DNA of 64,000 nt, taken from the NCBI RefSeq assembly GCF_900182985.1, contig NZ_FXUY01000001.1, forward strand, positions 2,914,001 to 2,978,000. The letters are read 5' to 3'. The position numbers and the translations under genes were made by a program. The notes beneath the pieces were generated by a model. It ran no database searches. It was given only the letters and a program-made list of their open reading frames with translations, and had not been told where the DNA came from. Shown piece after piece: positions 1 to 64,000 of the stretch; position 1 is the first letter of the stretch; each line of letters starts with the position of its first letter. The stretch is from Pseudomonas helmanticensis. GTDB taxonomy: Bacteria; Pseudomonadota; Gammaproteobacteria; Pseudomonadales; Pseudomonadaceae.

Positions 1-2
1 CG

Positions 3-2498
3 CTGATTGCCTGTCGTCATCTGCTCGCCGAACTCGATCTCGATGCGTTGCATGACTCGATTCTCGACGTGCCGAAACCCGCCATGCTCGGCGCGTTCGG
101 CGCTACTGTCGTCGGCTTCATTATTCTGCTGGGTTATGAATGGTCGGCCAGTCGCTATGCCGGCGTGACATTGCCTCCGCGTACGCTGGCCCTCGGCGGC
201 TTCACCGCATTTGCGATCGGCAACGCCATCGGCCTGTCGCTGCTGTCCGGCGGTTCGGTGCGCTACCGTTTATATGCACGACTGGGGCTCGGGGCGTCAG
301 AAGTCGCGCACATGACCCTGTTCGCCAGCCTGTCGCTGGGCTGCGCTTTGCCGCCGCTCGCCGCGCTGGCAACGCTGAGTGACCTGCCCGCCGCCTCTCA
401 GGCACTGGGCCTGTCCGAGGGCTTGCTCGGCTCCGTTGCCGTCACTGTTCTGCTGCTCGGCGCGATCCTGGCCATCGGCATCTATCGCCGCCGCCTGCCG
501 GATCAGCCTTATCCGGACAACCTGCTGGTCAGGGCCGGTCGCCGCACCCTGCGCCTGCCCGGTCGACGCCTGACCTTTCTGCAACTGATCATCACCGCCC
601 TCGACGTTGCTGCTGCCGCGACCGTGCTTTATCTGTTGCTGCCGGAAGCGCCGCCGTTTGGTGCGTTCCTGCTCGTGTACCTGTTGGCCTTGGCCGCTGG
701 CGTTCTCAGCCATGTGCCCGGCGGCGTTGGTGTGTTCGAAGCGATCCTGCTGGCCGCTTTCGCCGACAAGCTCGGTGCCGCGCCACTGGCCGCCGCCCTG
801 CTGCTGTATCGCCTGATCTACGTGGTGTTGCCGCTGTTGGTGGCCTGTGTATTGCTGCTGATCAACGAAGGCCAACGCCTGTTCCAGACCCAGACCATGC
901 GCGCCGCATCCGGTCTGGCGGCGCCGATTCTGGCGGTATTGGTTTTCCTCTCGGGTGTTGTCCTGCTGTTTTCCGGCGCCACTCCGGAGATCGACACACG
1001 TCTGGAACACATCGGTTTTCTGATCCCGCATCGTCTGGTCGACGCTTCGCACTTTGGCGCCAGCCTGATCGGCGTGCTCTGCCTGATGCTCGCGCAGGGC
1101 CTGCGTCGGCGCCTGTCGGCGGCGTGGATGCTGACCACCATTCTGTTGCTGGTCGGCGCCCTGCTCTCGCTGCTCAAGGGCTTCGACTGGGAAGAAGCAA
1201 CGCTGATGACACTGACGGCTGCGCTGCTCGGTGTGTTCCGTCGCTCGTTCTATCGCCCGAGCCGTCTGACCGAACTGCCCTTCTCGCCGCTGTATCTGGT
1301 GGCCAGCCTCTGTGTGCTGGGCGCTTCGACGTGGCTGCTGCTGTTCGCCTATCAGGACGTTCCTTATAGCCATCAACTCTGGTGGCAGTTCACCCTTGAT
1401 GCTGACGCGCCGCGTGGCCTGCGCTCGCTGCTCGGCGCTGCGGTGTTGTTGCTGGTGATCGCGCTGACCTGGCTGCTGCGCACCGCGCGCCCGGTCATTC
1501 ACTTGCCGACGCCTGACGAGCTCGATCGCGCAGTGAAGATTCTGATGGCCTCGTCGCAACCCGACGGCGGCCTCGCACTGACCGGTGACAAGGCGTTGCT
1601 GTTTCACCCGAACGACGAAGCCTTTTTGATGTACGCGCGCCGTGGCCGCAGCCTGGTGGCACTGTACGACCCGATCGGCCCCGGCCAGCAACGCGCCGAG
1701 ATGATCTGGCAGTTCCGTGACCTCTGCGATATCCACCACGCCCGCCCGGTGTTCTACCAGGTGCGCGCGGAGAACCTGCCGTACTACATGGACATCGGCC
1801 TGACTGCGATCAAGCTTGGCGAAGAAGCCCGGGTCGATCTGCAGCGCTTTGACCTGGAAGCCAAGGGCAAAGAGATGAAGGACCTGCGTTATACCTGGAA
1901 CCGTGGCTCCCGCGACGGCCTGTCGCTGGAGATCCATGAGCCGGGCCAGGCGCCGATGGATGAGCTGAGAGTGATTTCCGATGCGTGGCTGACCGGCAAG
2001 AACGTGCGCGAGAAAGGTTTCTCGCTCGGTCGTTTCAGCGACGAGTACCTGAAGCATTTCCGTATTGCGGTGATTCGCTTCGAAGGCCGCCCGGTGGCGT
2101 TCGCCAACCTGCTCGAGACTTACAGCCACGACTTGGCCAGCCTCGACCTGATGCGCGCGCACCCGGACGCCCCCAAGCTGACCATGGAATTCATGATGGT
2201 CGGCCTGATTCAACACTATAAGAGTCACGGATACGCGCGCTTCAGCCTGGGCATGGTGCCGTTGTCGGGGTTGCAACCCCGGCGCGGTGCACCGCTGACC
2301 CAGCGTCTGGGCTCGATGGTTTTCCGCCGTGGTGAGCAGCTGTACAACTTCCAAGGCTTGCGCCGCTTCAAAGACAAATTCCAGCCTGACTGGGAACCCC
2401 GTTATATGGCCGTGCCCGCCGGACTCGATCCGCTGGTGGCGCTGGCCGACACTGCTGCCCTGATCGCGGGCGGCTTGACTGGATTGGTGAAACGCTGA
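3..2498 (+). CDS. mprF: MprF-type aminoacyl-phosphatidylglycerol synthase/flippase, 5' end cut by window
   Basis: The enzyme transfers an amino acid from aminoacyl-tRNA to phosphatidylglycerol and flips the product, lowering negative charge of the inner membrane. The frame is open to the left edge (LIACRHLLAEL... precedes the TTG at 48), so the start lies outside; about 831 residues are visible. The first ~480 visible residues are many hydrophobic segments (flippase domain). The C-terminal soluble part from about the PDELDRAVKIL stretch is the GNAT-like synthase domain, with the typical ending YNFQGLRRFKDKFQPDWEPRY. The next gene overlaps its stop by one base, the mprF-hydrolase pair known from P. 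aeruginosa PA0920-PA0919, where the lipid is alanyl-PG. Whether the amino acid here is Ala or Lys cannot be read from sequence. Confidence 0.93.
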   Translation: MIACRHLLAELDLDALHDSILDVPKPAMLGAFGATVVGFIILLGYEWSASRYAGVTLPPRTLALGGFTAFAIGNAIGLSLLSGGSVRYRLYARLGLGASEVAHMTLFASLSLGCALPPLAALATLSDLPAASQALGLSEGLLGSVAVTVLLLGAILAIGIYRRRLPDQPYPDNLLVRAGRRTLRLPGRRLTFLQLIITALDVAAAATVLYLLLPEAPPFGAFLLVYLLALAAGVLSHVPGGVGVFEAILLAAFADKLGAAPLAAALLLYRLIYVVLPLLVACVLLLINEGQRLFQTQTMRAASGLAAPILAVLVFLSGVVLLFSGATPEIDTRLEHIGFLIPHRLVDASHFGASLIGVLCLMLAQGLRRRLSAAWMLTTILLLVGALLSLLKGFDWEEATLMTLTAALLGVFRRSFYRPSRLTELPFSPLYLVASLCVLGASTWLLLFAYQDVPYSHQLWWQFTLDADAPRGLRSLLGAAVLLLVIALTWLLRTARPVIHLPTPDELDRAVKILMASSQPDGGLALTGDKALLFHPNDEAFLMYARRGRSLVALYDPIGPGQQRAEMIWQFRDLCDIHHARPVFYQVRAENLPYYMDIGLTAIKLGEEARVDLQRFDLEAKGKEMKDLRYTWNRGSRDGLSLEIHEPGQAPMDELRVISDAWLTGKNVREKGFSLGRFSDEYLKHFRIAVIRFEGRPVAFANLLETYSHDLASLDLMRAHPDAPKLTMEFMMVGLIQHYKSHGYARFSLGMVPLSGLQPRRGAPLTQRLGSMVFRRGEQLYNFQGLRRFKDKFQPDWEPRYMAVPAGLDPLVALADTAALIAGGLTGLVKR

Positions 2499-3793
2499 TG
2501 ATTCAACGCTCCCTGAAGTACATCCTGGCCGCACTGATCGTGCTGGCCGTGATTGCCGGCGGCGGTTACTGGTACCTGAAACGCCCGGCACCGGAACCCA
2601 CCGTCGAACAGCTCAACCCGGCCGATGGCGCGGCGATGACCCGCGTCATCCCCGGCACCAAGGCCAAGGCGCAGGTGCTGATCGCCGTCAATGACGATCA
2701 GAAGCTCAATGAAAAGCAACTGACCACCCTGAGCCGTAGCGCTTCGGCGCAAATCGTCCAGGTGATTCTGCCCAAGGACTGCCTGCTGCAAAGCCGCGCC
2801 CTGCAATCGGGTCTGCGTGAACTGAATGGCCCGGCCACCTTGGTCAGCGGCATCGGCCCAGGCGCTGTGCTGGCCTGGCGCTGGTTGTCGGAGCAGAAAG
2901 ACGACAAGGCCCAGGCCATCTCCGTCGACCTCGCTCTGGAAAAAGGTGGTTGCACGCACCTGCTGCCAAAATCCGCCGCCCACGGCCACTGGCTAGTGGC
3001 GTGGAACGACAACCCGGATGACGCCAGCGCAGGTTTCGTACGCGATCAACCGAACGCCGAAACCAGCATCAGCGACTACGACATCAACCTGCCGCAAGTG
3101 CTCAACAACGAACTGCGCAAGATCCTCGTCGGCGGCGACAAGGCCAACGGCGGTCTGGCGATCCCGGTGGTTGAAGTGCCGGCCGGCCAGGCGAAAGACA
3201 CCGTCACCCTGTTCCTCTCCGGTGACGGTGGCTGGCGCGACCTCGACCGCGACGTGGCCGGTGAAATGGCCAAGATCGGCTATCCGGTCGTCGGCATCGA
3301 CACCCTGCGCTACTACTGGCAGCACAAGAGCCCGGAGCAAAGCGCACTGGACCTGACCGAACTGATGCAACACTACCGGCAGAAATGGGGCACCAAGCGC
3401 TTTATCCTCACCGGTTACTCGTTCGGTGCTGACGTGTTGCCGGCGATCTACAACCGCCTGCCGGACACCGAGCAGCAACGCATCGACGCCATCATCCTGC
3501 TGGCCTTCGCCCGCACCGGCAGCTTCGAAATCGAAGTCGAAGGCTGGTTGGGCAACGCCGGCAAAGAAGCCGCTACCGGGCCGGAAATGGCCAAACTGCC
3601 TCCGGCCAAGGTGATTTGCATCTACGGCGAAGAAGAGACGGATGAAAGTGGCTGCACTGACAAGACTGCAGTCGGTGAAGCCGTGAAACTCCCTGGCGGC
3701 CACCACTTCGACGAGAACTACCCGGCGCTGGCCAAGCGTTTGGTGGACTTGATCGAGAAACGTCAGAGCAAGGACTCGGTCGCCGAAGAGTGA
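2498..3793 (+). CDS. VirJ/AcvB-family periplasmic aminoacyl-PG hydrolase
   Basis: 431 residues with an N-terminal membrane anchor or uncleaved signal (hydrophobic residues ~8-26) followed by a periplasmic alpha/beta-hydrolase of the VirJ family. The nucleophile motif GYSFGAD places the catalytic serine at about residue 308, and FLSGDGGWRDLDR and GGHHFDENY are further family motifs (the late His is the likely charge-relay base). In P. aeruginosa the equivalent gene PA0919 encodes an alanyl-phosphatidylglycerol hydrolase that opposes MprF. Its ATG overlaps the mprF TGA by one base, so the two are translationally coupled and probably tune membrane aminoacyl-PG together. A strong terminator follows within 15 bases. 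Function is inferred from family and context. Confidence 0.85.
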   Translation: MIQRSLKYILAALIVLAVIAGGGYWYLKRPAPEPTVEQLNPADGAAMTRVIPGTKAKAQVLIAVNDDQKLNEKQLTTLSRSASAQIVQVILPKDCLLQSRALQSGLRELNGPATLVSGIGPGAVLAWRWLSEQKDDKAQAISVDLALEKGGCTHLLPKSAAHGHWLVAWNDNPDDASAGFVRDQPNAETSISDYDINLPQVLNNELRKILVGGDKANGGLAIPVVEVPAGQAKDTVTLFLSGDGGWRDLDRDVAGEMAKIGYPVVGIDTLRYYWQHKSPEQSALDLTELMQHYRQKWGTKRFILTGYSFGADVLPAIYNRLPDTEQQRIDAIILLAFARTGSFEIEVEGWLGNAGKEAATGPEMAKLPPAKVICIYGEEETDESGCTDKTAVGEAVKLPGGHHFDENYPALAKRLVDLIEKRQSKDSVAEE

Positions 3794-3805
3794 TCTGAGC
3801 CCCCA

Positions 3806-3845
3806 CAAAAAGCCCCCGCAACTTCACGGTTGCGGGGGCTTTTTA
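3806..3845 (+). terminator. Intrinsic terminator of mprF-virJ
   Basis: Perfect stem AAAAAGCCCCCGCAA / TTGCGGGGGCTTTTT with a short loop starting just after the virJ stop, followed by a T run on the plus strand. Confidence 0.93.
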
Positions 3846-3866
3846 CATTCCAGCCGCCAGCAAAAT

Positions 3867-3963
3867 CCCCTGTGGGAGCGAGCCTGCTCGCGAAGCGGTG
3901 GGTCAGTTTACAGATTCGTCGACTGACACTACGTCTTCGCGAGCAGGCTCGCTCCCACAGGGG
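3867..3963. repeat. Inverted pair of REP elements (REPIN-like), GTGGGAGCGAGC type
   Basis: CCCCTGTGGGAGCGAGCCTG reads outward on the left and its exact reverse complement closes the element on the right, with about 40 bases of non-matching spacer. This arrangement of two inverted REP copies is typical of P. fluorescens-group REP doublets. A second copy of the same family lies at 9300-9389. Confidence 0.9.
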
Positions 3964-3987
3964 AATTTCGCTGGACTCAAGTAATCG

Positions 3988-4134
3988 TTAGCCCCGGCAA
4001 GCGTATCTTGCCCGCATATCGTCATGGCTGATCACTTGAACCGGATCGAGGTTGATCAGTCGTTCCATCGCTTCGGCTTCAATTCGAAGATTCTCGAGAT
4101 CATCCTGCTTTTCTTGTTCCGATGACGCCGTCAT
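3988..4134 (-). CDS. Small hypothetical protein, 48 aa
   Basis: The minus strand encodes MTASSEQEKQDDLENLRIEA... ending ...DDMRARYACRG. A GAGGAG ribosome site lies 5 bases before this ATG. An in-frame ATG five codons upstream (4149) lacks such a site, so I chose 4134. The protein is charged and mostly helical-looking with no signal peptide or membrane segment, and I do not recognise a family. It is divergent from the DUF3077 pseudogene region and may share its leader region as promoter. The good Shine-Dalgarno and codon use suggest a real gene, but its small size keeps confidence moderate. Confidence 0.55.
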   Translation of the reverse strand: MTASSEQEKQDDLENLRIEAEAMERLINLDPVQVISHDDMRARYACRG

Positions 4135-4149
4135 ACACTCCTCGCTCAT

Positions 4150-4505
4150 TTGCACACCCTAGTTCGTGTCAGACGTTTAGTATCGTTTACTTCTAGTCTC
4201 GCAATATCAGATGACGCCCACAGACCTTGTAGGCAAACTCCGAAACTCGTGTTCGGGCGCTGTGCCGCTCTATTGCGCTGTTTTTCGACGGGATACTCTC
4301 CGGACGTCGCTGACCCATTCAGCGATCGGGTGTGGTAACCCGGAGAAACCATCGCAACAGCGCGCTCCTCAAGATATGGCGGCTGTGCGTGGGACGCTTT
4401 CGGGCGTGCCGGTTTCCTTGGTTCCCGGTTTACCACCCTGCGTACAGTTGCCTCCCTTTCGCGCGGTAACGAAAGTCGCGGCACTTCGAACCAAGGAGTA
4501 ACACG
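4150..4505. other. Gene-poor 356-base leader, possibly a structured RNA
   Basis: No convincing gene lies here. An antisense frame (4146-4526, minus) is open but has no ribosome site and a composition unlike real neighbours. The stretch is rich in short G/C stems, such as GGGACGCTTTCGGGCGTGCC followed by GGTTTCCTTGGTTCCCGG, and ends at AAGGAG before the DUF3077 start. It may be a long 5' UTR or cis-regulatory RNA for the downstream gene; this is inference only. Confidence 0.35.
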
Positions 4506-4831
4506 ATGACCGAAACTGATCTGCACGGACTCGCAAACGTTAAAACCATCGGCTTCACCCTTTCCTCTACAACGCGGATCAAGCGGTCTTCAACGTCCGC
4601 TCCGGCATCCCGATCATCGATGCCTTGTCCCAATCCTCCGACCTGCTATCCCTCGCCAAATCCTTCGCCGAGGATGCGGCCTTTATCAGAGACACCGATC
4701 GCCACGCCTGGGCCGCGCATTACCTGACGGTGATGGGCAAAGCCTTGATTGATGACGTGATCCAAGCGCTGATCCCACGACCTGCGCGTACGAAGACCGA
4801 GTCTGAAGCAGAGATGCCTGAAGGCTTGTAG
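4506..4831 (+). pseudogene. DUF3077-family protein, frameshifted
   Basis: The gene starts MTETDLHGLANVKTIGFT behind an AAGGAG site. The frame then changes: after ACC (4557-4559) the sensible continuation PFLYNADQAVFNVRSGIPII is found only by re-reading one base, which fits loss of one C from the short C run at 4558-4560. The rest (SQSSDLLSLAKSFAEDAAF...HYLTVMGKALIDDVIQAL) is in the shifted frame and runs to 4831. The composite of about 109 residues resembles the Pseudomonas DUF3077 family (NADQAVFNVRSGIPIIDAL, then a helical pair ending MGKALIDD). No function is known. Either a real disrupting mutation or a one-base sequence error. Confidence 0.65.
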
Positions 4832-4840
4832 AGGTTTGAA

Positions 4841-4922
4841 GATCAAAAGATCGCAGCCTTCGGCAGCTCCTACGTGGAATGCGAAACCTGTAGGAGCTGC
4901 CGAAGGCTGCGATCTTTTGATC
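4841..4922. repeat. Palindromic repeat, GTAGGAGCTGCCGAAGGCTG type
   Basis: GATCAAAAGATCGCAGCCTT... and its reverse complement flank a ~20-base loop. The same family recurs at 11625-11702, 32192-32268 and 59195-59276. Confidence 0.9.
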
Positions 4923-4938
4923 TGAAGTTGCCGCCCAC

Positions 4939-4978
4939 AAAAAAGCCCCCGCCCGCCACTAGGCCAACGAGGGCTTTT
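4939..4978 (-). terminator. Likely intrinsic terminator of kup
   Basis: AAAAGCCC ... GGGCTTTT arms with an A run on the plus strand, that is a U run in the minus-strand transcript, 16 bases after the kup stop. The loop is long and the inner stem imperfect. Confidence 0.7.
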
Positions 4979-4993
4979 CAGTTGAGGCGAAGC

Positions 4994-6895
4994 TTACATC
5001 TCCACCTGCGTCCCCAACTCAATCACCCGGTTCAGCGGCAGATTGAAGAAACGCAAATTGCCGTTGGCATTCTTCAACATGAACGCAAACAACGCCTCTC
5101 GCCAACGCGCCATACCTTCAAGTTTCGAGGCAATCACCGTTTCCCGGCTGAGGAAGTAAGTCGTGCGCATCGGGCTGAAGTCCAGATCATCCAGATGACA
5201 CAGCTTCAGCGCTTGCGGCACGTCCGGTTCGTCGGTGAATCCGAAGTGCAGGATCACCCGGAAGAAGCCTTCGCCATGAGCCTCGACCTCGAAACGTCGC
5301 GATGGCGGTACGCGCGGGATGTCTTCGTAGACCACCGTCAGCAGAACCACTTGCTCATGCAGTACCTGGTTGTGCAGCAAGTTGTGCAACAGCGCATGCG
5401 GCACGGCGTCGGAACGCGCAGTGAGGAACACCGCGGTGCCCTGTACCCGATGCGGCGGTTGCACGCGGATGCTGCTGATGAAGATCGGCAGCGGCAGCGC
5501 GCCTTCGTCGAGGCGTTCGACCAGCAATTGCTTGCCGCGCTTCCAGGTGGTCATCAGCACGAACAGGGCGATACCGGCGATCACTGGGAACGCACCGCCC
5601 TGCACGATTTTCGGCACGTTGGCGGCGAAGTACAGGCCGTCCACCAGCAGGAAGCCGATCAATACCGGCACCGCGAGGATCGGTGGCCATTTCCACAGCA
5701 GCAGCATCACCGCCGACACCAGAATGGTGGTCATCAGCATGGTGCCAGTCACCGCCACGCCGTAGGCCGAGGCCAGTGCGCCGGAGGACTCGAAGCCCAG
5801 CACCAACAGGACCACGCCCACCATCAGCGCCCAGTTCACCGCGCCAATATAGATCTGGCCCTGTTCATCGCTGGAGGTGTGCTGAATGTACATGCGCGGA
5901 ATATAGCCAAGCTGAATCGCCTGACGAGTCAGGGAGAACGCGCCGGAAATTACCGCTTGCGAGGCAATCACCGTGGCCATGGTCGACAGACCGACCAATG
6001 GAATCAGCGCCCAACTCGGCGCCAACAGATAGAACGGGTTACGTGCCGCTTCCGGGTTATCCAGCAGCAAGGCACCTTGACCGAAATAATTCAGCACGAG
6101 CGCCGGCAGAACCAAAATGAACCAGGCGCGGGCAATCGGCTTGCGGCCGAAGTGGCCCATGTCGGCATACAGTGCTTCGGCACCGGTCAGCGCCAGCACC
6201 ACGGCGCCGAGGATCGCCACGCCCATGCCAGGGTGCACAGTGAAGAAGCGTACCGCCCAAGCAGGATTCATCGCATGCAGCACTTCCGGGGTGTGGCTGA
6301 TGCCATACACGCCGAGAGCGCCGAGGACGAGGAACCAGGTGACCATGATCGGCCCGAACAGAATGCCGATCCGCGCCGTACCGTGACGCTGGATCAGGAA
6401 CAAACCGACCAGCACCACCAGCGACAGCGGCACCACCCAATGGTCGATGCCATCGAATGCCAGCCCCAGACCCTCAATCGCCGACAGCACGGAAATCGCC
6501 GGGGTGATCATGCTGTCGCCGTAAAACAGCGCCGCGCCGATCAGCCCGCAAACCACCAGCAACGAACGCAGCTTCTTGCGATGCCCTGCCGCCCGCCGCG
6601 CCAGTGCGGTGAGCGCCATGATGCCGCCCTCGCCCTGGTTGTCGGCGCGCAGCACGAACATCATGTATTTGATCGACACCACCCAGATCAGCGACCAGAA
6701 GATCAACGACAGAATGCCCAGCACGCCGTCGTGGTTGACCGGTACGCCGTAACCGCCGGAAAACACTTCTTTGAGGGTGTACAACGGGCTCGTGCCGATG
6801 TCGCCGTAAACTACCCCGACTGCCGCGACCAGCATGCTCAGCGGCTTGGAGGCCGAACCCTCGGCGCCTGCCGCATGACTACTTGCCTGACCCAT
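4994..6895 (-). CDS. kup: Kup-family low-affinity potassium transporter
   Basis: 633 residues. The N-terminus carries the family signature [23 protein letters not shown], then roughly twelve hydrophobic segments and a C-terminal cytosolic domain of about 150 residues, the usual Kup/TrkD length and layout. It would import K+ by proton symport at the inner membrane. The start ATG has AGGAG seven bases upstream (AGGAGTGTTGG-ATG). The gene stands alone, divergent from rimO across a 289-base intergenic region with no promoter I can place confidently. Confidence 0.96.
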
Positions 6896-7184
6896 CCAAC
6901 ACTCCTGATTTTAGAACCGGCTTCTTTGAATGAAGCACTATGCTTTGTGGTGCAGCATGCGCCGTTTTACCTGTTGTTACAGACGTTTTGTTGACTGTAA
7001 AAAATTGGTAAAGCTCCACGGCGCGAAGCATAGCGCAGCACTCGTCGTATTTCCCTGCATAAAGCTGGTCAAGTGCGTTGCTCGCCGCTAGAATTGCGCA
7101 CTTTTTGATCAGAGGCGCGCCCTAAGCGCCCATCCGTCGGCTTTCGCACCAAGAAAGCGATGTCACAAAATACCGAGGTTAGAC

Positions 7185-8522
7185 ATGTCCACCACTCCTG
7201 CGCCGGCCAATCCAAAGGTTGGCTTTGTATCTCTGGGTTGCCCGAAAGCACTGGTCGACTCCGAGCGCATCCTGACCCAGCTGCGCATGGAAGGCTATGA
7301 CGTGGTGTCCACCTATCAGGACGCCGACGTTGTCGTCGTCAACACCTGCGGTTTCATCGATTCGGCCAAGGCTGAGTCTTTGGAAGTGATCGGCGAAGCG
7401 ATCAAGGAAAACGGCAAGGTGATCGTCACCGGTTGCATGGGCGTGGAAGAAGGCAACATCCGCAACGTCCACCCGAGCGTGCTGGCCGTGACCGGTCCGC
7501 AGCAGTACGAGCAAGTGGTCAACGCCGTGCACCAAGTGGTGCCGCCACGTAAGGATCACAACCCGCTGATCGACCTGGTGCCGCCGCAAGGCATCAAGCT
7601 GACCCCGCGTCACTATGCGTACCTGAAGATTTCCGAAGGCTGTAACCACAGCTGCTCGTTCTGCATCATCCCGTCGATGCGCGGCAAACTGGTCAGCCGT
7701 CCGGTTGGCGATGTGCTCGACGAAGCTCAGCGTCTGGTCAAATCCGGCGTTAAAGAGTTGCTGGTCATTTCGCAGGACACCAGCGCTTACGGCGTTGACG
7801 TGAAATACCGCACTGGCTTCTGGAACGGCGCGCCGGTGAAAACCCGCATGACCGAACTCTGCGAAGCGCTCAGCACCCTCGGCGTCTGGGTGCGTCTGCA
7901 CTACGTTTACCCGTACCCGCACGTTGACGAGCTGATTCCGCTGATGGCCGCCGGCAAGATCCTGCCGTACCTGGACATCCCGTTCCAGCACGCCAGCCCG
8001 AAAGTGCTGAAGTCGATGAAACGCCCGGCGTTCGAAGACAAGACCCTGGCGCGCATCAAGAACTGGCGCGAAATCTGCCCGGACCTGATCATCCGTTCGA
8101 CCTTCATCGTCGGTTTCCCGGGCGAAACCGAAGAAGATTTCCAGTACCTGCTGAACTGGCTGACCGAAGCCCAGCTCGACCGCGTCGGCTGCTTCCAGTA
8201 CTCGCCGGTTGAAGGCGCTCCGGCCAATGATCTGGATCTGGAGATCGTCCCGGACGACGTCAAGCAGGATCGTTGGGATCGCTTCATGGCGCACCAGCAA
8301 GCGATCAGCTCGGCACGCCTGCAACTGCGCATCGGCCGTGAAATCGAAGTGCTGGTGGACGAAGTCGACGAGCAAGGCGCAGTTGGCCGCTGCTTCTTCG
8401 ACGCACCGGAAATCGACGGCAACGTGTTCATCGACAACGGCAGCAACCTGAAGCCGGGCGACAAGGTCTGGTGCAAAGTCACCGACGCCGACGAATACGA
8501 CCTGTGGGCTGAGCAGATATAA
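7185..8522 (+). CDS. rimO: Ribosomal protein S12 methylthiotransferase RimO
   Basis: 445 residues. RimO is a radical-SAM enzyme that adds a methylthio group to the conserved aspartate of ribosomal protein S12. The N-terminal UPF0004 domain has cluster-binding Cys19, Cys55 and Cys84. The radical-SAM motif CNHSCSFC (Cys153, Cys157, Cys160) follows, and the C-terminal ~65 residues form the TRAM domain ([18 protein letters not shown]). [13 protein letters not shown] and the SxxRGKLVSR pattern favour RimO over the tRNA enzyme MiaB. A GAGG site precedes the ATG, and the gene is monocistronic. Confidence 0.97.
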
Positions 8523-8532
8523 ACGTCAAAAG

Positions 8533-8691
8533 CCCCTCACCCTAGCCCTCTCCCGAGGGAGAGGGGACTGATCGAGGTGTTCTCACGAGCTGCACCGACC
8601 TGAACGTTCGAGTCGAACTCAGGTTTGAACAGCACGAAGATCAGCTCCCTTCCCCCTCGCCCCCTTGGGGGAGAGGGTTGGGGTGAGGGGG
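8533..8691. repeat. Long inverted repeat of CCCCTCACCCTAGCCCTCTC type
   Basis: CCCCTCACCCTAGCCCTCTCC at the left is matched by GGAGAGGGTTGGGGTGAGGGG at the right, each arm also carrying an internal CTCCC/GGGAG hairpin. About 100 bases of unmatched sequence separate the arms. It looks like an intergenic palindromic repeat or MITE; no coding content. Confidence 0.8.
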
Positions 8692-8715
8692 AAGGCAGAC
8701 ACCGCAACTAATACA

Positions 8716-8753
8716 GAAAGCCCCGCTCTTTTTAAGAGATGCGGGGCTTTTTT
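8716..8753 (+). terminator. Intrinsic terminator downstream of rimO
   Basis: AAAGCCCCGC-TCTTTTTAAGAGAT-GCGGGGCTTTTTT: strong stem and T run on the plus strand, beyond the palindromic repeat. Confidence 0.88.
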
Positions 8754-8810
8754 ACGGCTATCGTTTAGCGGGGGACGGACTCCCTTGAAACGGACAAGAG
8801 GCAGACGGGC

Positions 8811-9284
8811 ATGCGTCACCATTCGGTCATCCACACACCGAAACTCAGCGATTATCAGGAACTGACCCGAGTCTGGGAGGCCTCGGTTCGCGCCACCCAT
8901 GATTTTCTGCCGGACAGCTACATCGAATTGCTGCGCAATCTGGTGCTGACGCGTTATCTGGATGCCGTGATGTTGATCTGCACCAAGGACGCCAATCAGC
9001 GCATTACCGGGTTTGCCGGTGTTGCGGCGGGAAAAATTGAAATGCTGTTCATCGATCCGGATTATCGGGGGCAGGGCTTGGGCAAGAAACTGCTCAACTA
9101 CGCGATGCAGCACCTGAATGCCGATGAACTCGACGTCAACGAACAGAATCCGCAAGCGCTGGGCTTTTACTTCAAGCAGGGGTTTGAAGTGATCGGACGC
9201 TCTGAGGTGGATGGCATGGGCCAACCGTATCCGTTGCTGCATATGCGCTTGAGGCAGAACCAGCAACGCTCAAGCCACGCCTGA
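8811..9284 (+). CDS. GNAT acetyltransferase, YjaB-like
   Basis: 157 residues of a single GNAT fold. The acetyl-CoA pyrophosphate loop is visible as IDPDYRGQGLGKKLL (residues ~84-98), preceded by a beta strand (KIEMLF) and followed by the motif-B region DVNEQNPQALGFYFKQGFEVIGRSEVDGMGQPYPLLHM. The N-terminus (LTRVWEASVRATHDFLPDSYI) and the VNEQN...YPLLHL pattern match E. coli YjaB. Its substrate is not established by sequence. It sits between a terminator and a REP pair, so it is probably transcribed alone. Confidence 0.85.
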   Translation: MRHHSVIHTPKLSDYQELTRVWEASVRATHDFLPDSYIELLRNLVLTRYLDAVMLICTKDANQRITGFAGVAAGKIEMLFIDPDYRGQGLGKKLLNYAMQHLNADELDVNEQNPQALGFYFKQGFEVIGRSEVDGMGQPYPLLHMRLRQNQQRSSHA

Positions 9285-9299
9285 CACACCACAAACAAA

Positions 9300-9389
9300 T
9301 GTAGGAGTGAGCCTGCTCGCGATAGCGCCAGATCAGCCAACATCAATGTCGAATGTCAGATGGCTATCGCGAGCAGGCCCACTCCTACA
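9300..9389. repeat. Inverted REP pair, GTAGGAGTGAGCCTGCTCGCGA type
   Basis: TGTAGGAGTGAGCCTGCTCG on the left is mirrored by CGAGCAGGCCCACTCCTACA on the right with one mismatch. Related to the element at 3867-3963. Confidence 0.88.
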
Positions 9390-9473
9390 AAAAGCCACAC
9401 CGTGAAAATGGAACCGGGCTTAACCGGCGCCACACAGGTACAATGCCCACCCCTTTTTTGTTACGGCCCTGTC

Positions 9474-10184
9474 ATGACTGACCCGATTCGCCTCTCCAAA
9501 CGCCTCATCGAACTGGTCGGTTGCTCCCGCCGGGAGGCCGAGCTGTTCATCGAGGGCGGCTGGGTCACCGTGGACGGCGAAGTGATTGACGAGCCGCAAT
9601 TCAAGGTCGGCGAGCAGAAAGTCGAGCTCGACAAGGACGCCAAGGCCACCGCGCCGGAGCCGGTGACCATCCTGCTCAACGCGCCGGCCGGCATCGACGT
9701 CGAGACCGCCATGCAGTCGCTCAGCGCCGAAACCCTCAGCGAAGAGCATCGTTTCAGCAAGCGCCCCCTGCGCGGGCACTTCCTGCGCCTGACCGCCAGT
9801 TCCGACCTGCAAGCCAAGGCCAGCGGGCTGTTGGTGTTCACTCAGGACTGGAAAATCCTGCGCAAGCTCACTGCTGACGCCGCGAAGATCGAGCAGGAAT
9901 ACATTGTCGAAGTCGAAGGCGACATGGTCGCCCACGGCCTCAATCGCTTGCAGCACGGCCTCACGCACAAGGGCAAGGAGCTGCCGCCGGTCAAGGCCAG
10001 CTGGCAGAACGAAAACCGTCTGCGCTTCGCCATGAAAAATCCGCAGCCGGGGATCATCGCCCAGTTCTGCGAAGCGGTCGGCCTGAAGGTCATCGGCATC
10101 CGCCGCATCCGCATCGGCGGCGTCTCGATCGGCAAAGTCCCGGTCGGCCAATGGCGCTACCTGTCCGGCAAAGAGAAGTTCTAA
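9474..10184 (+). CDS. RsuA/RluB/RluF-family rRNA pseudouridine synthase
   Basis: 236 residues from the ATG at 9474 (MTDPIRLSKRLIEL); the longer open frame to 9360 runs back through the REP pair and is not coding. Residues ~5-55 form an S4 RNA-binding domain (SRREAELFIEGGWVTVDGEVI). The rest is the synthase fold, ending GLKVIGIRRIRIGGVSIGKVPVGQWRYL, typical of the RluF/RsuA branch. Oddity: the motif that normally reads GRLDxxTSGLL here reads SSDLQAKASGLL, so the only Asp is two residues farther from the conserved Gly-Leu-Leu than usual. It may still be the catalytic residue after a small insertion, or activity may be altered. Confidence 0.82.
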   Translation: MTDPIRLSKRLIELVGCSRREAELFIEGGWVTVDGEVIDEPQFKVGEQKVELDKDAKATAPEPVTILLNAPAGIDVETAMQSLSAETLSEEHRFSKRPLRGHFLRLTASSDLQAKASGLLVFTQDWKILRKLTADAAKIEQEYIVEVEGDMVAHGLNRLQHGLTHKGKELPPVKASWQNENRLRFAMKNPQPGIIAQFCEAVGLKVIGIRRIRIGGVSIGKVPVGQWRYLSGKEKF

Positions 10185-10256
10185 CGCTTCCACTGCCGCC
10201 ACACATTCCGGCAGCGCGCCTGCGTGCTGCCCACAACGCTTATCAGGATTATCGAC

Positions 10257-10727
10257 ATGATTCATAACGACGTATTGCGCAGCGTGCGCTACATGCTCGA
10301 CATCAGCGACAAGAAGGTTGTCGAGATCATCAAGCTCGGCGGCATGGACGTCGCGCTCGCTGACGTGCTGACCTGGCTCGACAAGAAAGAAGAAGACGAA
10401 GAAGGTTTCGTGCGCTGCCCGGACGAAGTCATCGCGCACTTCCTCGATGGCCTGGTGATCTTCAAGCGTGGCAAGGACGAAAGCCGTCCGCCGCAGCCGA
10501 TCGAAGTGCCAGTCACCAACAACATCATCCTGAAAAAACTGCGCGTGGCCTTCGAACTGAAGGAAGACGACATGCACGCGATTCTCAAGGCGGCCGAGTT
10601 CCCGGTGTCCAAGCCTGAGCTGAGCGCGCTGTTTCGCAAGGTTGGCCACACCAACTACCGTCCTTGCGGCGACCAGTTGCTGCGCAACTTCCTCAAGGGC
10701 CTGACCCTGCGCGTTCGCCCAGCCTGA
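10257..10727 (+). CDS. DUF1456 (YehS-like) protein
   Basis: 156 residues from the ATG at 10257, behind an AGGA site. Two similar helical halves of about 65 residues are visible: NDVLRSVRYMLDISDKKVVEIIKLGG and NNIILKKLRVAFELKEDDMHAILKAAEF, each followed by a VS/VA-type helix. This is the duplicated DUF1456 layout of E. coli YehS, whose role is unknown. It follows the pseudouridine synthase by 72 bases on the same strand and could be co-transcribed. Confidence 0.85.
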   Translation: MIHNDVLRSVRYMLDISDKKVVEIIKLGGMDVALADVLTWLDKKEEDEEGFVRCPDEVIAHFLDGLVIFKRGKDESRPPQPIEVPVTNNIILKKLRVAFELKEDDMHAILKAAEFPVSKPELSALFRKVGHTNYRPCGDQLLRNFLKGLTLRVRPA

Positions 10728-10855
10728 TCCTCTTTGCGGTGGCGACCGATAGTCGCCGCCGCAGCGCATGACCGTTCATTCCCTGCGAAAATAGTGGCTC
10801 CGCTTTTTGCGGCTGACGACTAGGGTGTATTGATCCCTAATCCTCAGGACTCGCC

Positions 10856-11626
10856 ATGCACCCATACTTTTCCCTGCAAGGCCGCACCGCTCTGGTGACC
10901 GGCGGCACCCGTGGTATCGGCAAAATGATCGCCAAAGCCTTTGTCGAGGCTGGCGCGCGTGTCTATGTCTGCTCGCGTGACGCTGAAGCGTGTCATCAAA
11001 CCGCCGAAGAACTCAGCGCCCTGGGCAAATGTCATGGCATCGCCGCCAACCTGGCGACGGAAGAAGGCGTACAGGAGCTGGCCGCGCGCCTGGGCGAGCA
11101 GATCACTCATCTGGATATTCTGGTGAACAACGCTGGCACCACCTGGGGCGCGCCACTGGAGAGCTATCCGGTGAAGGGTTGGGAGAAGGTCATGCAGCTC
11201 AACGTGACCTCGGTGTTCAGCTGCATCCAGCAGTTTCTGCCGCTGTTGCGCAAAGCCGGTTCAGCGGCGAATCCGGCACGGATCATCAACATCGGTTCTG
11301 TGGCGGGAATTTCTTCGTTTGGCGAACAGGCCTATGCCTACGGGCCGAGTAAAGCGGCCCTACACCAATTGTCGCGCATTCTCGCGCGGGAACTGGTGAG
11401 CCAGCACATCAACGTCAACGTGATCGCGCCGGGGCGCTTTCCGAGCAAGATGACCCAGCATATTGGCAATGATCAGCAGGCGTTGGCTGAGGATACGGCG
11501 CTGATCCCGATGAAGCGCTGGGGGCGTGAGGAAGAAATGGCGGCGTTGGCGATCAGTCTGGCGAGTACCGCTGGCGCGTATATGACCGGAAATATCATTC
11601 CGCTGGATGGTGGGTTCAGCCTTTAA
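10856..11626 (+). CDS. rhlG: RhlG-like NADPH-dependent 3-oxoacyl reductase (SDR)
   Basis: 256 residues, classical short-chain dehydrogenase. TGGTRGIG (residues ~14-21) binds the nucleotide, NNAG follows strand 4, and the catalytic set is Ser in NIGSVAG with Tyr and Lys in YAYGPSKAA. The N-terminal MHPYFSLQGR and the stretches ESYPVKGWEKVMQLNVTSV and INVNVIAPGRFPSKMT are diagnostic of P. aeruginosa RhlG. RhlG was linked to rhamnolipid and polyhydroxyalkanoate precursor supply; its in vivo role is debated, and no other rhl gene is nearby. The stop codon overlaps the start of a palindromic repeat. Confidence 0.9.
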   Translation: MHPYFSLQGRTALVTGGTRGIGKMIAKAFVEAGARVYVCSRDAEACHQTAEELSALGKCHGIAANLATEEGVQELAARLGEQITHLDILVNNAGTTWGAPLESYPVKGWEKVMQLNVTSVFSCIQQFLPLLRKAGSAANPARIINIGSVAGISSFGEQAYAYGPSKAALHQLSRILARELVSQHINVNVIAPGRFPSKMTQHIGNDQQALAEDTALIPMKRWGREEEMAALAISLASTAGAYMTGNIIPLDGGFSL

Positions 11627-11702
11627 AAGATCGTAGCCTTCGGCAGCTTCTACATGGGATCGACGCGCCCCTGTAGGAGTTGCCGAAGGCTGCGATCTTT
11701 TG
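11625..11702. repeat. Palindromic repeat, GTAGGAGTTGCCGAAGGCTG type
   Basis: AAAAGATCGTAGCCTTCGGC is mirrored by GCCGAAGGCTGCGATCTTTT with one mismatch. It begins inside the rhlG stop codon and could also act as its transcription or mRNA 3' end. Confidence 0.88.
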
Positions 11703-11747
11703 ATCTTTCGGGCATCATGCCACCCTGCCCCGCTTCGAATGCAAACC

Positions 11748-12446
11748 ATGACTTACAGCGTCTCCCCCATCGGCTTCGTGCGCTCCTGCTTCAAGGAGAA
11801 ATTCGCCATTCCCCGCCAACCGCAACTAGCGCCCGCCGCCCGTGGCGTGCTGGAACTGGTGGCGCCGTTCGATCAGGGTGACGCCGTGCAAGGTCTGGAA
11901 CAGGTCAGCCACGTCTGGTTGCTGTTTCTGTTCCATCAGGCGCTGGAAGACAAGCCTCGCCTGAAAGTCCGTCCACCGCGACTGGGCGGCAACAAGTCCA
12001 TGGGCGTATTCGCTACCCGCGCCACTCACCGGCCGAACGGCATCGGCCAATCGGTGGTGAAACTGGACAAGGTCGAAGGCAATCGACTGTTCATCTCTGG
12101 CATCGATTTGCTCGACGGCACGCCGGTGCTCGACATCAAACCGTATGTGCCCTATGCCGATATCATCCCTAACGCCGTCAATAGCATCGCCAGCGCCGCG
12201 CCGCAGCTGATTGACGTGCAGTGGACGGACTGGGCGCTGAAACAAGCGCACAGCCACGCTCAGCGCCTCGACGAGCCGTTGGTTGAGCTGATTGAACAGT
12301 GCCTGGCTCAGGACCCGCGTCCGGCGTATCAAACCCCGGCGCCGGAACGCGAGTACGGCGCGCAGTTCTGGGATCTGGATGTGCGCTGGCATTACCCGAC
12401 ACCCGAGCAAATACGCGTACTCGAAGTCATCCCGGCCAACGCATAA
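11748..12446 (+). CDS. trmO: tRNA (t6A37)-N6-methyltransferase TrmO (TsaA family)
   Basis: 232 residues. Family motifs are FVRSCFKEKFAIPRQPQL near the N-terminus, HVWLLFLFHQ, the SAM-site stretch GVFATRATHRPNGIGQSVVKL, and DGTPVLDIKPYVPYAD. TrmO methylates the N6-threonylcarbamoyladenosine at position 37 of certain threonine tRNAs. I chose ATG 11748 (MTYSVSPIGF); an in-frame ATG at 11739 is also possible and neither has a strong ribosome site. It stands alone between a repeat and the fpr terminator. Confidence 0.92.
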   Translation: MTYSVSPIGFVRSCFKEKFAIPRQPQLAPAARGVLELVAPFDQGDAVQGLEQVSHVWLLFLFHQALEDKPRLKVRPPRLGGNKSMGVFATRATHRPNGIGQSVVKLDKVEGNRLFISGIDLLDGTPVLDIKPYVPYADIIPNAVNSIASAAPQLIDVQWTDWALKQAHSHAQRLDEPLVELIEQCLAQDPRPAYQTPAPEREYGAQFWDLDVRWHYPTPEQIRVLEVIPANA

Positions 12447-12458
12447 CCCCCGAAAACG

Positions 12459-12494
12459 AAAAAGCCCGCGCTGCCTTCTCAGGCAACGCGGGCT
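12459..12494 (-). terminator. Intrinsic terminator of fpr
   Basis: AGCCCGCGCTGCC-TTCTCA-GGCAACGCGGGCT with an A run on the left, giving a U run in minus-strand transcripts. It also lies 13 bases after trmO and may stop that gene too. Confidence 0.82.
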
Positions 12495-12498
12495 GATC

Positions 12499-12545
12499 GT
12501 TCCCACGCTCCGCGTGGGAATGCATCCAGTGACGCTCCGCGTCAC
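12499..12545. repeat. Twin short hairpins of GTTCCCACGCTCCGCGTGGGAA type
   Basis: TTCCCACGCTCCGCGTGGGAA followed by GTGACGCTCCGCGTCAC; a repeat type common between Pseudomonas genes. Confidence 0.75.
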
Positions 12546-12556
12546 CGGCCAAACGC

Positions 12557-13336
12557 TTACTTCTCGACGAATGCACGTTCGATCAGGTAATCACCCGGCT
12601 CACGCATCCGCGCCGAGATCTTCAGGCCGAAGCTGTCGAGCACTTCGCTGGTCTCGTCGAGCATGCTCGGGCTGCCGCAGATCATCGCGCGGTCGTCCTG
12701 CGGGTTGATCGGTGGCAGGCCGATGTCGCTGAACAGCTTGCCGCTGCGCATCAGATCGGTCAGGCGGCCCTGATTCTCAAAAGGCTCACGGGTCACGGTC
12801 GGGTAATAGATAAGCTTGTCACGCAGCGCTTCGCCGAAGAACTCGTTCTGCGGCAGGTGCTCGGTGATGAATTCGCGGTAGGCGACTTCGTTGACGTAAC
12901 GCACACCGTGCACCAGGATCACTTTTTCAAAGCGCTCGTAGGTTTCCGGGTCCTGGATCACGCTCATGAACGGCGCCAGGCCAGTGCCGGTGCTCAGCAG
13001 GTACAAGTGCTTGCCAGGGTTCAGGTCGTCAAGCACCAAGGTGCCGGTAGGCTTCTTCGAGATGATGATCTCGTCGCCTTCCTTCAAGTGCTGCAACTGC
13101 GAAGTCAGCGGACCGTCCTGCACCTTGATGCTGAAGAATTCCAGATGCTCTTCCCAGTTCGGGCTGGCGATCGAGTAAGCGCGCATAAGCGGGCGGCCGT
13201 TGGGCTGCTGCAGGCCGATCATCACGAACTGACCGTTCTCGAAGCGCAGGCCCGGATCGCGGGTGCACTTGAAGCTGAACAGAGTGTCGTTCCAGTGATG
13301 AACACTGAGGACACGCTCGTGGTTCATGTTGCTCAT
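12557..13336 (-). CDS. fpr: Ferredoxin/flavodoxin-NADP+ reductase
   Basis: 259 residues, bacterial FNR type. The FAD site RAYSIASPNWEEHLEFFSIKV carries the RxYS motif, and the NADP(H) half begins STGTGLAPFMSVI, with CGSPSML before the C-terminus and a short final YLIERAFVEK. It moves electrons between NADPH and ferredoxins or flavodoxin, supporting Fe-S and oxidative-stress chemistry. AGGAG lies 12 bases before the ATG. The divergently transcribed LysR gene at 13470 corresponds to finR, which controls fpr in P. putida and P. aeruginosa. Confidence 0.95.
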   Translation of the reverse strand: MSNMNHERVLSVHHWNDTLFSFKCTRDPGLRFENGQFVMIGLQQPNGRPLMRAYSIASPNWEEHLEFFSIKVQDGPLTSQLQHLKEGDEIIISKKPTGTLVLDDLNPGKHLYLLSTGTGLAPFMSVIQDPETYERFEKVILVHGVRYVNEVAYREFITEHLPQNEFFGEALRDKLIYYPTVTREPFENQGRLTDLMRSGKLFSDIGLPPINPQDDRAMICGSPSMLDETSEVLDSFGLKISARMREPGDYLIERAFVEK

Positions 13337-13469
13337 GTACGTTTGACTCCTGGAGATTGGGTCTGCGCTGGCTTATACCGCTGAGAGTGCGCAATTGCAT
13401 CGCATTCTAATAGCGACGACAATATCTGTTAACTGGATTATTAAGATAAGGGTTATCGGTTATATCGAT
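13337..13469. promoter_or_regulatory. Divergent fpr/finR promoter and probable FinR operator region
   Basis: A 133-base AT-richer gap between divergent fpr and finR. It contains AT-rich dyads such as TTAAGATAAGGGTTATCGGT and GGTTATATCGATATG near the finR start, suitable for LysR-type T-N11-A binding. The exact operator cannot be fixed by eye. Confidence 0.6.
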
Positions 13470-14396
13470 ATGCGATTTACTCTCCGTCAACTGCAAGTCT
13501 TCGTCGCCGTCGCCCAGCAGGAAAGCGTATCCCGTGCTGCGGGTCTGCTCAACCTCTCGCAGTCGGCCGCCAGCACCTCGATCACCGAGCTCGAGCGCCA
13601 ATCCAGCTGCCAGCTATTCGACCGCGCCGGCAAACGGCTGAGTCTCAACGCCCTTGGCAAACAGCTGTTGCCACAAGCGGTGGCCCTGCTCGATCAGGCC
13701 AAGGAAATCGAAGACCTGCTCAACGGCAAATCCGGTTTCGGCTCGCTGTCGGTGGGCGCCACCCTGACCATCGGCAATTACCTGGCGACGTTGCTGATCG
13801 GCAGTTTCATGCAGCGCCACCCCGAGAGTCAGGTGAAGCTGCACGTACAGAACACTGCCAATATCGTGCAACAAGTCGCCCACTACGAAATTGATCTGGG
13901 TCTAATCGAAGGCGATTGCAGCCATCCCGACATCGAAGTGCAGAGCTGGGTCGAGGATGAGCTGGTGGTGTTCTGCGCGCCACAGCATCCGCTGGCCCAA
14001 CGTGGTAGCGCGACCATGGAAGAGCTGACCCACGAAGCGTGGATCCTGCGTGAGCAGGGTTCGGGCACGCGGCTGACTTTCGATCAGGCCATGCGCCACC
14101 ATCGCAGCGCGCTGAATATCCGTCTGGAGCTGGAACACACCGAAGCGATCAAGCGCGCGGTGGAGTCGGGACTGGGGATTGGCTGCATCTCGAGGCTGGC
14201 GCTGCGCGATGCGTTCCGGCGCGGCAGTCTGGTGCCGGTAGAGACGCCGGATCTGGATCTGGCGCGGCAGTTCTACTTCATCTGGCACAAGCAGAAATAC
14301 CAGACCTCGGCGATGCGCGAGTTTCTCGAGCTGTGCCGCGCTTTCACCGCCGGGGTGCAGCGCAGCGACGAGATCGTCTTGCCGACGATTGCTTAA
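13470..14396 (+). CDS. finR: LysR-family regulator FinR
   Basis: 308 residues from ATG 13470 (MRFTLRQLQVFVAVAQQESV); the open frame farther upstream covers the divergent promoter. Residues 1-60 form the winged HTH (SRAAGLLNLSQSAASTSITELERQ). Residues ~90-295 are a periplasmic-binding-like effector domain (GLIEGDCSHPDIEV, ILREQGSGTR, ESGLGIGCISRLALR). The CysB-like stretch and divergence from fpr match FinR, the activator of fprA reported to respond to superoxide and to control sulfur genes. Its 3' end overlaps the convergent dgkA stop by four bases. Confidence 0.88.
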   Translation: MRFTLRQLQVFVAVAQQESVSRAAGLLNLSQSAASTSITELERQSSCQLFDRAGKRLSLNALGKQLLPQAVALLDQAKEIEDLLNGKSGFGSLSVGATLTIGNYLATLLIGSFMQRHPESQVKLHVQNTANIVQQVAHYEIDLGLIEGDCSHPDIEVQSWVEDELVVFCAPQHPLAQRGSATMEELTHEAWILREQGSGTRLTFDQAMRHHRSALNIRLELEHTEAIKRAVESGLGIGCISRLALRDAFRRGSLVPVETPDLDLARQFYFIWHKQKYQTSAMREFLELCRAFTAGVQRSDEIVLPTIA

Positions 14397-14755
14397 AGCA
14401 GAATGACGGCCCACACCAGCGCGATCATGGTCAGCGCGACAAATTGCGCGGCGCTGCCCATGTCCTTGGCGTTCTTCGATAATGGGTGCAGTTCCAGCGA
14501 GATGCGGTCGATGGCCGCTTCGACTGCCGAGTTCAGCAGTTCGACGATCAAAGCCAGCAGGCACACGGCAATCAACAGCGCCTGCTCTACGCGACTGACA
14601 TTGAGGAAGAATGTCAGCGGAATCAGCACGACATTGAGCAGCACCAGTTGGCGGAACGCCGCTTCACCGGTGAAGGCGGCGCGCAGGCCATCGAGCGAAT
14701 AACCGGAGGCATTGAGGATACGTTTCAGGCCGGTCTGGCCCTTGAAAGGTGACAT
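14393..14755 (-). CDS. dgkA: Diacylglycerol kinase DgkA
   Basis: 120 residues from the internal ATG (MSPFKGQTGLKRI); the open frame upstream starts at a TTG and is unlikely. Three transmembrane segments are visible, with the active-site stretch ELLNSAVEAAIDRIS and the conserved SKNAKDMGSAAQF. The enzyme recycles diacylglycerol to phosphatidate at the inner membrane. No obvious ribosome site precedes the ATG. It lies next to erdR, the same order as PA3603-PA3604, and may be co-transcribed with it. Confidence 0.93.
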   Translation of the reverse strand: MSPFKGQTGLKRILNASGYSLDGLRAAFTGEAAFRQLVLLNVVLIPLTFFLNVSRVEQALLIAVCLLALIVELLNSAVEAAIDRISLELHPLSKNAKDMGSAAQFVALTMIALVWAVILL

Positions 14756-14829
14756 AAGGAAGAAACCAACCAAAAAGGAGTGAGAAAGCTAGATCAATAA
14801 AAGTCAAAAAAGCGTGAAGACACCAGCCT

Positions 14830-15480
14830 TTAATGGCTCGGAATTGACTCAAGTTGTTGCAGCAGTAAAGCCGCTTGCGTGCGAGTACGCACATTCAACT
14901 TGCGAAAGATCGCCGTAACGTGGGCCTTGATGGTCGCTTCCGACACACTCAGCTCATAGGCAATCTGCTTGTTCAGCAGGCCTTCGCAGACCATGGTCAA
15001 CACACGAAACTGCTGCGGGGTCAGGCTGGCAAGGCCGTCGCTGGCGGCTTTGGCTTCGTCGGAAACAGCGACCGCCTCGAACGCCTGCGGCGGCCAGAAC
15101 ACATCGCCATCGAGCACTTTGCGCACTGCTTGCTGAATCACGCTGAGGTCGCTGGACTTGGGAATAAAGCCACTGGCGCCAAATTCACGGGACTTGACCA
15201 TGACCGAAGCTTCTTCCTGCGCCGAAACCATCACCACCGGAATCTGCGGATATTGCCCGCGCAGCAGCACCAAACCGGAAAATCCGTAAGCGCCGGGCAT
15301 GTTGAGATCGAGCAGTACCAGATCCCAGTCGGCTTTTTCGGTCAGGCGGGTTTCCAGTTCGGCAATGCTTGCCACTTCCACCAGGCGTACATCCGGGCCG
15401 AGGCCCAGCGTCACCGCCTGATGCAGTGCGCTACGAAACAGGGGGTGATCATCGGCAATCAGGATGTCGTATGTGGCCAT
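14830..15480 (-). CDS. erdR: NarL/LuxR-type response regulator ErdR
   Basis: 216 residues. The receiver domain has acidic D10/D11, phospho-acceptor Asp58 (DLVLLDLNMPG) and a conserved Lys in FIPKSS. A LuxR-type HTH follows at residues ~150-210 (LTPQQFRVLTMVCEGLLNKQIAYELSVSEATIKAHV). The pairing with dgkA matches P. aeruginosa PA3604, ErdR, an orphan regulator of ethanol oxidation; homologues in other pseudomonads control acetate and alcohol metabolism. No cognate kinase is adjacent, as expected. Confidence 0.88.
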   Translation of the reverse strand: MATYDILIADDHPLFRSALHQAVTLGLGPDVRLVEVASIAELETRLTEKADWDLVLLDLNMPGAYGFSGLVLLRGQYPQIPVVMVSAQEEASVMVKSREFGASGFIPKSSDLSVIQQAVRKVLDGDVFWPPQAFEAVAVSDEAKAASDGLASLTPQQFRVLTMVCEGLLNKQIAYELSVSEATIKAHVTAIFRKLNVRTRTQAALLLQQLESIPSH

Positions 15481-15703
15481 TTTTCAAATGATCCTGTTTT
15501 TGATGGCAGACGCGGTGCATTCCGGTCTGGCCAAAGCAACTCGAGATGCCGCTTTGAAGCGATATCCACAGGGGCACGTTCAACGCCAATCAACAGCAAA
15601 CACGGCGTTTCAAACCTTGGCCGCTCCCTAATCGGCGCCAAGCATGCCCAGCGAAGACTGGGTGGTCAAGCAGCACGGCCACCGTTGTGTACAGTATGGG
15701 CCA

Positions 15704-16450
15704 CTATGCGGCCGACACCGGCTGCGGCTTTGGTATATAGGCTTGCAACTCGGCATGCGCCGGCGTCGACTCGTTCATGTCCAGTTGCTGCTTGGCGCCC
15801 AGATAGTGCTGGCTGAACACGTCAAAGTAAGCGTCCAGGGCAGAGGCCGCATCCGTGTCGCCTGCCAGCTCCAGACACAGCGCCGCGACTTCGGCGGTGC
15901 ACAGGTGCTCGCTGCGGGTCGAACGGCGCAAGCGATAGCGCGAGAGTTTATCGGGCAGGAGGCTGAGGATCGGCAAACGGTCGAAGTACGGGCTTTTGCG
16001 GAAGATCTTCCGGGCTTCGGTCCAGGTCGCATCCAGCAGGATGAACAGCGGGCGTTTGCTGCTATCGATGGCGACGGTGTTGGTCACCCGCGACGGCTCG
16101 ACATATTCGCCGGGAAACACCAGATACGGCTGCCATTGCGGGTCATTGAGCAGTGCGAGCATCTGCGGATCGGGCTCGGTGCGCGACCAGATGAACGCAT
16201 GGTTATCGCGCACCACATCGGCAATCAGCCAACCGGTATTGCTCGGTTTGAACACTTCCTTGCCGGTCATGATCAGGCACACGCCCGAGCGGGTCTCGAC
16301 ACTCGGCCGCCAGGCGCACAGGCAATGGCTGATGATCACCCGGCAGTCACGGCAACGCTCGGAGCGAAAGCCGCGGGCCTGAATCGGCTTGATGCCTTCA
16401 TCTTCGCGCTGGTCGCGCAAACGGGCGACGGCGTTGGGGGCATGGTTCAT
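15704..16450 (-). CDS. DTW-domain tRNA aminocarboxypropyltransferase (TapT-like)
   Basis: 248 residues from the ATG at 16450 (MNHAPNAVARLRDQR); the open frame continues upstream without a better start. A cysteine-rich N-terminal knuckle (RCRDCRVIISHCLC) precedes the domain, and the DTW-type motif is LDATWTEARKIFRKSPYF at about residues 150-167. Families with this domain transfer an aminocarboxypropyl group from SAM to a tRNA uridine (acp3U), as shown for E. coli TapT. A 2-residue variation (DATW rather than DGTW) is within the family. Confidence 0.82.
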   Translation of the reverse strand: MNHAPNAVARLRDQREDEGIKPIQARGFRSERCRDCRVIISHCLCAWRPSVETRSGVCLIMTGKEVFKPSNTGWLIADVVRDNHAFIWSRTEPDPQMLALLNDPQWQPYLVFPGEYVEPSRVTNTVAIDSSKRPLFILLDATWTEARKIFRKSPYFDRLPILSLLPDKLSRYRLRRSTRSEHLCTAEVAALCLELAGDTDAASALDAYFDVFSQHYLGAKQQLDMNESTPAHAELQAYIPKPQPVSAA

Positions 16451-16639
16451 CGCGGATAACGCCGGCAGACAGGGAAACTCGACACGAACAGCACTCGGCA
16501 GGGCAATAAAGGCCGGCAGTTTACCAGAGCAACGGGCACAAGCCTGTACCCTCCCGACCGGCTCCCCTATAATTCGCCGCCACTGAACGCACAGCCCCGA
16601 GGCTGGTCGAACCACCAGTCACCGAATCAGGAGAGTTTC

Positions 16640-17065
16640 ATGCTGCGCCTTATCGTTCCCACCGCTGCCATTCTGCTGGCGTCGTCCTTCACCGCTCAGG
16701 CCGCCTCCCTGAGTGAGCAGAATCTGAACCGTGAGCTGCGCAACGTCGCCGCCCAAAGCAGCGTCGGCACGCCACGCGCCATCAGTGAAGACATTCTTGA
16801 TCAGGGCTTCACCGTTGAAGGCACACAATTGATCAACCACCTGAGCGTGCAAAAGAGCCACGCCGACAAGATGCGCGCTGACCCCAAAGCCGTGTATTTC
16901 CAGTTGGGTGCCTCGGTGTGCAACAACCCTTCGTTTCGCAAGCTGATGGCCAAGGGCGCGATCATGCGTTACGACTTCACCGAAGTGAAAACCAACAAAG
17001 CGGTCGGCTCTGCCAGCTACCAGGAATCGGATTGCCCGAAAGCCGGCCCGGCGAAGAAGAAGTAA
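16640..17065 (+). CDS. PA3611-like exported protein
   Basis: 141 residues with a clear signal peptide (residues 1-21, cut near SFTAQA-AS) and a mature domain with two cysteines (VCNNPSFR and ESDCPK) that could form a disulfide. The body (ILDQGFTVEGTQLINHLSVQKSHADKMRADPKAVYFQLGASVC) resembles P. aeruginosa PA3611, described as a quorum-sensing-regulated virulence factor; molecular function is unknown. AGGAGAG precedes the ATG. The position between the DTW gene and recA agrees with the PA36xx gene order. Confidence 0.75.
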   Translation: MLRLIVPTAAILLASSFTAQAASLSEQNLNRELRNVAAQSSVGTPRAISEDILDQGFTVEGTQLINHLSVQKSHADKMRADPKAVYFQLGASVCNNPSFRKLMAKGAIMRYDFTEVKTNKAVGSASYQESDCPKAGPAKKK

Positions 17066-17260
17066 TCAACGTGAATTGGCGCGCCGCTGTTCATCCTCGG
17101 CGCGCAGTTCGGCCAGCAAGGCCTGTAAATAGTGCGAACGGCGTTCGCCGCCAGCCAACCGCCGGCAGCACTCCTCTTCGAGACTGACATGATTGGTCTC
17201 GGCTGATGCCTTCAATATTCGATACAGCTGCGTATCGATCTCCAGAATCACTCTGGCCAT
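17066..17260 (-). CDS. Small ribbon-helix-helix-like protein (orphan FitA-type antitoxin?)
   Basis: 64 residues (MARVILEIDTQLYRILKASAETNHVSLEEECCRRL...). An AAGGAGG site eight bases before this ATG makes it the real start rather than the longer frame. A short beta strand followed by two helices fits the RHH DNA-binding fold used by FitA/Arc-type antitoxins. No toxin gene lies next to it; its stop abuts the convergent PA3611-like stop. It could be a lone antitoxin or another small regulator. Confidence 0.6.
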   Translation of the reverse strand: MARVILEIDTQLYRILKASAETNHVSLEEECCRRLAGGERRSHYLQALLAELRAEDEQRRANSR

Positions 17261-17612
17261 GTGTCCCGCCTCCTTGCCACCCGCAAATCCTTGAATCGCG
17301 TGCACCTTGCATACGGTGATTGACGCAATGCTGTCGTACGGTGCCTGTCAGTTAGTTAATCAGAGGGATAGCCACTCGGCGTGCGTTCGGACGAGCGGTG
17401 CCGATACTGGCAAAAAATCAATAAGCGGTTGCCAGCCAGAACGTTGCGGCGCAATGATCAAGCCAGCGCAAACGCGCGCAAGGGTCTAGATTCAGAGTAT
17501 TCCCGATCACTTTTCAACGGCAGACAAGGAACTGCCGATCGTGTGTTTTTTTGCAGCGCGGCACTGACGCCGCTCGTCAGGGCCATCCGCTCTGTGCAGA
17601 AGGAGACGTTGA
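17261..17612. other. Intergenic region with no gene seen
   Basis: About 350 bases between divergent genes. No open frame with a convincing ribosome site, no hairpin terminator and no clear -35/-10 pair could be identified. It must hold promoters for the RHH gene and for the LOG-family gene, which has an AGGAG site (GAAGGAGACGTTGA-ATG). Confidence 0.4.
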
Positions 17613-18731
17613 ATGCCTTACCAACCGAATGACTTGCTCAGCCGGCATTTTCAGGAAAGCGGTCCCGACCTTATCAGCCAGGTCGAAGCACAACTCAACC
17701 GTGTTTCCCCCAACAGCCCGAACATTCCCATCTACCGCGACATGATCCTCACCGTGCTGCGCATGGCACAGGAAGACCACAACCGCTGGAACGCCAAGAT
17801 CACCCTGCAAGCCCTGCGCGAACTGGAGCAGGCGTTTCGTGTGCTGGAACAATTCAAGGGCCGCCGCAAAGTCACCGTATTCGGCTCGGCGCGCACGCCG
17901 GTCGAGCATCCGTTGTATGCCATGGCGCGCGAACTCGGTGCCGCGTTGGCGCATTCAGACATGATGGTCATTACCGGCGCCGGGGGCGGCATCATGGCCG
18001 CTGCGCATGAAGGTGCCGGCCGTGATCACAGTCTCGGATTCAACATCACCCTACCCTTCGAGCAGCATGCCAACCCGACTGTCGATGGCACCAATAATCT
18101 GCTGCCATTCCACTTCTTCTTCACGCGCAAACTGTTCTTCGTCAAAGAAGCCGACGCGCTGGTTTTGTGCCCTGGCGGGTTCGGCACGCTGGATGAAGCA
18201 CTGGAGGTACTGACACTGATCCAGACCGGTAAAAGTCCACTGGTGCCTGTGGTGTTACTGGATGCGCCAGGCGGCACGTTCTGGCAGGTCGCAATGGACT
18301 TCATTCGTCAGCAACTGGAGGACAACCGTTACATCCTGCCGACCGACATGAAGCTGATGCGATTGGTCTACAGCGTTGAAGAGGCCGTAGAACAGATCAA
18401 CCAGTTCTACAGCAACTTCCACTCGAGCCGCTGGCTCAAGCGGCAGTTCGTGATTCGCATGCATCACAAACTCAACGATCAGGCGCTGGAGCATATGCAG
18501 GAAGCTTTCGCCGATCTGTGCCTGAGCGACCAGTTTCATCAACACGCCTACAATGGCGAGGAACACGACGAAGCGCAGTTCAGCCATCTGGCGCGACTGG
18601 CCTTCGCCTTTAACGCGCGCACTCACGGGCGTCTGCGGGAGTTGATCGATTACATTAACCTGCCGGAAAACTGGGCAGACTCCAAACCGCAAGCAACGCA
18701 ACGCGCGCGCGAACCGTCAAAGGTCATTTGA
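17613..18731 (+). CDS. LOG-family (TIGR00730) protein
   Basis: 372 residues. The central Rossmann-like domain carries VTVFGSARTP, GAGGGIMAAAHEGA and the LOG signature PGGFGTLDE; extensions lie on both sides, including a ~95-residue N-terminal part and a C-terminal helical ~110. Short LOG proteins hydrolyse cytokinin or purine ribotides at the N-glycosidic bond, but this long form (PA3615-like) is not assigned a reaction. The motif preserves the Arg/Glu positions of the active site. A bidirectional terminator separates it from convergent recX. Confidence 0.8.
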   Translation: MPYQPNDLLSRHFQESGPDLISQVEAQLNRVSPNSPNIPIYRDMILTVLRMAQEDHNRWNAKITLQALRELEQAFRVLEQFKGRRKVTVFGSARTPVEHPLYAMARELGAALAHSDMMVITGAGGGIMAAAHEGAGRDHSLGFNITLPFEQHANPTVDGTNNLLPFHFFFTRKLFFVKEADALVLCPGGFGTLDEALEVLTLIQTGKSPLVPVVLLDAPGGTFWQVAMDFIRQQLEDNRYILPTDMKLMRLVYSVEEAVEQINQFYSNFHSSRWLKRQFVIRMHHKLNDQALEHMQEAFADLCLSDQFHQHAYNGEEHDEAQFSHLARLAFAFNARTHGRLRELIDYINLPENWADSKPQATQRAREPSKVI

Positions 18732-18735
18732 AGGC

Positions 18736-18774
18736 AAAAAAAAAGGCCCGCTATTTTCATAGCGGGCCGTTTTT
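18736..18774. terminator. Bidirectional intrinsic terminator between LOG gene and recX
   Basis: GGCCCGCTAT-TTTC-ATAGCGGGCC with an A run on the left and a T run on the right, so it can end both convergent transcripts. Confidence 0.92.
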
Positions 18775-18785
18775 GTTGAATCGTT

Positions 18786-19256
18786 TTAATCGTCCATGTC
18801 GCGACCGCTGAACAAGCGGTTGATCATCTCCATCGAAAAGCCTCGATACGCCAGGAAACGGCCTTGCTTGGCCCGCTCTTTCGCGTCGATCGGCAAATGT
18901 CCGGAGAACTTGCGTTGCCAGGTGTCCTGAAGCTGCTGCTGCCAACTGATACCGCATTCGCGCAGGGCGAGTTCGATATCGGCACGCTGCAAACCGCGCT
19001 GGCCCAGCTCTTCGCGAATCCGCAGAGGGCCATAGCCGGAACGGGCACGGTAGGAAACAAAGCTTTCAAGGTAACGGGCTTCGGAAAGCAGCCCTTCTTC
19101 CGTCAAACGGTCGAGGGCTGTTTCGATCAACTCCGCCTCAGCGCCGCGTTGACGCAGTTTACGCGTCAACTCGACTCGACCGTGCTCGCGACGTGCGAGC
19201 AGATCCATGGCGGTTCGCCGCACCGCGACGAGGGTATCGAGTACGGCGGTGGTCAT
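18786..19256 (-). CDS. recX: Recombination regulator RecX
   Basis: 156 residues of tandem three-helix repeats: [65 protein letters not shown] and a C-terminal [16 protein letters not shown]. RecX binds the RecA filament and limits its extension and activities. It lies 8 bases downstream of recA on the same strand and is almost certainly read through from the recA promoter. Confidence 0.95.
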
Positions 19257-19264
19257 CGCTGCAA

Positions 19265-20320
19265 TCAGATGTCAGCGTCGGCCAGGTCGTCTGCAGTCTC
19301 TTTGACTGCCGAGGCCTTGGAGTCGATCACTGTCGGCGTCAGCAGCTTGTCACGCAGTTGCTTCTCGAGCTTCGCAGCGATTTCCGGGTTGTCTGCCAGG
19401 AACTTGGCCGAGTTGGCCTTGCCCTGACCGATCTTGGTGCCTTCGTAGGCGTACCAGGCGCCGGACTTCTCAACGAAACCGTGCAACACACCGAGGTCGA
19501 TCATCTCGCCGTTGAGGTAGATGCCTTTGCCGTAAAGAATCTGGAACTCGGCCTGACGGAACGGCGAAGCAACCTTGTTCTTCACAACCTTGACGCGGGT
19601 TTCGCTGCCGACCACTTCGTCGCCTTCCTTCACCGCGCCGGTACGGCGGATGTCGAGACGAACCGAGGCGTAGAACTTCAGCGCGTTACCACCGGTGGTG
19701 GTTTCCGGGCTACCGAACATCACGCCGATCTTCATGCGGATCTGGTTGATGAAGATTACCAGGCAGTTGGCGTTCTTGATGTTACCGGTGATTTTACGCA
19801 GCGCCTGGGACATCAGACGGGCTTGCAGGCCCACGTGCATGTCACCCATTTCACCTTCGATTTCAGCCTTCGGTACCAGTGCAGCCACGGAGTCGACGAT
19901 GATCACGTCAACCGCGTTGGAACGCACCAGCATGTCGGTGATTTCCAGGGCCTGCTCGCCGGTGTCCGGCTGGGATACCAGCAGGTCGTCAACGTTGACG
20001 CCCAGTTTGCCGGCGTACTCAGGGTCGAGGGCGTGTTCGGCGTCGACGAATGCGCAGGTCGCGCCGGCTTTTTGAGCCTGGGCGATCACCGACAAGGTCA
20101 GCGTGGTTTTACCGGAGGATTCCGGACCGTAGATTTCAACGATACGGCCTTTGGGCAGACCGCCAATGCCGAGTGCGATGTCCAGACCCAGAGAGCCAGT
20201 GGAAATAGCCGGGATCGCCTGACGGTCTTGATCGCCCATACGCATCACGGCACCCTTGCCGAATTGACGTTCGATCTGACCCAGGGCCGCAGCCAAGGCT
20301 TTCTTCTTGTTGTCGTCCAT
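19265..20320 (-). CDS. recA: RecA recombinase/SOS co-protease
   Basis: 351 residues from [29 protein letters not shown] precedes this ATG, and the upstream GTG in frame is not used. Walker A is GPESSGKT (65-72), the Walker B strand is [12 protein letters not shown], and DNA loops L1 ([10 protein letters not shown]) and L2 ([21 protein letters not shown]) are intact. It performs homologous strand exchange and triggers LexA self-cleavage, and would be expected to trigger cleavage of the tailocin repressor at 54784. A LexA box lies 40 bases upstream. Confidence 0.99.
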
Positions 20321-20360
20321 TAAAGTCCTCACGTAATCAATAAGGCCTGACGGCCAACAC

Positions 20361-20376
20361 CTGTATAAGTAGCCAG
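20361..20376 (-). promoter_or_regulatory. LexA (SOS) box of recA
   Basis: CTGTATAAGTAGCCAG fits CTG-N10-CAG and differs little from the consensus CTGTATATATATACAG. It sits 40 bases before the recA ATG. Confidence 0.88.
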
Positions 20377-20403
20377 TATTATTCCACAGCGTTCGCGGAT
20401 CGC

Positions 20404-20904
20404 CTACCCCTGATTTTCGATTTCTCGTGCCGCTAGTCGCAGGAGCCCCTCTAGCGCGGCCTTCACCGTTTGTCGGCGGACTTCATCACGGTTGCCGGGG
20501 AAGTGCTGAACCTCACTGGTGACCGTTTCGCCAACACCCCAGGCCAGCCACACAGTGCCCACCGGTTTGTTCGGTGAACCACCGTCCGGCCCGGCCACCC
20601 CGCTGACCGCCACGGCAAATCGCGCCAGGCTTTTGTCCTGCGCGCCACGCACCATTGCCTCGACCACCTCGGCACTGACCGCGCCGACCGTCTCGAACAA
20701 CTCGACCGGCACATTCAGTTGCAGGGTTTTCTGCCGGTTGGAGTACGTCACGTAACCGGCCTCGAACCACGCCGAGCTGCCGGGAATCCGCGTGATCGCC
20801 TCGGCGATACCGCCGCCGGTGCACGACTCGGCGGTGGTGACGTGGGCATTGAGCACTTGCAGGCGTCGGCCAAGTTCAGCAGCCAATTGGGTGATCTCTT
20901 TCAC
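20404..20904 (-). CDS. pncC: CinA-family nicotinamide-nucleotide amidase (PncC)
   Basis: 166 residues from a GTG ([15 protein letters not shown]) with GGAG eight bases upstream; the longer frame lacks a site. Motifs are [46 protein letters not shown] and [13 protein letters not shown], typical of the C-terminal CinA domain that deamidates NMN. It lacks the COG1058 N-terminal domain, as is normal for the gene beside recA in gamma-proteobacteria. It marks the left boundary of the tailocin island. Confidence 0.93.
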
Positions 20905-20971
20905 GGCGCACTCCGGATCGTGTGGGATGCCTTCACCGTACACGAGCCGGTTGCGCTTTCAATACACAGAG

Positions 20972-21490
20972 TCATTCAAAATGTTCGGGGGCCAACGCTC
21001 TGACATAGGCCTGACACGCCTGCAGCGCGATCAATCCGCGGTCGCCGCTGTCGGTGATGGTGATAATTCGTTGAGCATGCGCCGGGTCAAGTCGGGCACG
21101 TACGGTTGCATGATCCACGCCGCCGGGGCCGGCGGTGGCTGGCACGTTGCAGCCTGGGGCAACGTCGCTGGCGTCGAGTAGGACTGACAGGCGCACATCA
21201 GCAGTGGCAAGACGATCGCGCAGGCGATCCTGATCTCGTTGGGCATCGCTCAGCGCTCGATAGTGGGTTTGTTCACTGGCGGCGAGCCGTTGCTCCAGCG
21301 CCAGGCGTTTATCCTGTTCGGCCTGTTGGGCTGAGGCAGCGGCAAAATTCTGTTGATTGAGGACTTCGGCGTTTAACCGAGCCTGCTCGGCGAGTTGCCG
21401 GCCGTAACGCCAGTCCTGCAACTGCCAGGCCACGGCAAAAGCTCCCAGCGCCAACAACAAGATGCCGATCATTCGCCAGGGGATTGGCAT
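20972..21490 (-). CDS. Rz-type inner-membrane spanin
   Basis: 172 residues from ATG 21490 (MPIPWRMIGILLLALGAFAVAW). One N-terminal transmembrane helix (7-23) is followed by a long coiled-coil region (QLAEQARLNAEVLNQQNFAAASAQQAEQDKRLALEQRLAASEQ...), the usual i-spanin plan. With Rz1 it would fuse inner and outer membranes after the endolysin acts. It overlaps the endolysin 3' end by 22 bases and carries Rz1 wholly inside it in another frame. It is the last gene of the tailocin transcript. Confidence 0.85.
   Translation of the reverse strand: MPIPWRMIGILLLALGAFAVAWQLQDWRYGRQLAEQARLNAEVLNQQNFAAASAQQAEQDKRLALEQRLAASEQTHYRALSDAQRDQDRLRDRLATADVRLSVLLDASDVAPGCNVPATAGPGGVDHATVRARLDPAHAQRIITITDSGDRGLIALQACQAYVRALAPEHFE
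21031..21246 (-). CDS. Rz1-type outer-membrane spanin lipoprotein, nested in Rz
   Basis: 71 residues read in a different frame within Rz. It has a short charged start, a hydrophobic stretch (CAIVLPLLMCAC) with a probable lipobox MCAC (lipidated Cys20), then a small proline-rich mature part (TPATLPQ...QPPPAPAAW). This is the classic embedded o-spanin seen in lambda. The lipobox is not perfect (Cys at -2), so the exact processing site is uncertain. Confidence 0.75.
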   Translation of the reverse strand: MPNEIRIACAIVLPLLMCACQSYSTPATLPQAATCQPPPAPAAWIMQPYVPDLTRRMLNELSPSPTAATAD

Positions 21491-22035
21491 AACACCGCCC
21501 TCGCCCGCGCCCAGATTTCCAGGCGATCCTGCAAGCCGTTCAACCCGCCGTTGATGCGCCGGGTGATGGTGTTGAACTGGTCGCGATCGGCCAGTTCGTT
21601 CAAACCGTTCTGTTCCCAGAACCACGCGGCGGATTCGGCTGCCCATTGCGGCTGTTCGAGCAGTTCGGGCAACGACAACAGCCGCTCATCGCCAAACAGG
21701 CCAACGCTGCATTGCCGATAATTGCTACGGCCAGTGATTTGTATCAGCCCGCGTCCGCGGTACTTTTGCCCGTCGCCATCAGCCTCTGGGGTATTGCCCA
21801 GACGCAGCGCCAATGTGCCGGTGTCGTATTTGCTCAGGTATTGGTTGTTGCCCAGCTCGCGCACATAACGCAGTTGCCCCGACTCGTGGCCGACCTGCGC
21901 CAGAAACGCAGCCATGCGTTTGGGCGTGTCGATACGACGCCGCGTCATGGCGGCGTTGAGCGCAGAAACAAAAACGCCCGCTTGGGAGCGGGCGTTGGGC
22001 ATGATGTCGATAAGGTTATTTTCAGTTATTTGCAT
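21469..22035 (-). CDS. Tailocin endolysin, glycoside hydrolase family 19
   Basis: 188 residues. The GH19 (chitinase-like lysozyme) signature is visible as MAAFLAQVGHESGQLRYVRELG (Glu of HESG is the likely acid) and YRGRGLIQITGRSNYRQ, with PELLEQPQWAAESAAWFWEQNGLN following. It would cut peptidoglycan glycan strands to release tail particles. GGAGG lies ten bases before the ATG at 22035. A strong palindrome (AACGCCCGC ... GCGGGCGTT, 21973-21996) lies inside codons ~13-22. A second start at the in-frame ATG just before it (MPNARSQAGV) is possible. No signal peptide is present, so it depends on the distant holin. Confidence 0.9.
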   Translation of the reverse strand: MQITENNLIDIMPNARSQAGVFVSALNAAMTRRRIDTPKRMAAFLAQVGHESGQLRYVRELGNNQYLSKYDTGTLALRLGNTPEADGDGQKYRGRGLIQITGRSNYRQCSVGLFGDERLLSLPELLEQPQWAAESAAWFWEQNGLNELADRDQFNTITRRINGGLNGLQDRLEIWARARAVLCQSPGE

Positions 22036-22071
22036 GATGCGTAATCCTCCCTGGATACTCCCCCGATTGAA

Positions 22072-22287
22072 TCACGGCTGCCGGCCAATGCCTGCCAGCC
22101 ATTTATTTGCCAGAGTTTTCAGGGTGCTGCCCGCTGCCGCTTCAGGTGCTTCGTCCAATGGCAGCACTTGCCCACCCGATACCAGCCACGACTGATACGC
22201 GACCCAGTCACGATTGGTCGGATCCTGTGGGATGAATGCCGAATCCTCGATGCGCAATACGCCGCAAGGAGTCAGTTGATAGGTCAT
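22072..22287 (-). CDS. Short tail-fibre accessory/chaperone-like protein of cassette 5
   Basis: 71 residues (MTYQLTPCGVLRIEDSAFIPQDPTNRDWVAYQSWLVSGG...). AGGAGTGAACTC precedes the ATG. The pattern IPxDxxNRDWxxYxxWLxxGGxxLP is typical of the N-terminal part of small phage-tail proteins and chaperones (XkdW/DUF-type) next to fibre genes. It follows fibre 5 as the other chaperones follow their fibres, but is less than half their length. Probably a chaperone remnant or a distinct short accessory protein. Confidence 0.6.
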   Translation of the reverse strand: MTYQLTPCGVLRIEDSAFIPQDPTNRDWVAYQSWLVSGGQVLPLDEAPEAAAGSTLKTLANKWLAGIGRQP

Positions 22288-22297
22288 GAGTTCACTC

Positions 22298-23500
22298 CTA
22301 AATTTCAGCGTCCGCTGTCCATTCAATCTGCAACCCGTTACCAGGCGCGCTGCTGGGTGACGTCACAGTGCCAATCGCGAAGCTCCGCTCGGTCGTACTT
22401 TGCACGGTAGTCCCCGTGCAAACCGCTCCCGCCGAATAGTTCCAGATCTGATTACTGGCATTGGCAGGGCAATACAACACAACAGTAGGCTGCACTCTCT
22501 TCTGCACCTGCATGTAGACGACCATTCCATATTGAGGGCTGGCGGCTGCCGCAGACTGGGTAAACGAGACGATGCAAGTACCGACGCCATTGTTCGCCCG
22601 GACCACTGAACTGTTGGCAAAGGACTTCTCGAAATAACGCAGACATAGCATCAGCTCCTCGGCCGGAGGACGGTATTCGAAAGGCGTGGAAACCGGTCCT
22701 TCCTCCAACTGAACTTGTGCCAGGTCAACCGTCTGCAAAACATTGAGCGGCAGGTCGAAAGCCAGTCTCAGAAAATTGTTCACCCCGAGCATTTTCCCTG
22801 CGATGACGGGTACCTGAAACGTCGCCGAGTACTTTGTCCAGGCCGTGTTCAACTGAAAAACGTCGACCACTTTCACTACAGGTTCCGAGCCGCTGACGCC
22901 GAAATATTGCCCCGCCGTCACCTGCAGCGCCCGTGGCGCATCGGAACGTGCCCAAAAGGTGACAGTGGCGGTCTTCCCGGCCAGGCTCCGAACCGACTCA
23001 ATAGCCTGGGAAATTTTATGCTCCGTTGCACCAACGCCCGCCGTGGTCTGCTGCCAGCGCAGGAAATACGCCGGCTCACCGGCCACCTCGGTCTGCCCCG
23101 GAACGAAGCTCTGCCGGCTGATCGCTACAGCCGCATTACTGTTCCAGTCACAGCGAAACCGATCAGCCACGTAACCACCAATATTCGGCCCCGGATTGGT
23201 CGTCCCGCGTTGCCAGATATCGAATCCACCGTTGATCAGCAAATTCTTGCGGTACACCTGCACCGGGAATTGCTGCAACGGGTCCGGCTTCGACAACAGC
23301 CGAATCGCCTGCGCGAGTTGATTGGTTTGTGCTTCATCCGGAGTCAAACCGGCGGCAGTAATTGCGCTGAGAATTTCTTCGGTAACGCTGTTGCCCCAAA
23401 TGGCCGGGATCAGTGAACCGGGCTTGCCCGCAATCGGGTCTTCATCGACAAACTTGCCGTTCTCCAGGCCGGAGCCGGGGACGCTTTTCGGGTAATCCAC
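22298..23500 (-). CDS. Contractile-tailocin fibre 5, carbohydrate-binding-like C-terminus
   Basis: 400 residues. It opens with the anchor shared by five fibres here (MDYPKSVPGSGLENGKFVDE...GSLIPAIWGNSVTEEIL, residues 1-~60). A different body follows: NLLINGGFDIWQRGTT (residues ~86-100) begins a jelly-roll, carbohydrate-binding-like domain also seen in phage fibres, with TVTFWARSDAPRALQVTAGQYFG and QLEEGPVSTPFEYRPPAEELMLCLRYFEKS near residue 290. The C-terminal ~100 residues are probably the receptor tip. A strong hairpin (23529-23556) precedes the start. Confidence 0.85.
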   Translation of the reverse strand: MDYPKSVPGSGLENGKFVDEDPIAGKPGSLIPAIWGNSVTEEILSAITAAGLTPDEAQTNQLAQAIRLLSKPDPLQQFPVQVYRKNLLINGGFDIWQRGTTNPGPNIGGYVADRFRCDWNSNAAVAISRQSFVPGQTEVAGEPAYFLRWQQTTAGVGATEHKISQAIESVRSLAGKTATVTFWARSDAPRALQVTAGQYFGVSGSEPVVKVVDVFQLNTAWTKYSATFQVPVIAGKMLGVNNFLRLAFDLPLNVLQTVDLAQVQLEEGPVSTPFEYRPPAEELMLCLRYFEKSFANSSVVRANNGVGTCIVSFTQSAAAASPQYGMVVYMQVQKRVQPTVVLYCPANASNQIWNYSAGAVCTGTTVQSTTERSFAIGTVTSPSSAPGNGLQIEWTADAEI

Positions 23501-23592
23501 TTTCAGCTCCTTTCAAGTCGCATGAAACGCCAACGCCCGCAAAGGCGGGCGTTGGCAAAAAATGAATGAGGCACTCTGTTCAACTGGCGACA

Positions 23593-24030
23593 TCAAGCCC
23601 CAGCCAGCATTCGCATCAGCCAGCCCGGCGCTAAAGGTCGACTCGTGTCTGCGGGAAACTCCGTGCTCGCCGGCCAGTCACGCAGTTCCTGGCGATAGTC
23701 AAGAAGCTCTTGGTGGTCCTCGATACTCAGACTCAACGGCCTGCCCGCGGCCTCCTCATCCCGATCACGGTCCACCAGCCATTGGCTGGCCAACAATTGC
23801 TCGTCGCGCCATTTTCGCGCCAGGTCTGAAAGCTCGGAAACCGACAAGGGGGCGGCATCGATGAGCACCGGCAGCCCCTCAGCATCATGGCTACGCACTT
23901 TTCCAGGTGCAGGGTTGCCGATCACGGCGATGAAACGCTCCTCAGTGATCGGTACGGCATCGCTCGGCATGCTTGGATTAATGCCGGACAGGTACACACA
24001 GCCTGTCGACTGGCTATAAAAACGACTCAT
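23593..24030 (-). CDS. Tail-fibre assembly chaperone of cassette 4
   Basis: 145 residues (MSRFYSQSTGCVYLSGINPSMPSDAVPITEERF...). It starts with a short strand region and has a helical SELSDLARKWRDEQLLASQWLVDRDRDEE middle and the late LDYRQELRDWPAS...FP segment typical of phage tail assembly chaperones. It lies 10 bases after fibre 4, so it is translated from the same message and is probably dedicated to folding that fibre's tip. Confidence 0.78.
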   Translation of the reverse strand: MSRFYSQSTGCVYLSGINPSMPSDAVPITEERFIAVIGNPAPGKVRSHDAEGLPVLIDAAPLSVSELSDLARKWRDEQLLASQWLVDRDRDEEAAGRPLSLSIEDHQELLDYRQELRDWPASTEFPADTSRPLAPGWLMRMLAGA

Positions 24031-24039
24031 GGTTTTTCC

Positions 24040-24744
24040 TCAGCGCCCGAACGCGATTGCACAAAAGCCGCAAGGCAACAGTTCCGAGTACAACGTAAAC
24101 CCGGTCTGCGTTTTCGCCCCCAGCGAAACACTGCCAGGCGCGCTGCCATTCAATGTGGAGGGGAATACCGCCAGGCAGGTATTGGGAAACGCGAGGGCGA
24201 AGCTTGAATAAGCACCCTGAATCCCCAGTGTCGAGATTCCAACCCATTGAATGATGAAACCACCCAGCCAAGTAGGAAAAACGATGTAACCGTTGGTGGT
24301 CAGACTGGCAGAAAAACCAAAGCGCAGCGTTTTCGGCGTTACGATCGTGGTGTTATCCGCACCACCATCGGTTTGCGCCTGAGTGGCCGTCTTCGCCACC
24401 CCGGCAATGCTTTCGCTCGCCTGCACCACGCGTTTGGCAATCGCTTGAAAAACTCGCAACGGCGTCATGCGCTTGACGTTGTCAGTGCCTTGTTCCGCGT
24501 CTTGAACACTGGCCACCGGCACCACGCTTTGGGTGATTTTCTGTTCGATGGCGGACTTCAGTTGAGCGTTGTCCTGCTCATCCGCTGCGAGGCCAGCCGA
24601 CTGAATCACATTCAGCACTTCCTCAGTGACAGCGTTGCCCCACTGCGCAGGAATCAAAGACCCGATGGCCCCGGTCAACGGGTTTTCGTCGACAAACCTG
24701 CCATTGACCAAGCCCGTGCCGGGCAAACTCTTTGGATAATCCAT
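24040..24744 (-). CDS. Contractile-tailocin fibre 4, gp53-like C-terminus
   Basis: 234 residues from MDYPKSLPGTGLVNGRFVDE; AAGGAAAAAG lies upstream of the ATG. The shared anchor (1-~60) is followed by a helical linker (QDAEQGTDNVKRMTPLRVFQAIAKRVVQASESIAGVAKTATQAQTDGGADNTTIVTPKTLR). The compact tip YIVFPTWLGGFIIQWVGIST...NTCLAVFPSTLNG resembles the gp53-like C-terminal fibre domain. It is the shortest of the five fibres. Confidence 0.85.
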   Translation of the reverse strand: MDYPKSLPGTGLVNGRFVDENPLTGAIGSLIPAQWGNAVTEEVLNVIQSAGLAADEQDNAQLKSAIEQKITQSVVPVASVQDAEQGTDNVKRMTPLRVFQAIAKRVVQASESIAGVAKTATQAQTDGGADNTTIVTPKTLRFGFSASLTTNGYIVFPTWLGGFIIQWVGISTLGIQGAYSSFALAFPNTCLAVFPSTLNGSAPGSVSLGAKTQTGFTLYSELLPCGFCAIAFGR

Positions 24745-24767
24745 TTCACTTTTTCCTTGTGTAGAAA

Positions 24768-25334
24768 TCAGCCGTTCACGGCAGCGCCGGGGACAATCGG
24801 CCACGTGATTTCGTCAGGAAACCCGCTCTGCTTTTCGAGGCGATTGAGCTCGACGCTGTAGAGTTTCCATTCGAGCAATTGCAGTTGTTCTTCGTGGCTG
24901 GCATCGCCGATGTCTTCGGCGTACTGAAGAGGTGCGATGCGCAAAACGGCTTCGCGCAGCAACACATCACGCTTGGCGAGAGACTGTTGGCTGACGCTCG
25001 ACAAACGAGCCTGCTCATCCAGCACCCAGGCGTTGTCGCGCCAGACATGGAGCTCGCCGGGCCAAGGCTGTGACGTAAGGGTTTCGGGCAACGCCCCCAG
25101 TTCGGTCCAGATCTGTTGGGCGCCCCCGTCCTTGCGATAAACCACACCGCGGCGATCGATCGCTTCACGGGGTACGCCATTGATCAGCGCCCAGCTACGA
25201 CCGGCTTCAGGCTCAGGCAACTCAAACGACAGCTCAATTGCGTTGGCGGGAAGCTGAATGCCGATTCCGGGCGTGACAGGAAACTCGACGGGGCCGGACA
25301 GAGCGCCCGAGCCATCGATCAGATAATTGAACAT
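24768..25334 (-). CDS. Tail-fibre assembly chaperone of cassette 3
   Basis: 188 residues from ATG 25334 (MFNYLIDGSGALSGPVEFPVTPG), with GAGGTG just upstream. The C-terminal half is the Tfa-type pattern: helical LREAVLRIAPLQYAEDIGDASHEEQLQLLEWKLYSVELNRLEKQSGFPDEITWPIVP. Such proteins cap or fold the fibre tip. It lies 8 bases after the fibre 3 stop. The longer upstream frame overlaps fibre 3 and is not used. Confidence 0.85.
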   Translation of the reverse strand: MFNYLIDGSGALSGPVEFPVTPGIGIQLPANAIELSFELPEPEAGRSWALINGVPREAIDRRGVVYRKDGGAQQIWTELGALPETLTSQPWPGELHVWRDNAWVLDEQARLSSVSQQSLAKRDVLLREAVLRIAPLQYAEDIGDASHEEQLQLLEWKLYSVELNRLEKQSGFPDEITWPIVPGAAVNG

Positions 25335-25341
25335 GGACACC

Positions 25342-26421
25342 TCAGATAAGTTTGATTCGACCCGGATAAGCAATATTTCGAGGACGCGTGATACCACCAT
25401 GGTTCAGCAAATCAGCGTCAGTGATTGGCGTAACCGGCGCTGCAGGAGTGATGTATTTGACGGTGGAGCCCGCGTAATCGGCGTATTCGCCCATATCGAA
25501 ACCCAGTTGGGCCTTCTGCGTACTGATGTGTGTCGCGAACAGAATATTGTCGCCAATGCCGTTGTCGCCCTGAACTAAAGAGCCTTTTTGCCAAGACCCC
25601 GGTGCACGCCCGGTATCGACCAAACGGCCTTCGGCCAGTACGCGCAAAAATTCGCCACGGGCTTCTGGCAGTCGAAACGTCGCGGCGCCATCTCCAAGCG
25701 TCCACGCGCCGCCCCGATCGGCTTCAGAACGCAACATGCCCGACTGCTGTGCGTGATCCCAGAGCCATGGCCATTCCGAGCGATTGAGTAAGGAACCATT
25801 CAGCACTGCATAGCCACCGGGCATTACAGCCAGAGTGGTTTCAAAGGCTACGTAGCCGAGCGAAGCTCCGTCCAGACGACCGATCGGCCACCAGTTGCCC
25901 GCTGTATCGCTGCGCAAATGCCACCAGTCACCTGCCCCCATCAATACGAAAAACGGATAACCCGAAACATTCAGGTGGGTGTGAAACCTGATCAAGTCGC
26001 CGCCTGAACTTTTCACGACGAGGCGATTACCGCTGTTATCGACACGTCGCACAATGACGTCACGCACGCCCAGGCTGGTATTGGCTGGCGGCAGACTGAC
26101 GCTCAGTGCCCCGGCCCCGGCATCGATCAGAACCAGGCCCAACTCATCCATGGTCAGAGACCTGGAGGTGCCAACCCGAGTAATGACCGAACGCATCGGA
26201 CTGGAATTACCAATAATCGACTGAATCGCCTTGTACAACTGGCCGGTGTCCGCTTCGGCAGCGACCAACCCGGCACCAGTAATCACACTCAGAATCTCCT
26301 GAGTGACACTGTTGCCCCACACCGCCGGAATCAAAGAACCCGGCGTGCCCGCCACCGGGTTTTCATCGACGAAACGGCCATCGACCAGGCCGACGCTGGG
26401 GACGCTTTTTGGATAATCCAT
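25342..26421 (-). CDS. Contractile-tailocin fibre 3, tail-collar domain
   Basis: 359 residues from MDYPKSVPSVGLVDGRFVDE, with AAGGAA upstream. After the shared anchor a beta-rich mid-section (GTSRSLTMDELGLVLIDAGAGALSVSLP...) leads to a tail-collar-like domain, recognisable as VMPGGYAVLNGSLLNRSEWPWLWDHAQQSG...WTLGDGAATFRLPEARGEFLRV (residues ~225-290). The C-terminal part ends ITRPRNIAYPGRIKLI. A terminator-like hairpin (26507-26535) lies between the preceding chaperone and this gene. Confidence 0.88.
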   Translation of the reverse strand: MDYPKSVPSVGLVDGRFVDENPVAGTPGSLIPAVWGNSVTQEILSVITGAGLVAAEADTGQLYKAIQSIIGNSSPMRSVITRVGTSRSLTMDELGLVLIDAGAGALSVSLPPANTSLGVRDVIVRRVDNSGNRLVVKSSGGDLIRFHTHLNVSGYPFFVLMGAGDWWHLRSDTAGNWWPIGRLDGASLGYVAFETTLAVMPGGYAVLNGSLLNRSEWPWLWDHAQQSGMLRSEADRGGAWTLGDGAATFRLPEARGEFLRVLAEGRLVDTGRAPGSWQKGSLVQGDNGIGDNILFATHISTQKAQLGFDMGEYADYAGSTVKYITPAAPVTPITDADLLNHGGITRPRNIAYPGRIKLI

Positions 26422-26560
26422 AGGTTGTTCGTTCCTTTGAAATGACAAATGACCTACGTCGACACAGCGTTTCAAGCGTGTCCGTCTCCGGTCGGTTTTC
26501 TGAAAATAAAAAGCCCACGTTGAAGTGGGCTTGGGTGAAGCGGAAGGAAGGCTTTTTGGC

Positions 26561-27076
26561 TTAGCCGGAAACACCGCTGGCCAGCTCACGGATCGCGACC
26601 AAAGCCTCGTCACCTGCACTGCGAACCAGATCCATTTTGCCCTTGGCAGCCTGCGCGCGAATCTGCGCCTTGGCCTTCAGGCGCAGAGTACGCAGCGTCA
26701 GCAAGTGATCGGTGAGTTGCTCAGCCTTGCTCAGGATCTGCTCGGCAGCCTGTTTGGCCGTGCGACCTTTGGCTACCCAGGCAGCGACCGACAGCGGCAC
26801 TTCCTTTTTCGGGTAACCGGCGTCTTGATAAGCCTGCGCGTCAGCGGCAGCCTGAGCGTATTCCATGGCTTTGAGCGGATCGCCAGCCAACACTGTGCGG
26901 GCGCTGTCAGCGGCGGCGTCGATTTTTGCGCACAAGCGTTCAGTCTCCTGCACGTCCAGCGCCGCCTGTTTATCGCCGTTCACTACCCATTTATCACCAT
27001 CCCAATCGTGGGCGGCAGAGGGTTGGGGAAGACGCATTTCGCCGTCGAACTGATGAAGCTCCTGAATAACGATCAT
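26561..27076 (-). CDS. Tail-fibre assembly/accessory protein of cassette 2
   Basis: 171 residues from ATG 27076 (MIVIQELHQFDGEMRLPQPSAAHDWDGDKW). The N-terminal strand region contains HDWDGDKWVVNGDK, common to tail-fibre assembly proteins. The rest is almost entirely helical and Ala/Lys-rich. Its start overlaps the fibre 2 stop by four bases, so coupling to that fibre is certain from layout; the chaperone role is inferred. Confidence 0.75.
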   Translation of the reverse strand: MIVIQELHQFDGEMRLPQPSAAHDWDGDKWVVNGDKQAALDVQETERLCAKIDAAADSARTVLAGDPLKAMEYAQAAADAQAYQDAGYPKKEVPLSVAAWVAKGRTAKQAAEQILSKAEQLTDHLLTLRTLRLKAKAQIRAQAAKGKMDLVRSAGDEALVAIRELASGVSG

Positions 27077-28230
27077 CGAATAAGCTCCCACGACAGTTGG
27101 ACGTTCACGGCGTCGGCAAAGTTGATTGCAATACCAACGCTGTAGTCGGTGATTGGATGAGTCTTGATGCCCATGCTCAGCAACAACTCATCACTCTCGG
27201 CGTTCGACTGGCCAAGGTTGTGCTCTGCCTGATAGCACTGCCACAGCGAGCGCAAATTGGCATGGTCGAAACTGGCGGTCAGCGTTGCAACCGTCACGTC
27301 GTTAACGATGTTGTTGGTGAACAACACACAAGGGGAAATCGTTGCGGGATTCCAGCCCCCGGGGTTGTTGGAGCTGCCGGCAATTACGGGCGACAGGAAG
27401 CAATAGTTGCCCCCCACCCATCCGGTTGATGGAAACGCGACCGACGTCACCGCCGTCGACGACGGTGTCGGGTTGCCGGCAACCAATCGTGCAGAACGTG
27501 CATGGGGATCCAGTGGCAGGAAAATTGCGCCCGTCCCGTTGACGGTCTGGGTCCAGGTCAAACGGGCACGGTTGTAAATGGTTCGCACAGTGGGTACCGA
27601 CCCCGGTGCGCCGGTAATTACCCAGGCCAGGCACATGTCCAGAGCTGTTGACTGGAATCCGCCACCGGCGGCGCCGTTGACTGTTCCTTTCAACGATTCG
27701 GGCGTCACGTCATGGATGTTGCCGCGCTGCACATAGAACGTCAGCGCACCGCCAGAGACTTGCGCGCGCAGAAAATAATGACTGCTGGGCAACAGATCAG
27801 CACTGCTCCAGGCGGACGTCACAAAAGTGCGCGAACGACCCAATTGGCCACTCACGACTTCCTGACCCAGGCTGATAAACGTGCCCGCCGCAATTGCAAC
27901 CCTGCCACCGCTGGTGGATGCCGCAGCCGGGCTGACCGTCAGCCGGCCATCGGCAGTGGCAACGGTCGGCAGCGGCAATGCCACAAGAGGCAACGCCAGA
28001 TCCTGATTCCAGCCCTTGGCCGTCACCGACTGAATCGCCTGCAACAACTGATCGTATTTCTTCTCGTCCGGGGTCAGCCCACCGGCATTGATCACGTTGA
28101 GAATTTCCAGCGTAACCCCGTTACCCCATTCCGCCGGAATCAGCGATCCCGGGGTTCCGGTCATCGGGTTTTCATCAACAAATTTCCCATTCACCAATCC
28201 GGCGCTGGGCACACTGTTTGGATAATCCAC
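27073..28230 (-). CDS. Contractile-tailocin fibre 2
   Basis: 385 residues. The shared anchor (MDYPNSVPSAGLVNGKFVDENPMTGTPGSLIP) spans residues 1-~60 and a QSVTAKGWNQDLALPLVALP linker follows. The long beta-rich body (AAASTSGGRVAIAAGTFISLGQEVVSGQLGRSRTFVTSAWSSADLLPSSHYFLRAQV...) is unlike the other four fibres, so it would give a different receptor specificity. I do not recognise a named tip domain. Confidence 0.85.
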   Translation of the reverse strand: MDYPNSVPSAGLVNGKFVDENPMTGTPGSLIPAEWGNGVTLEILNVINAGGLTPDEKKYDQLLQAIQSVTAKGWNQDLALPLVALPLPTVATADGRLTVSPAAASTSGGRVAIAAGTFISLGQEVVSGQLGRSRTFVTSAWSSADLLPSSHYFLRAQVSGGALTFYVQRGNIHDVTPESLKGTVNGAAGGGFQSTALDMCLAWVITGAPGSVPTVRTIYNRARLTWTQTVNGTGAIFLPLDPHARSARLVAGNPTPSSTAVTSVAFPSTGWVGGNYCFLSPVIAGSSNNPGGWNPATISPCVLFTNNIVNDVTVATLTASFDHANLRSLWQCYQAEHNLGQSNAESDELLLSMGIKTHPITDYSVGIAINFADAVNVQLSWELIR

Positions 28231-28301
28231 GCGGGGACCTCCCGTTATTCTGGGTGATTGTTCAAGAAGCTGTTTTTGCAGGCTTCAAGTCAGAAAAGGC
28301 A

Positions 28302-28721
28302 TCAAACCGGCAACACTGGCCAGTCCACGCTTTGCGGATAACCTGGCTGCCTGTCGATTTTGTTCAGCGCCAGTTTGTAGGTGGCAAAAGCCTTGAACCG
28401 CTGCATGTCATCGGCATCCAGCAACCCTGCGATGTAGGCGTCGGCCATACCGACGGTTTGCTGGTCTGCTTCGGCCAACAACTCATCCCGCCGTGCCAGG
28501 GCCGATGCTCGCTGTTCGCTTTCGACCAGCAACGATGCGTTCGGCAATGCATGTTTGGTGACCTTGCCATCGGTCCATTTCCAGATGCCGTCGCGCTCCT
28601 CGATCGTGCGCAGGAACAGCTCATCGGAGATCTCTATAGCAGTGGCGGGCATCTGCGTGTGAATCGACGAGTCATAGCGCCCAAGCAGTTCGCGCTGGGC
28701 ATCAAAATCAATGTATTTCAT
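28302..28721 (-). CDS. Tail-fibre assembly chaperone of cassette 1
   Basis: 139 residues from MKYIDFDAQRELLGRYDSSIH. The N-terminal domain contains DELFLRTIEERDGIWKWTDGKVTKHA. A helical linker follows and the C-terminal end RFKAFATYKLALNKIDRQPGYPQSVDWPVLPV is the Tfa-like tail also seen in the chaperones at 53391 and 53862. It lies 17 bases after fibre 1 and should act on it. Confidence 0.85.
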   Translation of the reverse strand: MKYIDFDAQRELLGRYDSSIHTQMPATAIEISDELFLRTIEERDGIWKWTDGKVTKHALPNASLLVESEQRASALARRDELLAEADQQTVGMADAYIAGLLDADDMQRFKAFATYKLALNKIDRQPGYPQSVDWPVLPV

Positions 28722-28738
28722 TTCATTCACCGTTGATT

Positions 28739-29620
28739 TCAGTAGCCCAGGGCAAACCAGTTCCAGCCGCCAGGGTCAGCATTGGAGAAGCGCTGAAACT
28801 GGCTTGGCGAAAGTCTGTACAGGGAGAAGCGCAGATCCGCGAATCCCGGCGAGATATCGCCACCCGAGAGAAAAAGCACGCTTTTTGGAAAGGCAATCGG
28901 GTAGGTAATGGTTTCGCTGAGTGCTCCGCCCGTGGCCAGTCCCCACTGCAGGATCAAGCCACTGGGTAAACGCTGATAGCCGCCTGCAGTGTTCAATGAA
29001 GCGGTAAACGCGGGCGAGTACTTGAGTGCACCGTCACCGGAGTCCAGACCCCAGCCTCCGCCGAGTAGAAGTCGGCGAAACGTAACGTAGCTACCACCGA
29101 CAAATGACAACGTGTTATCCGGCACACTACCGGCGGCGGTGACCAGACTTTCGCCACTTCTGACTTTTACGGTCAAGCCACCGGAGCTTGCCATCAGAGA
29201 CACCAACCCTCCGGCAGGCACAGTCGACCACTGCGGCAATGTTGCAGTGCTGGGGCCAGTAAAGATCGACAGTTTGCCGACGTCAGCGACGGTCATCGAA
29301 ACCTCACCGACGTAATTGGTCTGCCCCGCCAGATTGCCGAGTGCGCGCTGTACAAACTCGGTGGTCGCAACTTTCTGGCTGACATCGAACTGGGCCGGCG
29401 TTTCAAACAGCTTTGTGCCGCGAATGGCCGCCAGCAACTGCGTGTTCAAGCCTTCGGTCGGCTCGAGCCCGGCGGCCTTGATGACCGTCAACACCTCTTC
29501 GGTAAGGGCGTTGCCCCACTCTGCTGGAATCAGCGATCCGGGCGTCCCGGTAACAGGATTTTCATCGACAAAACGACTGTTGACCAAACCGACACCGGGC
29601 ATGCTTTTCGGATAATCCAT
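28739..29620 (-). CDS. Contractile-tailocin fibre 1, gp53-like C-terminus
   Basis: 293 residues. The first ~60 are the shared anchor (MDYPKSMPGVGLVNSRFVDENPVTG). Then come FDVSQKVATTEFVQRALGNL (a short linker motif found in many fibres), a repetitive beta domain with NYVGEVSMTVADVGKLSIFTGPS, and a tip beginning GYQRLPSGLILQWGLATGG...ITYPIAFPKSVLFLSGG, the gp53-like C-terminal type. It follows the gp48-like baseplate gene and is the first fibre of the array, the usual position of the single R-type fibre. Confidence 0.87.
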   Translation of the reverse strand: MDYPKSMPGVGLVNSRFVDENPVTGTPGSLIPAEWGNALTEEVLTVIKAAGLEPTEGLNTQLLAAIRGTKLFETPAQFDVSQKVATTEFVQRALGNLAGQTNYVGEVSMTVADVGKLSIFTGPSTATLPQWSTVPAGGLVSLMASSGGLTVKVRSGESLVTAAGSVPDNTLSFVGGSYVTFRRLLLGGGWGLDSGDGALKYSPAFTASLNTAGGYQRLPSGLILQWGLATGGALSETITYPIAFPKSVLFLSGGDISPGFADLRFSLYRLSPSQFQRFSNADPGGWNWFALGY

Positions 29621-29632
29621 CCGGCTTACTCC

Positions 29633-30232
29633 CTAGTCATAATTGATGTGCACCTTGGTATGCGCCGGCGCACTGCGGTGAATCAGGCACTCCAGCGCCG
29701 AACCCGGGTTCACGCCGAAGCGCTCGCCCCAGTAGCTCGCGCCGTAACGCCGGCCGAGCAGCAGGCGCCCGCCGGTGTTGAGCGTCCACATGAACTGCGC
29801 TTCCCACGTGCCCCAGTGCGCCGAACCAAAACGCGAACGGCCCATGCGCGGTGCTTCGAGTTCGGTGATGGTGGCGTTGGGATAACCCTGGCTTTTGGCG
29901 ATATCGAGGTAGTAACCGACGGCCTGGCTGCCGACCGCGAGCAGGCGTCGGCGTACGGCGAGGCGGCGGTCGTCGAACAGCGGTGTGGCGCCCAGGCACG
30001 GATCGGGCAGTTCCATCACCCGTTCCCAGTCCGGCACCAGTTCGCTGACGCCGGCCGGGTCCATCTCGTTGAGCAGGTCGGCGGCGCGGGCGTCGAGGCG
30101 CGCCAGTTCGACGGCGACGCCTTGCAGCACTTCCTCAAGTTCGGGGACGCGCTCCGGATCCCACGCCGGGCCGCTCGGCAGCAGCGCACGCAGTTGCGTC
30201 TGGTATTGCGCAGCGGATCTGATCACGCCCAT
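29633..30232 (-). CDS. Mu gp48/YmfQ (DUF2313) baseplate protein
   Basis: 199 residues from ATG 30232 (MGVIRSAAQYQTQLRALLPSGPAW); GGAGG is six bases upstream. Motifs RALLPSGPAWDPE, LNEMDPAGVSELVPDWERVMELPD and the ending HRSAPAHTKVHINYD are typical of the YmfQ/DUF2313 family, a baseplate part between gpJ-type wedge proteins and the fibre. It overlaps the gp47-like stop by ten bases. Confidence 0.9.
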   Translation of the reverse strand: MGVIRSAAQYQTQLRALLPSGPAWDPERVPELEEVLQGVAVELARLDARAADLLNEMDPAGVSELVPDWERVMELPDPCLGATPLFDDRRLAVRRRLLAVGSQAVGYYLDIAKSQGYPNATITELEAPRMGRSRFGSAHWGTWEAQFMWTLNTGGRLLLGRRYGASYWGERFGVNPGSALECLIHRSAPAHTKVHINYD

Positions 30233-31263
30233 ACGCAACCTCCGAAGGTCAACAGTTCGCTGTCATCGGCAGCGACGTTGCCGGTCGGCGAATTGAGCAC
30301 GTGATCGGTTTCACCGGCGGCGCTGCTAATCGCTTCACGAATATGGCTGATCAACAGGTTCTGACCGAGGTCGGCTTCGCGGTTGTGCAGGTCGCGCAAC
30401 TGGGTTTCGACCGCCGCGCGCACGGCAGAGGTGTCCGGCGTCAGCTTCAGGTTGTAGGTCACCGGCACCTGCACCGGAGGTAGTACGTGGACCTCGGCGG
30501 TGACCGGGCGCAGCGGTTCGATGTGTGCCTGGACTTCCGCCAGTTGCTCGGCGTTGGGCACCGGTTGCGGATCGTCGTCGCGCATGATGTAGAGGCTGAC
30601 CGTGCCCGGCCCGAGCAAACCGCCGCGACACCATGCGCGCGTCACGCCTGGCAGTTCCAATGCCCAGGTCTCGTAATCGCTGGCCGCACCGCCATGCGGA
30701 ATTACGCGATAGGAACGGATCACCCGCGAACGCAGCGACTCCAGGCTTTCCAGGGCGACGCCGCCACTCAGGCCCGGCTCGGTAACGACGAAGCTGGTGC
30801 CGACGATACCGGCAATCGGTTGCACCGGAGTGAGCGTCAGACCGGCATCGGCATTGCCCAGGCTGCCAGCGTCGAGCGCGGCGATGGTGGTGCTGTTGCT
30901 GCCATTGGTCGTGGTGCGTGCCTTGATGACTTTATACGTACGGCCGTCGTTGGTTTGCAGCAACGTATCGGCGTCGAGCACCGCACCGGCGGTGGCGGTA
31001 AAACTCACCGTGCCGGTGGCCGCTTGGGCCGGTTTGCGCGGCTGGTTCAGACGCAGTGCAGCGATGCGTTCCAGGGTCGATTCGTCGGCCTTGTCCGGCA
31101 GGATCTGCTCGGCAATCCAGTCGAGGTAACCGTACAAGCCATACGCGGCGCCGCTGAGCGTTCGGGCCAGCACTTGCGCATCGGACTGGCGCAGCGAATC
31201 GCCGGCCAGGTCGCTTTGGGTGCGCTTGATCAGCACCGGCAGCGAAGGGGTTTCAAACGGCAT
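30223..31263 (-). CDS. Baseplate J-family wedge protein (Mu gp47)
   Basis: 346 residues. The N-terminus PSLPVLIKRTQSDLAGD, the hydrophobic ARTLSGAAYGLYGYLDWIAEQILPDKADESTLERIA and the later SGGVALESLESLRSRVIRSYRVIPHGGAASDYETWAL form the baseplate J signature. The protein would form baseplate wedges that open to release the sheath lock. It overlaps gp46 by 11 bases and gp48 by 10. Confidence 0.94.
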   Translation of the reverse strand: MPFETPSLPVLIKRTQSDLAGDSLRQSDAQVLARTLSGAAYGLYGYLDWIAEQILPDKADESTLERIAALRLNQPRKPAQAATGTVSFTATAGAVLDADTLLQTNDGRTYKVIKARTTTNGSNSTTIAALDAGSLGNADAGLTLTPVQPIAGIVGTSFVVTEPGLSGGVALESLESLRSRVIRSYRVIPHGGAASDYETWALELPGVTRAWCRGGLLGPGTVSLYIMRDDDPQPVPNAEQLAEVQAHIEPLRPVTAEVHVLPPVQVPVTYNLKLTPDTSAVRAAVETQLRDLHNREADLGQNLLISHIREAISSAAGETDHVLNSPTGNVAADDSELLTFGGCVWA

Positions 31264-31654
31264 AGATCACCTGCCAACTGTTATCGGGGTTGATGTCCAG
31301 GCGTTCGCCGTCGGCCAGGGTCAGGACCGTGCGCAGGTTCAGGCGCTGAGCGTCGAGGCGTTCGCTGATGATGTCGATGGCGCTGCAATGGCCGTCATCG
31401 ATCAGCCATTGCAAGGCTTCGCGGGCATAGAATTCGGCGTCCATCTGGGTCTGTCGGGTCAGCTTGACCCGGCGTAACAGCCACAGCCGCGAGCCGATGC
31501 GATCGTCGGCGACGGTGGGGAAACTGTCGCCCCACCAGCCAAAGCGCTCGTCGTCATCGAGGGCGTCGTCATCGGCGGCGCGGCGCCAGGTAAACAGACT
31601 GATGAGCACGGCGCGGGTCAGCGCGGCGTGAAGGTTCGGGCTGATAAGCATCAT
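31253..31654 (-). CDS. Phage GP46-family baseplate protein (Mu gp46)
   Basis: 133 residues. ERFGWWGDSFPTVADDRIGSRLWLLRRVKLTRQTQMDAEFYAREALQWLIDDG is the Mu gp46 family core and NPDNSWQVIYAV closes it. Its role is like the gp25-type wedge lysozyme-fold proteins. The start is MM; either ATG may be used. It overlaps gp45 by four bases. Confidence 0.92.
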   Translation of the reverse strand: MMLISPNLHAALTRAVLISLFTWRRAADDDALDDDERFGWWGDSFPTVADDRIGSRLWLLRRVKLTRQTQMDAEFYAREALQWLIDDGHCSAIDIISERLDAQRLNLRTVLTLADGERLDINPDNSWQVIYAV

Positions 31655-32160
31655 TTGCCTCCCGCCGGCGCGCCGGTCTGGCCGCTGCCGGCCTGTACGC
31701 CGACGTGCACGTGTTTGATCTGGCTGATGCCACCGGCGAGCTGGTCGCCGGTGGAGACGATTTTGCCGGTCTGGTTGATCACCGGCGTATCGAAGTTCAC
31801 CGCGCTGCTGGCGCGGATGTTCAACGTGGCGGTTTCGATGTCGATGATCCGGCCACGCTTGAAGTGAATCCGGTCGCCCTCGTCGGTGTAGATCGCCACT
31901 TCGCCGGCAGCCAGCGATTGCAGGCGATAGCGGCGGTCAGCGATGACCAGGGCGATGGCGTGGGAGCGATCGCCACCGATGAACGTGACGACACCTTCGG
32001 CACCGGCCAGCGGATGGCTGGTGAAACCGTAGGGTTCGAAGTGCTCCATGTCGTCGTTCACTTCGCCGGCGGTAAGGCGCATTTGCAGCGATTGCAGCTT
32101 GGATGCCGAATTGGCGAGCACGACAGTGCCGCGCGCCAGCAGGCGTGTCAGTAGGCTCAT
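31651..32160 (-). CDS. Baseplate assembly protein V/spike (Mu gp45)
   Basis: 169 residues from ATG 32160 (MSLLTRLLARGTVVLANSAS). After an N-terminal helix comes FEPYGFTSHPLAGAEGVVTFIGGDRSHAIALVIADRRYR, the Mu gp45/P2 V core. The C-terminal beta prism is IVSTGDQLAGG. The ending HVHVGVQAGSGQTGAP contains HxH, compatible with a metal-binding spike tip. A REP-like palindrome lies directly before this gene. Confidence 0.9.
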   Translation of the reverse strand: MSLLTRLLARGTVVLANSASKLQSLQMRLTAGEVNDDMEHFEPYGFTSHPLAGAEGVVTFIGGDRSHAIALVIADRRYRLQSLAAGEVAIYTDEGDRIHFKRGRIIDIETATLNIRASSAVNFDTPVINQTGKIVSTGDQLAGGISQIKHVHVGVQAGSGQTGAPAGGK

Positions 32161-32191
32161 GCTTGGTTCCTGTAAGAAACGGGCCGACGTC

Positions 32192-32268
32192 AAAAGATCG
32201 CAGCCTGCGGCAGCTCCTACACAGGATCGGCGTACACCTGTAGGAGCTGCCGAAGGCTGCGATCTTTT
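32192..32268. repeat. Palindromic repeat inside the tailocin operon
   Basis: AAAAGATCGCAGCCTGCGGC and its near reverse complement GCCGAAGGCTGCGATCTTTT, same family as 4841-4922. It occupies the gp44-gp45 junction, only a few bases after the gp44 stop. Confidence 0.88.
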
Positions 32269-32274
32269 CAGGGC

Positions 32275-33321
32275 CTATGTGGTTTTTTTCGGGGGGCTGG
32301 GATTGGCGTCGAAGGTATGCGGCGGCGCCACTTGCAGCGTGGTCACCGAACCTTGCGCCGACAGCGAATACGTGACTTTGGAAATCAGCATGTCGCCATC
32401 AAACCCAAGCACCGGATCTTTCACCCGCACCAGCGTGTTGTGCCGCCACAGATCGCCGTTGGCCTGACGCCAGCCCTGCACCTGATAGGTGGTGGTCTGC
32501 GCGCGGCCCATGCGGGTAGCGCTTTCCCATTGAGCACGCTGCTGCGCCAACTCAAAGGTCAGTTGCGTGCCTTCGTTGATCACCGTGGTGCGGCGACGTT
32601 TGAAGGTCAGGTCGGCAGCAATCGATTCGACTTCGCTGACCGCCGCCCCGCTCTTCTTGTCCGAGCCTTTTTGCTGGCCGATCACCCGGTATTCGGAGAA
32701 CACCTGGCTGTAATCCATCGCCGCGTTGGCCGAAAGGATATTCTTGCCCAGCTCCAGCACATCACTGGCCCGACCGCCGCTGCCGGGCTTGGCCAGCACC
32801 AGCCGGCCCTGCTCGTCATCGGTGGAAAACACCCGCAGCAGCGAGAGCAAACGGTCGATCGACTGAAACACCGTTTCACCCGGCACGATGGTGTGTTTGG
32901 TCAGTCGTGCGGTCTCGGGTATTTCGTTGACCACCGACTGCGAATAGCCCATCGCCAGCGCCTCGACAATGCTCAGCAGCGGTTGCTCCTGCCATTGCCC
33001 CGGGCGATTGATGGCCGCGCAATCGACCAGGTCCTGAGTCTTTGAACTGCCTTCGATGGTCAGGCTGATCTGCCGCCCGTCATAGCGGATCGGCGCCTTG
33101 AACACGTAGCCGGTGAGCACCAGATCGTTGCCGATCTTCACCTCGCACGGGTCGCCGGGCTTGATCGGTTGATCCACCGTTTGCCCTGGCCATTGCCAGG
33201 TGATGTCGAGTTTGAAGGTACGAAACTGGCGCTCCAGATCAGCCGTGATTTCCACGCTTTTCCAGCCGCCATATTCCAGGTTGTTGACCGTCAGCGTGAC
33301 GCGGTTATCCATCTCGCTCAT
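32275..33321 (-). CDS. Mu gp44-like baseplate hub protein (gpD family)
   Basis: 348 residues. VTLTVNNLEYGGWKSVEITADLERQFRTFKL and PGDPCEVKIGNDLVLTGYV are the hub N-terminal domain; the TIVPGETVFQSIDRLLSLLRVFSTDDEQGRL region is the family centre, and WRHNTLVRVKDPVLGFDGDMLISKV the end. This is the contractile-injection-system hub (VgrG gp27-like) that links tube to spike. The stop is followed at once by the palindromic repeat. Confidence 0.92.
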   Translation of the reverse strand: MSEMDNRVTLTVNNLEYGGWKSVEITADLERQFRTFKLDITWQWPGQTVDQPIKPGDPCEVKIGNDLVLTGYVFKAPIRYDGRQISLTIEGSSKTQDLVDCAAINRPGQWQEQPLLSIVEALAMGYSQSVVNEIPETARLTKHTIVPGETVFQSIDRLLSLLRVFSTDDEQGRLVLAKPGSGGRASDVLELGKNILSANAAMDYSQVFSEYRVIGQQKGSDKKSGAAVSEVESIAADLTFKRRRTTVINEGTQLTFELAQQRAQWESATRMGRAQTTTYQVQGWRQANGDLWRHNTLVRVKDPVLGFDGDMLISKVTYSLSAQGSVTTLQVAPPHTFDANPSPPKKTT

Positions 33322-33324
33322 GGT

Positions 33325-34560
33325 TCACTCCCCGGGGACTTTCACTTGGTTGGGTGAGAACCCGGGATGATTCGTCGGGTTGCGTTGCTGGATTTCCAGG
33401 GCCCGCGTGGCATCGCCCAGGTACTTGTAGGCAATCACCAGAGCCGGCGCGCTTTCCTGAATGGTTTTAGTGACAACCCGTATACCCGAGGACGCAACAG
33501 CCTTGAGGTGAGTGACCAACGCATCCTGCAAATCGCTGGCTACCTGGTGATGCGCAGGACTGGATTTGTTCTTCGCCAGATCCAGCGTGCTGACCAGATT
33601 CTTCAGCATCGCCAGCGTATCGTCGGTGGACGGCACGTCCTGATGAGTGATTGGCTGGCTGGCCTGATTGTTGACGGAAGGCGTCGACGGCAACTTCATC
33701 GGTTTGCTGGCGACCGGCATCGACGCGATCCACTGCGCCGCTTTCACGATCAGCGTGTCCTGCACCAGATCGGCCATGGCTTGCGCCGCCGCATTGGTGT
33801 CCGTGCCGGTGGTGAGCTTCGGCGCATCGGCCTTGCGGATCGCTTCGAGTTGTTGCGACACGTCGGCAATCACGCCACGGTAGCCTTCCTTCGCAAACGT
33901 CTTCAGCTCCTTGATATCGCCGAGCAAGCCGTTGAACTCCGCCGCCAGCTCCTTGGGCAACTCCTTGACCGCTTTGACCAGGTCGGTGATGTCTTTGTAG
34001 TACGTGATCAGCGGCTGGAGCTGTTCTTTGATGATCTCGTAGACCCCGGCGAGACTGTTACGCAAATTGGCAATGCCGATCCGCGCCGCTTTGATCATCG
34101 TCATCGCCTGCTCGAACCGCGCGAGGGCAGAAGCCTGAAAAGTCCCGGCCTTGAGCAGTATTGCCTGTTGGGTACTGACGGACGCAGTCGGAAACTGCAA
34201 CGGCTTGTCGGGATAGAACTTCAGGGTAAAGGTCACCAACCCGCCGTCCTGGCGGGTGTGGGTCATGTCGCATTCGCCGACCTTGACTTGCAGGCGTCCG
34301 AGCCACGGATGCACCAGCTCGCCACTGCCCGCCTCCAATGCCTTGAGCAACTTGTCGCGCTGCTCCAGGCAATCGGCGCCGATGATGAACGCCGTGACGT
34401 CATGAATCCTCGCCTGCTGGCCAAGGTCCTCGAAGTACGGCAGGTCACGCTGCGGATACTCGTGCAACTGACCCTTGCGACCGACCGGGGTTTTCGTCGA
34501 ATCAATCCAGAAACCGACACCGCGAAAGGATGCCGGCAACAAACGGTCACGCCAGTTCAT
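33325..34560 (-). CDS. Mu gp43-like tail/DNA-circularisation N-terminal domain protein
   Basis: 411 residues from ATG 34560 (MNWRDRLLPASFRGVGFWIDSTKTPVGRKGQLHEYPQRDLPYFEDLG), which is the 'DNA circularisation' N-terminal motif of Mu gp43-type proteins. Despite that name the family acts in tail/baseplate assembly. The C-terminal half is helical (SLAGVYEIIKEQLQPLITYYKDITDLVKAVKEL...). It overlaps the tape measure stop by 14 bases. Confidence 0.9.
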   Translation of the reverse strand: MNWRDRLLPASFRGVGFWIDSTKTPVGRKGQLHEYPQRDLPYFEDLGQQARIHDVTAFIIGADCLEQRDKLLKALEAGSGELVHPWLGRLQVKVGECDMTHTRQDGGLVTFTLKFYPDKPLQFPTASVSTQQAILLKAGTFQASALARFEQAMTMIKAARIGIANLRNSLAGVYEIIKEQLQPLITYYKDITDLVKAVKELPKELAAEFNGLLGDIKELKTFAKEGYRGVIADVSQQLEAIRKADAPKLTTGTDTNAAAQAMADLVQDTLIVKAAQWIASMPVASKPMKLPSTPSVNNQASQPITHQDVPSTDDTLAMLKNLVSTLDLAKNKSSPAHHQVASDLQDALVTHLKAVASSGIRVVTKTIQESAPALVIAYKYLGDATRALEIQQRNPTNHPGFSPNQVKVPGE

Positions 34561-36235
34561 TGGAACCTCCCACGGACAACGAGCGATAGCCAATGCGCGA
34601 AGACAGCGCCAGGCCCGGTTGATTGGTTTGCGGTTGATCGGTACGCATCCCCGGCGGGGCATTGACGAAGCTCACCGTCAGGCCGCCTTCGAGTTGCGTG
34701 CGATTGTTGATTGCGCTTTGCTGGATCAGGGCGCTGGAGGATTGCGGCAGAGAGCCGCCCTGCATCAACGGTTTTTGCAGCGAGTTGCCGGGTTCCGACA
34801 ACGCACCCGACGCCGCCTCGCTGGCACCACCGAAGAACGCTGGCGCCAGTTCACCCTTGCCTTCGGCATTGGTTTTTTTCTGAGCGTCAGCAAAGCCTTC
34901 GATCTTGCCGGTGATCTTGGTGATGAACCCGCCGAAACTGCCGCCGAGCATTTCCCTGATTGGCGCCATGTACGATTCGATCTTGTCGGCAAACTCACGG
35001 ATACGGTCGGTCAATGGCGACCATTTCAAATCAAACATGTCCAGCGGTGAACCCATGAACGGCAAGCCGAAAATCGCCCCCAACGCCATCATCACGGCAC
35101 GAATGGATTCTGTTTTTTCGGCAAAGAACGCAGGCACCTGACCCCAGAGTTCGTTGATCTTGTCCATCGGGACGTAGTCATTGAATACGCTGCGCAACGT
35201 CTCTTTGAGCGGTACGATCAGCGCCGTCAGCAAATCGAAGATGGCCGCGAGCAACTGAGTGACCGGTCCCCAGTTATTCACTATCAAGCCCCACGGCGTC
35301 CAGCTGAAAGCCTCTTTGAGATTTGCGAAAAACGAAGTTGCGTTCTCCTGGATACGCGCGAAAATCGCCGTGAATATCGGGCTGATGATCCCCCAGTTAT
35401 TCACAATCAAACCCTGCGGAGTCCAGGCAAACAGGGCCTTGAAGAATTCGAACGCGGGTACTGCTACAGCCTTGATTCCTCGCCAGAACGACGAGAAAAA
35501 CTCAGTGACCGGTCCCCAGTTGTTGATCAGCATTCCCAGCGGGGTGTAGCTGAACATTGTCTTGAAGAACTCGGCCATCGGGATCACTACCGGCGCAATC
35601 TTCTGCCAGAGCTCGCTGAAAAACGTCGAGATCGGTTTCCAGTAGGCGACGATCAAACCGGCGGCCAGGGCAATCCCGGTGGCGATCAGCATGATCGGGT
35701 TGGCCTTCATCACCAGGCTCATGATGTCGAACACTTGGGTCGCGCCCGTCACCGCGGTTTGCATTGCCGAGAAGGCGATGGCTCCCGCCGCGAGGCCTTG
35801 TACCAGCTCGGGGTTGTCGGCCAGCAAGCTGCCGAAACCGTTGAGCATGGGTTCAAGACCGATCACCACCGCGCCAACCGCCGGCACCAACGCGGCATTC
35901 ACCGCCGTCGAGACCTTCTCCATCGACGCACTGAACACGTTCATGGTCTGTGCGGCGACTTTCGGCGCGGCGGGCAAGTCGACGGTTTTTGCCGTGTCGC
36001 TGACTTCGGTCAACTTGCCCTGAAACGCGGCCGCCGACTTGATCCCCTCGACAAACGGCGTGATCACGCTGCCGCCCTTGAACAGACCGCTGATGTCCAG
36101 TTTGCCGAGGCCGGTCTGTTCGAGGTTTTTCTTGAAGCTGTCGACCTTCGCTCGCAACGCGCCGAGCTTGGGCGACAGTTCATCGATGCCCGTGATCAGC
36201 ACCGGGGTTTTCACTTTGGTTTCTTCGTCTGCCAT
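34547..36235 (-). CDS. Contractile-tailocin tape measure protein
   Basis: 562 residues from ATG 36235; the GTG one codon earlier is not needed. It has hydrophobic helices between residues ~113 and 200, three 41-residue repeats (222-344, each with FxWTPxGLIVNNWG), and a polar C-terminus. It follows the frameshifted chaperone gene, the standard place for the tape measure. With ~0.15 nm per residue, a maximum tail length of about 84 nm would be expected. Its ATG overlaps the stop of the frameshift product by one base (TGATG). Confidence 0.9.
   Translation of the reverse strand: MADEETKVKTPVLITGIDELSPKLGALRAKVDSFKKNLEQTGLGKLDISGLFKGGSVITPFVEGIKSAAAFQGKLTEVSDTAKTVDLPAAPKVAAQTMNVFSASMEKVSTAVNAALVPAVGAVVIGLEPMLNGFGSLLADNPELVQGLAAGAIAFSAMQTAVTGATQVFDIMSLVMKANPIMLIATGIALAAGLIVAYWKPISTFFSELWQKIAPVVIPMAEFFKTMFSYTPLGMLINNWGPVTEFFSSFWRGIKAVAVPAFEFFKALFAWTPQGLIVNNWGIISPIFTAIFARIQENATSFFANLKEAFSWTPWGLIVNNWGPVTQLLAAIFDLLTALIVPLKETLRSVFNDYVPMDKINELWGQVPAFFAEKTESIRAVMMALGAIFGLPFMGSPLDMFDLKWSPLTDRIREFADKIESYMAPIREMLGGSFGGFITKITGKIEGFADAQKKTNAEGKGELAPAFFGGASEAASGALSEPGNSLQKPLMQGGSLPQSSSALIQQSAINNRTQLEGGLTVSFVNAPPGMRTDQPQTNQPGLALSSRIGYRSLSVGGSNELA
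35204..35572 (-). repeat. Three tandem 123-base repeats in the tape measure gene
   Basis: Protein residues 222-262, 263-303 and 304-344 align as EFFKTMFSYTPLGMLINNWG, EFFKALFAWTPQGLIVNNWG and ANLKEAFSWTPWGLIVNNWG, each continued for 21 further residues. The unit is 41 residues exactly, without gaps. Confidence 0.9.
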
Positions 36236-36662
36236 CACTGCACCTGCTGCATCGCATTGATCCGTTGCGCGTGCTCCAGCGATTCGCGGAGCACATCCAG
36301 TGGCCTGGCCATCATCTGTTCGGGGTCAACCTTCCAGAACCAGGCCAGGTCATAGGCGACTGCGATCAGGTCGGTGATGGCTCCGACGCCGCACTCATGA
36401 AAAAACTCGCAACAGCCCAGCTCAGCGCGTTGAGGTCAGCCAGATCCAACTGGTTGACCGACGACGGCGGAATGCCGGCGCACACGGCGATGTATTTGGC
36501 CGCCACGTCCATGTCGAGGCTGACTTCTTCGCTCTTGTCGATCTTGTACGGCAGCGCCTTGATCGCTCGCACTTCCTGCACCGTTGGACGGCGCAGGACG
36601 AGTTCGGTCAGGGGCTCGCCGTGAGCTTCGATCGCAACCTGAAGCTTCACGGCGCCGCTCAT
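36235..36662 (-). CDS. Tail assembly chaperone, -1 frameshift (E-E' type) form
   Basis: If the ribosome slips -1 on T TTT TTC (36399-36405, minus strand) the product continues as HECGVGAITDLIAVAYDLAWFWKVDPEQMMARPLDVLRESLEHAQRINAMQQVQ. The AVAYDLAWFWKVDPEQM part is the GpE family and has no start codon of its own. It ends at 36235 in TGATG with the tape measure start. P2, Mu and many other phages make the same two-protein set here. The sequence supports it strongly; the slip itself is inferred. Confidence 0.88.
36366..36662 (-). CDS. Tail assembly chaperone, short (0-frame) form
   Basis: 98 residues (MSGAVKLQVAIEAHGEPLTELVLRRPTVQEVRAIKALPYK...). The pattern EPLTELVLRRPTVQEVRAIKALP is that of Mu gp41/P2 E-type tail chaperones. 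It ends ...ASFFMSAASEPSPT after the slippery site. Four-base overlap with the tube gene upstream. Confidence 0.88.
   Translation of the reverse strand: MSGAVKLQVAIEAHGEPLTELVLRRPTVQEVRAIKALPYKIDKSEEVSLDMDVAAKYIAVCAGIPPSSVNQLDLADLNALSWAVASFFMSAASEPSPT
36399..36405 (-). promoter_or_regulatory. -1 ribosomal frameshift heptamer T TTT TTC
   Basis: In the 0 frame the codons are AGT TTT TTC, a perfect X XXY YYZ heptamer. The -1 frame joins the short chaperone to the GpE-like extension. Confidence 0.88.
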
Positions 36663-37006
36663 TGCCAGGTCCCCTTGATGCCTTCGAATTTCAGTTCGAT
36701 GGTGGCGTCATCGCCCTTGGAGACTGGCTCTTCAACCAGATAGGCGCCGGCCAGCACGTAGACTTTGCCGTTGCTGAATTCGCAGGTGACGGTGATGTCG
36801 GTGCCTTCGATCAGCTTCTTCAGCGGGAAGTCGGCGGTGTGCAGCGCAGTCACTTTGAACGACGGTGCGATATCGGTTTCCTTGTAGAAACCCGGCACGA
36901 CGGTTTCGCGTTTGACGGCCATCAGCGGGGCTTCGCAGCCGCCATTGATAGTCAGTTGTGCGCCGTCGACCTTGACGTAGCAGGTGCCTGCAATCAGTTG
37001 ACCCAT
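36659..37006 (-). CDS. Contractile-tailocin tail tube protein
   Basis: 115 residues from ATG 37006 (MGQLIAGTCYVKVDGAQLTINGG). CYVKVDGAQLTINGGCEAPL, REKETVVPGFYKE-like text (KRETVVPGFYKE) and TDITVTCEFSNGKVYVLAGAYL identify the Mu-type tube family. It forms the inner tube inside the sheath. A terminator-like hairpin lies between the sheath stop and this start. Confidence 0.92.
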   Translation of the reverse strand: MGQLIAGTCYVKVDGAQLTINGGCEAPLMAVKRETVVPGFYKETDIAPSFKVTALHTADFPLKKLIEGTDITVTCEFSNGKVYVLAGAYLVEEPVSKGDDATIELKFEGIKGTWQ

Positions 37007-37024
37007 GGTGTTACTCCCTTGAAT

Positions 37025-37048
37025 AAAAAAGCCCACGCGAGGTGGGCT
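37025..37048 (-). terminator. Terminator-like hairpin between sheath and tube genes
   Basis: In the minus-strand transcript AGCCCAC-CTCGC-GTGGGCT is followed by a U run. It lies inside a same-strand operon, so it may be leaky or an attenuator. Confidence 0.85.
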
Positions 37049-37073
37049 GAATGCTGGTGGTCAAACGCGCTGA

Positions 37074-38570
37074 TCAAGCCGCGTCGTCGTACTGCAGACG
37101 GAATTGGTTGAGCAGTGCGAACACGCGCAGACCGTTGATGTAATCCGGCGGGAACAGCACGTTGACGCGGCTCGGATCCTGCACGTCGCGCTCGACGATC
37201 AGGTGCTCGGCGAACAGCTCGGCATTCTCCACGTGGCCTTCCAGTTCGAGCTTGGCGTACTGGGCGATCAGCTCACCACGGATGGTCGCCGGGGTGACGA
37301 TCGGCTGGCCGGCGCCGAAGCGGGTGCCGTCGGACGCCAGTTTGTGCCGGCCGTATTTGCTGGTGATCACGCTTTGCAGACGGCGCACGATGAACGCCGA
37401 CTGGTGCATGGTTTCGCTGTCCAGGTAGGAGTTGTCGGCCTGCCCGTAAGCGTTTTTCTGGTAGGTGGTAATCGAGCGCTGGATACGCACGTAACCGCCT
37501 TCGTAGTAGGCGGTGGCGATGCCGTAGTTGAGCAGCGACTGACGCTCGGTCAGGGTGAAGCGCTCGCTCGCCGGCGCCGGATCAACGCCCGGCAGGCTGC
37601 CGCTTTGGGTCGGACGGCTGGCGTCGGCGGAGATGAACACGGCGGTGCGTGCAGCCAGTGCGGCAGCCTGTACCCAGAACGGTTGCGGTACGCCCGGTTC
37701 CAGCGCCTGAATGGTCATGTGCTGGTCGTTGCGTGCCTGGCCGGCAGCAACCAGAGTACCGACGGTGCCGCGCTTGGCGCTGTAGACGTGACCGAACAGT
37801 TGCTTGGCCCACGACCAACGACCGGTGCTGTCATCCATGACGGCTTGCCAGGTGTTGAGGGTCGACAGATCGGACCATGGCAGTGCGATGAATTCGAACG
37901 GTTCATCACCCAGTGCGGCGATCGCTTCAACCTGATCCGGCACACCGGCGCCGCCGGTCATGGCGGTGATTGCAGCAGTCAGGCCGGCCGGGGTTTCTTC
38001 GCCGTTGCTCTTGCCCAGGCGATTGAATTGCAGGCTGATGTCGTTGCCGCTGTCGCCAGTCCATTTGGCGTTCAGGGTGACCACACCTTCAGCAGCGGCA
38101 GCGCTGACCGGCAGGTCGGCCGTGGCGTTGATTTTCTGCGCCAGTGCGGTGGCGGCTTGGGCTGCGGTGCCACCGTTGACCACGGTGGCTTGCACACGCA
38201 CGCCACCGACGTAGAGATTGAGCAGACCGGCCTGGGTCGCGGTGCCGGTGAGGGTCAACACGCCTTTGGCGACGGCGCCTTCAGCGTTGTGCAGCGGCAG
38301 GCACCAGATCTCGCCGATCGGGTCGGCCTTGCGGAAGGTCTCGTACATCGAGGCGAGCATCGAGCCTTGGCCGCCGATGCTTTTCGCCAGCGCAACGCTG
38401 GACACCAACACCAGTTTGCCGACTTCAGTCGGTGCGATGTTGTCGTTGACCTGAGCCACGATCAAACGGCGCATGGTCGAACTCGCGCTATTGGCGGCCG
38501 AGTTGTCCATTTCGGCATAGAACAGCGGTACACGAATGTCCGCGGGGATGTTGCTGAATCCGATCGCCAT
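37074..38570 (-). CDS. Contractile-tailocin tail sheath protein
   Basis: 498 residues. The N-terminus MAIGFSNIPADIRVPLFYAEMDNSAANS and PTQSGSLPGVDPAPASERFTLTERQSLLNYGIATAYYEGGYVRIQRSITTYQKN are typical of the Mu gpL-type sheath family. The middle holds a variable surface domain (~residues 100-200). Sheath contraction drives the tube through the target envelope. One base overlap with the DUF2635 gene. Confidence 0.95.
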   Translation of the reverse strand: MAIGFSNIPADIRVPLFYAEMDNSAANSASSTMRRLIVAQVNDNIAPTEVGKLVLVSSVALAKSIGGQGSMLASMYETFRKADPIGEIWCLPLHNAEGAVAKGVLTLTGTATQAGLLNLYVGGVRVQATVVNGGTAAQAATALAQKINATADLPVSAAAAEGVVTLNAKWTGDSGNDISLQFNRLGKSNGEETPAGLTAAITAMTGGAGVPDQVEAIAALGDEPFEFIALPWSDLSTLNTWQAVMDDSTGRWSWAKQLFGHVYSAKRGTVGTLVAAGQARNDQHMTIQALEPGVPQPFWVQAAALAARTAVFISADASRPTQSGSLPGVDPAPASERFTLTERQSLLNYGIATAYYEGGYVRIQRSITTYQKNAYGQADNSYLDSETMHQSAFIVRRLQSVITSKYGRHKLASDGTRFGAGQPIVTPATIRGELIAQYAKLELEGHVENAELFAEHLIVERDVQDPSRVNVLFPPDYINGLRVFALLNQFRLQYDDAA

Positions 38571-38752
38571 TATTTGGCTCCCTGTGGTTTAGCCGCTTTT
38601 GCGGTTTTGATTGTGATATCGCCGTCGGCCAGACGTCGGCGCCACCAGGCGCTGTCCAGCACTTCACGGCCTTCGAGGGGCAGCAGATCGCCGGCCTCCG
38701 GGTCAGGTACGGCGCGGCCGGCGGCCGGCAATACGGTGATGCGATTGCTCAT
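38570..38752 (-). CDS. DUF2635 protein (Mu gp38-like)
   Basis: 60 residues from ATG 38752 (MSNRITVLPAAGRAVPDPEAGDLLPLEGREVLDSAWWRRRLADGDITI). RAVPDPxxGxLLPxEGxxVxxxxYWxRRLxDGDV is the DUF2635 core. The longer frame upstream overlaps gp37 and is not used. It always sits between the gp37 and sheath genes in Mu-like tails; function is unknown. Confidence 0.9.
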   Translation of the reverse strand: MSNRITVLPAAGRAVPDPEAGDLLPLEGREVLDSAWWRRRLADGDITIKTAKAAKPQGAK

Positions 38753-39333
38753 GGGGTTACGTCTCCAGAGAAAGTCATTTCCACGCGCCCATCGGGGCCC
38801 GGGCGTTTCAGGTTGGGGTCGGCGGGGTCGATCGCATCGACCCGCACGGTGGCCCCGGTAAAGGACGACAAACCGTCCAGTTCGCGTTCGTGCCAACTCT
38901 CCGCAGGCTGACTTGGCAGATTGCGGCCGAGCTGGAACTCGGCAAAAAAGCGCAGCCGATAGAAAGCCCGGCTGCTGTTGATCGAGACCAGCTCGCCGCC
39001 GTCATAAGCGATGGCGCTGTAGTCTTTGTCCGGCTTGAACCCAACCAATGCGCGCCACAACTCGGCACGCAGGTCATGCAACAGATCCAGCGCTTTTGTA
39101 GCGTCGCTGGCGTCAAGCGCCAGGACGATTTCGAAGCGGTCGCGGATCGGTTGGGTGGTGAGGTTTTGTGAGGTGCTGTTGTTGGCTGCATCGGCCAGCG
39201 ATGTGATGCTGGCGCACGGAATTTGTAGCGCCGCATCGGCTTGCAGTGCAGCGACGTCAATGCCCACGGTGATTCGATTGCCCAGCGTCGGGCACTGAGC
39301 ACGCAATTGCGTGACCAGAGGGGTCATTTTCAT
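38749..39333 (-). CDS. Mu gp37-like tail protein (DUF1834)
   Basis: 194 residues (MKMTPLVTQLRAQCPTLGNRITVGIDVAALQADAALQIPCASI). The DRFEIVLALDASDATKALDLLHDLRAELWRALVGF segment fits the gp37/DUF1834 family, probably the tail terminator of the contractile module. It is the first gene of that module, with a 95-base gap to the last fibre of the flexible module and no obvious new promoter there. Confidence 0.88.
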   Translation of the reverse strand: MKMTPLVTQLRAQCPTLGNRITVGIDVAALQADAALQIPCASITSLADAANNSTSQNLTTQPIRDRFEIVLALDASDATKALDLLHDLRAELWRALVGFKPDKDYSAIAYDGGELVSINSSRAFYRLRFFAEFQLGRNLPSQPAESWHERELDGLSSFTGATVRVDAIDPADPNLKRPGPDGRVEMTFSGDVTP

Positions 39334-39428
39334 GAGGAAGTACCGAGTGGGGGCGGTCGCAGGTCAGCGCCTGTACTCAACCCGATTTAACGAGGAACCC
39401 CAGCCGCAGTTTTCAGTCTGGGTTTTGC

Positions 39429-40397
39429 TTAGAACCACCGGCCGATGGCGAAGCAGTCAAAGGAGACTATTAGCTCGTCTCCTTGTACGAACTGACCAAG
39501 GCTGAAAGCGCAGATGCTGGCAAAACCGAGCCCTCTGCTATAGGCGCTGACGCTGGTTACCGCCCTAGTCACACCCAATACTCCAACCAGATTCCCAATG
39601 ACAAATCCCAGCGTCACGAAGGGCATCGGATAAGACCAGTTGAAGCCCATGTTGGACGGGTTGTTAAACACTGCGCCGCCCTTGTTGCTGAGGGTGCAAA
39701 TCAACGTGCCGTCGGCAAACTTGACGTATTCACCGTTGGCATTGGCGCCGCGCTCAATGACGGCTCCGGTTGGAACGCCTTTGTCCTGGCTGACCGTTCC
39801 GACCAACGCGGCAACGGCAGCACTGCCCAGTCCGAGGCCCGACCGAGCGGTTGCCGGGGAGTTTCCACCCGTGCCACCTCGTGCTACCGGTACAACAGCG
39901 TCCGTTGCCACAGCACCGAGTCCAAGCGCCAAGCGCGCCGAGGCGGCATCCGTCGCGCCGGTTCCGCCACGTACGATGGGCACAATGGTGTCGGTTGCGA
40001 CTGCACCCAGGCCAAGGCCCTGGCGAGCAGAAACAAGATCCGTTCCTCCGGTGCCACCATTTCGCACCGGCAGGACATCGAAACCACTCGCGTCACCCAG
40101 TGCTGCCAGCTTCGGGCCGTACTGAACGTTAAGGTTGTTGAATGCATCGGCCAGTGCCTTGGGATAGCCCTGCACGGGCATGATCGAATAGGCCGCAGCG
40201 TTGGCCGTCGTTCCCTGGTAAACCGGGGTGATCGACAACATCGCCGGACTGGCGATATTGCTCACTTCATATTGTCGTCCATCCGGTCCGACGAAGGCGT
40301 CGCCCACCCGGACGTTAGTCACGAAATCAACGTTGAGGCCAATGACCGCGGGCGAATTGTTGGTGACATTGACCGTACCTGTTCTAAGCCATGGCAT
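39429..40397 (-). CDS. Flexible-tailocin fibre B with RGGTG repeats
   Basis: 322 residues (MPWLRTGTVNVTNNSPAVIGLNVDF). The N-terminal ~85 residues match the other flexible-tail fibre at 41158 (MPWYKTGTVTVVQNSTTVTG). Then a three-fold repeat of ~28 residues, each with VPxxRGGTG...SAR..LGLGAVATD, forms a shaft. The tip ends DGTLICTLSNKGG...FAIGRWF. Last gene of the flexible module. Confidence 0.88.
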   Translation of the reverse strand: MPWLRTGTVNVTNNSPAVIGLNVDFVTNVRVGDAFVGPDGRQYEVSNIASPAMLSITPVYQGTTANAAAYSIMPVQGYPKALADAFNNLNVQYGPKLAALGDASGFDVLPVRNGGTGGTDLVSARQGLGLGAVATDTIVPIVRGGTGATDAASARLALGLGAVATDAVVPVARGGTGGNSPATARSGLGLGSAAVAALVGTVSQDKGVPTGAVIERGANANGEYVKFADGTLICTLSNKGGAVFNNPSNMGFNWSYPMPFVTLGFVIGNLVGVLGVTRAVTSVSAYSRGLGFASICAFSLGQFVQGDELIVSFDCFAIGRWF

Positions 40398-40418
40398 GGT
40401 GCAGTCCTTTTTTAAGCG

Positions 40419-40440
40419 AAAAAAAACCGCACTCGGCGGT
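40419..40440 (-). terminator. Terminator-like hairpin before fibre B
   Basis: ACCGC-CGAGT-GCGGT followed by eight Us in the minus-strand transcript, between the chaperone and fibre genes. Confidence 0.72.
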
Positions 40441-40487
40441 ATGAGGTGTTTAAGACGATTTCAATCAGGTAGCTATCAGAAAGCCAG

Positions 40488-40844
40488 TCAGCCCGGCGGC
40501 AAGGCCGGGTCACCCACTATCATCGGAACATCGGGCTGGACAGGCCACTTCGGCGTCACGGGCCAGGCAGCTTGTGTGATCACTTTGCCCAAGCTGTACT
40601 TGTAGGCTTTCCACTGTTTCAGGTTGCCAAGCAGTGCTTGCTGTTCCGCCTTATCTTCAGTCGTCGCCTCCCCCAGATCGATGCCGTAACCGAGGGTGTC
40701 GATCCGATCCTGAATACGAGCGACCTGTGCTGCTGCCACCTCGTTTTTGCTCTTGAGCAGTGCTTGAGCTTCGGTCAATCGTGCTGCGGCAGCCGCTGTC
40801 TCTTTCATGGCTTTGGTGATCAATTGCGACCAGTCGATATTCAT
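40488..40844 (-). CDS. Tail-fibre assembly chaperone of the flexible tail
   Basis: 118 residues (MNIDWSQLITKAMKETAAAAARLTEAQALLKSKNE...). It is mostly helical with the C-terminal YKYSLGKVITQAAWPVTPKWPVQPDVP, the WP..P ending common to tail assembly chaperones. It overlaps the stop of the 105-residue gene by four bases. Confidence 0.75.
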   Translation of the reverse strand: MNIDWSQLITKAMKETAAAAARLTEAQALLKSKNEVAAAQVARIQDRIDTLGYGIDLGEATTEDKAEQQALLGNLKQWKAYKYSLGKVITQAAWPVTPKWPVQPDVPMIVGDPALPPG

Positions 40845-41158
40845 ACTTCAACCACCTCTTGCGGCAAAGGCTGTGGCAATGCCACGTCACCGTCAGGAAT
40901 ATCGATCAGGTCGGCAGGAAACGCTTGCGCCTGACTGTAATCGGCCGGGATCGGCAGCAACAGGTGAAGGGTCAAATGGCCGTTCTCGTGGAAAACGTCA
41001 CCCACGAACCATTCAGAGTCGATTGCGGCTCGCGGTAGCGTGTCGCCGTCGGACAACCGCGAAAAATCGAACGTTTCGCCGTTCACCGTGATCAGCGCGC
41101 CCGACTTGTGCAGCGTCAGAGCATCCTCTCTGCGTTGCGGAGACAGAACAATGTTCAT
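40841..41158 (-). CDS. Small phage-tail-associated protein, 105 aa
   Basis: From ATG 41158 (MNIVLSPQRREDALTLHKSGALITVNGETFDFSRLSDGDTLPRAAI). Beta-rich, with DSEWFVGDVFHENGHLTLHLLLPIPADYS in the centre. Small proteins of this kind lie beside fibre-chaperone pairs in Pseudomonas phages; no function is known. Its start overlaps the fibre A stop (1 base) and its stop overlaps the chaperone start, so all three are coupled. Confidence 0.78.
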   Translation of the reverse strand: MNIVLSPQRREDALTLHKSGALITVNGETFDFSRLSDGDTLPRAAIDSEWFVGDVFHENGHLTLHLLLPIPADYSQAQAFPADLIDIPDGDVALPQPLPQEVVEV

Positions 41159-42282
41159 CAATACCACCTGCCTATTGCGATCAAATTGATTTGCGCAGCC
41201 GAGGCTGCGTTCGTTGTAGCGATGGCGCGCCAGGCGCCCCAGTTGGCGATCGACGGGGGGATCCAGGCGCTGGCCATGACGCAATCGACGTTTACCCTGC
41301 CAATCGCTGCGGACGTCACGGTAGGTATCGACGCGAATGCTGAAGGATAGGCACCCGGCGCATACGCATCACTACCGAACAATGCGCCCACCGCGTAGGT
41401 ACCCGTCGAGTTGGTGGCAATCACCTTCCAGCAGACAAGTGTGCCATCGGCGAATTTGGTGTACTCACCATTGGCATTGGCCCCCCGCTCGATAATGGCT
41501 CCGGTAGGCACACCGGCTCCCGAAACGACGCCGAGAATGTTGTTCTGTCGGTAAACCATGCGCCATGCGCCGAAGGCGCCGGTACCGTACTGATCACGCT
41601 CCCAACTGCGCTTGGTGCCGCCGGCAGCAATGCCATCGACTTCGTGCCAGACCTGATGCACTGGTTGGCCAACAAGCTTGATGGTGTCCATCAGGCCATA
41701 ATTTGAATTGGGCGGCTTCACCCCGGTGCTGGTATTGATGACAAAACAACGACCTGCAGGAACAGACGCCACGTCATCGATATTTCCAGCGTAGACCGGG
41801 GTGTCACCGCCGATGCCGAACGCTCCGACTTGCATGACGCGCCCGGCAGTCGTATCGCTGAGAGTGGTTTGAAGGGTGGCTGAAGCGGCACTGCCCAGCT
41901 CCAGAGCAGCGCGAGCTGCGGCGGGCGTTGTGCTACTGGTTCCCCCTCTGGAAACTGGCAGTACATCGAAATTGGCGGTTGCGCCAAGCCCCGCAAGCTT
42001 CGCTCCATACTGATTGACGATGGTGCGCAATTGATCCGCAGAATCCTTGACGTAGCCTTGCATGGGCGCCAGCGTATACGGCCCGCTCGCGGAGCTGCTG
42101 CGGTATTCCGGTGCAATGGATAGCGCCGTGTCGCTGGCAATATTAATGACTTCGTACCATCCCCCATCGGGGCCTCGAAAAGCATCACCTACACGGCTGT
42201 TGGCAATGAACGCAGTGCCGCTACCGGTGACGGTGGTTGAATTCTGGACGACAGTGACTGTTCCAGTTTTATACCAGGGCAT
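41158..42282 (-). CDS. Flexible-tailocin fibre A
   Basis: 374 residues from ATG 42282 (MPWYKTGTVTVVQNSTTVTG), with GGAG five bases upstream; the longer frame to 42498 overlaps the previous gene and is not used. The N-terminal ~90 residues (TGSGTAFIANSRVGDAFRGPDGGWYEVINIASDTALSIAP) are shared with fibre B. One RGGTSSTTPAAARAALELG repeat and a gp37-like middle (YGLMDTIKLVGQPVHQVWHEVDG) follow; the tip resembles fibre B at PTGAIIERGANANGEYTKFADGTLVCWKV and AIGRWY. Confidence 0.88.
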   Translation of the reverse strand: MPWYKTGTVTVVQNSTTVTGSGTAFIANSRVGDAFRGPDGGWYEVINIASDTALSIAPEYRSSSASGPYTLAPMQGYVKDSADQLRTIVNQYGAKLAGLGATANFDVLPVSRGGTSSTTPAAARAALELGSAASATLQTTLSDTTAGRVMQVGAFGIGGDTPVYAGNIDDVASVPAGRCFVINTSTGVKPPNSNYGLMDTIKLVGQPVHQVWHEVDGIAAGGTKRSWERDQYGTGAFGAWRMVYRQNNILGVVSGAGVPTGAIIERGANANGEYTKFADGTLVCWKVIATNSTGTYAVGALFGSDAYAPGAYPSAFASIPTVTSAAIGRVNVDCVMASAWIPPSIANWGAWRAIATTNAASAAQINLIAIGRWY

Positions 42283-42368
42283 ATGTACTCCAGGATTGTT
42301 AGAAAATTGCAGAACGCGGCAACGACCGGACAAAAGACATACGTGTCCGCCTATCAAGCAGGGGACTG

Positions 42369-43106
42369 CTATTCTTTGATAATCGGAATGGCCGGCATCG
42401 AATAGTAGATAGCTTGGGGAATCCCCGGATAATTCGTAGTGAAGCCGGTACGTGAATCGAGCATCAATCTGGGTTCGCCATTGGCAGCGAACCCCCATCG
42501 AATATAAGTGATCGCGTTGACTGTCACGCCATTGACTGCCACTTGCCCCAGCTCGACATCAAGCGCCATTCCGACAGCCAGATAGGTATTCGAGCTGGTG
42601 ATCCATGAAGCGGGACGATAGATATCCATGCGTGCAGCACCCGCGATCGGCTGTCCGGAGACCAGTATCCAATCCTGGGGAGAGCCCCCCAACTCTCTTT
42701 CAAAGACAGGAGGGCGAAGCAGAGAATCAAACACGACTTCCCCGCGTTCATTACGCACGCGCATTCCATAACCGCTGACGGAACGAAGGTTATAGGCATA
42801 AACGCGTATGGCAATGTTCTGGGATGTATGTCCGCCGTTACCAATAAAGGTCAATACCGCTCCGGTCCAATTTCCCGGCCCGCCCAGATACTGGACGCTG
42901 TCATAGAACAGCGCAGGATTGTCCCATGCCCTGACAGCCAGAATGGGCGGAGCTGCCGAGGTCACCGGATATGGAAAGGCCAACTGATACACGGCACTCG
43001 TACTGACCGCTATGTTTTGCTCCAGCAAAATTCCAAGATTATGGAACTTGCTGTCGATAATGGTCGCGCCGCCAGCATTACGCACAAGCAGTCCAAAATT
43101 ACTCAT
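42369..43106 (-). CDS. Flexible-tail minor protein downstream of J, 245 aa
   Basis: From MSNFGLLVRNAGGATIIDSKFHNLGIL (ATG 43106). Beta-rich throughout with VRVYAYNLRSVSGYGMRVRNERGEVVFDSLLRPP; the 'GMRVRNxxGEVVFDS' motif is typical of small proteins coded after J in lambda-like and F-pyocin clusters. Likely a tail-tip attachment. Function is unknown. It overlaps the previous gene by four bases. Confidence 0.72.
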   Translation of the reverse strand: MSNFGLLVRNAGGATIIDSKFHNLGILLEQNIAVSTSAVYQLAFPYPVTSAAPPILAVRAWDNPALFYDSVQYLGGPGNWTGAVLTFIGNGGHTSQNIAIRVYAYNLRSVSGYGMRVRNERGEVVFDSLLRPPVFERELGGSPQDWILVSGQPIAGAARMDIYRPASWITSSNTYLAVGMALDVELGQVAVNGVTVNAITYIRWGFAANGEPRLMLDSRTGFTTNYPGIPQAIYYSMPAIPIIKE

Positions 43107-43393
43107 GATTTCGCTACCACATAGAGTGTTCCGGCGGTGTGGTAAGCATTGCTCCACCACCCGTAGAATCCCCACTCGACATAGCCATCGCGCATAAATG
43201 CCCACACCGGACGCTTATTGACCTCGTTGCCGACCACATAGGCAGTTGCATTGTTTGAGTTGAAACCAGGCAAAGCAAAAGTTCCAGAATCGGCAAACTT
43301 TACGGGCATCGAGTGAATGACTCTCAGTGCCCGATCAGTCACATCAATGGATATTCTTCCCTGCGCGTCGAACGTTCTAAATCCGAATGTCAT
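43103..43393 (-). CDS. Flexible-tail minor protein downstream of J, 96 aa
   Basis: MTFGFRTFDAQGRISIDVTDRALRVIHSMPVKFADSGTFALPGF... It repeats the GxRxFDAQGRxxxDVTDRALRV pattern seen in small accessory proteins after gpJ. Its start overlaps the J stop by four bases (ATGA), so it is translated with J. Function unknown. Confidence 0.72.
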   Translation of the reverse strand: MTFGFRTFDAQGRISIDVTDRALRVIHSMPVKFADSGTFALPGFNSNNATAYVVGNEVNKRPVWAFMRDGYVEWGFYGWWSNAYHTAGTLYVVAKS

Positions 43394-46300
43394 GTTGAGA
43401 GCATCCCCATTTCAACCCGAACCGTGCCGGCCTGATCCACCACCGTCCATCGTCCGCCCTTGTCCAGCGTCCAGATGGGAGTGCCATTGTTGGCTAATGC
43501 CGTGGATTGGATGACATTGCCAATTTTTGCGTTTGTGATCGTGCCGTCCTGGATGAAAGCGGAATTGATGAACGTCTGATTACCAGCGACCGTGAACGGT
43601 GAAGTCGGCGTGCCTTTGGCCAGGTTTAACAACATGAAGGTGTCCGCACGCACGACGAACTGCGATGAAACACCGGATGGATCAACCTGAAGACCTAGGC
43701 CGAACGACGCCGCATATTTCTGGCCACCTGCAGTCGTGTCCATTTTCACCGACCACAAAGTCGACAACTTACCGCTGGTATCCGCCAGTGCAGTTGCGGT
43801 CTCCCTCACGGTCGCACTGTTTTGCCCGACCTGTGCGGTCAACTGGTCAATTTTCGAGGCTGTCGCAGCGTTAGTGGTTGTCACCGCTTTTTCGAGCGAA
43901 GTGACAATTGCCGTGTTCAGATCAGTGGTGACCTCAACGGTTGAAAGACGCTGCGCCGTGGCCTCATTCTGCGACGCCCTGACACTGCTTTCGACGGCGA
44001 TGGCCGCCGTACTGGTCCACCCTTTGAGCGCATCTGCCAACTCGCCTTCACCGTTATCATCTCGCGATGCGGCGCGCAGCGCCTGGAATGCAGCAGCCTG
44101 AGCCGTCAGTGCGCCATCGATCTTATTGATATCAGCGGTGTTGGTCCCGACCTGCTGAACCAGTCCAGTGGCAGTCTCGACCGTTTGCCCTACATCGACC
44201 CAATACTCGGCGTTCGGCGGTGGCAGATTGACGGGGACCAGCGCCTTGGCCTGATACAAGCGATCGCCCTGACGGACGACGGCATATTTCGCATATGTCC
44301 TCGTCGGATCATAGCTTTCATCCAGGGCATCAACCCGACTTTGCAAACCGGGAATTTTCTCGATTTCACCGAGCAGATCTTTCCCCAGTTCGGTCTGCGA
44401 GATCTTGCCCGCGAGCATGTCGAGAATCGGTCCAGCCTCCGAACTGGCTTGCCCCAGCACCCCGTTGCCAGTCGGATACCACGGCCCGATATTGCCCGTA
44501 CGATCGACCAGCCTCGCCCAGAAGAAGAACGACGAACCGGCCAACAGGCTCTGCATCGTGTAATCACTTTGCGGATACGCCAGGTCGGCCAGCTTGATAG
44601 CGGCTTCAAGATTTGCCGTTGGCCCGTACCAGATTTCGGTTCGCTGCGTGTCTTCAGCGCCCGCCGGAAACTCCCACTTCAGGCCGATACCGAACAGCAG
44701 GCTGTCAGCCTTGAGGAACGTCACTGAAGGCGGTGGCGTGGTTTTCCCGGAGAGTTGCGTTTCCACCGAAGTCGCATAGATCGAACCGATGTCCAGCGCG
44801 TTGATGGCTCGCACTTTGGCCACGTAACGCCCGGCATAAATGCCGCGTACCTCCATCGACGAACCGCCGGTTCGACCGGCATACACCCATTCACTGTCGT
44901 TCTTGCGCCAGTAAACTTCATATGCAATGGCGTTGGCCGGGCGCGCCCACTCGATGGTCATCACACCGACTGCACTGCCCTGATCGACGAAGTGGTTATT
45001 GCTGATCGTGACTGAAGTCGGCGGCGCCTGAACGCCTGGCGGTATGACCGTGACAGGGGGGCGCTCGATGCGGGAGCCGTTGTCGATTGCGCCGTACTTG
45101 CTCGGCACATGTTTGACGGCGCTGATGCTGTACTTGATTTCAGTGTCGGTGAAGTCTTCAGCAATCGACAACACGCGAAATTGCTGTGCAGCCAGAGAAA
45201 CGGAATCAATGGCCCACATCGACTGCGCCGGCGGCAACTCGCTCAAAGGCTGAGTAAGGACCACACGCTGCGCCTCGTCACTGATACTCACTGACTTGAT
45301 CACACGTGATACGGCTTTGCCGGTCGGCATGACCAAGGTGAGAGTATCGCCAGCTTCGGCGGTCACGTGGGCATCCAGGGTCAGCGTATCGAGTGTTGCA
45401 CCACGCAGGCGACCACCAATCCGTCGGCCGGCACGGTCGTTGTCAGCCACACGGATAATTTGCCCCGGACGCGCCAGCGTCCCGTCCAGACCGACCGAGA
45501 AAGTGACACTTTCAGTTTCCAGGCGATTGGTCAGCAGTGCCCACTTACCAATGCGTTGGGCCTGGGCCTGAGACGTACAACCGGTCGCAGTGATCTCCGT
45601 CTGCTGTACACCATAGCGAGCGATACCATCAGCATCATCGACGTACTGAACCTTCTGCCGGTAGAAGTCCGTCGGATCATTCCAACTGACCAGCGCCACG
45701 GTGAACCGGGTCTTTTTCGCCGACCCGCCATAGACGAACTTGCCATCAATGACGTTGCCGTTGGAGTAGGTGTACACCGGGTCTTCCGGCATGTCGGCCA
45801 CTGCCATGACCGAGCCCGCCCCCCAATACGACATGCCACGAAACGTGGTCGCCAGATCCTGCAAAACCTTCAGGGCATCGGCACGCACCGACAAATACAG
45901 GTTGCAGGTGAAGCGCGGTTCAGTCCCGCCCTTGCCGTCGGAGACTGGCTGGTCGCAATACTGACCGATGCGGTACAGCTCCCATTTATCCACCTGACCG
46001 GCATTGAGCAAATGGCCCAGGCCATAACGCGGATGCAGCAGCAAATCGTAGTAAATCCACGCCGGGTTGTCGGTCCAGGCCGATTTGAACGTACCGTCCC
46101 AAATGCCGCTGTACGTGCGGCTCTGCGGATCGTAGTTGCCGGGCACCCGGATGATTCGTCCGAGCAATTCAAACGAACGTGAAGGAATCGACTGAAACTG
46201 CGAAGCATCAAATTGCAAACCGATGATCGCCGAGCCGGGATAGCGCAACTTGGCGTCGATCACCTCAGTACTCGATTCGACACTGGTGGTGTCGGCAATG

Positions 46301-46908
46301 GCGCCGCTGGTGGAATTGGGGGTCAACCGGCGTACTCGCACGGTCCAGCCACTTTTGGCCGCAGGCAGATCGATACGGTGCGATCGCTCGTACTTGGTGG
46401 TGGTTTTGCCACTGAACGCAGACGTCAGCACTTCGACGAAGGCACCGCCATCGGTGGCCAGATCGATCGCGTATTTGACTGTATAACCGTTAGTGTCGCC
46501 GTTGCTGGTGTTGGTCTGCGCCAGTCGCGCCACCGCCAGACGAATCCGCACAGCCGACAATTGCAGGTTGGTAAAGGCCTTGGTCCACGGTTGATCACTA
46601 CGCAACTCGACCGCTGCGACCGTCTCGTTCTCCACTGCGGGAAAACCGGGGATATGTGCCTGATCCTGGCTACCGGTACGAACATCCAGCGTGACGCCAT
46701 TGAAGTTCAGGCTACCGTCGTCGTTGGCCAGCGGTGTTTCATCCAGAAACACTGAGCGGGCGTCGTTTTTCAGACCGACAATCTCGCCTTCGCTGACGAG
46801 ATCGAGGATACGAGCGTAAGCCGTGCTTTGCAGGCTGTCTGGCGCCTCCACGGAGGGGCGCGGCTTGGCGCCGCCACCTTTGCTGCCAGCGAGAATGAGG
46901 TCAGTCAT
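43390..46908 (-). CDS. Tail tip J/host specificity protein
   Basis: 1172 residues, the lambda gpJ / F-pyocin PA0641 family. The N-terminus (MTDLILAGSKGGGAKPRPSVEAPDSLQSTAYARILDLVSEGEIVGL) and NPAWIYYDLLLHPRYGLGHLLN and DKWELYRIGQYCDQPVSDG mark the tip-attachment domains. Fibronectin-like segments lie around residues 640-800, and a helical NTADINKIDGALTAQAAAFQALRAASRDDNGEGELADAL region precedes the C-terminal DUF1983-like part with VDPSGVSSQFVVRADTFMLLN. It determines receptor binding with the fibres. A terminator-like hairpin precedes the start. Confidence 0.95.
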   Translation of the reverse strand: MTDLILAGSKGGGAKPRPSVEAPDSLQSTAYARILDLVSEGEIVGLKNDARSVFLDETPLANDDGSLNFNGVTLDVRTGSQDQAHIPGFPAVENETVAAVELRSDQPWTKAFTNLQLSAVRIRLAVARLAQTNTSNGDTNGYTVKYAIDLATDGGAFVEVLTSAFSGKTTTKYERSHRIDLPAAKSGWTVRVRRLTPNSTSGAIADTTSVESSTEVIDAKLRYPGSAIIGLQFDASQFQSIPSRSFELLGRIIRVPGNYDPQSRTYSGIWDGTFKSAWTDNPAWIYYDLLLHPRYGLGHLLNAGQVDKWELYRIGQYCDQPVSDGKGGTEPRFTCNLYLSVRADALKVLQDLATTFRGMSYWGAGSVMAVADMPEDPVYTYSNGNVIDGKFVYGGSAKKTRFTVALVSWNDPTDFYRQKVQYVDDADGIARYGVQQTEITATGCTSQAQAQRIGKWALLTNRLETESVTFSVGLDGTLARPGQIIRVADNDRAGRRIGGRLRGATLDTLTLDAHVTAEAGDTLTLVMPTGKAVSRVIKSVSISDEAQRVVLTQPLSELPPAQSMWAIDSVSLAAQQFRVLSIAEDFTDTEIKYSISAVKHVPSKYGAIDNGSRIERPPVTVIPPGVQAPPTSVTISNNHFVDQGSAVGVMTIEWARPANAIAYEVYWRKNDSEWVYAGRTGGSSMEVRGIYAGRYVAKVRAINALDIGSIYATSVETQLSGKTTPPPSVTFLKADSLLFGIGLKWEFPAGAEDTQRTEIWYGPTANLEAAIKLADLAYPQSDYTMQSLLAGSSFFFWARLVDRTGNIGPWYPTGNGVLGQASSEAGPILDMLAGKISQTELGKDLLGEIEKIPGLQSRVDALDESYDPTRTYAKYAVVRQGDRLYQAKALVPVNLPPPNAEYWVDVGQTVETATGLVQQVGTNTADINKIDGALTAQAAAFQALRAASRDDNGEGELADALKGWTSTAAIAVESSVRASQNEATAQRLSTVEVTTDLNTAIVTSLEKAVTTTNAATASKIDQLTAQVGQNSATVRETATALADTSGKLSTLWSVKMDTTAGGQKYAASFGLGLQVDPSGVSSQFVVRADTFMLLNLAKGTPTSPFTVAGNQTFINSAFIQDGTITNAKIGNVIQSTALANNGTPIWTLDKGGRWTVVDQAGTVRVEMGMLST

Positions 46909-46924
46909 GGCTTTCCTTCAGGCG

Positions 46925-46949
46925 AAATAAAACCCGCACAGGGCGGGTT
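46925..46949 (-). terminator. Terminator-like hairpin before J
   Basis: AACCCGC-CCTGT-GCGGGTT then UUUAUUU in the minus-strand transcript, between gpI and J in the same operon. Confidence 0.78.
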
Positions 46950-46976
46950 GGGTGGACGTCAATAAAAGATCGAACG

Positions 46977-47582
46977 CTAGAGTTGATCCTGCGCGTAGAT
47001 ACCTGCGCTGATCACGGAACTGCCGACGACCAACTGGCCATACAACAGACCTACCGGATTACCTTGGGCGCTGGTGTTGACCGGGCCGTTGAAGCTGTAG
47101 CTGGCGCGATGGGCGGGGCTGTCCTGAGCCCCCAGGCCTTTAGCTTGGGGGGACAGCATTTGCAAAACACCACCGATCACCATCGCGGTTCCCATTTGAT
47201 ACAGAAAAGGTGAAGCACCGGCGAATGGCGTAAACGACAGTACGAATGCGGCAGCGATCATCACACTGCCGACAATGGTTTGAAGTGATCCCGCGCGCTT
47301 TGATCCTGCAATGACCGGCACAATTCGCAGCACCTCTTTGCCGGTAGGCTTACCCAGTTCATCTTGCGAAAGATTTTCCCGACCATTGAACAGCGCAAAC
47401 CGAAGCCCTTTGCCAGCGCTTTCGTTCATGTATCTTTCGAAACCGGAGAACTGCTTGAAGTAACCCATGACATCCCGAAACCCGCCGGAAGTTGTCACAC
47501 GATGCTTGCGCCCAAACAATCGCGCCAGGGATCCGGATAACAGGACCGTCTGAATTTTTTGTTGATCTGTTTGCATTGCCAT
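46977..47582 (-). CDS. Tail assembly protein I, copy 2
   Basis: 201 residues, lambda gpI family. The N-terminal ubiquitin-like part (TVLLSGSLARLFGRKHRVTTSGGFRDVM) leads to a hydrophobic mid-section and the ending QMLSPQAKGLGAQDSPAHRASYSFNGPVNTSAQGNPVGLLYGQLVVGSSVISAGIYAQDQL, nearly identical to that of copy 1. It is immediately upstream of J in transcription. Confidence 0.9.
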   Translation of the reverse strand: MAMQTDQQKIQTVLLSGSLARLFGRKHRVTTSGGFRDVMGYFKQFSGFERYMNESAGKGLRFALFNGRENLSQDELGKPTGKEVLRIVPVIAGSKRAGSLQTIVGSVMIAAAFVLSFTPFAGASPFLYQMGTAMVIGGVLQMLSPQAKGLGAQDSPAHRASYSFNGPVNTSAQGNPVGLLYGQLVVGSSVISAGIYAQDQL

Positions 47583-47611
47583 AGATTTCTCCGGCAGTAA
47601 AAAGCCGCTCG

Positions 47612-48217
47612 CTACAGTTGATCCTGCGCGTAGATCCCGGCACTGATCACTGCGCTGCCGACAATGGCCTGGCCGTAAAGCAGGCCCACCGGGTTGCCTT
47701 GAGCACTGGTATTGGTGGGGCCGTTGAAACTGTAGCTGGCTCGATTGGCAGGGCCGTCCTGGGCGCCCAGGCCTTTGGCTTGTGGAGAAAGCATCTGCAT
47801 GACGCCCCCAATCACCATGGATATGCCTACAGACCCCACTGCTCCCCAGGTACCACCAGCGGCAATACCAGCAAAACCACCGGTGAAAAATGTTGCTGCG
47901 GCGATCAATACGACACCGACAACCGTCTGCAATGAGCCCGCTCGCTTGCTGCCAATAACCATCGGTGCAATACGAATATCAAGTGCGCCACTCGGCACTT
48001 TGAGCCGGTCCTGGCCAATGTTGTCGCGGCCCAGGAAAATCGAGTACGTAAGCCCCCGGTCCCGGGACTCCATCAGAAAGCGCTCGAACCCCGGAACCAG
48101 AATGCACAAGGCATGAATGGCTTCCGCGGCGTTGTTCACAGCCAGCCGGTGCACGCGACCAAAACTGGCACCCAAGGTGCCGTAAAGGCGAATAGTCCTA
48201 AGTTTTTGCTGATGCAT
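47612..48217 (-). CDS. Tail assembly protein I, copy 1
   Basis: 201 residues. The last ~60 residues match copy 2 almost exactly (MLSPQAKGLGAQDGPANRASYSFNGPTNTSAQGNP) while the N-terminal half (MHQQKLRTIRLYGTLGASFGRVHRLAVNN) has diverged strongly. The hydrophobic AGIAAGGTWGAVGSVGISMVIGG differs from copy 2. Lambda gpI acts at the tail tip with J. Two adjacent copies are unusual. Confidence 0.9.
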   Translation of the reverse strand: MHQQKLRTIRLYGTLGASFGRVHRLAVNNAAEAIHALCILVPGFERFLMESRDRGLTYSIFLGRDNIGQDRLKVPSGALDIRIAPMVIGSKRAGSLQTVVGVVLIAAATFFTGGFAGIAAGGTWGAVGSVGISMVIGGVMQMLSPQAKGLGAQDGPANRASYSFNGPTNTSAQGNPVGLLYGQAIVGSAVISAGIYAQDQL

Positions 48218-48244
48218 TTCACAGCTCCAGGAGAAGACCTCCAG

Positions 48245-49048
48245 TCAGGTTTCAGTCATTGAGTCAGGGGGCTGATGATGAGAAATTTTCGATTGATGCC
48301 GCCAACAGCTCACCGTCACTTCTGCCCAATATCCGCCATAGGTATCGCGCCGGCTGTCTCGCCCATAAAGGTGATGCAGGATTGAACCGGGCGCGGGGAA
48401 GTGATCAGGCTCAGTCTTGAGTACGCCATCTTCAAGATAAATGGCGGCATGGTTGGGCACCGGCGAACGAATCTGCATCAGCACGATATCGCCCTGCTGC
48501 AATTGGCTGACCTGTTCAAAACCCGCGGCGGGCAGGTTCTCCAGATAGAGATTTGCGCCTTTGTCCCACCAGCCGTCCTCGCGGTCGTAGTCACCGAGTT
48601 CGATACCCATTTCTCGTCGGTAATAGTCGAGAATGATGCTCAGGCAATCATGTACCCCGTGGACGAATGCGCGCCCAATCAAGGGCGCCAGATATCCACT
48701 CGGTGTGATGGTGACCAGTTCACCCTTGCAAACCCGTCCCGCATCATCCTTGCGCACTTCGAGAATGTGCCAAGGCAACCCAGAGGCCTCACAAGAAACC
48801 CGGTCTGCCTCGCTGGCCGTCGCCGGATAATCCGGATGACTGTGAACGACGGCGAGGATCTCGCCGCACTCCTCGGCCGCCGCGTAGTCTTGTGGTGCCA
48901 GACGAAAGTGTTCACTGGGCGTCGTCGCAGTATTGCGGCACGGCACATAACGCTGTTTGCGTCCCTCGCGAATCAGCAAACCGCAGCATTCGTCGGGATA
49001 CTGCGCGATGGCATGACGCTCGATGGCGGCCAGTGTGGTCTTGTTCAT
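48245..49048 (-). CDS. Tail protein K: JAMM peptidase plus NlpC/P60 domain
   Basis: 267 residues from ATG 49048 (MNKTTLAAIERHAIAQYPDECCGLLI). The N-terminal JAMM/MPN metalloprotease site has a Glu in YPDECCG (E20), HSHP (H69, H71), S79 and D82. The C-terminal NlpC/P60 peptidase has Cys135 in VHGVHDCLSII and His200 in NHAAIYL. This is the lambda gpK architecture; both active sites look complete. It may trim a tail protein or open host wall peptide links. Confidence 0.92.
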   Translation of the reverse strand: MNKTTLAAIERHAIAQYPDECCGLLIREGRKQRYVPCRNTATTPSEHFRLAPQDYAAAEECGEILAVVHSHPDYPATASEADRVSCEASGLPWHILEVRKDDAGRVCKGELVTITPSGYLAPLIGRAFVHGVHDCLSIILDYYRREMGIELGDYDREDGWWDKGANLYLENLPAAGFEQVSQLQQGDIVLMQIRSPVPNHAAIYLEDGVLKTEPDHFPAPGSILHHLYGRDSRRDTYGGYWAEVTVSCWRHQSKISHHQPPDSMTET

Positions 49049-49050
49049 GA

Positions 49051-49734
49051 TCAGCTCCGAATCAGACCCGCCGCCGGAAACGAGCCATATGGCAGTGGAT
49101 TGTTTTCGCCAAAACGCAGCTTGCAACTGCTCAGGCGTCCTCCGCACTTGTCCCTGGCCGCGTCGCTGACGATTACGTCATTGGCGTCCGCCACGGGGCC
49201 GCCGTTGTAGCCGCAGTACGGACCGCGATAACCACCACAACTGAGCCACCAGCAGACATTGGCAACGATTTGCCGACGCGGAAGTTGTACGCCGTTGAAG
49301 TCCAGTGCACTGGCGAGTTCGAACTTCACCACTTCACTGTCTTCACTGACCTTGCGCTCGATAAACCAGACATCTGGCGGCAGTTCTTCTTCGGGATCGG
49401 CTTCAGGCTGACCATCGAGGTACTTGCCCAACGTGCGATGACGGATCAGCCGCGCCCCGACCAGATCATCGAAATACAACACCAGAGCAGTGATGAAACC
49501 ACCGACGTTACCAACCGAAAGCGATGGAGTCGGTTGTGTGCCCTGCCCGGTCATCTCAAAGCCTTCGGCCTGAATGGGCCAGGGTGAATACTCCAGGCCT
49601 TGCCAGAAAATCGAGGCCTGCTGTGGATAACCGTGGAAGCGATATAACTCGGCTCCGAGGCTGGTCGCATCGAGCTCAAACAGCTCGACCCAGGCACCCG
49701 GTTCCAGCGCCTGGATATCTGCAGTAATGGACAT
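49051..49734 (-). CDS. Minor tail protein L
   Basis: 227 residues. VELFELDATSLGAELYRFHGYPQQASIFWQGLEYSPWPIQAEGFEMTGQG identifies the lambda gpL family. Five cysteines cluster at 161, 166, 174, 197 and 204 (VCWWLSCGGYRGPYC, DKCGGRLSSC), consistent with the Fe-S site reported for lambda gpL. It lies just before K by two bases. Confidence 0.92.
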   Translation of the reverse strand: MSITADIQALEPGAWVELFELDATSLGAELYRFHGYPQQASIFWQGLEYSPWPIQAEGFEMTGQGTQPTPSLSVGNVGGFITALVLYFDDLVGARLIRHRTLGKYLDGQPEADPEEELPPDVWFIERKVSEDSEVVKFELASALDFNGVQLPRRQIVANVCWWLSCGGYRGPYCGYNGGPVADANDVIVSDAARDKCGGRLSSCKLRFGENNPLPYGSFPAAGLIRS

Positions 49735-49800
49735 TTAAATCTCCGGGCAAAGAAAACCCCGCGCAAGGCAGGGTGGTTTTGGCGTCAGGCGTATCCCGGT

Positions 49801-50139
49801 TTACGGGTGAAATGCCTGCTCGAAGGTGGCTACCAAGGTATAGAGACCTGCGCCCATCGGAGTCGGTTGATAACCTTTGCAGCGATAGAGGGCAGGCTCG
49901 CTCAACGGTGCCGTCCAGTAAAAAGGCGCGGCTCCGGCGTGACGATCAAGAAACTGCACAATGGATCTGATCCGCACCTCGTCACCGACGAAGGTCAGCG
50001 GCCAGGATTGTGTTTTGTTGTTGATGCCGTCTTCGGCCACTTGTTGATAGCCATCACCAAACTTCGCCGATTTGAGGCGAAACTCGACATTGCCGACGGG
50101 CTCTACTTTTGGAAGCCAGCTGAATGTTTCCGTGCTCAT
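49801..50139 (-). CDS. Minor tail protein M
   Basis: 112 residues from ATG 50139 (MSTETFSWLPKVEPVGNVEFRLKSAKFGDGYQQVAEDGINNKTQSWPLTF). The FGDGYxQxxxDGINxxxxxWxLxF pattern is the lambda gpM family, part of the tail tip. It begins 37 bases after the tape measure stop. The longer frame to 50262 overlaps gpH and is not used. Confidence 0.92.
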   Translation of the reverse strand: MSTETFSWLPKVEPVGNVEFRLKSAKFGDGYQQVAEDGINNKTQSWPLTFVGDEVRIRSIVQFLDRHAGAAPFYWTAPLSEPALYRCKGYQPTPMGAGLYTLVATFEQAFHP

Positions 50140-50176
50140 GTTTCCTCCGGGCGTGAGTGGTTGCAGCCGCTGATCG

Positions 50177-51409
50177 TCAGCGGCCGTTGATGGCGGACCA
50201 GATCTGCCCACCCGGTTTAAGGTCACGAGCAATCTGTTCGGCGGCACCCAGTTTGGCGGCACCGGCGTAGGCCTTGGCGACGGTTTGCGAGTTCATGTCG
50301 CCTGCTACGCTCCCCCCCGAACTGTCACCTACATTGATGGTTTGCTGGATGACTACTTGATGGTTGCTGTTACCGCCCAATGCGCCACCCTGCACCTGCA
50401 CGCCGAGGGAGCCATCGGAACCTCGACTGAGCGGCATGATGGCTTCTGCTCCGGCTTCGCCAAACATGGCCATCGGCGCCAGGATCGGCCCCGTGGCAAC
50501 GCCGTTTGTAAAGGCACCACCCTTGGCGAATCCGGTGTATCTGAAATCCGACCCAAGCGATAAAGCCGGGTTGAATAGGGTGGTGTCCGCCCCTACTCTC
50601 GCGGTCGTTACCCCAGGTGCGCTACCACCACCAAACAGCGACGTCGCCGCCGTTCCGACCAGACCGAACAACGAACTCAGACCTTTGGACATCGCTGTCT
50701 GAGCCGCCAGTTTGGCCATGTCTCCAAGCACTGATTTGGCAAAATCGGAAAACGAAAACTTGCCTGTCAGCGCAAATGTCGAAACCGCATCGCCCATGGT
50801 GTTGAACGCATTGGTAAACACTGCCTTGGATTTGGCTGCAACATTGTTGGAGCTGGTCAGGTAATCATCCCAGGCCGAAGTGGCCCCGTTGATCCAGTTA
50901 CCCTGAGCCTCGGTCATCGCCTCGTAGTTGCTTTGAACCTGAAGAGTCATCTGCTCGTGTTCGGTTTTCAACTCGCCGAGCTTCGCGCTGTAATCGGCAC
51001 CTTCCTGAGGCGCAATGCCTCCCGCCGTGGGCGTGTCCAGCGCCTTGCGTGCCAACGCATATTTCTGGTCGATGTCATTCAACGCTTTCGCACGCTCACT
51101 TTCCCGCGACCCCATTCCGAGCTGCGCGGCAGCAAGAGCACCATTACTGCGCAACTTGTCGAAATCGTCTGAATAGTTGGTTCGCTTGCTGGCTTGTTCT
51201 TGAACATCGACGTAGGTGGCGACATTGGCTTGGGCAATCGAACTGGCCGATGCATGTAACGTCACACCAATTTTTTTCGCTGCATCCTCGATCTGCTTTT
51301 GCATTTGGCGCAGCTTTTGTTCAGTAATTCGTGACGCCTGAGTCCAGGCTTGTTCAAGGCCGTCCAGGTTCGGCGTCAAACCCGCTGAGGAAGTAACTGC
51401 CATGTGCAT
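50177..51409 (-). CDS. Short tape measure protein H
   Basis: 410 residues. The C-terminal half matches the lambda gpH tail family (WDDYLTSSNNVAAKSKAVFTNAFNTMGDAVSTFALTGKFSFSDFAKSVLGDMAKLAAQTAMSKGLSSLFG and FAKGGAFTNGVATGPILAPMAMFGEAGAEAIMPLSRGSDGSLGV). Only ~200 residues of helical N-terminal part precede it, so it is about half the length of lambda gpH. At ~0.15 nm per residue this predicts a tail no longer than about 60 nm. A terminator-like hairpin separates it from the G/T genes. Confidence 0.9.
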   Translation of the reverse strand: MHMAVTSSAGLTPNLDGLEQAWTQASRITEQKLRQMQKQIEDAAKKIGVTLHASASSIAQANVATYVDVQEQASKRTNYSDDFDKLRSNGALAAAQLGMGSRESERAKALNDIDQKYALARKALDTPTAGGIAPQEGADYSAKLGELKTEHEQMTLQVQSNYEAMTEAQGNWINGATSAWDDYLTSSNNVAAKSKAVFTNAFNTMGDAVSTFALTGKFSFSDFAKSVLGDMAKLAAQTAMSKGLSSLFGLVGTAATSLFGGGSAPGVTTARVGADTTLFNPALSLGSDFRYTGFAKGGAFTNGVATGPILAPMAMFGEAGAEAIMPLSRGSDGSLGVQVQGGALGGNSNHQVVIQQTINVGDSSGGSVAGDMNSQTVAKAYAGAAKLGAAEQIARDLKPGGQIWSAINGR

Positions 51410-51421
51410 TTCTCCGGGCTA

Positions 51422-51443
51422 TAAAAAAACCCGCCGAAACGGG
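51422..51443 (-). terminator. Terminator-like hairpin before gpH
   Basis: ACCCG-UUUCGG-CGGGU followed by seven Us in the minus-strand transcript, between gpT and gpH. Confidence 0.65.
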
Positions 51444-51459
51444 TCATGTAGTTGTCTGC

Positions 51460-52094
51460 CTATCGCCATTGCTCAATCGCGAGCTCAAGGGATAACCCTT
51501 GACGCTGCTCATGCGGCATGAAGTCCAGCAGTTCCGCCAGGCCGCCGCCCAGTCGGTGGGTCTGTAGCGCAACCATCGCGCTACTCGCCTCCAGCCGCCT
51601 GCCGGTATGTAGCGAACCATATCTATCGATATAGCGACCCCAAGCCAGAGCTTCATGATAGGTCATGCGCTCCTTGGCTTCGGCAATCGTCCGGCCGCCG
51701 ACTCCGTTCAGCACCAACTCGTGCCAGAACTCATCGGCGGCGGTCAGTTTTTTGTTGAATGCCCACCGGTGCCATTCACCTCATTGACTGCGTTGAGCAA
51801 TAAGAACCCTAAAGACGGTTCAAGGTTGTAGGCGTCATCAAAGGACAGCGCTTCCGAACCATCCGCGCCTAACGAAACCGACGCGGCGATGTAACTCGCG
51901 TTGCGGCTTTGCTCGTTCTCGCCTTGAGCGAACAGACGCTCGATGACACCGAACGATTGGCGGCGGACATGCAGAACGAACGTATCGGTTATTTCCTTGC
52001 CCGACTCGCCATCATAGTGAGTCCAGCTCACCTCTTTCCTGATCGGCTGCCCATCGACAATGCCGCCCTTGGCTTTCAGTTGTTTGAGGTTCAT
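51460..52094 (-). CDS. Tail assembly chaperone G-T, -1 frameshift form
   Basis: A -1 slip on A AAA AAC (51747-51753) continues the product as KKLTAADEFWHELVLNGVGGRTIAEAKERMTYHEALAWGRYIDRYGSL... to the stop at 51460. The T part (GGRTIAEAKERMTYHEALAWGRYI) is a gpT/DUF4035-like segment; it begins within the junction and has no Shine-Dalgarno of its own. Same scheme as lambda gpG/gpGT. Confidence 0.9.
51744..52094 (-). CDS. Tail assembly chaperone G
   Basis: 116 residues (MNLKQLKAKGGIVDGQPIRKEVSWTHYDGESGKEITDTFVLHVRRQSFGVIERLF). It ends NGTGGHSTKN at a TGA directly after the slippery A AAA AAC. Location between the tube and tape measure genes and the frameshift make it the lambda gpG equivalent. 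It would bind the tape measure during tail assembly. Confidence 0.9.
   Translation of the reverse strand: MNLKQLKAKGGIVDGQPIRKEVSWTHYDGESGKEITDTFVLHVRRQSFGVIERLFAQGENEQSRNASYIAASVSLGADGSEALSFDDAYNLEPSLGFLLLNAVNEVNGTGGHSTKN
51747..51753 (-). promoter_or_regulatory. -1 ribosomal frameshift heptamer A AAA AAC
   Basis: Codons ACA AAA AAC TGA in the 0 frame; the classic A AAA AAC heptamer sits one codon before the G stop. Confidence 0.9.
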
Positions 52095-52102
52095 GGCGTC
52101 TC

Positions 52103-52594
52103 TCAGGCTTTCTTGATCCAGGCGGAACCGCCGGTACGCTGAATAGTGACAGTGGTAGTGACCACGGTATTGAGGGCGAAGTTGAACGGGAAGTCCGACA
52201 CATAACCGTCGAAGGCGAACCAGGTACGGGTGGCTGGCAATTCGAAGTCATTGCCCTGAGCATTCACCGTTGGCGCTACACCTTTGCCGTCCGACCAGCC
52301 CACAACCCATTTGATGCCGGTATCACCGTCGGCTTCCGACAATTGATGCAGACGGATATGGCTAGCGTTGGTCGGGTCGGCGTTGAGGCCGAGGCTGGCG
52401 GTACCGGGTGTGCGCAGACCTTTTTTATAGGTGCGCTCTTCAGCGTTGAGACTGGTGTCTTCAATCTGTTCTGCAGGGGCACCGCCCGGATCGAACGAAG
52501 TGGCGTGTTCGATTTCCAGTACGGTGTAAGGGCCGGTGCCTGCGGCTGGCGGAACAAGGGCGAAAATTTGAGTACCTTGGGTAAGAATCGACAT
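52103..52594 (-). CDS. Flexible-tailocin major tail (tube) protein V
   Basis: 163 residues from ATG 52594 ([38 protein letters not shown]), with GGAG ten bases upstream. [54 protein letters not shown] is the F-pyocin/lambda gpV tube family core. It polymerises into the non-contractile tube. Confidence 0.93.
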
Positions 52595-52613
52595 CTGGCG
52601 TTCTCCATTGAAC

Positions 52614-52634
52614 AAAAAAACCCGCAATAGCGGG
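52614..52634 (-). terminator. Terminator-like hairpin before the tube gene V
   Basis: CCCGC-TATT-GCGGG followed by seven Us in the minus-strand transcript, located between the 63-residue gene and the tube gene. Confidence 0.82.
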
Positions 52635-52686
52635 GTTGAGGGTATTACTCGGATGGACCTGTCTCGGCGTTGCGAGCGGCGTTCAG

Positions 52687-52878
52687 TCAGGGTGCAGGTG
52701 TACCGTCCAGGTAGGACGGTGCGTTGGGATCCGGCTCTCGACTCTTGATCAAATCGACCAGTGCCTGGTTGCTTTGCGCCAACAATCGAATGGAGGCACT
52801 CAATGCCGTCTGACTGTCGGACTGGATTTGCAGCGCCGCAACCAATTGATTGATTGCGGCCAGATCTTCGTCATTCAT
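52687..52878 (-). CDS. Small hypothetical protein upstream of the tube gene
   Basis: 63 residues ([63 protein letters not shown]). One long amphipathic helix, probably coiled-coil, with a proline-rich tail. Weak AGAGAAAC site. It is in the position of short genes before gpV in F-type pyocin clusters. No function known. Confidence 0.65.
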
Positions 52879-52902
52879 ATTCAGCGTTTCTCTTTGCGGG
52901 AA

Positions 52903-53250
52903 TCATGGATCGGTCGGCGAATCGCGCGGAGGAACTTCGCAAACGCCGATGCGCTTGGCGGCCCAGCGTTCGTACAGACCGATGGCGACGTCGGCCCCGG
53001 CCATCGCGGTGAGGCAGCCGAAGGCGCCGGCTGCCCAGATCGACATGCCGGCGGCATACAGCAGCATGATCGCCGACACGCCGCAGATCATGCAGGCGCC
53101 GGAGCGCAATGCCAGACGCCGTACCAGCGGCCAGCCACGGGCGCCCTCTTTGTCGGCGCGCCACATTTCGCCGGACACCCCGCCGACAACGGCAAGGAGG
53201 ATGACCAGCCAGATCGGCATGTCCGCCAACGCTTGTTGCTCGTTTGTCAT
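52903..53250 (-). CDS. Holin
   Basis: 115 residues with three hydrophobic segments: IWLVILLAVVGGVSG (13-27), ACMICGVSAIMLLYAAGMSIWAAGAFGCLTAMAGADVAIGLY (two segments, ~52-93), and a short polar C-terminus. Resembles the LydA/holin family 3 proteins used by P. fluorescens tailocins. It would let the GH19 endolysin reach the wall. An AGGAGGCG site lies upstream. The endolysin is about 31 kb farther along the transcript. Confidence 0.85.
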   Translation of the reverse strand: MTNEQQALADMPIWLVILLAVVGGVSGEMWRADKEGARGWPLVRRLALRSGACMICGVSAIMLLYAAGMSIWAAGAFGCLTAMAGADVAIGLYERWAAKRIGVCEVPPRDSPTDP

Positions 53251-53323
53251 GTCACGCCTCCTGGTGTGATGGATGAATGGTGTGTGTTGGGTTCAATCGG
53301 TTTCTCTTGAGGTAGGCATTCCG

Positions 53324-53351
53324 AAAAGCCCGGCGCTGTGGCCGGGCTTTT
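53324..53351 (-). terminator. Terminator-like hairpin between chaperone 2 and holin
   Basis: AAAAGCCCGGC-CACAGC-GCCGGGCTTTT with flanks GGCATTCC and TCAGTAATGC that recur around the hairpin at 54331-54358. Confidence 0.85.
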
Positions 53352-53390
53352 CAGTAATGCGCTCCCACAGACAAGCTTTGAAAGTGGCGA

Positions 53391-53813
53391 TCAGAAGGGC
53401 GCGGCCGGCCAGTTGATGGTTGGAAATGTGTTCTGGTTTTTTACATCGCCGACAGCGATGAAGTACTGCTTGTAGGCTACCAATGTCGCTTCATCAGCCG
53501 CAGTGGCGATACCGAGATCCAACTTGTATTGCAAAGGGTTGAATTTCAGCCAGCGTGTTGCGTCGTCCAACCGAAGTTCTATGCGACCGCTCGTAAACAA
53601 TTGCTGCTCCTGGACCGTCGTTTCAGCAAATTCATTTCCGGAAGGCCCCCACACCAGTTTCATTCCCGGTTGAACGGTTTCGTTACCGGTGACATCGCGC
53701 CATGAAGCAGTTGGTTCTCCTCCCGGTACGGCTGGCGCCTCGCCATCAATGTCCACCAGTTGTAGAACCACGGTGTAACCCATGGCCGTAATTGTGAGTG
53801 CATAACGATTCAT
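53391..53813 (-). CDS. Tail-fibre chaperone-like protein, first-transcribed pair, copy 2
   Basis: 140 residues (MNRYALTITAMGYTVVLQLVDIDGEAPAVPGGEPTASWRDVTGNE...). N-terminal beta part contains SWRDVTGNETVQPGMKLVWG; C-terminal helix-rich PLQYKLDLGIATAADEATLVAYKQYFIAVGDVKNQNTFPTINWPAAPF ends like tail assembly chaperones. It is paralogous to the next gene upstream. No fibre gene lies beside it. Confidence 0.78.
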   Translation of the reverse strand: MNRYALTITAMGYTVVLQLVDIDGEAPAVPGGEPTASWRDVTGNETVQPGMKLVWGPSGNEFAETTVQEQQLFTSGRIELRLDDATRWLKFNPLQYKLDLGIATAADEATLVAYKQYFIAVGDVKNQNTFPTINWPAAPF

Positions 53814-53861
53814 CAAATTTCCTTTTGGCTAATTCTTGAACGAAGTGGCTTGGTGTGTTTG

Positions 53862-54266
53862 TCAGTACGGCGCTACCGGCCAGACGATGTTTGCCGGGTA
53901 ACCCGGTTGCTTATCAATGTCGCTGACGTCAATGCAATACTGCTTGTGAGTCAGCAAACGAGCCTGGTCTTCCGTTGTCGCGATACCGAGATCAACTTTG
54001 AACTGAAGCGAGTTGAGCAGTAGCCAGTTGGCGGCGACATTCAGCAATTGCCATTTCTGTTGTTCGGCTTCGTTACGCAAGTCTTCATCTGTTGGGGGTG
54101 TGAATGTCCAGACTCCGTTGAAGGCCGCTCCCCAACCAACGCGTATTTCTGTATTTCCGGTGACATCTACCCAAGCGGACGTGGGCGAAGCAGGTGCATC
54201 CGGACTGACGTTGCTTTCTTTCAACTGAACGACCTTGCTGTATTCAACCAGTGCATAGAGATTCAT
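53862..54266 (-). CDS. Tail-fibre chaperone-like protein, first-transcribed pair, copy 1
   Basis: 134 residues (MNLYALVEYSKVVQLKESNVSPDAPASPTSAWVDVTGNTEIRVGWGAAFNGVW...). SLQFKVDLGIATTEDQARLLTHKQYCIDVSDIDKQPGYPANIVWPVAPY matches copy 2 and the C-termini of the cassette 1 and 3 chaperones. It is the first gene of the tailocin transcript, about 350 bases downstream of the predicted promoter. Confidence 0.78.
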   Translation of the reverse strand: MNLYALVEYSKVVQLKESNVSPDAPASPTSAWVDVTGNTEIRVGWGAAFNGVWTFTPPTDEDLRNEAEQQKWQLLNVAANWLLLNSLQFKVDLGIATTEDQARLLTHKQYCIDVSDIDKQPGYPANIVWPVAPY

Positions 54267-54623
54267 TTGATACTCCTGAATGTGTTGTCATTTGAGGTGG
54301 GCGGTTGTGAAGCAGTAAGACAGGCATTCCAAAAAGCCCGGTGAGGCACCGGGCTTTTCAGTAATGCACTCCTTCGCCTTCCTTCAAATCCTGTGTTCAA
54401 GAAGGAAGCTGACTTTTCGGCGCTACTGGCGCGGTACGAGTCCATTCAGATTGTTTTTCCGACCGCGGTCCCTGCCCGCCGGATAACTGCTTCTGGTGCT
54501 TTACGCTGCACACCCGGGTCAGTTGCCTACCCTCTGAACCGTTGAGGCCGGTTCATCGCTGCCTGTTCTTGTGGAACTAAAGAGCTTTCGTTTCCAGCCG
54601 CTTTGTCGAGCGGCTTGGTGGCA
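54267..54623 (-). promoter_or_regulatory. Long leader of the tailocin transcript
   Basis: No gene is visible. A stem AGCCGCT ... AGCGGCT (54596-54615) would sit at the 5' end of the RNA, and a strong terminator-like hairpin (AAAAGCCCGGTG-CCT-CACCGGGCTTTT, 54331-54358) lies 65 bases before the first start codon. The leader could be an attenuator or the remnant of a lost gene. Confidence 0.6.
54331..54358 (-). terminator. Terminator-like hairpin in the tailocin leader
   Basis: A 12-base-pair perfect stem AAAAGCCCGGTG/CACCGGGCTTTT with a 3-base loop and U run, inside the untranslated leader. Confidence 0.8.
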
Positions 54624-54652
54624 AGGATATGCATGGATGCATATACAGTCAA
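54624..54652 (-). promoter_or_regulatory. Predicted tailocin operon promoter
   Basis: Minus strand: -35 TTGACT (54647-54652), 17-base spacer, -10 TATCCT (54624-54629). The spacer is filled by the palindrome ATATGCATCCATGCATAT, so a bound repressor would block RNA polymerase directly. Confidence 0.75.
54629..54642. promoter_or_regulatory. Repressor operator O1
   Basis: ATGCATGGATGCAT, core of a perfect 18-base palindrome (54627-54644) in the promoter spacer. Fits ATGC-N6-GCAT. Confidence 0.75.
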
Positions 54653-54665
54653 TGCGTAAATGCAT
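54652..54665. promoter_or_regulatory. Repressor operator O2
   Basis: ATGCGTAAATGCAT, ATGC-N6-GCAT, overlapping the -35 edge; centre 23 bases from O1. Confidence 0.72.
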
Positions 54666-54682
54666 TTATTTATGCACAAGAA

Positions 54683-54696
54683 ATGCGCAAACGCAT
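54683..54696. promoter_or_regulatory. Repressor operator O3
   Basis: ATGCGCAAACGCAT, ATGC-N6-GCAT, upstream of the promoter; a degenerate copy (ATGCACAAGAAATG) lies at 54672-54685. Confidence 0.7.
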
Positions 54697-54738
54697 GAAA
54701 GCCCCAGTATGCAAGGGCCTGGCGATTCGCTGGAGGCG

Positions 54739-54767
54739 AAAAAAAACCCGCCGAAGGGCGGGTTTTA
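54739..54767 (-). terminator. Intrinsic terminator of the repressor gene
   Basis: AACCCGCC-GAA-GGGCGGGTT with an A run on the plus strand, 17 bases after the repressor stop. Confidence 0.85.
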
Positions 54768-54783
54768 TCTGAAGGAGGTCTGG

Positions 54784-55518
54784 TTAGCGGGCGTACATGC
54801 CCCACCAGAAGACGTGACCAAGGATGACGATCTGTTCTTCCTGGATTTCCTGGAAGCTGTAGTCCTCGTCCGGATGTTCATCGCGGTTGAAGCTGCGCAA
54901 ACGAATGCCGGTCGGCAGGCGATAGAGTTGCTTCACGCGCAGCTGGCCATTGTGATTGATCGCATAGAGGTCGCCATCGATGATGTCGCCGATGCCGCAC
55001 TTGCCTGCGTTGACGCCGACGGTGGCGCCATCACGCAACACCGGCAACATGCTGTTGCCGCGCACTGTCACGCATTTGGCCTGGTCGAACTGCACACCAT
55101 TATGGCGCAGGCTGCGCTTGCCGAAGCGCAGGCTAGAGCGCTCGCTCTCTTCAATGACGAATCTTCCTGATCCTGCTGCCAATTCAACCTCGCGAAGAAA
55201 CGGCACCGATACCTCGTCGTCATCGACAGGGGTATCGTCGTCCCACAGCATTATGTCCTTGAGTTCCGCGTGCACGTCATCGCGCGTGACAGCAGCCGAA
55301 GACGCGACATCCGCGCGGCCGCGCAATTGATCGGTGCTCACGGCGAAGTATTCGGCGATCTTCGAAATGTGTTTATCCGAAGGATCGACGATCTTCCCGC
55401 TGAGAATTCGCGAGAGCGTGGATTGAGGCACGCCGGTACGACGGTGAAGCTCCGTGGGGGAGATCCCGTGTTGATCGAGCAATGCTCTTAAGACGGTAGA
55501 TACGTTGCGTTTTTGCAT
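54784..55518 (-). CDS. Tailocin repressor, PrtR-like XRE-S24 protein
   Basis: 244 residues from ATG 55518 (MQKRNVSTVLRALLDQHGISPTELHRRTGVPQSTLSRILSG). Residues ~7-66 form an HTH_XRE domain. The C-terminal half is an S24 self-cleaving peptidase: scissile Ala115-Gly116 in ELAAGSGRF, Ser156 in GNSMLP and Lys196 in LRVKQLYR. It would be cut with RecA help on DNA damage. No PrtN-type activator is seen next to it, so direct repression is likely. An operator of the same type as those at the tailocin promoter lies 37 bases upstream of its start, suggesting autoregulation. Confidence 0.92.
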   Translation of the reverse strand: MQKRNVSTVLRALLDQHGISPTELHRRTGVPQSTLSRILSGKIVDPSDKHISKIAEYFAVSTDQLRGRADVASSAAVTRDDVHAELKDIMLWDDDTPVDDDEVSVPFLREVELAAGSGRFVIEESERSSLRFGKRSLRHNGVQFDQAKCVTVRGNSMLPVLRDGATVGVNAGKCGIGDIIDGDLYAINHNGQLRVKQLYRLPTGIRLRSFNRDEHPDEDYSFQEIQEEQIVILGHVFWWGMYAR

Positions 55519-55554
55519 AACGCGCATAGTGCTTGAAGTTTTTTATTAAGACAA

Positions 55555-55568
55555 ATGCTGATTTGCAT
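55555..55568. promoter_or_regulatory. Repressor operator upstream of its own gene
   Basis: ATGCTGATTTGCAT, the same ATGC-N6-GCAT form as O1-O3, in the 210-base gap between the repressor and mutS. Confidence 0.68.
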
Positions 55569-55728
55569 ATTTTGTGCATGACCAGCGTTTTTGATGCAGA
55601 AAGCTGTCACCCAGCCCTCGCACCTGCGTCCTGTGGACTGCCCATGGTAATCTTGCGCCCATCGCGGAAAAGCCCGGCCAACGCCACGCTTTTGCCCCAC
55701 ACATTTCAACGAGTTTCCTGACAATCCG

Positions 55729-58311
55729 ATGAATAAAGCCGTCTCCGACCTGTCCTCCCACACCCCGATGATGCAGCAGTACTGGCGCCTGAAGAACCAG
55801 CACCCGGATCAGCTGATGTTCTACCGCATGGGCGACTTCTACGAGATCTTCTACGAAGACGCGAAGAAGGCGGCCAAGTTGCTCGACATCACGTTGACGG
55901 CGCGTGGGCAGTCGGCGGGGCAGGCGATTCCGATGTGCGGGATTCCTTATCACGCGGCGGAAGGCTATCTGGCGAAACTGGTCAAGCTTGGCGAGTCCGT
56001 GGTGATTTGCGAGCAGGTTGGTGACCCAGCCACCAGCAAGGGCCCGGTTGATCGTCAGGTGGTGCGCATCCTCACGCCGGGTACGGTCAGTGATGAGGCG
56101 CTGCTCGATGAGCGCCGCGACAACCTGATCGCCGCGTTGCTGGGTGACGAGCGTCTGTTCGGCCTGGCCGTGCTGGACATCACCAGCGGCAACTTCAGCG
56201 TGTCGGAAATCAAAGGCTGGGAAAATCTGCTGGCGGAACTGGAGCGGATCAACCCGGTCGAGTTGCTGATCCCGGATGACTGGCCACGAGACCTGCCGGC
56301 GGAAAAACGCCGTGGCGTCAGTCGTCGCGCACCGTGGGATTTCGAGCGTGATTCGGCACTGAAGAGCCTCTGCCAGCAATTCTCCACTCAAGACCTCAAA
56401 GGTTTCGGCTGCGAGAACCTGACCCTGGCCATCGGCGCTGCCGGTTGCCTGCTGGCTTACGCCAAGGAAACCCAGCGCACCGCCCTGCCGCATTTGCGCA
56501 GCCTGCGCCATGAACGTCTCGACGACACCGTGGTGCTCGACGGCGCGAGCCGCCGCAACCTGGAACTCGACACCAACCTGGCCGGTGGCCGCGACAACAC
56601 GCTGCAATCGGTGGTCGACCGCTGCCAGACCGCCATGGGCAGCCGTTTGCTGACCCGTTGGCTGAACCGGCCGTTGCGCGATCTGACCGTGCTGCTGGCG
56701 CGCCAGACCTCGATCACTTGCCTGCTCGACCGCTACCGCTTCGAAAAACTGCAACCGCAGCTCAAGGAAATCGGCGACATCGAGCGGATTCTGGCGCGTA
56801 TCGGTCTGCGTAATGCTCGTCCTCGTGACCTGGCGCGCCTGCGTGATGCGCTCGGCGCCCTGCCTGAGCTGCAAGTGGCGATGACCGATCTGGAAGCGCC
56901 GCACCTGCAAGGTTTGGCGACAATCACCAGCACTTATCCGGAACTGGCGGCGCTGTTGGAAAAAGCCATCATCGACAACCCGCCAGCGGTGATCCGTGAC
57001 GGCGGCGTGTTGAAAACCGGCTATGACAGCGAACTCGACGAGCTGCAATCGCTGAGCGAAAACGCCGGCCAGTTCCTCATCGATCTCGAAGCCCGCGAGA
57101 AGGCCCGCACCGGCCTGAGCCACCTGAAAGTCGGTTACAACCGCATTCACGGCTACTTCATCGAGTTGCCGAGCAAGCAGGCCGAGTCAGCGCCGGCAGA
57201 CTACATCCGTCGGCAAACCCTCAAAGGCGCCGAGCGTTTCATCACCCCGGAACTGAAAGAGTTCGAAGACAAGGCGCTGTCGGCCAAGAGCCGCGCCCTC
57301 GCCCGCGAGAAGATGCTTTATGAAGCGCTGCTGGAAGATCTGATCAGCCAGTTGCCACCGTTGCAGGACACCGCCGGCGCGCTGGCCGAACTCGACGTGC
57401 TGAGCAACCTTGCCGAGCGCGCGCTGAACCTTGACCTGAACTGCCCGCGTTTCGTCAGCGAGCCGTGCATGCGCATTTCCCAGGGACGTCACCCGGTGGT
57501 TGAGCAGGTGCTGACGACGCCGTTCGTGGCCAACGACCTGAGCTTGGATGACAATACGCGCATGCTGGTGATCACCGGCCCGAACATGGGCGGTAAATCC
57601 ACCTACATGCGCCAAACCGCGTTGATCGTGCTGCTGGCGCACATTGGCAGTTTCGTTCCGGCGGCCAGTTGCGAGTTGTCGCTGGTCGACCGCATCTTCA
57701 CCCGGATCGGCTCCAGCGATGACTTGGCCGGTGGCCGTTCGACTTTCATGGTCGAAATGAGCGAGACCGCCAACATTCTGCACAACGCCACCGAGCGCAG
57801 TCTGGTGCTGATGGACGAAGTCGGCCGCGGCACCAGCACCTTCGACGGTCTGTCGCTGGCGTGGGCGGCGGCTGAACGTTTGGCTCAGTTACGCGCGTAC
57901 ACGCTGTTCGCTACTCACTACTTTGAACTGACCGTGTTGCCGGAAGCCGAGCCTCTGGTGGCCAACGTGCACCTCAATGCCACCGAGCACAACGAACGCA
58001 TCGTGTTCCTGCATCACGTGCTGCCGGGGCCTGCCAGCCAGAGTTATGGCCTGGCGGTGGCACAACTGGCCGGCGTGCCGAGCGAAGTGATTGTGCGTGC
58101 CCGCGAGCACCTGAGTCGTCTGGAAGAAACCGCTTTGCCGCATGAAGCGCCGAAACCCGCTGCCAAGGGCAAACCGGCAACGCCGCAACAAAGTGACATG
58201 TTCGCCAGTCTGCCGCACCCGGTGCTCGATGAGCTGGCTAAACTGGATCTGGACGACCTGACGCCACGCCGTGCGCTCGAAATGCTCTATGCCCTGAAGA
58301 ACCGGATATAA
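55729..58311 (+). CDS. mutS: DNA mismatch repair protein MutS
   Basis: 860 residues. The mismatch-binding motif is [16 protein letters not shown] near residue 40, the Walker A loop GPNMGGKST at 617-625, followed by the [16 protein letters not shown] and [20 protein letters not shown] signature and Walker B. It recognises mismatches and recruits MutL. It forms the right boundary of the tailocin island, a known insertion site (mutS/cinA) in P. fluorescens. The start [19 protein letters not shown] is of normal length. Confidence 0.98.
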
Positions 58312-58474
58312 GCACTGAAGAAGCGGATATAACGCAAACGGCTTCAAGCTGTTAGAATCTCGCGCGGTTTGGGATGCTGCTGGCTAATAGCCTGGCCAGC
58401 AGATATCGCTCCCGAACCTGGCGACCCCAACCGTGAAGGGGCAACGCTGCCGCCGCCTGAGGAGAAAATTAGAA

Positions 58475-58798
58475 ATGACCTTCGTCGTCACCGACAACTG
58501 CATCAAGTGCAAGTACACCGACTGCGTAGAAGTCTGTCCGGTGGACTGCTTTTACGAAGGCCCGAACTTCCTGGTGATTCACCCGGATGAGTGCATCGAC
58601 TGCGCACTGTGCGAACCAGAATGCCCTGCTGTGGCCATTTTCTCCGAAGATGAAGTTCCAGAGGACATGCAGGAGTTCATTCAACTGAACGTTGATCTTG
58701 CAGAAATCTGGCCGAACATCACCGAGAAGAAAGAATCGCTGCCGGATGCCGAAGAGTGGGATGGCGTCAAAGGCAAGATCAAAGACCTCGAACGCTGA
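58475..58798 (+). CDS. fdxA: 7Fe ferredoxin FdxA
   Basis: 107 residues from ATG 58475 ([22 protein letters not shown]), behind GGAGAAAATTAGAA. Cys9, 12, 17, 21 and Cys40, 43, 46, 50 with Cys25 match the 3Fe-4S/4Fe-4S ferredoxin I pattern. The long acidic C-terminal part is normal. It transfers electrons at low potential. In Pseudomonas it always sits between mutS and rsmZ/rpoS. Confidence 0.97.
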
Positions 58799-58815
58799 TC
58801 TGTCCCGCGCTCGAT

Positions 58816-58839
58816 AAAAAGGCCCTTACGGGCCTTTTT
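58816..58839 (+). terminator. Intrinsic terminator of fdxA
   Basis: AAAAAGGCCC-TTAC-GGGCCTTTTT, 18 bases after the fdxA stop. Confidence 0.92.
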
Positions 58840-58853
58840 GCTTTTCTGCAGGC

Positions 58854-58982
58854 AAAAAAAGGGGCGGTATGACCCGCCCACATTTTTTCCCTATTCCCTG
58901 TATTCCTTTTCATCGTCCTGATGAATCGCGTCCTGCGATGTCCGTTCCCCTCTTCCTTGAAGGGCGTGTCTGTCCGTCGACA
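58854..58982 (-). ncRNA. rsmZ: Regulatory small RNA RsmZ
   Basis: The minus strand starts TGTCGACGGACAGACACG and ends with the terminator GGGCGGGTCATACCGCCCC and seven Us, about 129 bases. At least eight GGA motifs (for example ACGGACA, AAGGAAG, AGGACGCG, AGGACGATG) lie in loops or single strands, which is how RsmZ sequesters RsmA/RsmE. The location between fdxA and rpoS on the rpoS strand is that of known rsmZ genes. The exact 5' end is by similarity. Confidence 0.93.
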
Positions 58983-59154
58983 CAACCTGAATACTAGAGC
59001 TTTTCCTGGTGAGAGCAATCGGCACTCCGAGCCGAAAAGCGCCGTCATAAGCCCTTCACATTAAAAAATAGATATACGAATCAACAAGTTAAATACTTAG
59101 CTTGAGAACGATCACCGTCTGCCACAGTGTAAAAATAACGAACACTTACGAAAC

Positions 59155-59172
59155 AGTAAGCCAAGGCTTACA
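59155..59172 (-). promoter_or_regulatory. GacA upstream activating sequence of rsmZ
   Basis: TGTAAGCCTTGGCTTACT on the minus strand matches TGTAAG-N6-CTTACA with one mismatch, about 175-190 bases upstream of the RsmZ start, the spacing known for Pseudomonas rsm RNAs. Confidence 0.88.
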
Positions 59173-59194
59173 CCGCAAGGCTACAAACCCTCGC

Positions 59195-59276
59195 CATGTA
59201 GGAGCTGCCGCAGGCTGCGATCTTTTGATCTTAAAAGCAAAATCAACAGATCGCAGCCTTCGGCAGCTCCTACATG
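59195..59276. repeat. Palindromic repeat, GTAGGAGCTGCCGAAGGCTG type
   Basis: CATGTAGGAGCTGCCG... mirrored by ...CGGCAGCTCCTACATG around an AT-rich loop. It lies between the GacA box and the rpoS terminator. Confidence 0.88.
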
Positions 59277-59289
59277 GAATACAGGCAAC

Positions 59290-59318
59290 AAAAAGCCCCG
59301 AACCAGTCGGGGCTTTTT
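59290..59318 (-). terminator. Intrinsic terminator of rpoS
   Basis: AAAAAGCCCCGA-ACCAG-TCGGGGCTTTTT, 21 bases after the rpoS stop on the minus strand; arms are flanked by A and T runs so it could act both ways. Confidence 0.9.
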
Positions 59319-59339
59319 GCGGGCGGTCGTGTGAGGCGC

Positions 59340-60350
59340 TTACTGGAACAGCGACTCGCTCGACAGGCCATTCTTCTCGAGGATCTCGCGAAGGCGCTTG
59401 AGGCCTTCCACCTGGATCTGCCGCACCCGTTCCCGGGTCAGGCCGATCTCCAGGCCTACATCTTCCAGCGTACTGCTCTCGTGGCCGCGCAGACCAAAGC
59501 GGCGAATAACCACCTCGCGCTGCTTGTCGGTCAGCTCCGACAGCCACTGATCGATGCTCTGCGACAGGTCGTCATCCTGCAGCAGTTCGCATGGATCGGT
59601 AGGACGATCGTCGGTGAGAGTGTCCAGCAGGGTTTTATCCGAATCCGGACCCAGCGAGACGTCGACCGAAGAAACCCGTTCGTTCAGGCCAAGCATGCGC
59701 TTGACCTCACCCACCGGTTTTTCCAGCAGGTTGGCGATTTCTTCGGGTGAAGGTTCGTGGTCGAGCTTTTGCGTCAGCTCCCGTGCAGCCCGCAGGTACA
59801 CGTTGAGTTCCTTGACCACATGGATCGGCAACCGGATGGTCCGGGTCTGATTCATGATCGCGCGCTCGATGGTCTGACGAATCCACCAGGTCGCGTAGGT
59901 CGAGAAGCGGAAGCCGCGCTCGGGATCGAATTTTTCCACCGCGCGGATCAATCCGAGGTTGCCCTCTTCGATCAGATCCAGCAGCGACAGCCCCCGATTG
60001 ACGTAACGCCGGGCGATTTTGACCACCAGCCGCAGGTTACTTTCAATCATGCGCTTGCGCCCGGCGGGATCGCCACTTTGCGACAAGCGCGCAAAATGAA
60101 CTTCTTCTTCCGGGGAGAGCAATGGGGAAAAGCCGATTTCGTTGAGATACAACTGCGTGGCATCAAGTGCCCGCGTGTAGTCGATGTACTTGTGTTGTTT
60201 AAGTGAAGCGGAGTGTTTGGATTTGGAACGAACGGAAGGTGGAGCAGCCCCTTCATCATTCGACATCGAAGAATCCGAATCGATGCCGGTCTCCATAAGG
60301 AGAACCTCATCGTCGATGTCAAACTCCGGCACTTCTTTACTGAGAGCCAT
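59340..60350 (-). CDS. rpoS: Stationary-phase sigma factor RpoS
   Basis: 336 residues. Region 1.2-2 is [29 protein letters not shown] and [62 protein letters not shown]; region 4.2 is [23 protein letters not shown]. It directs RNA polymerase to stationary-phase and stress promoters. It follows nlpD on the same strand, the usual arrangement with a promoter inside or upstream of nlpD. Confidence 0.98.
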
Positions 60351-60456
60351 TGTTATAGTCCTTTGGTGAGTTCGACCCCAAGCTCAAGCGACGCCTTTAT
60401 CCTTGGCAGCGCTGGAGCCTGTCCCCTCTACGTGACGGAACAGGCTGGCTTACAAA

Positions 60457-61326
60457 TCAACGTCTTGGCAGGAACTGCAGCGGATCTACAGGTTTACCTT
60501 GGCGGCGAATCTCAAAATGCAGTTTCACCCGGTCTGTACCCGTTGACCCCATTTCGGCAATTGTCTGTCCGACCTTGACCTGCTGTCCCTCCCGAACCAA
60601 CAGCCTGCGGTTATGGCCGTAGGCACTGACGTAGGTTTCGCTGTGTTTGATGATGACTAATTCGCCGTAGCCCCTTAAGCCACTCCCGGCGTATACCACC
60701 GTCCCATCAGACGCAGCTAAAACAGGCTGTCCCAAATCCCCGGCGATATCAATTCCTTTATTCAAACTACCGTTTGAAGAGAATTTTCCAATCAGAATGC
60801 CATTAGATGGCCATCCCCAGCCGGTCGGGGCTGGGCCGGCAGGAGGCAGTGGAGCAGGCGCTGGCTTGTTGGCGACGGACGGTGCAGCCCCCGCAGAACC
60901 GGTGGTTGTCGTGGTCGTCGTGCCATTTGCCTGGCGCCGGATTACCGTGGTTTTACTGGACGAAGAAGGCGCAGAACCGGCGTTGCTCACCACGGCCGTC
61001 GACGTTGACCCGGTGCGACCATCGAAGCGAATTGTCTGACCCGGATGGATCGTATACGGCGTAGGAATATTGTTCCGGGCAGCGAGGGCTTTGTAGTCCC
61101 AGCCGTAGCGAAATGCGATCGAAAACATCGTATCGCCCGGACGGACTACGTACTGTCCGGTCGTCACGGTAGGACGCTGCGCCACCGCATTGTTGCGATC
61201 GACCACACGAACATTGTTCGATTTGGTGCTGGAGCAACCCACCAGCAAGGTGCTCAAGACAAGGCCAGTCACCAGGCGCTGAAAGCTCGTGTTACCCATA
61301 CGCTGCGCAATGACTGTGAGACTCAC
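60457..61326 (-). CDS. nlpD: NlpD-like murein hydrolase activator lipoprotein
   Basis: 289 residues from a GTG (SLTVIAQRMGNTSFQRL), chosen because AAGGGAG lies seven bases before it; the later ATG (MGNTSF) has none. Signal peptide and lipobox end at LLVGC. A LysM domain (YVVRPGDTMFSIAFRYGWDYKALAARNNI...IHPGQTIRF) precedes a low-complexity Thr/Ala/Pro linker and a C-terminal LytM/M23 domain. The usual zinc-binding His is replaced in NKGIDIAG, so it should activate amidases rather than cut peptidoglycan. Upstream of rpoS. Confidence 0.93.
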   Translation of the reverse strand: MSLTVIAQRMGNTSFQRLVTGLVLSTLLVGCSSTKSNNVRVVDRNNAVAQRPTVTTGQYVVRPGDTMFSIAFRYGWDYKALAARNNIPTPYTIHPGQTIRFDGRTGSTSTAVVSNAGSAPSSSSKTTVIRRQANGTTTTTTTGSAGAAPSVANKPAPAPLPPAGPAPTGWGWPSNGILIGKFSSNGSLNKGIDIAGDLGQPVLAASDGTVVYAGSGLRGYGELVIIKHSETYVSAYGHNRRLLVREGQQVKVGQTIAEMGSTGTDRVKLHFEIRRQGKPVDPLQFLPRR

Positions 61327-61536
61327 CCGCCGCTCCCTTTGTGGTGGCTGAAAAATGGAATGCCGGATTTCGGCATGAGGTGTCGCAAGTATAACGGGCC
61401 GAATCGGCTTTACCTTTAATGAAGCGAAATCGCTTCGCGCACACGTTTGCAAGTTGACACTCTGCTGCGTTTAAACCATCGCTGCCGGAGTAAGACCCGG
61501 GCGAACGAAAGGAATTCAGCGCCTGCAAACAAATGC

Positions 61537-62950
<1,414 letters not shown>

Positions 62951-62963
<13 letters not shown>

Positions 62964-64000
62964 GGGCTGTCCGTCTGCCCCACCGGCACCAGATCAACGA
63001 GCTCGCGCACCAATACGGTGGCAAAGCATCCGGCCGGGAGGACGAATTCCAGTTGCAGAATGTCAGGCTGGGGATAATGCCACGTCAACCCGCCAATGGG
63101 CAGCCGCAGGATGCGACGTTCGTGGCTCATGCCGGCGTGAATCAACCAATCTCGCAGCTCGGCTTCACCGGCGGCGATCCCCTGCTCCAGTTCATGGACA
63201 GCGCCTGCGGTGGGCGAGTCACCTTCGCCCCACTGCGGGCCAGTCGGGTGCAGATCGAGAATAGCCAGACGCGGGTCGCTGCACTCAGCTTCACCGGCCG
63301 GAAAAAAGCTGCGACTGTCGGTGAACGCGAGCAGATCACCGACCTGCGCTTGCTGCCAGGTGCCATCGGCAACACGCGCCGCCAGCACCTTATTGAACAG
63401 AAAACTGCGCGCCGTCGACAGCAGGCGCGAACGCACATTGCGCTGCTCCGGCAAGGCTTTGCGCGCCGCCCACCCACGCGCATCAACGACGTTGCCGCCG
63501 TCATGGCCGAAACGCTGGGCGCCGAAATAATTGGGAATGCCTTGCTGGGCGACCAGTTGCAGACGTTGTTCAATCGCGTCTTTGTCGCCAGCGAACTGGG
63601 TCAGGCGCAAAGTAAAACCGTTGGCCGAGTGCGCACCGCGTTGCAGCTTGCGCTTGTGGCGGGTGGTCTTGAGGATCTTCAGCGTGTCGTTTTCCGCCGC
63701 CGACAAATCCGGATCAGCCTTGCCCGGCAGTTGCACGCTGAACCACTGACGGGTCAACGCCTGACGATCCTTGAGCCCGGCATAGCTGACGGTGCGCAAT
63801 GGCACACCGGCAGCCTTGGCGATACGCCGCGCCGCTTCTTCCGTGTTCAGGCCACGCTTTTCGACCCAGATCCACAAATGTTCGCCATCGCCGCTGAACG
63901 GGATGTCGAGGACTTCATCCACCTGAAAATCTTCAGCGATGGCTTTCAGTACCGCAGTGCCGAGGGGTTCACCATAGGCACGCGGGCCGAGCAATTGCAG
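62951..64000 (-). CDS. truD: tRNA pseudouridine synthase TruD, 5' end cut by window
   Basis: The frame is open through the right edge ([16 protein letters not shown]), so only a few N-terminal residues are missing; about 349 residues are visible. The catalytic Asp lies in [16 protein letters not shown], with [26 protein letters not shown] and the TRUD insertion domain following. It makes pseudouridine 13 in tRNA(Glu). Confidence 0.96.

Follow-up and report, generated by a model that had tools for sequence, protein, structure and literature searches.

The R-pyocin of P. aeruginosa is a contractile bacteriocin whose specificity lies in its fibre and chaperone, of which it has one each, while R-tailocins of P. 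chlororaphis 30-84 are reportedly the subject of Dorosky 2017 and 2018. In P. chlororaphis, one tailocin has three fibre genes, whose products assemble into three separate complexes (PMC12090994), and in Xenorhabdus the number of fibre and assembly genes at a locus reaches 13 (PMC13195805, PMC13280938); for these and all other articles given by PMC number, statements refer to the portions of text available. For the ssh6 element of P. fluorescens Q8r1-96, Mavrodi 2009 (PMC2647930) names tail fibre and collar genes and likens the element to F-type pyocins, with no discussion of co-existing fibres in the available portions. The window, i.e. the whole 64,000-nt stretch of P. helmanticensis DNA analysed here, contains five fibre genes in one array, with gpI on one side and an endolysin gene on the other, in the mutS-cinA-recA hotspot (Table 1).

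The first-pass annotation placed this array behind a single contractile tailocin, whose presence is borne out by the PHROG searches: sheath, tube, baseplate hub and wedge, tape measure and endolysin were all found at the locus. As judged from its genes, the carrier of the array is a Mu/SfV-like contractile (R-type) tailocin, and killing by the particle is predicted on the same basis. The locus has its own lysis genes and repressor (endolysin, spanin and a CI-like repressor), as well as a presumed holin (52903-53250) of which the sole match is a PHROG of unknown function. Capsid, terminase and integrase were absent from the names of the best PHROG matches of 40 window proteins, scanned with cut-offs from 0.1 to 1e-10, the omitted ORFs being mostly small. 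A 194-aa protein (38749-39333) matches PHROG 209 (of 163 positions), which is named portal protein, but a tail protein like Mu gp37 is the likelier identity. The CI-like repressor has a weak match to a 'DNA transposition' PHROG via its HTH, and minor 'virion structural' matches are present in the PHROG listings of fibres 2, 4 and 5. Searches for known RNA families in 20900-31000 gave three matches, each far under the gathering score.

Table 1. Genes and elements of the fibre array and its tailocin (positions in the window)
Feature	Position	Strand	Remarks
Contractile tail sheath	37074..38570	-	PHROG 165, E 2e-197
Tail tube	36659..37009	-	PHROG 185
gpJ-type baseplate wedge protein	30223..31263	-	PHROG 6
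gpI-type baseplate wedge protein, upstream border of array	29633..30238	-	PHROG 203, E 1e-61
Fibre 1, slot type B1, 293 aa, ATG at 29620	28739..29620	-	Anchor and gp53-like_C tip, PF21882, 48.9 bits
Chaperone 1 (C1), tail fibre assembly, Caudo_TAP	28302..28730	-	PF02413, 33.6 bits; GTG start, or ATG a few codons on
Fibre 2, slot type C, 385 aa, GTG at 28230	27073..28230	-	Tip is PHROG 17588 (function unknown)
Chaperone 2 (C2, weakly supported), PHROG 8983 (unknown), weaker tail-fibre-assembly match	26561..27076	-	Overlaps fibre 2 stop
Intrinsic-terminator-like hairpin and U tract, between cassettes 2 and 3	26511..26532	-	Sequence scan
Fibre 3, slot type A, 359 aa, ATG at 26421	25342..26421	-	Tail-collar-like tip
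Chaperone 3 (C3), Caudo_TAP	24768..25334	-	70.2 bits
Fibre 4, slot type Fx, 234 aa, ATG at 24744	24040..24744	-	gp53-like C-terminal tip, 34.3 bits
Chaperone 4 (C4), Phage_tail_APC	23593..24030	-	39 bits
Fibre 5, slot type D, 400 aa, GTG at 23500	22298..23500	-	CBM4-like jelly-roll, residues ~124-270
Chaperone 5 candidate (C5), 71 aa	22072..22287	-	Position and linkage only
Endolysin, downstream border of array	21469..22035	-	Terminator-like hairpin inside gene at 21996-21973

All five minus-strand fibre ORFs, described in the first-pass annotation as opening with one and the same anchor, are present and open, although the ORFs beginning at 26619 and 24804 were over-extended, since the start codons read from the sequence lie at 26421 and 24744. 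The first 72 residues of the five fibres align without gaps, with 34 invariant columns, a mean column identity of 75% and 60-65% identity to the first anchor. Whole-fibre blastp comparisons, e.g. fibre 1 versus fibre 4 (70% identity over 67 residues, E 2e-28), exclude that this common anchor arose by chance, and a profile made from the five sequences matches the genome (6.53 Mb) at five sites with E <= 0.001, every one of them in the array. Weaker matches of the profile were to Pam3 fibres (E 0.01) and to a ribosomal protein (E 0.09, chance-like). Among 323 anchors from 97 arrays, 27 positions are at least 95% conserved. At the DNA level the anchors form direct repeats, each 203 nt long, with 65-71% identity of the other four to the reference copy. 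This divergence, together with the finding that the nearest kin of each anchor is the same slot in other species, led us to reject a recent tandem duplication of a single fibre, and concerted evolution of the anchors was likewise rejected, as identity between slots is the same within arrays (0.688) as between arrays (0.685).

With regard to the fibre tips, the initial view that they differ completely needs amending, because fibres 1 and 4 have a common gp53-like_C domain; the other tips are distinct. The gp53-like assignments exceed the Pfam cut-off, whereas the tail-collar and jelly-roll matches of fibres 3 and 5 fall under it (Collar, 22.2 vs 24 bits; CBM_4_9, 20.7 vs 25.9), the former also matching PHROG tail-collar families. 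Fibre 2 has no Pfam match, and its AlphaFold model (mean pLDDT 46) was too poor for a structure search; the model of fibre 5 is poor overall (mean pLDDT 48), its usable part being the jelly-roll only. None of the ten fibre and partner proteins has an NCBIfam match at E <= 0.001. A chaperone of its own had also been proposed for each fibre, and this holds for C1, C3 and C4, which exceed the Pfam cut-offs, and with a weaker PHROG tail-fibre-assembly match (E 2e-8, no Pfam match) for C2, while for C5 the assignment comes from position and linkage. The partner type tracks the slot across arrays: partner cluster k7 accompanies B1 only (8/8), and k5, the cluster of C5, accompanies 20/30 D cassettes. 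Fibre and partner genes nearly overlap, with a median gap of -1 nt if the earliest start is taken.

Cassette number and order in related genomes, a check suggested in the first-pass annotation, were compared in collections of approximately one genome per species. A gpI-similarity set was made from the best 80 of 104 relatives from one pattern scan, five of which were dropped as they had no endolysin border; 52 of the remaining 75 loci hold three to six cassettes, within an overall range of one to six. These counts are given for this set only, because the 40 further arrays (40/49 such genomes outside the window's own) were preselected for at least two anchors in the profile search. Endolysin is the second border in 97 of the 102 non-identical loci holding gpI, and the 97 arrays have 59 architectures, in which no cassette type is found in every array. 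They follow the slot scheme [H|B1|F1|L]-C-A-E-[Bx|Fx]-[D|G], the window's array being B1-C-A-Fx-D, with an order obeyed by 448/451 pairs, although relatedness of the species means that neither the pair counts nor the Fisher tests are independent. D and G never occur in one array, and neither do Bx and Fx; the mutual exclusion of B1, F1 and H is by definition or without significance (p 0.32-0.41). As the labels B1/Bx and F1/Fx rely on position, the order of slot 1 is partly definitional, but both splits are reproduced exactly by clustering the tips at 60% identity, and without the B/F split the majority order is still followed by 407/445 pairs (shuffle maximum 65%), or 206/234 pairs in the 59 distinct architectures (shuffle maximum 72%). 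Such an array structure, with ordered and exclusive slots, was found in none of the literature searched.

The anchors keep to their slots: the nearest neighbour of an anchor is of the same slot type in 268/280 cases when neighbours at least 90% identical are excluded (273/280 with them; null mean 0.16, maximum 0.26), which does not support the idea that tips are shuffled on the anchors. One relative (L074) has 97.5% identity as far as the first fibre; its cassettes 1-4 are different, and from the start of fibre 5 the match resumes at 93.7% identity.

The locus thus contains, as read from its sequence, five complete fibre genes that have their docking domain in common and differ in their tips, each with a partner gene specific to its slot, together with preservation by selection and a near-fixed order. 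It is probably a specificity array of one R-tailocin, in which the fibres encoded together are rivals for a single docking site, and whole-cassette replacement, not switching, alters the set. The late operon would be read as a single unit after SOS induction, each fibre trimer would be folded by the chaperone of its own cassette, and the trimers would compete for the six fibre positions on the baseplate, so that one lysate would hold several specificities, either combined on mixed particles or spread over a mixture of single-type particles. In favour of the single-type particles is the report that a P. chlororaphis particle bears one fibre type out of several (PMC13280938). Docking at the fibre site of phage Mu is only inferred, as the match of the anchor to the N-terminus of Mu gpS is weak (E 0.002 over 37 residues). 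New specificities would arrive by homologous replacement of whole cassettes or cassette blocks with the order kept, and neither DNA inversion nor exchange of tips on anchors would be a route to them.

The cassettes may be unequally expressed, because cassettes 2 and 3 are separated by a conserved terminator-like hairpin. Hairpins of this kind are found behind slot C in 40/49 arrays and behind H in 6/8, versus 2/223 cassettes of types A, Bx, D, E, G, Fx, F1 and B1. In 41 of the 49 C-slot spacers (at least 100 nt, before A or E) 99.4% of the stem cells are paired and six cells are changed on both sides, which was reached by 0/500 shuffles. This pattern would suit a special form of the specificity array, with overlapping odds, in which cassette order sets the dose, proximal fibres being major and distal ones minor; we consider this possible and put it forward tentatively. 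The slots ahead of the terminator also have the stronger median Shine-Dalgarno duplex energies (H -8.9, B1 -10.2, F1 -11.7 and C -8.8, against A -5.8, E -6.0, Bx -8.5, Fx -7.4, D -5.4 and G -5.8), but this comparison is post hoc and its separation is spoiled by L, a rare first-slot type with three members, which at -8.3 is weaker than Bx. A graded dose is further opposed by the F1 cassettes, ten in number and always in arrays without C, none of which has such a hairpin behind it, by the rare types that do have one (M, 3; L and I, 2 each; V, Z, P and Q, 1 each), and by the endolysin, whose production is required, being downstream of the hairpin as well. The number of terminator-like sites over 20900-39500 is not raised (24 vs 19.4, sd 4.8, in shuffles), and replacement in place is a simpler cause of a fixed order. 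That the slots are ordered and exclusive because operon position sets fibre numbers, through the terminator after slot 2 and ribosome-site strength, is in our estimate doubtful; if true, the clade would tune a standing ratio of specificities instead of choosing one. A second conserved hairpin upstream of fibre 3 is a suspicion, as between the terminator and fibre 3 RNAalifold was negative and a column scan gave no consistent register.

The internal hairpin, as well as the many cassette combinations in relatives, would also suit a silent store, in which use is confined to one or two cassettes and the remainder is a recombination reservoir. This is unlikely, as purifying selection acts on the fibres of each of the ten slot types tested (median dN/dS 0.07-0.14, the number of pairs being small for Fx (6), H (9) and B1 (13); gpI 0.074), and on the partner genes of these types. 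Fibres shorter than 205 aa are few (6/323), the anchors within an array have diverged instead of being homogenised, and tips stay with their anchor type. Decay of the fibre genes was rejected on the dN/dS values, and selection on every tested slot type would fit use of all fibres. A division of labour within one particle, with the fibres at different baseplate positions or acting in sequence, would agree with the differing tips, slot-specific partners and near-fixed order; it is quite improbable, since all anchors have the same conserved residues and the related loci carry one to six cassettes, so that no fixed fibre set is required.

The weak similarity to Mu gpS, the Mu-like tail (per the annotation of the relative EU982300) and a review in which the P. 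chlororaphis system is called a tail fibre 'switching' mechanism (PMC12961389) might point to phase-variable alternative fibres, as in the Mu G segment or carotovoricin Ein. We give this very little credence, and inversion switching between fibres was rejected: the five cassettes are complete and co-oriented, the anchor repeats are direct and diverged, and inverted repeats with oppositely oriented fibre ends, as in the Mu G segment and carotovoricin, were not found at the array, where the only inverted pair of at least 18 nt (19 nt, 84%) lies within coding sequence. The serine recombinase domain PF00239 has no match in the whole genome at E <= 0.001, while the control scores in 10/14 genomes, and none of the 11 PF00589 matches in the genome is inside the window.

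Among known systems, Prophage 01/ssh6 of Q8r1-96 (EU982300) has the same backbone (gpI 88% identical) at the same site as the window, with three cassettes, C-A-Bx, in a sequence identical to the arrays of two of the relatives (L055 and L119). Phage Mu has fibre and assembly-gene pairs (S-U/S'-U', PMC4406740) as in the window's cassettes, but inverts its G segment so that one pair is expressed at a time, whereas the window's cassettes are co-oriented and complete in a genome without a serine recombinase match. Carotovoricin and xenorhabdicin likewise have several fibre genes or segments per tailocin locus (PMC13195805, PMC13280938); unlike in the window, carotovoricin fibre loci are invertible by Ein (present in 172/365), and the extra Xenorhabdus fibres are without the conserved N-terminus (PMC13280938), while each fibre in the window has the full anchor. 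The R-tailocins of P. chlororaphis 30-84 resemble that of the window in coming from a rhizosphere Pseudomonas with several fibre genes for one tailocin, and particles with different fibres have been reported for them. They have three fibre genes (PMC12090994), against five in the window and up to six in its relatives, and slot order, slot exclusivity and an internal hairpin are not described for P. chlororaphis in the available portions of PMC12090994, PMC13280938 and PMC12961389. As multi-fibre R-tailocins are thus published, and the clade commonly has three to six cassettes per array, calling the locus a novel system was too strong. With several complete fibres and chaperones (two of the five weakly supported) for one baseplate, the window's array represents a known multi-target weapon in an unusually large form. 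The clade forms a natural series of one to six complete fibres in defined slots on an otherwise closely related machine, and its close relatives differing by cassette blocks allow direct tests of the specificities per particle population, of fibre mixing and of a position-set ratio.

The interval between mutS and cinA-recA in the window, which stems from a 6.53-Mb Pseudomonas genome in two contigs, contains lysis genes, five fibre cassettes and two tail clusters, one contractile and one lambda-like. Scans against PHROGs named sheath, tube, tape measure, baseplate hub, baseplate wedge, endolysin, spanin and a CI-like repressor, in agreement with the one contractile tailocin claimed in the first-pass annotation, and none of the matches of the 40 window proteins scanned was a capsid, terminase or integrase; a small protein adjoining the sheath matched a PHROG named portal protein. 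The contractile tail is Mu-like by the annotation of relative EU982300, and SfV-like according to the accessible part of Mavrodi 2009 (PMC2647930). The annotated anatomy of the array was largely correct and the finding real: the fibres (293, 385, 359, 234 and 400 aa in order of transcription) are each followed by a small gene of their own (5/5), and their N-termini align without gaps as a common anchor with 34/72 invariant positions. The tips, said to differ completely, are distinct, but fibres 1 and 4 both carry a gp53-like C-terminal domain. An anchor profile (26 sequences) matched only phage Mu tail fibre S among sequences of solved structures at E <= 0.1 (two entries, E 0.002, 37 residues). 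The fibre 5 tip contains a jelly-roll similar to the carbohydrate-binding modules CBM4 and CBM22 (best Foldseek match E 3e-7, TM-score by target 0.38-0.64 in the first four matches, model confidence usable near residues 124-270 only), which would fit sugar recognition, as expected of a lipopolysaccharide receptor.

Positions of tail clusters, flanking genes and individual features within the window
Feature	Position (nt)	Strand	Remark
mutS	55729	+	from translation
cinA	20404	-	from translation; same annotation in EU982300
recA	19265	-	from translation; same annotation in EU982300
Lambda-like tail cluster	about 39.4-52.6 kb		between mutS and cinA-recA
Contractile tail cluster	about 30-39 kb		between mutS and cinA-recA
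Lambda-like cluster fibre	39429-40397	-	
Lambda-like cluster fibre	41158-42288	-	
Overlapping small gene	40488-40844	-	PHROG 24907 positions 117-227
Overlapping small gene	40841-41284	-	PHROG 24907 positions 1-104
Tail-fibre-assembly-like gene	53391-53816	-	near repressor
Tail-fibre-assembly-like gene	53862-54266	-	near repressor
Fibre 3 leader	26419-26510	-	3' of terminator-like hairpin
Endolysin	21469-22035		
Terminator-like hairpin	21973-21996	-	about codons 14-22 of endolysin
Terminator-like hairpin	37030-37048	-	between sheath and tube genes

The lambda-like cluster has two fibres with an anchor in common (51% over 138 aa), and thus both tail machines of this strain have more than one fibre. 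The overlapping small genes in this cluster resemble a single gene split in two. No fibre-like ORF of at least 110 aa lies between the repressor and the two assembly-like genes near it.

The anchor was found in 102/298 Pseudomonas genomes (E <= 1e-5, some matches weak) and the baseplate wedge gene gpI, which borders the array upstream, in 90/298 (E <= 1e-30). Of 229 genomes sampled class-wide, 4 contained the anchor: the window's own and three more with a single match apiece. We compared 40 arrays with at least two anchors from the genome set and 80 loci selected by gpI similarity (best 80 of 104). Cassette number and order in related genomes had been proposed as a check: the 75 loci of the latter set with both gpI and endolysin borders contain one (18), two (5), three (16), four (16), five (18) or six (2) cassettes, with at least three in 50/51 loci whose gpI shares 88% identity or more with that of the window and a single one in 18/24 below this value. 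Arrays of at least three occur, among others, in P. koreensis (L092 with six, L097 with five), P. baetica (four, L098) and P. brassicacearum (three, L119). The window's array is therefore a typical representative, at the large end, of a trait spread over the clade.

Twenty of 122 loci with gpI had arrays identical to another's; 97 of the remaining 102 had an endolysin border, giving 323 fibres whose tips form 30 families (13 singletons), with 11 common types covering 283. These types follow a nearly fixed slot order, [H|B1|F1|L]-C-A-E-[Bx|Fx]-[D|G]-endolysin, kept in 68/71 arrays with at least two common types and in 448/451 pairs (exceptions L053, L126 and L127); when B and F are each left as one type whatever their position, 407/445 pairs have the majority order (shuffle mean 59%, maximum 65%). 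Co-occurrence was never observed for D and G (expected 8.4), Bx and Fx (7.0) or F1 and C (6.2; Fisher tests, kinship ignored). All six slots are occupied in two arrays (L075, L092), and the window's array, B1-C-A-Fx-D, has no E.

Shuffling had also been suggested, but anchors are not exchanged between slots: among 280 anchors belonging to the ten most frequent types, 268 have their closest counterpart from a different array (<90% identity) in the same slot (labels permuted within arrays: mean 0.16, maximum 0.26). Between-slot identity is 0.688 within and 0.685 between arrays, which shows neither homogenisation nor exchange of anchors. The clusters of partner genes track the slots, with k2 confined to A (63), k4 to G (22) and k7 to B1 (8), and k3 found with C (49) and three others; k1 is common to Bx, E, Fx, H and some further types, and the partner of the window's fibre 4 belongs to the otherwise F1-typical k6, as in one other Fx array. 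Locus L074 is 97.5% identical to the window at the DNA level as far as the first fibre, carries H-A-E-Bx in place of B1-C-A-Fx (the shared type A just 71% identical where alignable), and resumes its match at the opening codons of fibre 5 (93.7%). L075 is colinear at 92% over cassettes 1-3 and different thereafter. Such close pairs show block replacement, with cassettes apparently inherited whole. Median dN/dS (Nei-Gojobori, pairs with dS 0.05-1) is 0.074 for gpI, compared with 0.07-0.14 for fibres of the ten slot types tested and 0.10-0.31 for their partner genes, and 6/323 fibres are shorter than 205 aa. This speaks against a store that is decaying or purely silent; fibre function appears to be kept.

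A U-tract hairpin follows slot C in 40/49 arrays and H in 6/8, placing window cassettes 3-5 and the endolysin behind a terminator-like site. It follows 1/65 A and 1/47 Bx cassettes and none of 30 D, 29 E, 22 G, 12 Fx, 10 F1 and 8 B1 cassettes, and is seen after the rare types M (3), L (2), I (2) and four others (1 each); the fraction in shuffled spacers is at most 0.01. In 41 of the 49 C spacers, those of at least 100 nt, 99.4% of stem cells are paired and six changed on both sides, a level reached by 0/500 shuffles. A general consensus scan of 20900-39500 did not yield more terminator-like or promoter-like sites than expected from shuffles; of the three promoter-like ones, none is located between cassettes on the minus strand. 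Shine-Dalgarno pairing is stronger in common slot types before the hairpin than after, although the rare L breaks this separation. This suggests a graded dose, but the comparison is post hoc, and a hairpin of this kind is missing behind F1 in all ten F1 arrays, where C is absent. The fibre 3 leader may form a second hairpin, its arms varying between species and its alignment register being uncertain. The endolysin hairpin seems selected as such, as the mean top-codon share of six codons there is 0.94 versus 0.64 for 89 other four- and six-fold codons (97 sequences, Mann-Whitney p 1e-4), and is possibly a brake on lysis. The sheath-tube hairpin is odd since both products are needed in bulk. Across 56 loci that extend 8 kb or more upstream of gpI, the corresponding 400-nt interval contains 31 terminator-like hits, the stem being nearly the same in 11/12 matches listed (window and ten relatives).

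Ordered fibre slots were absent from titles and abstract openings on multi- or tandem-fibre tailocins and tailocin-operon terminators; Dorosky 2018 and Ghequire 2015 may describe such arrays. Fixed exclusive slots, cassette-level replacement and a conserved internal terminator-like hairpin were found in no paper searched. Multi-fibre tailocins are already known, and the window's array is a large example. In the portions available, reviews (PMC10598620, PMC12090994) describe multiple fibre genes in some tailocin loci and three in one P. chlororaphis tailocin, forming three complexes, and other papers report fibre 'switching' in this species (PMC12961389) and clones whose released particles carry a single fibre type out of several (PMC13280938). 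The latter source, as far as accessible, gives six fibre and assembly genes per R-tailocin locus as the former maximum and up to 13 in Xenorhabdus, compared with ten in the window if all five partners count; the same element has three cassettes in the accessible part of Mavrodi 2009 (PMC2647930), versus five here.
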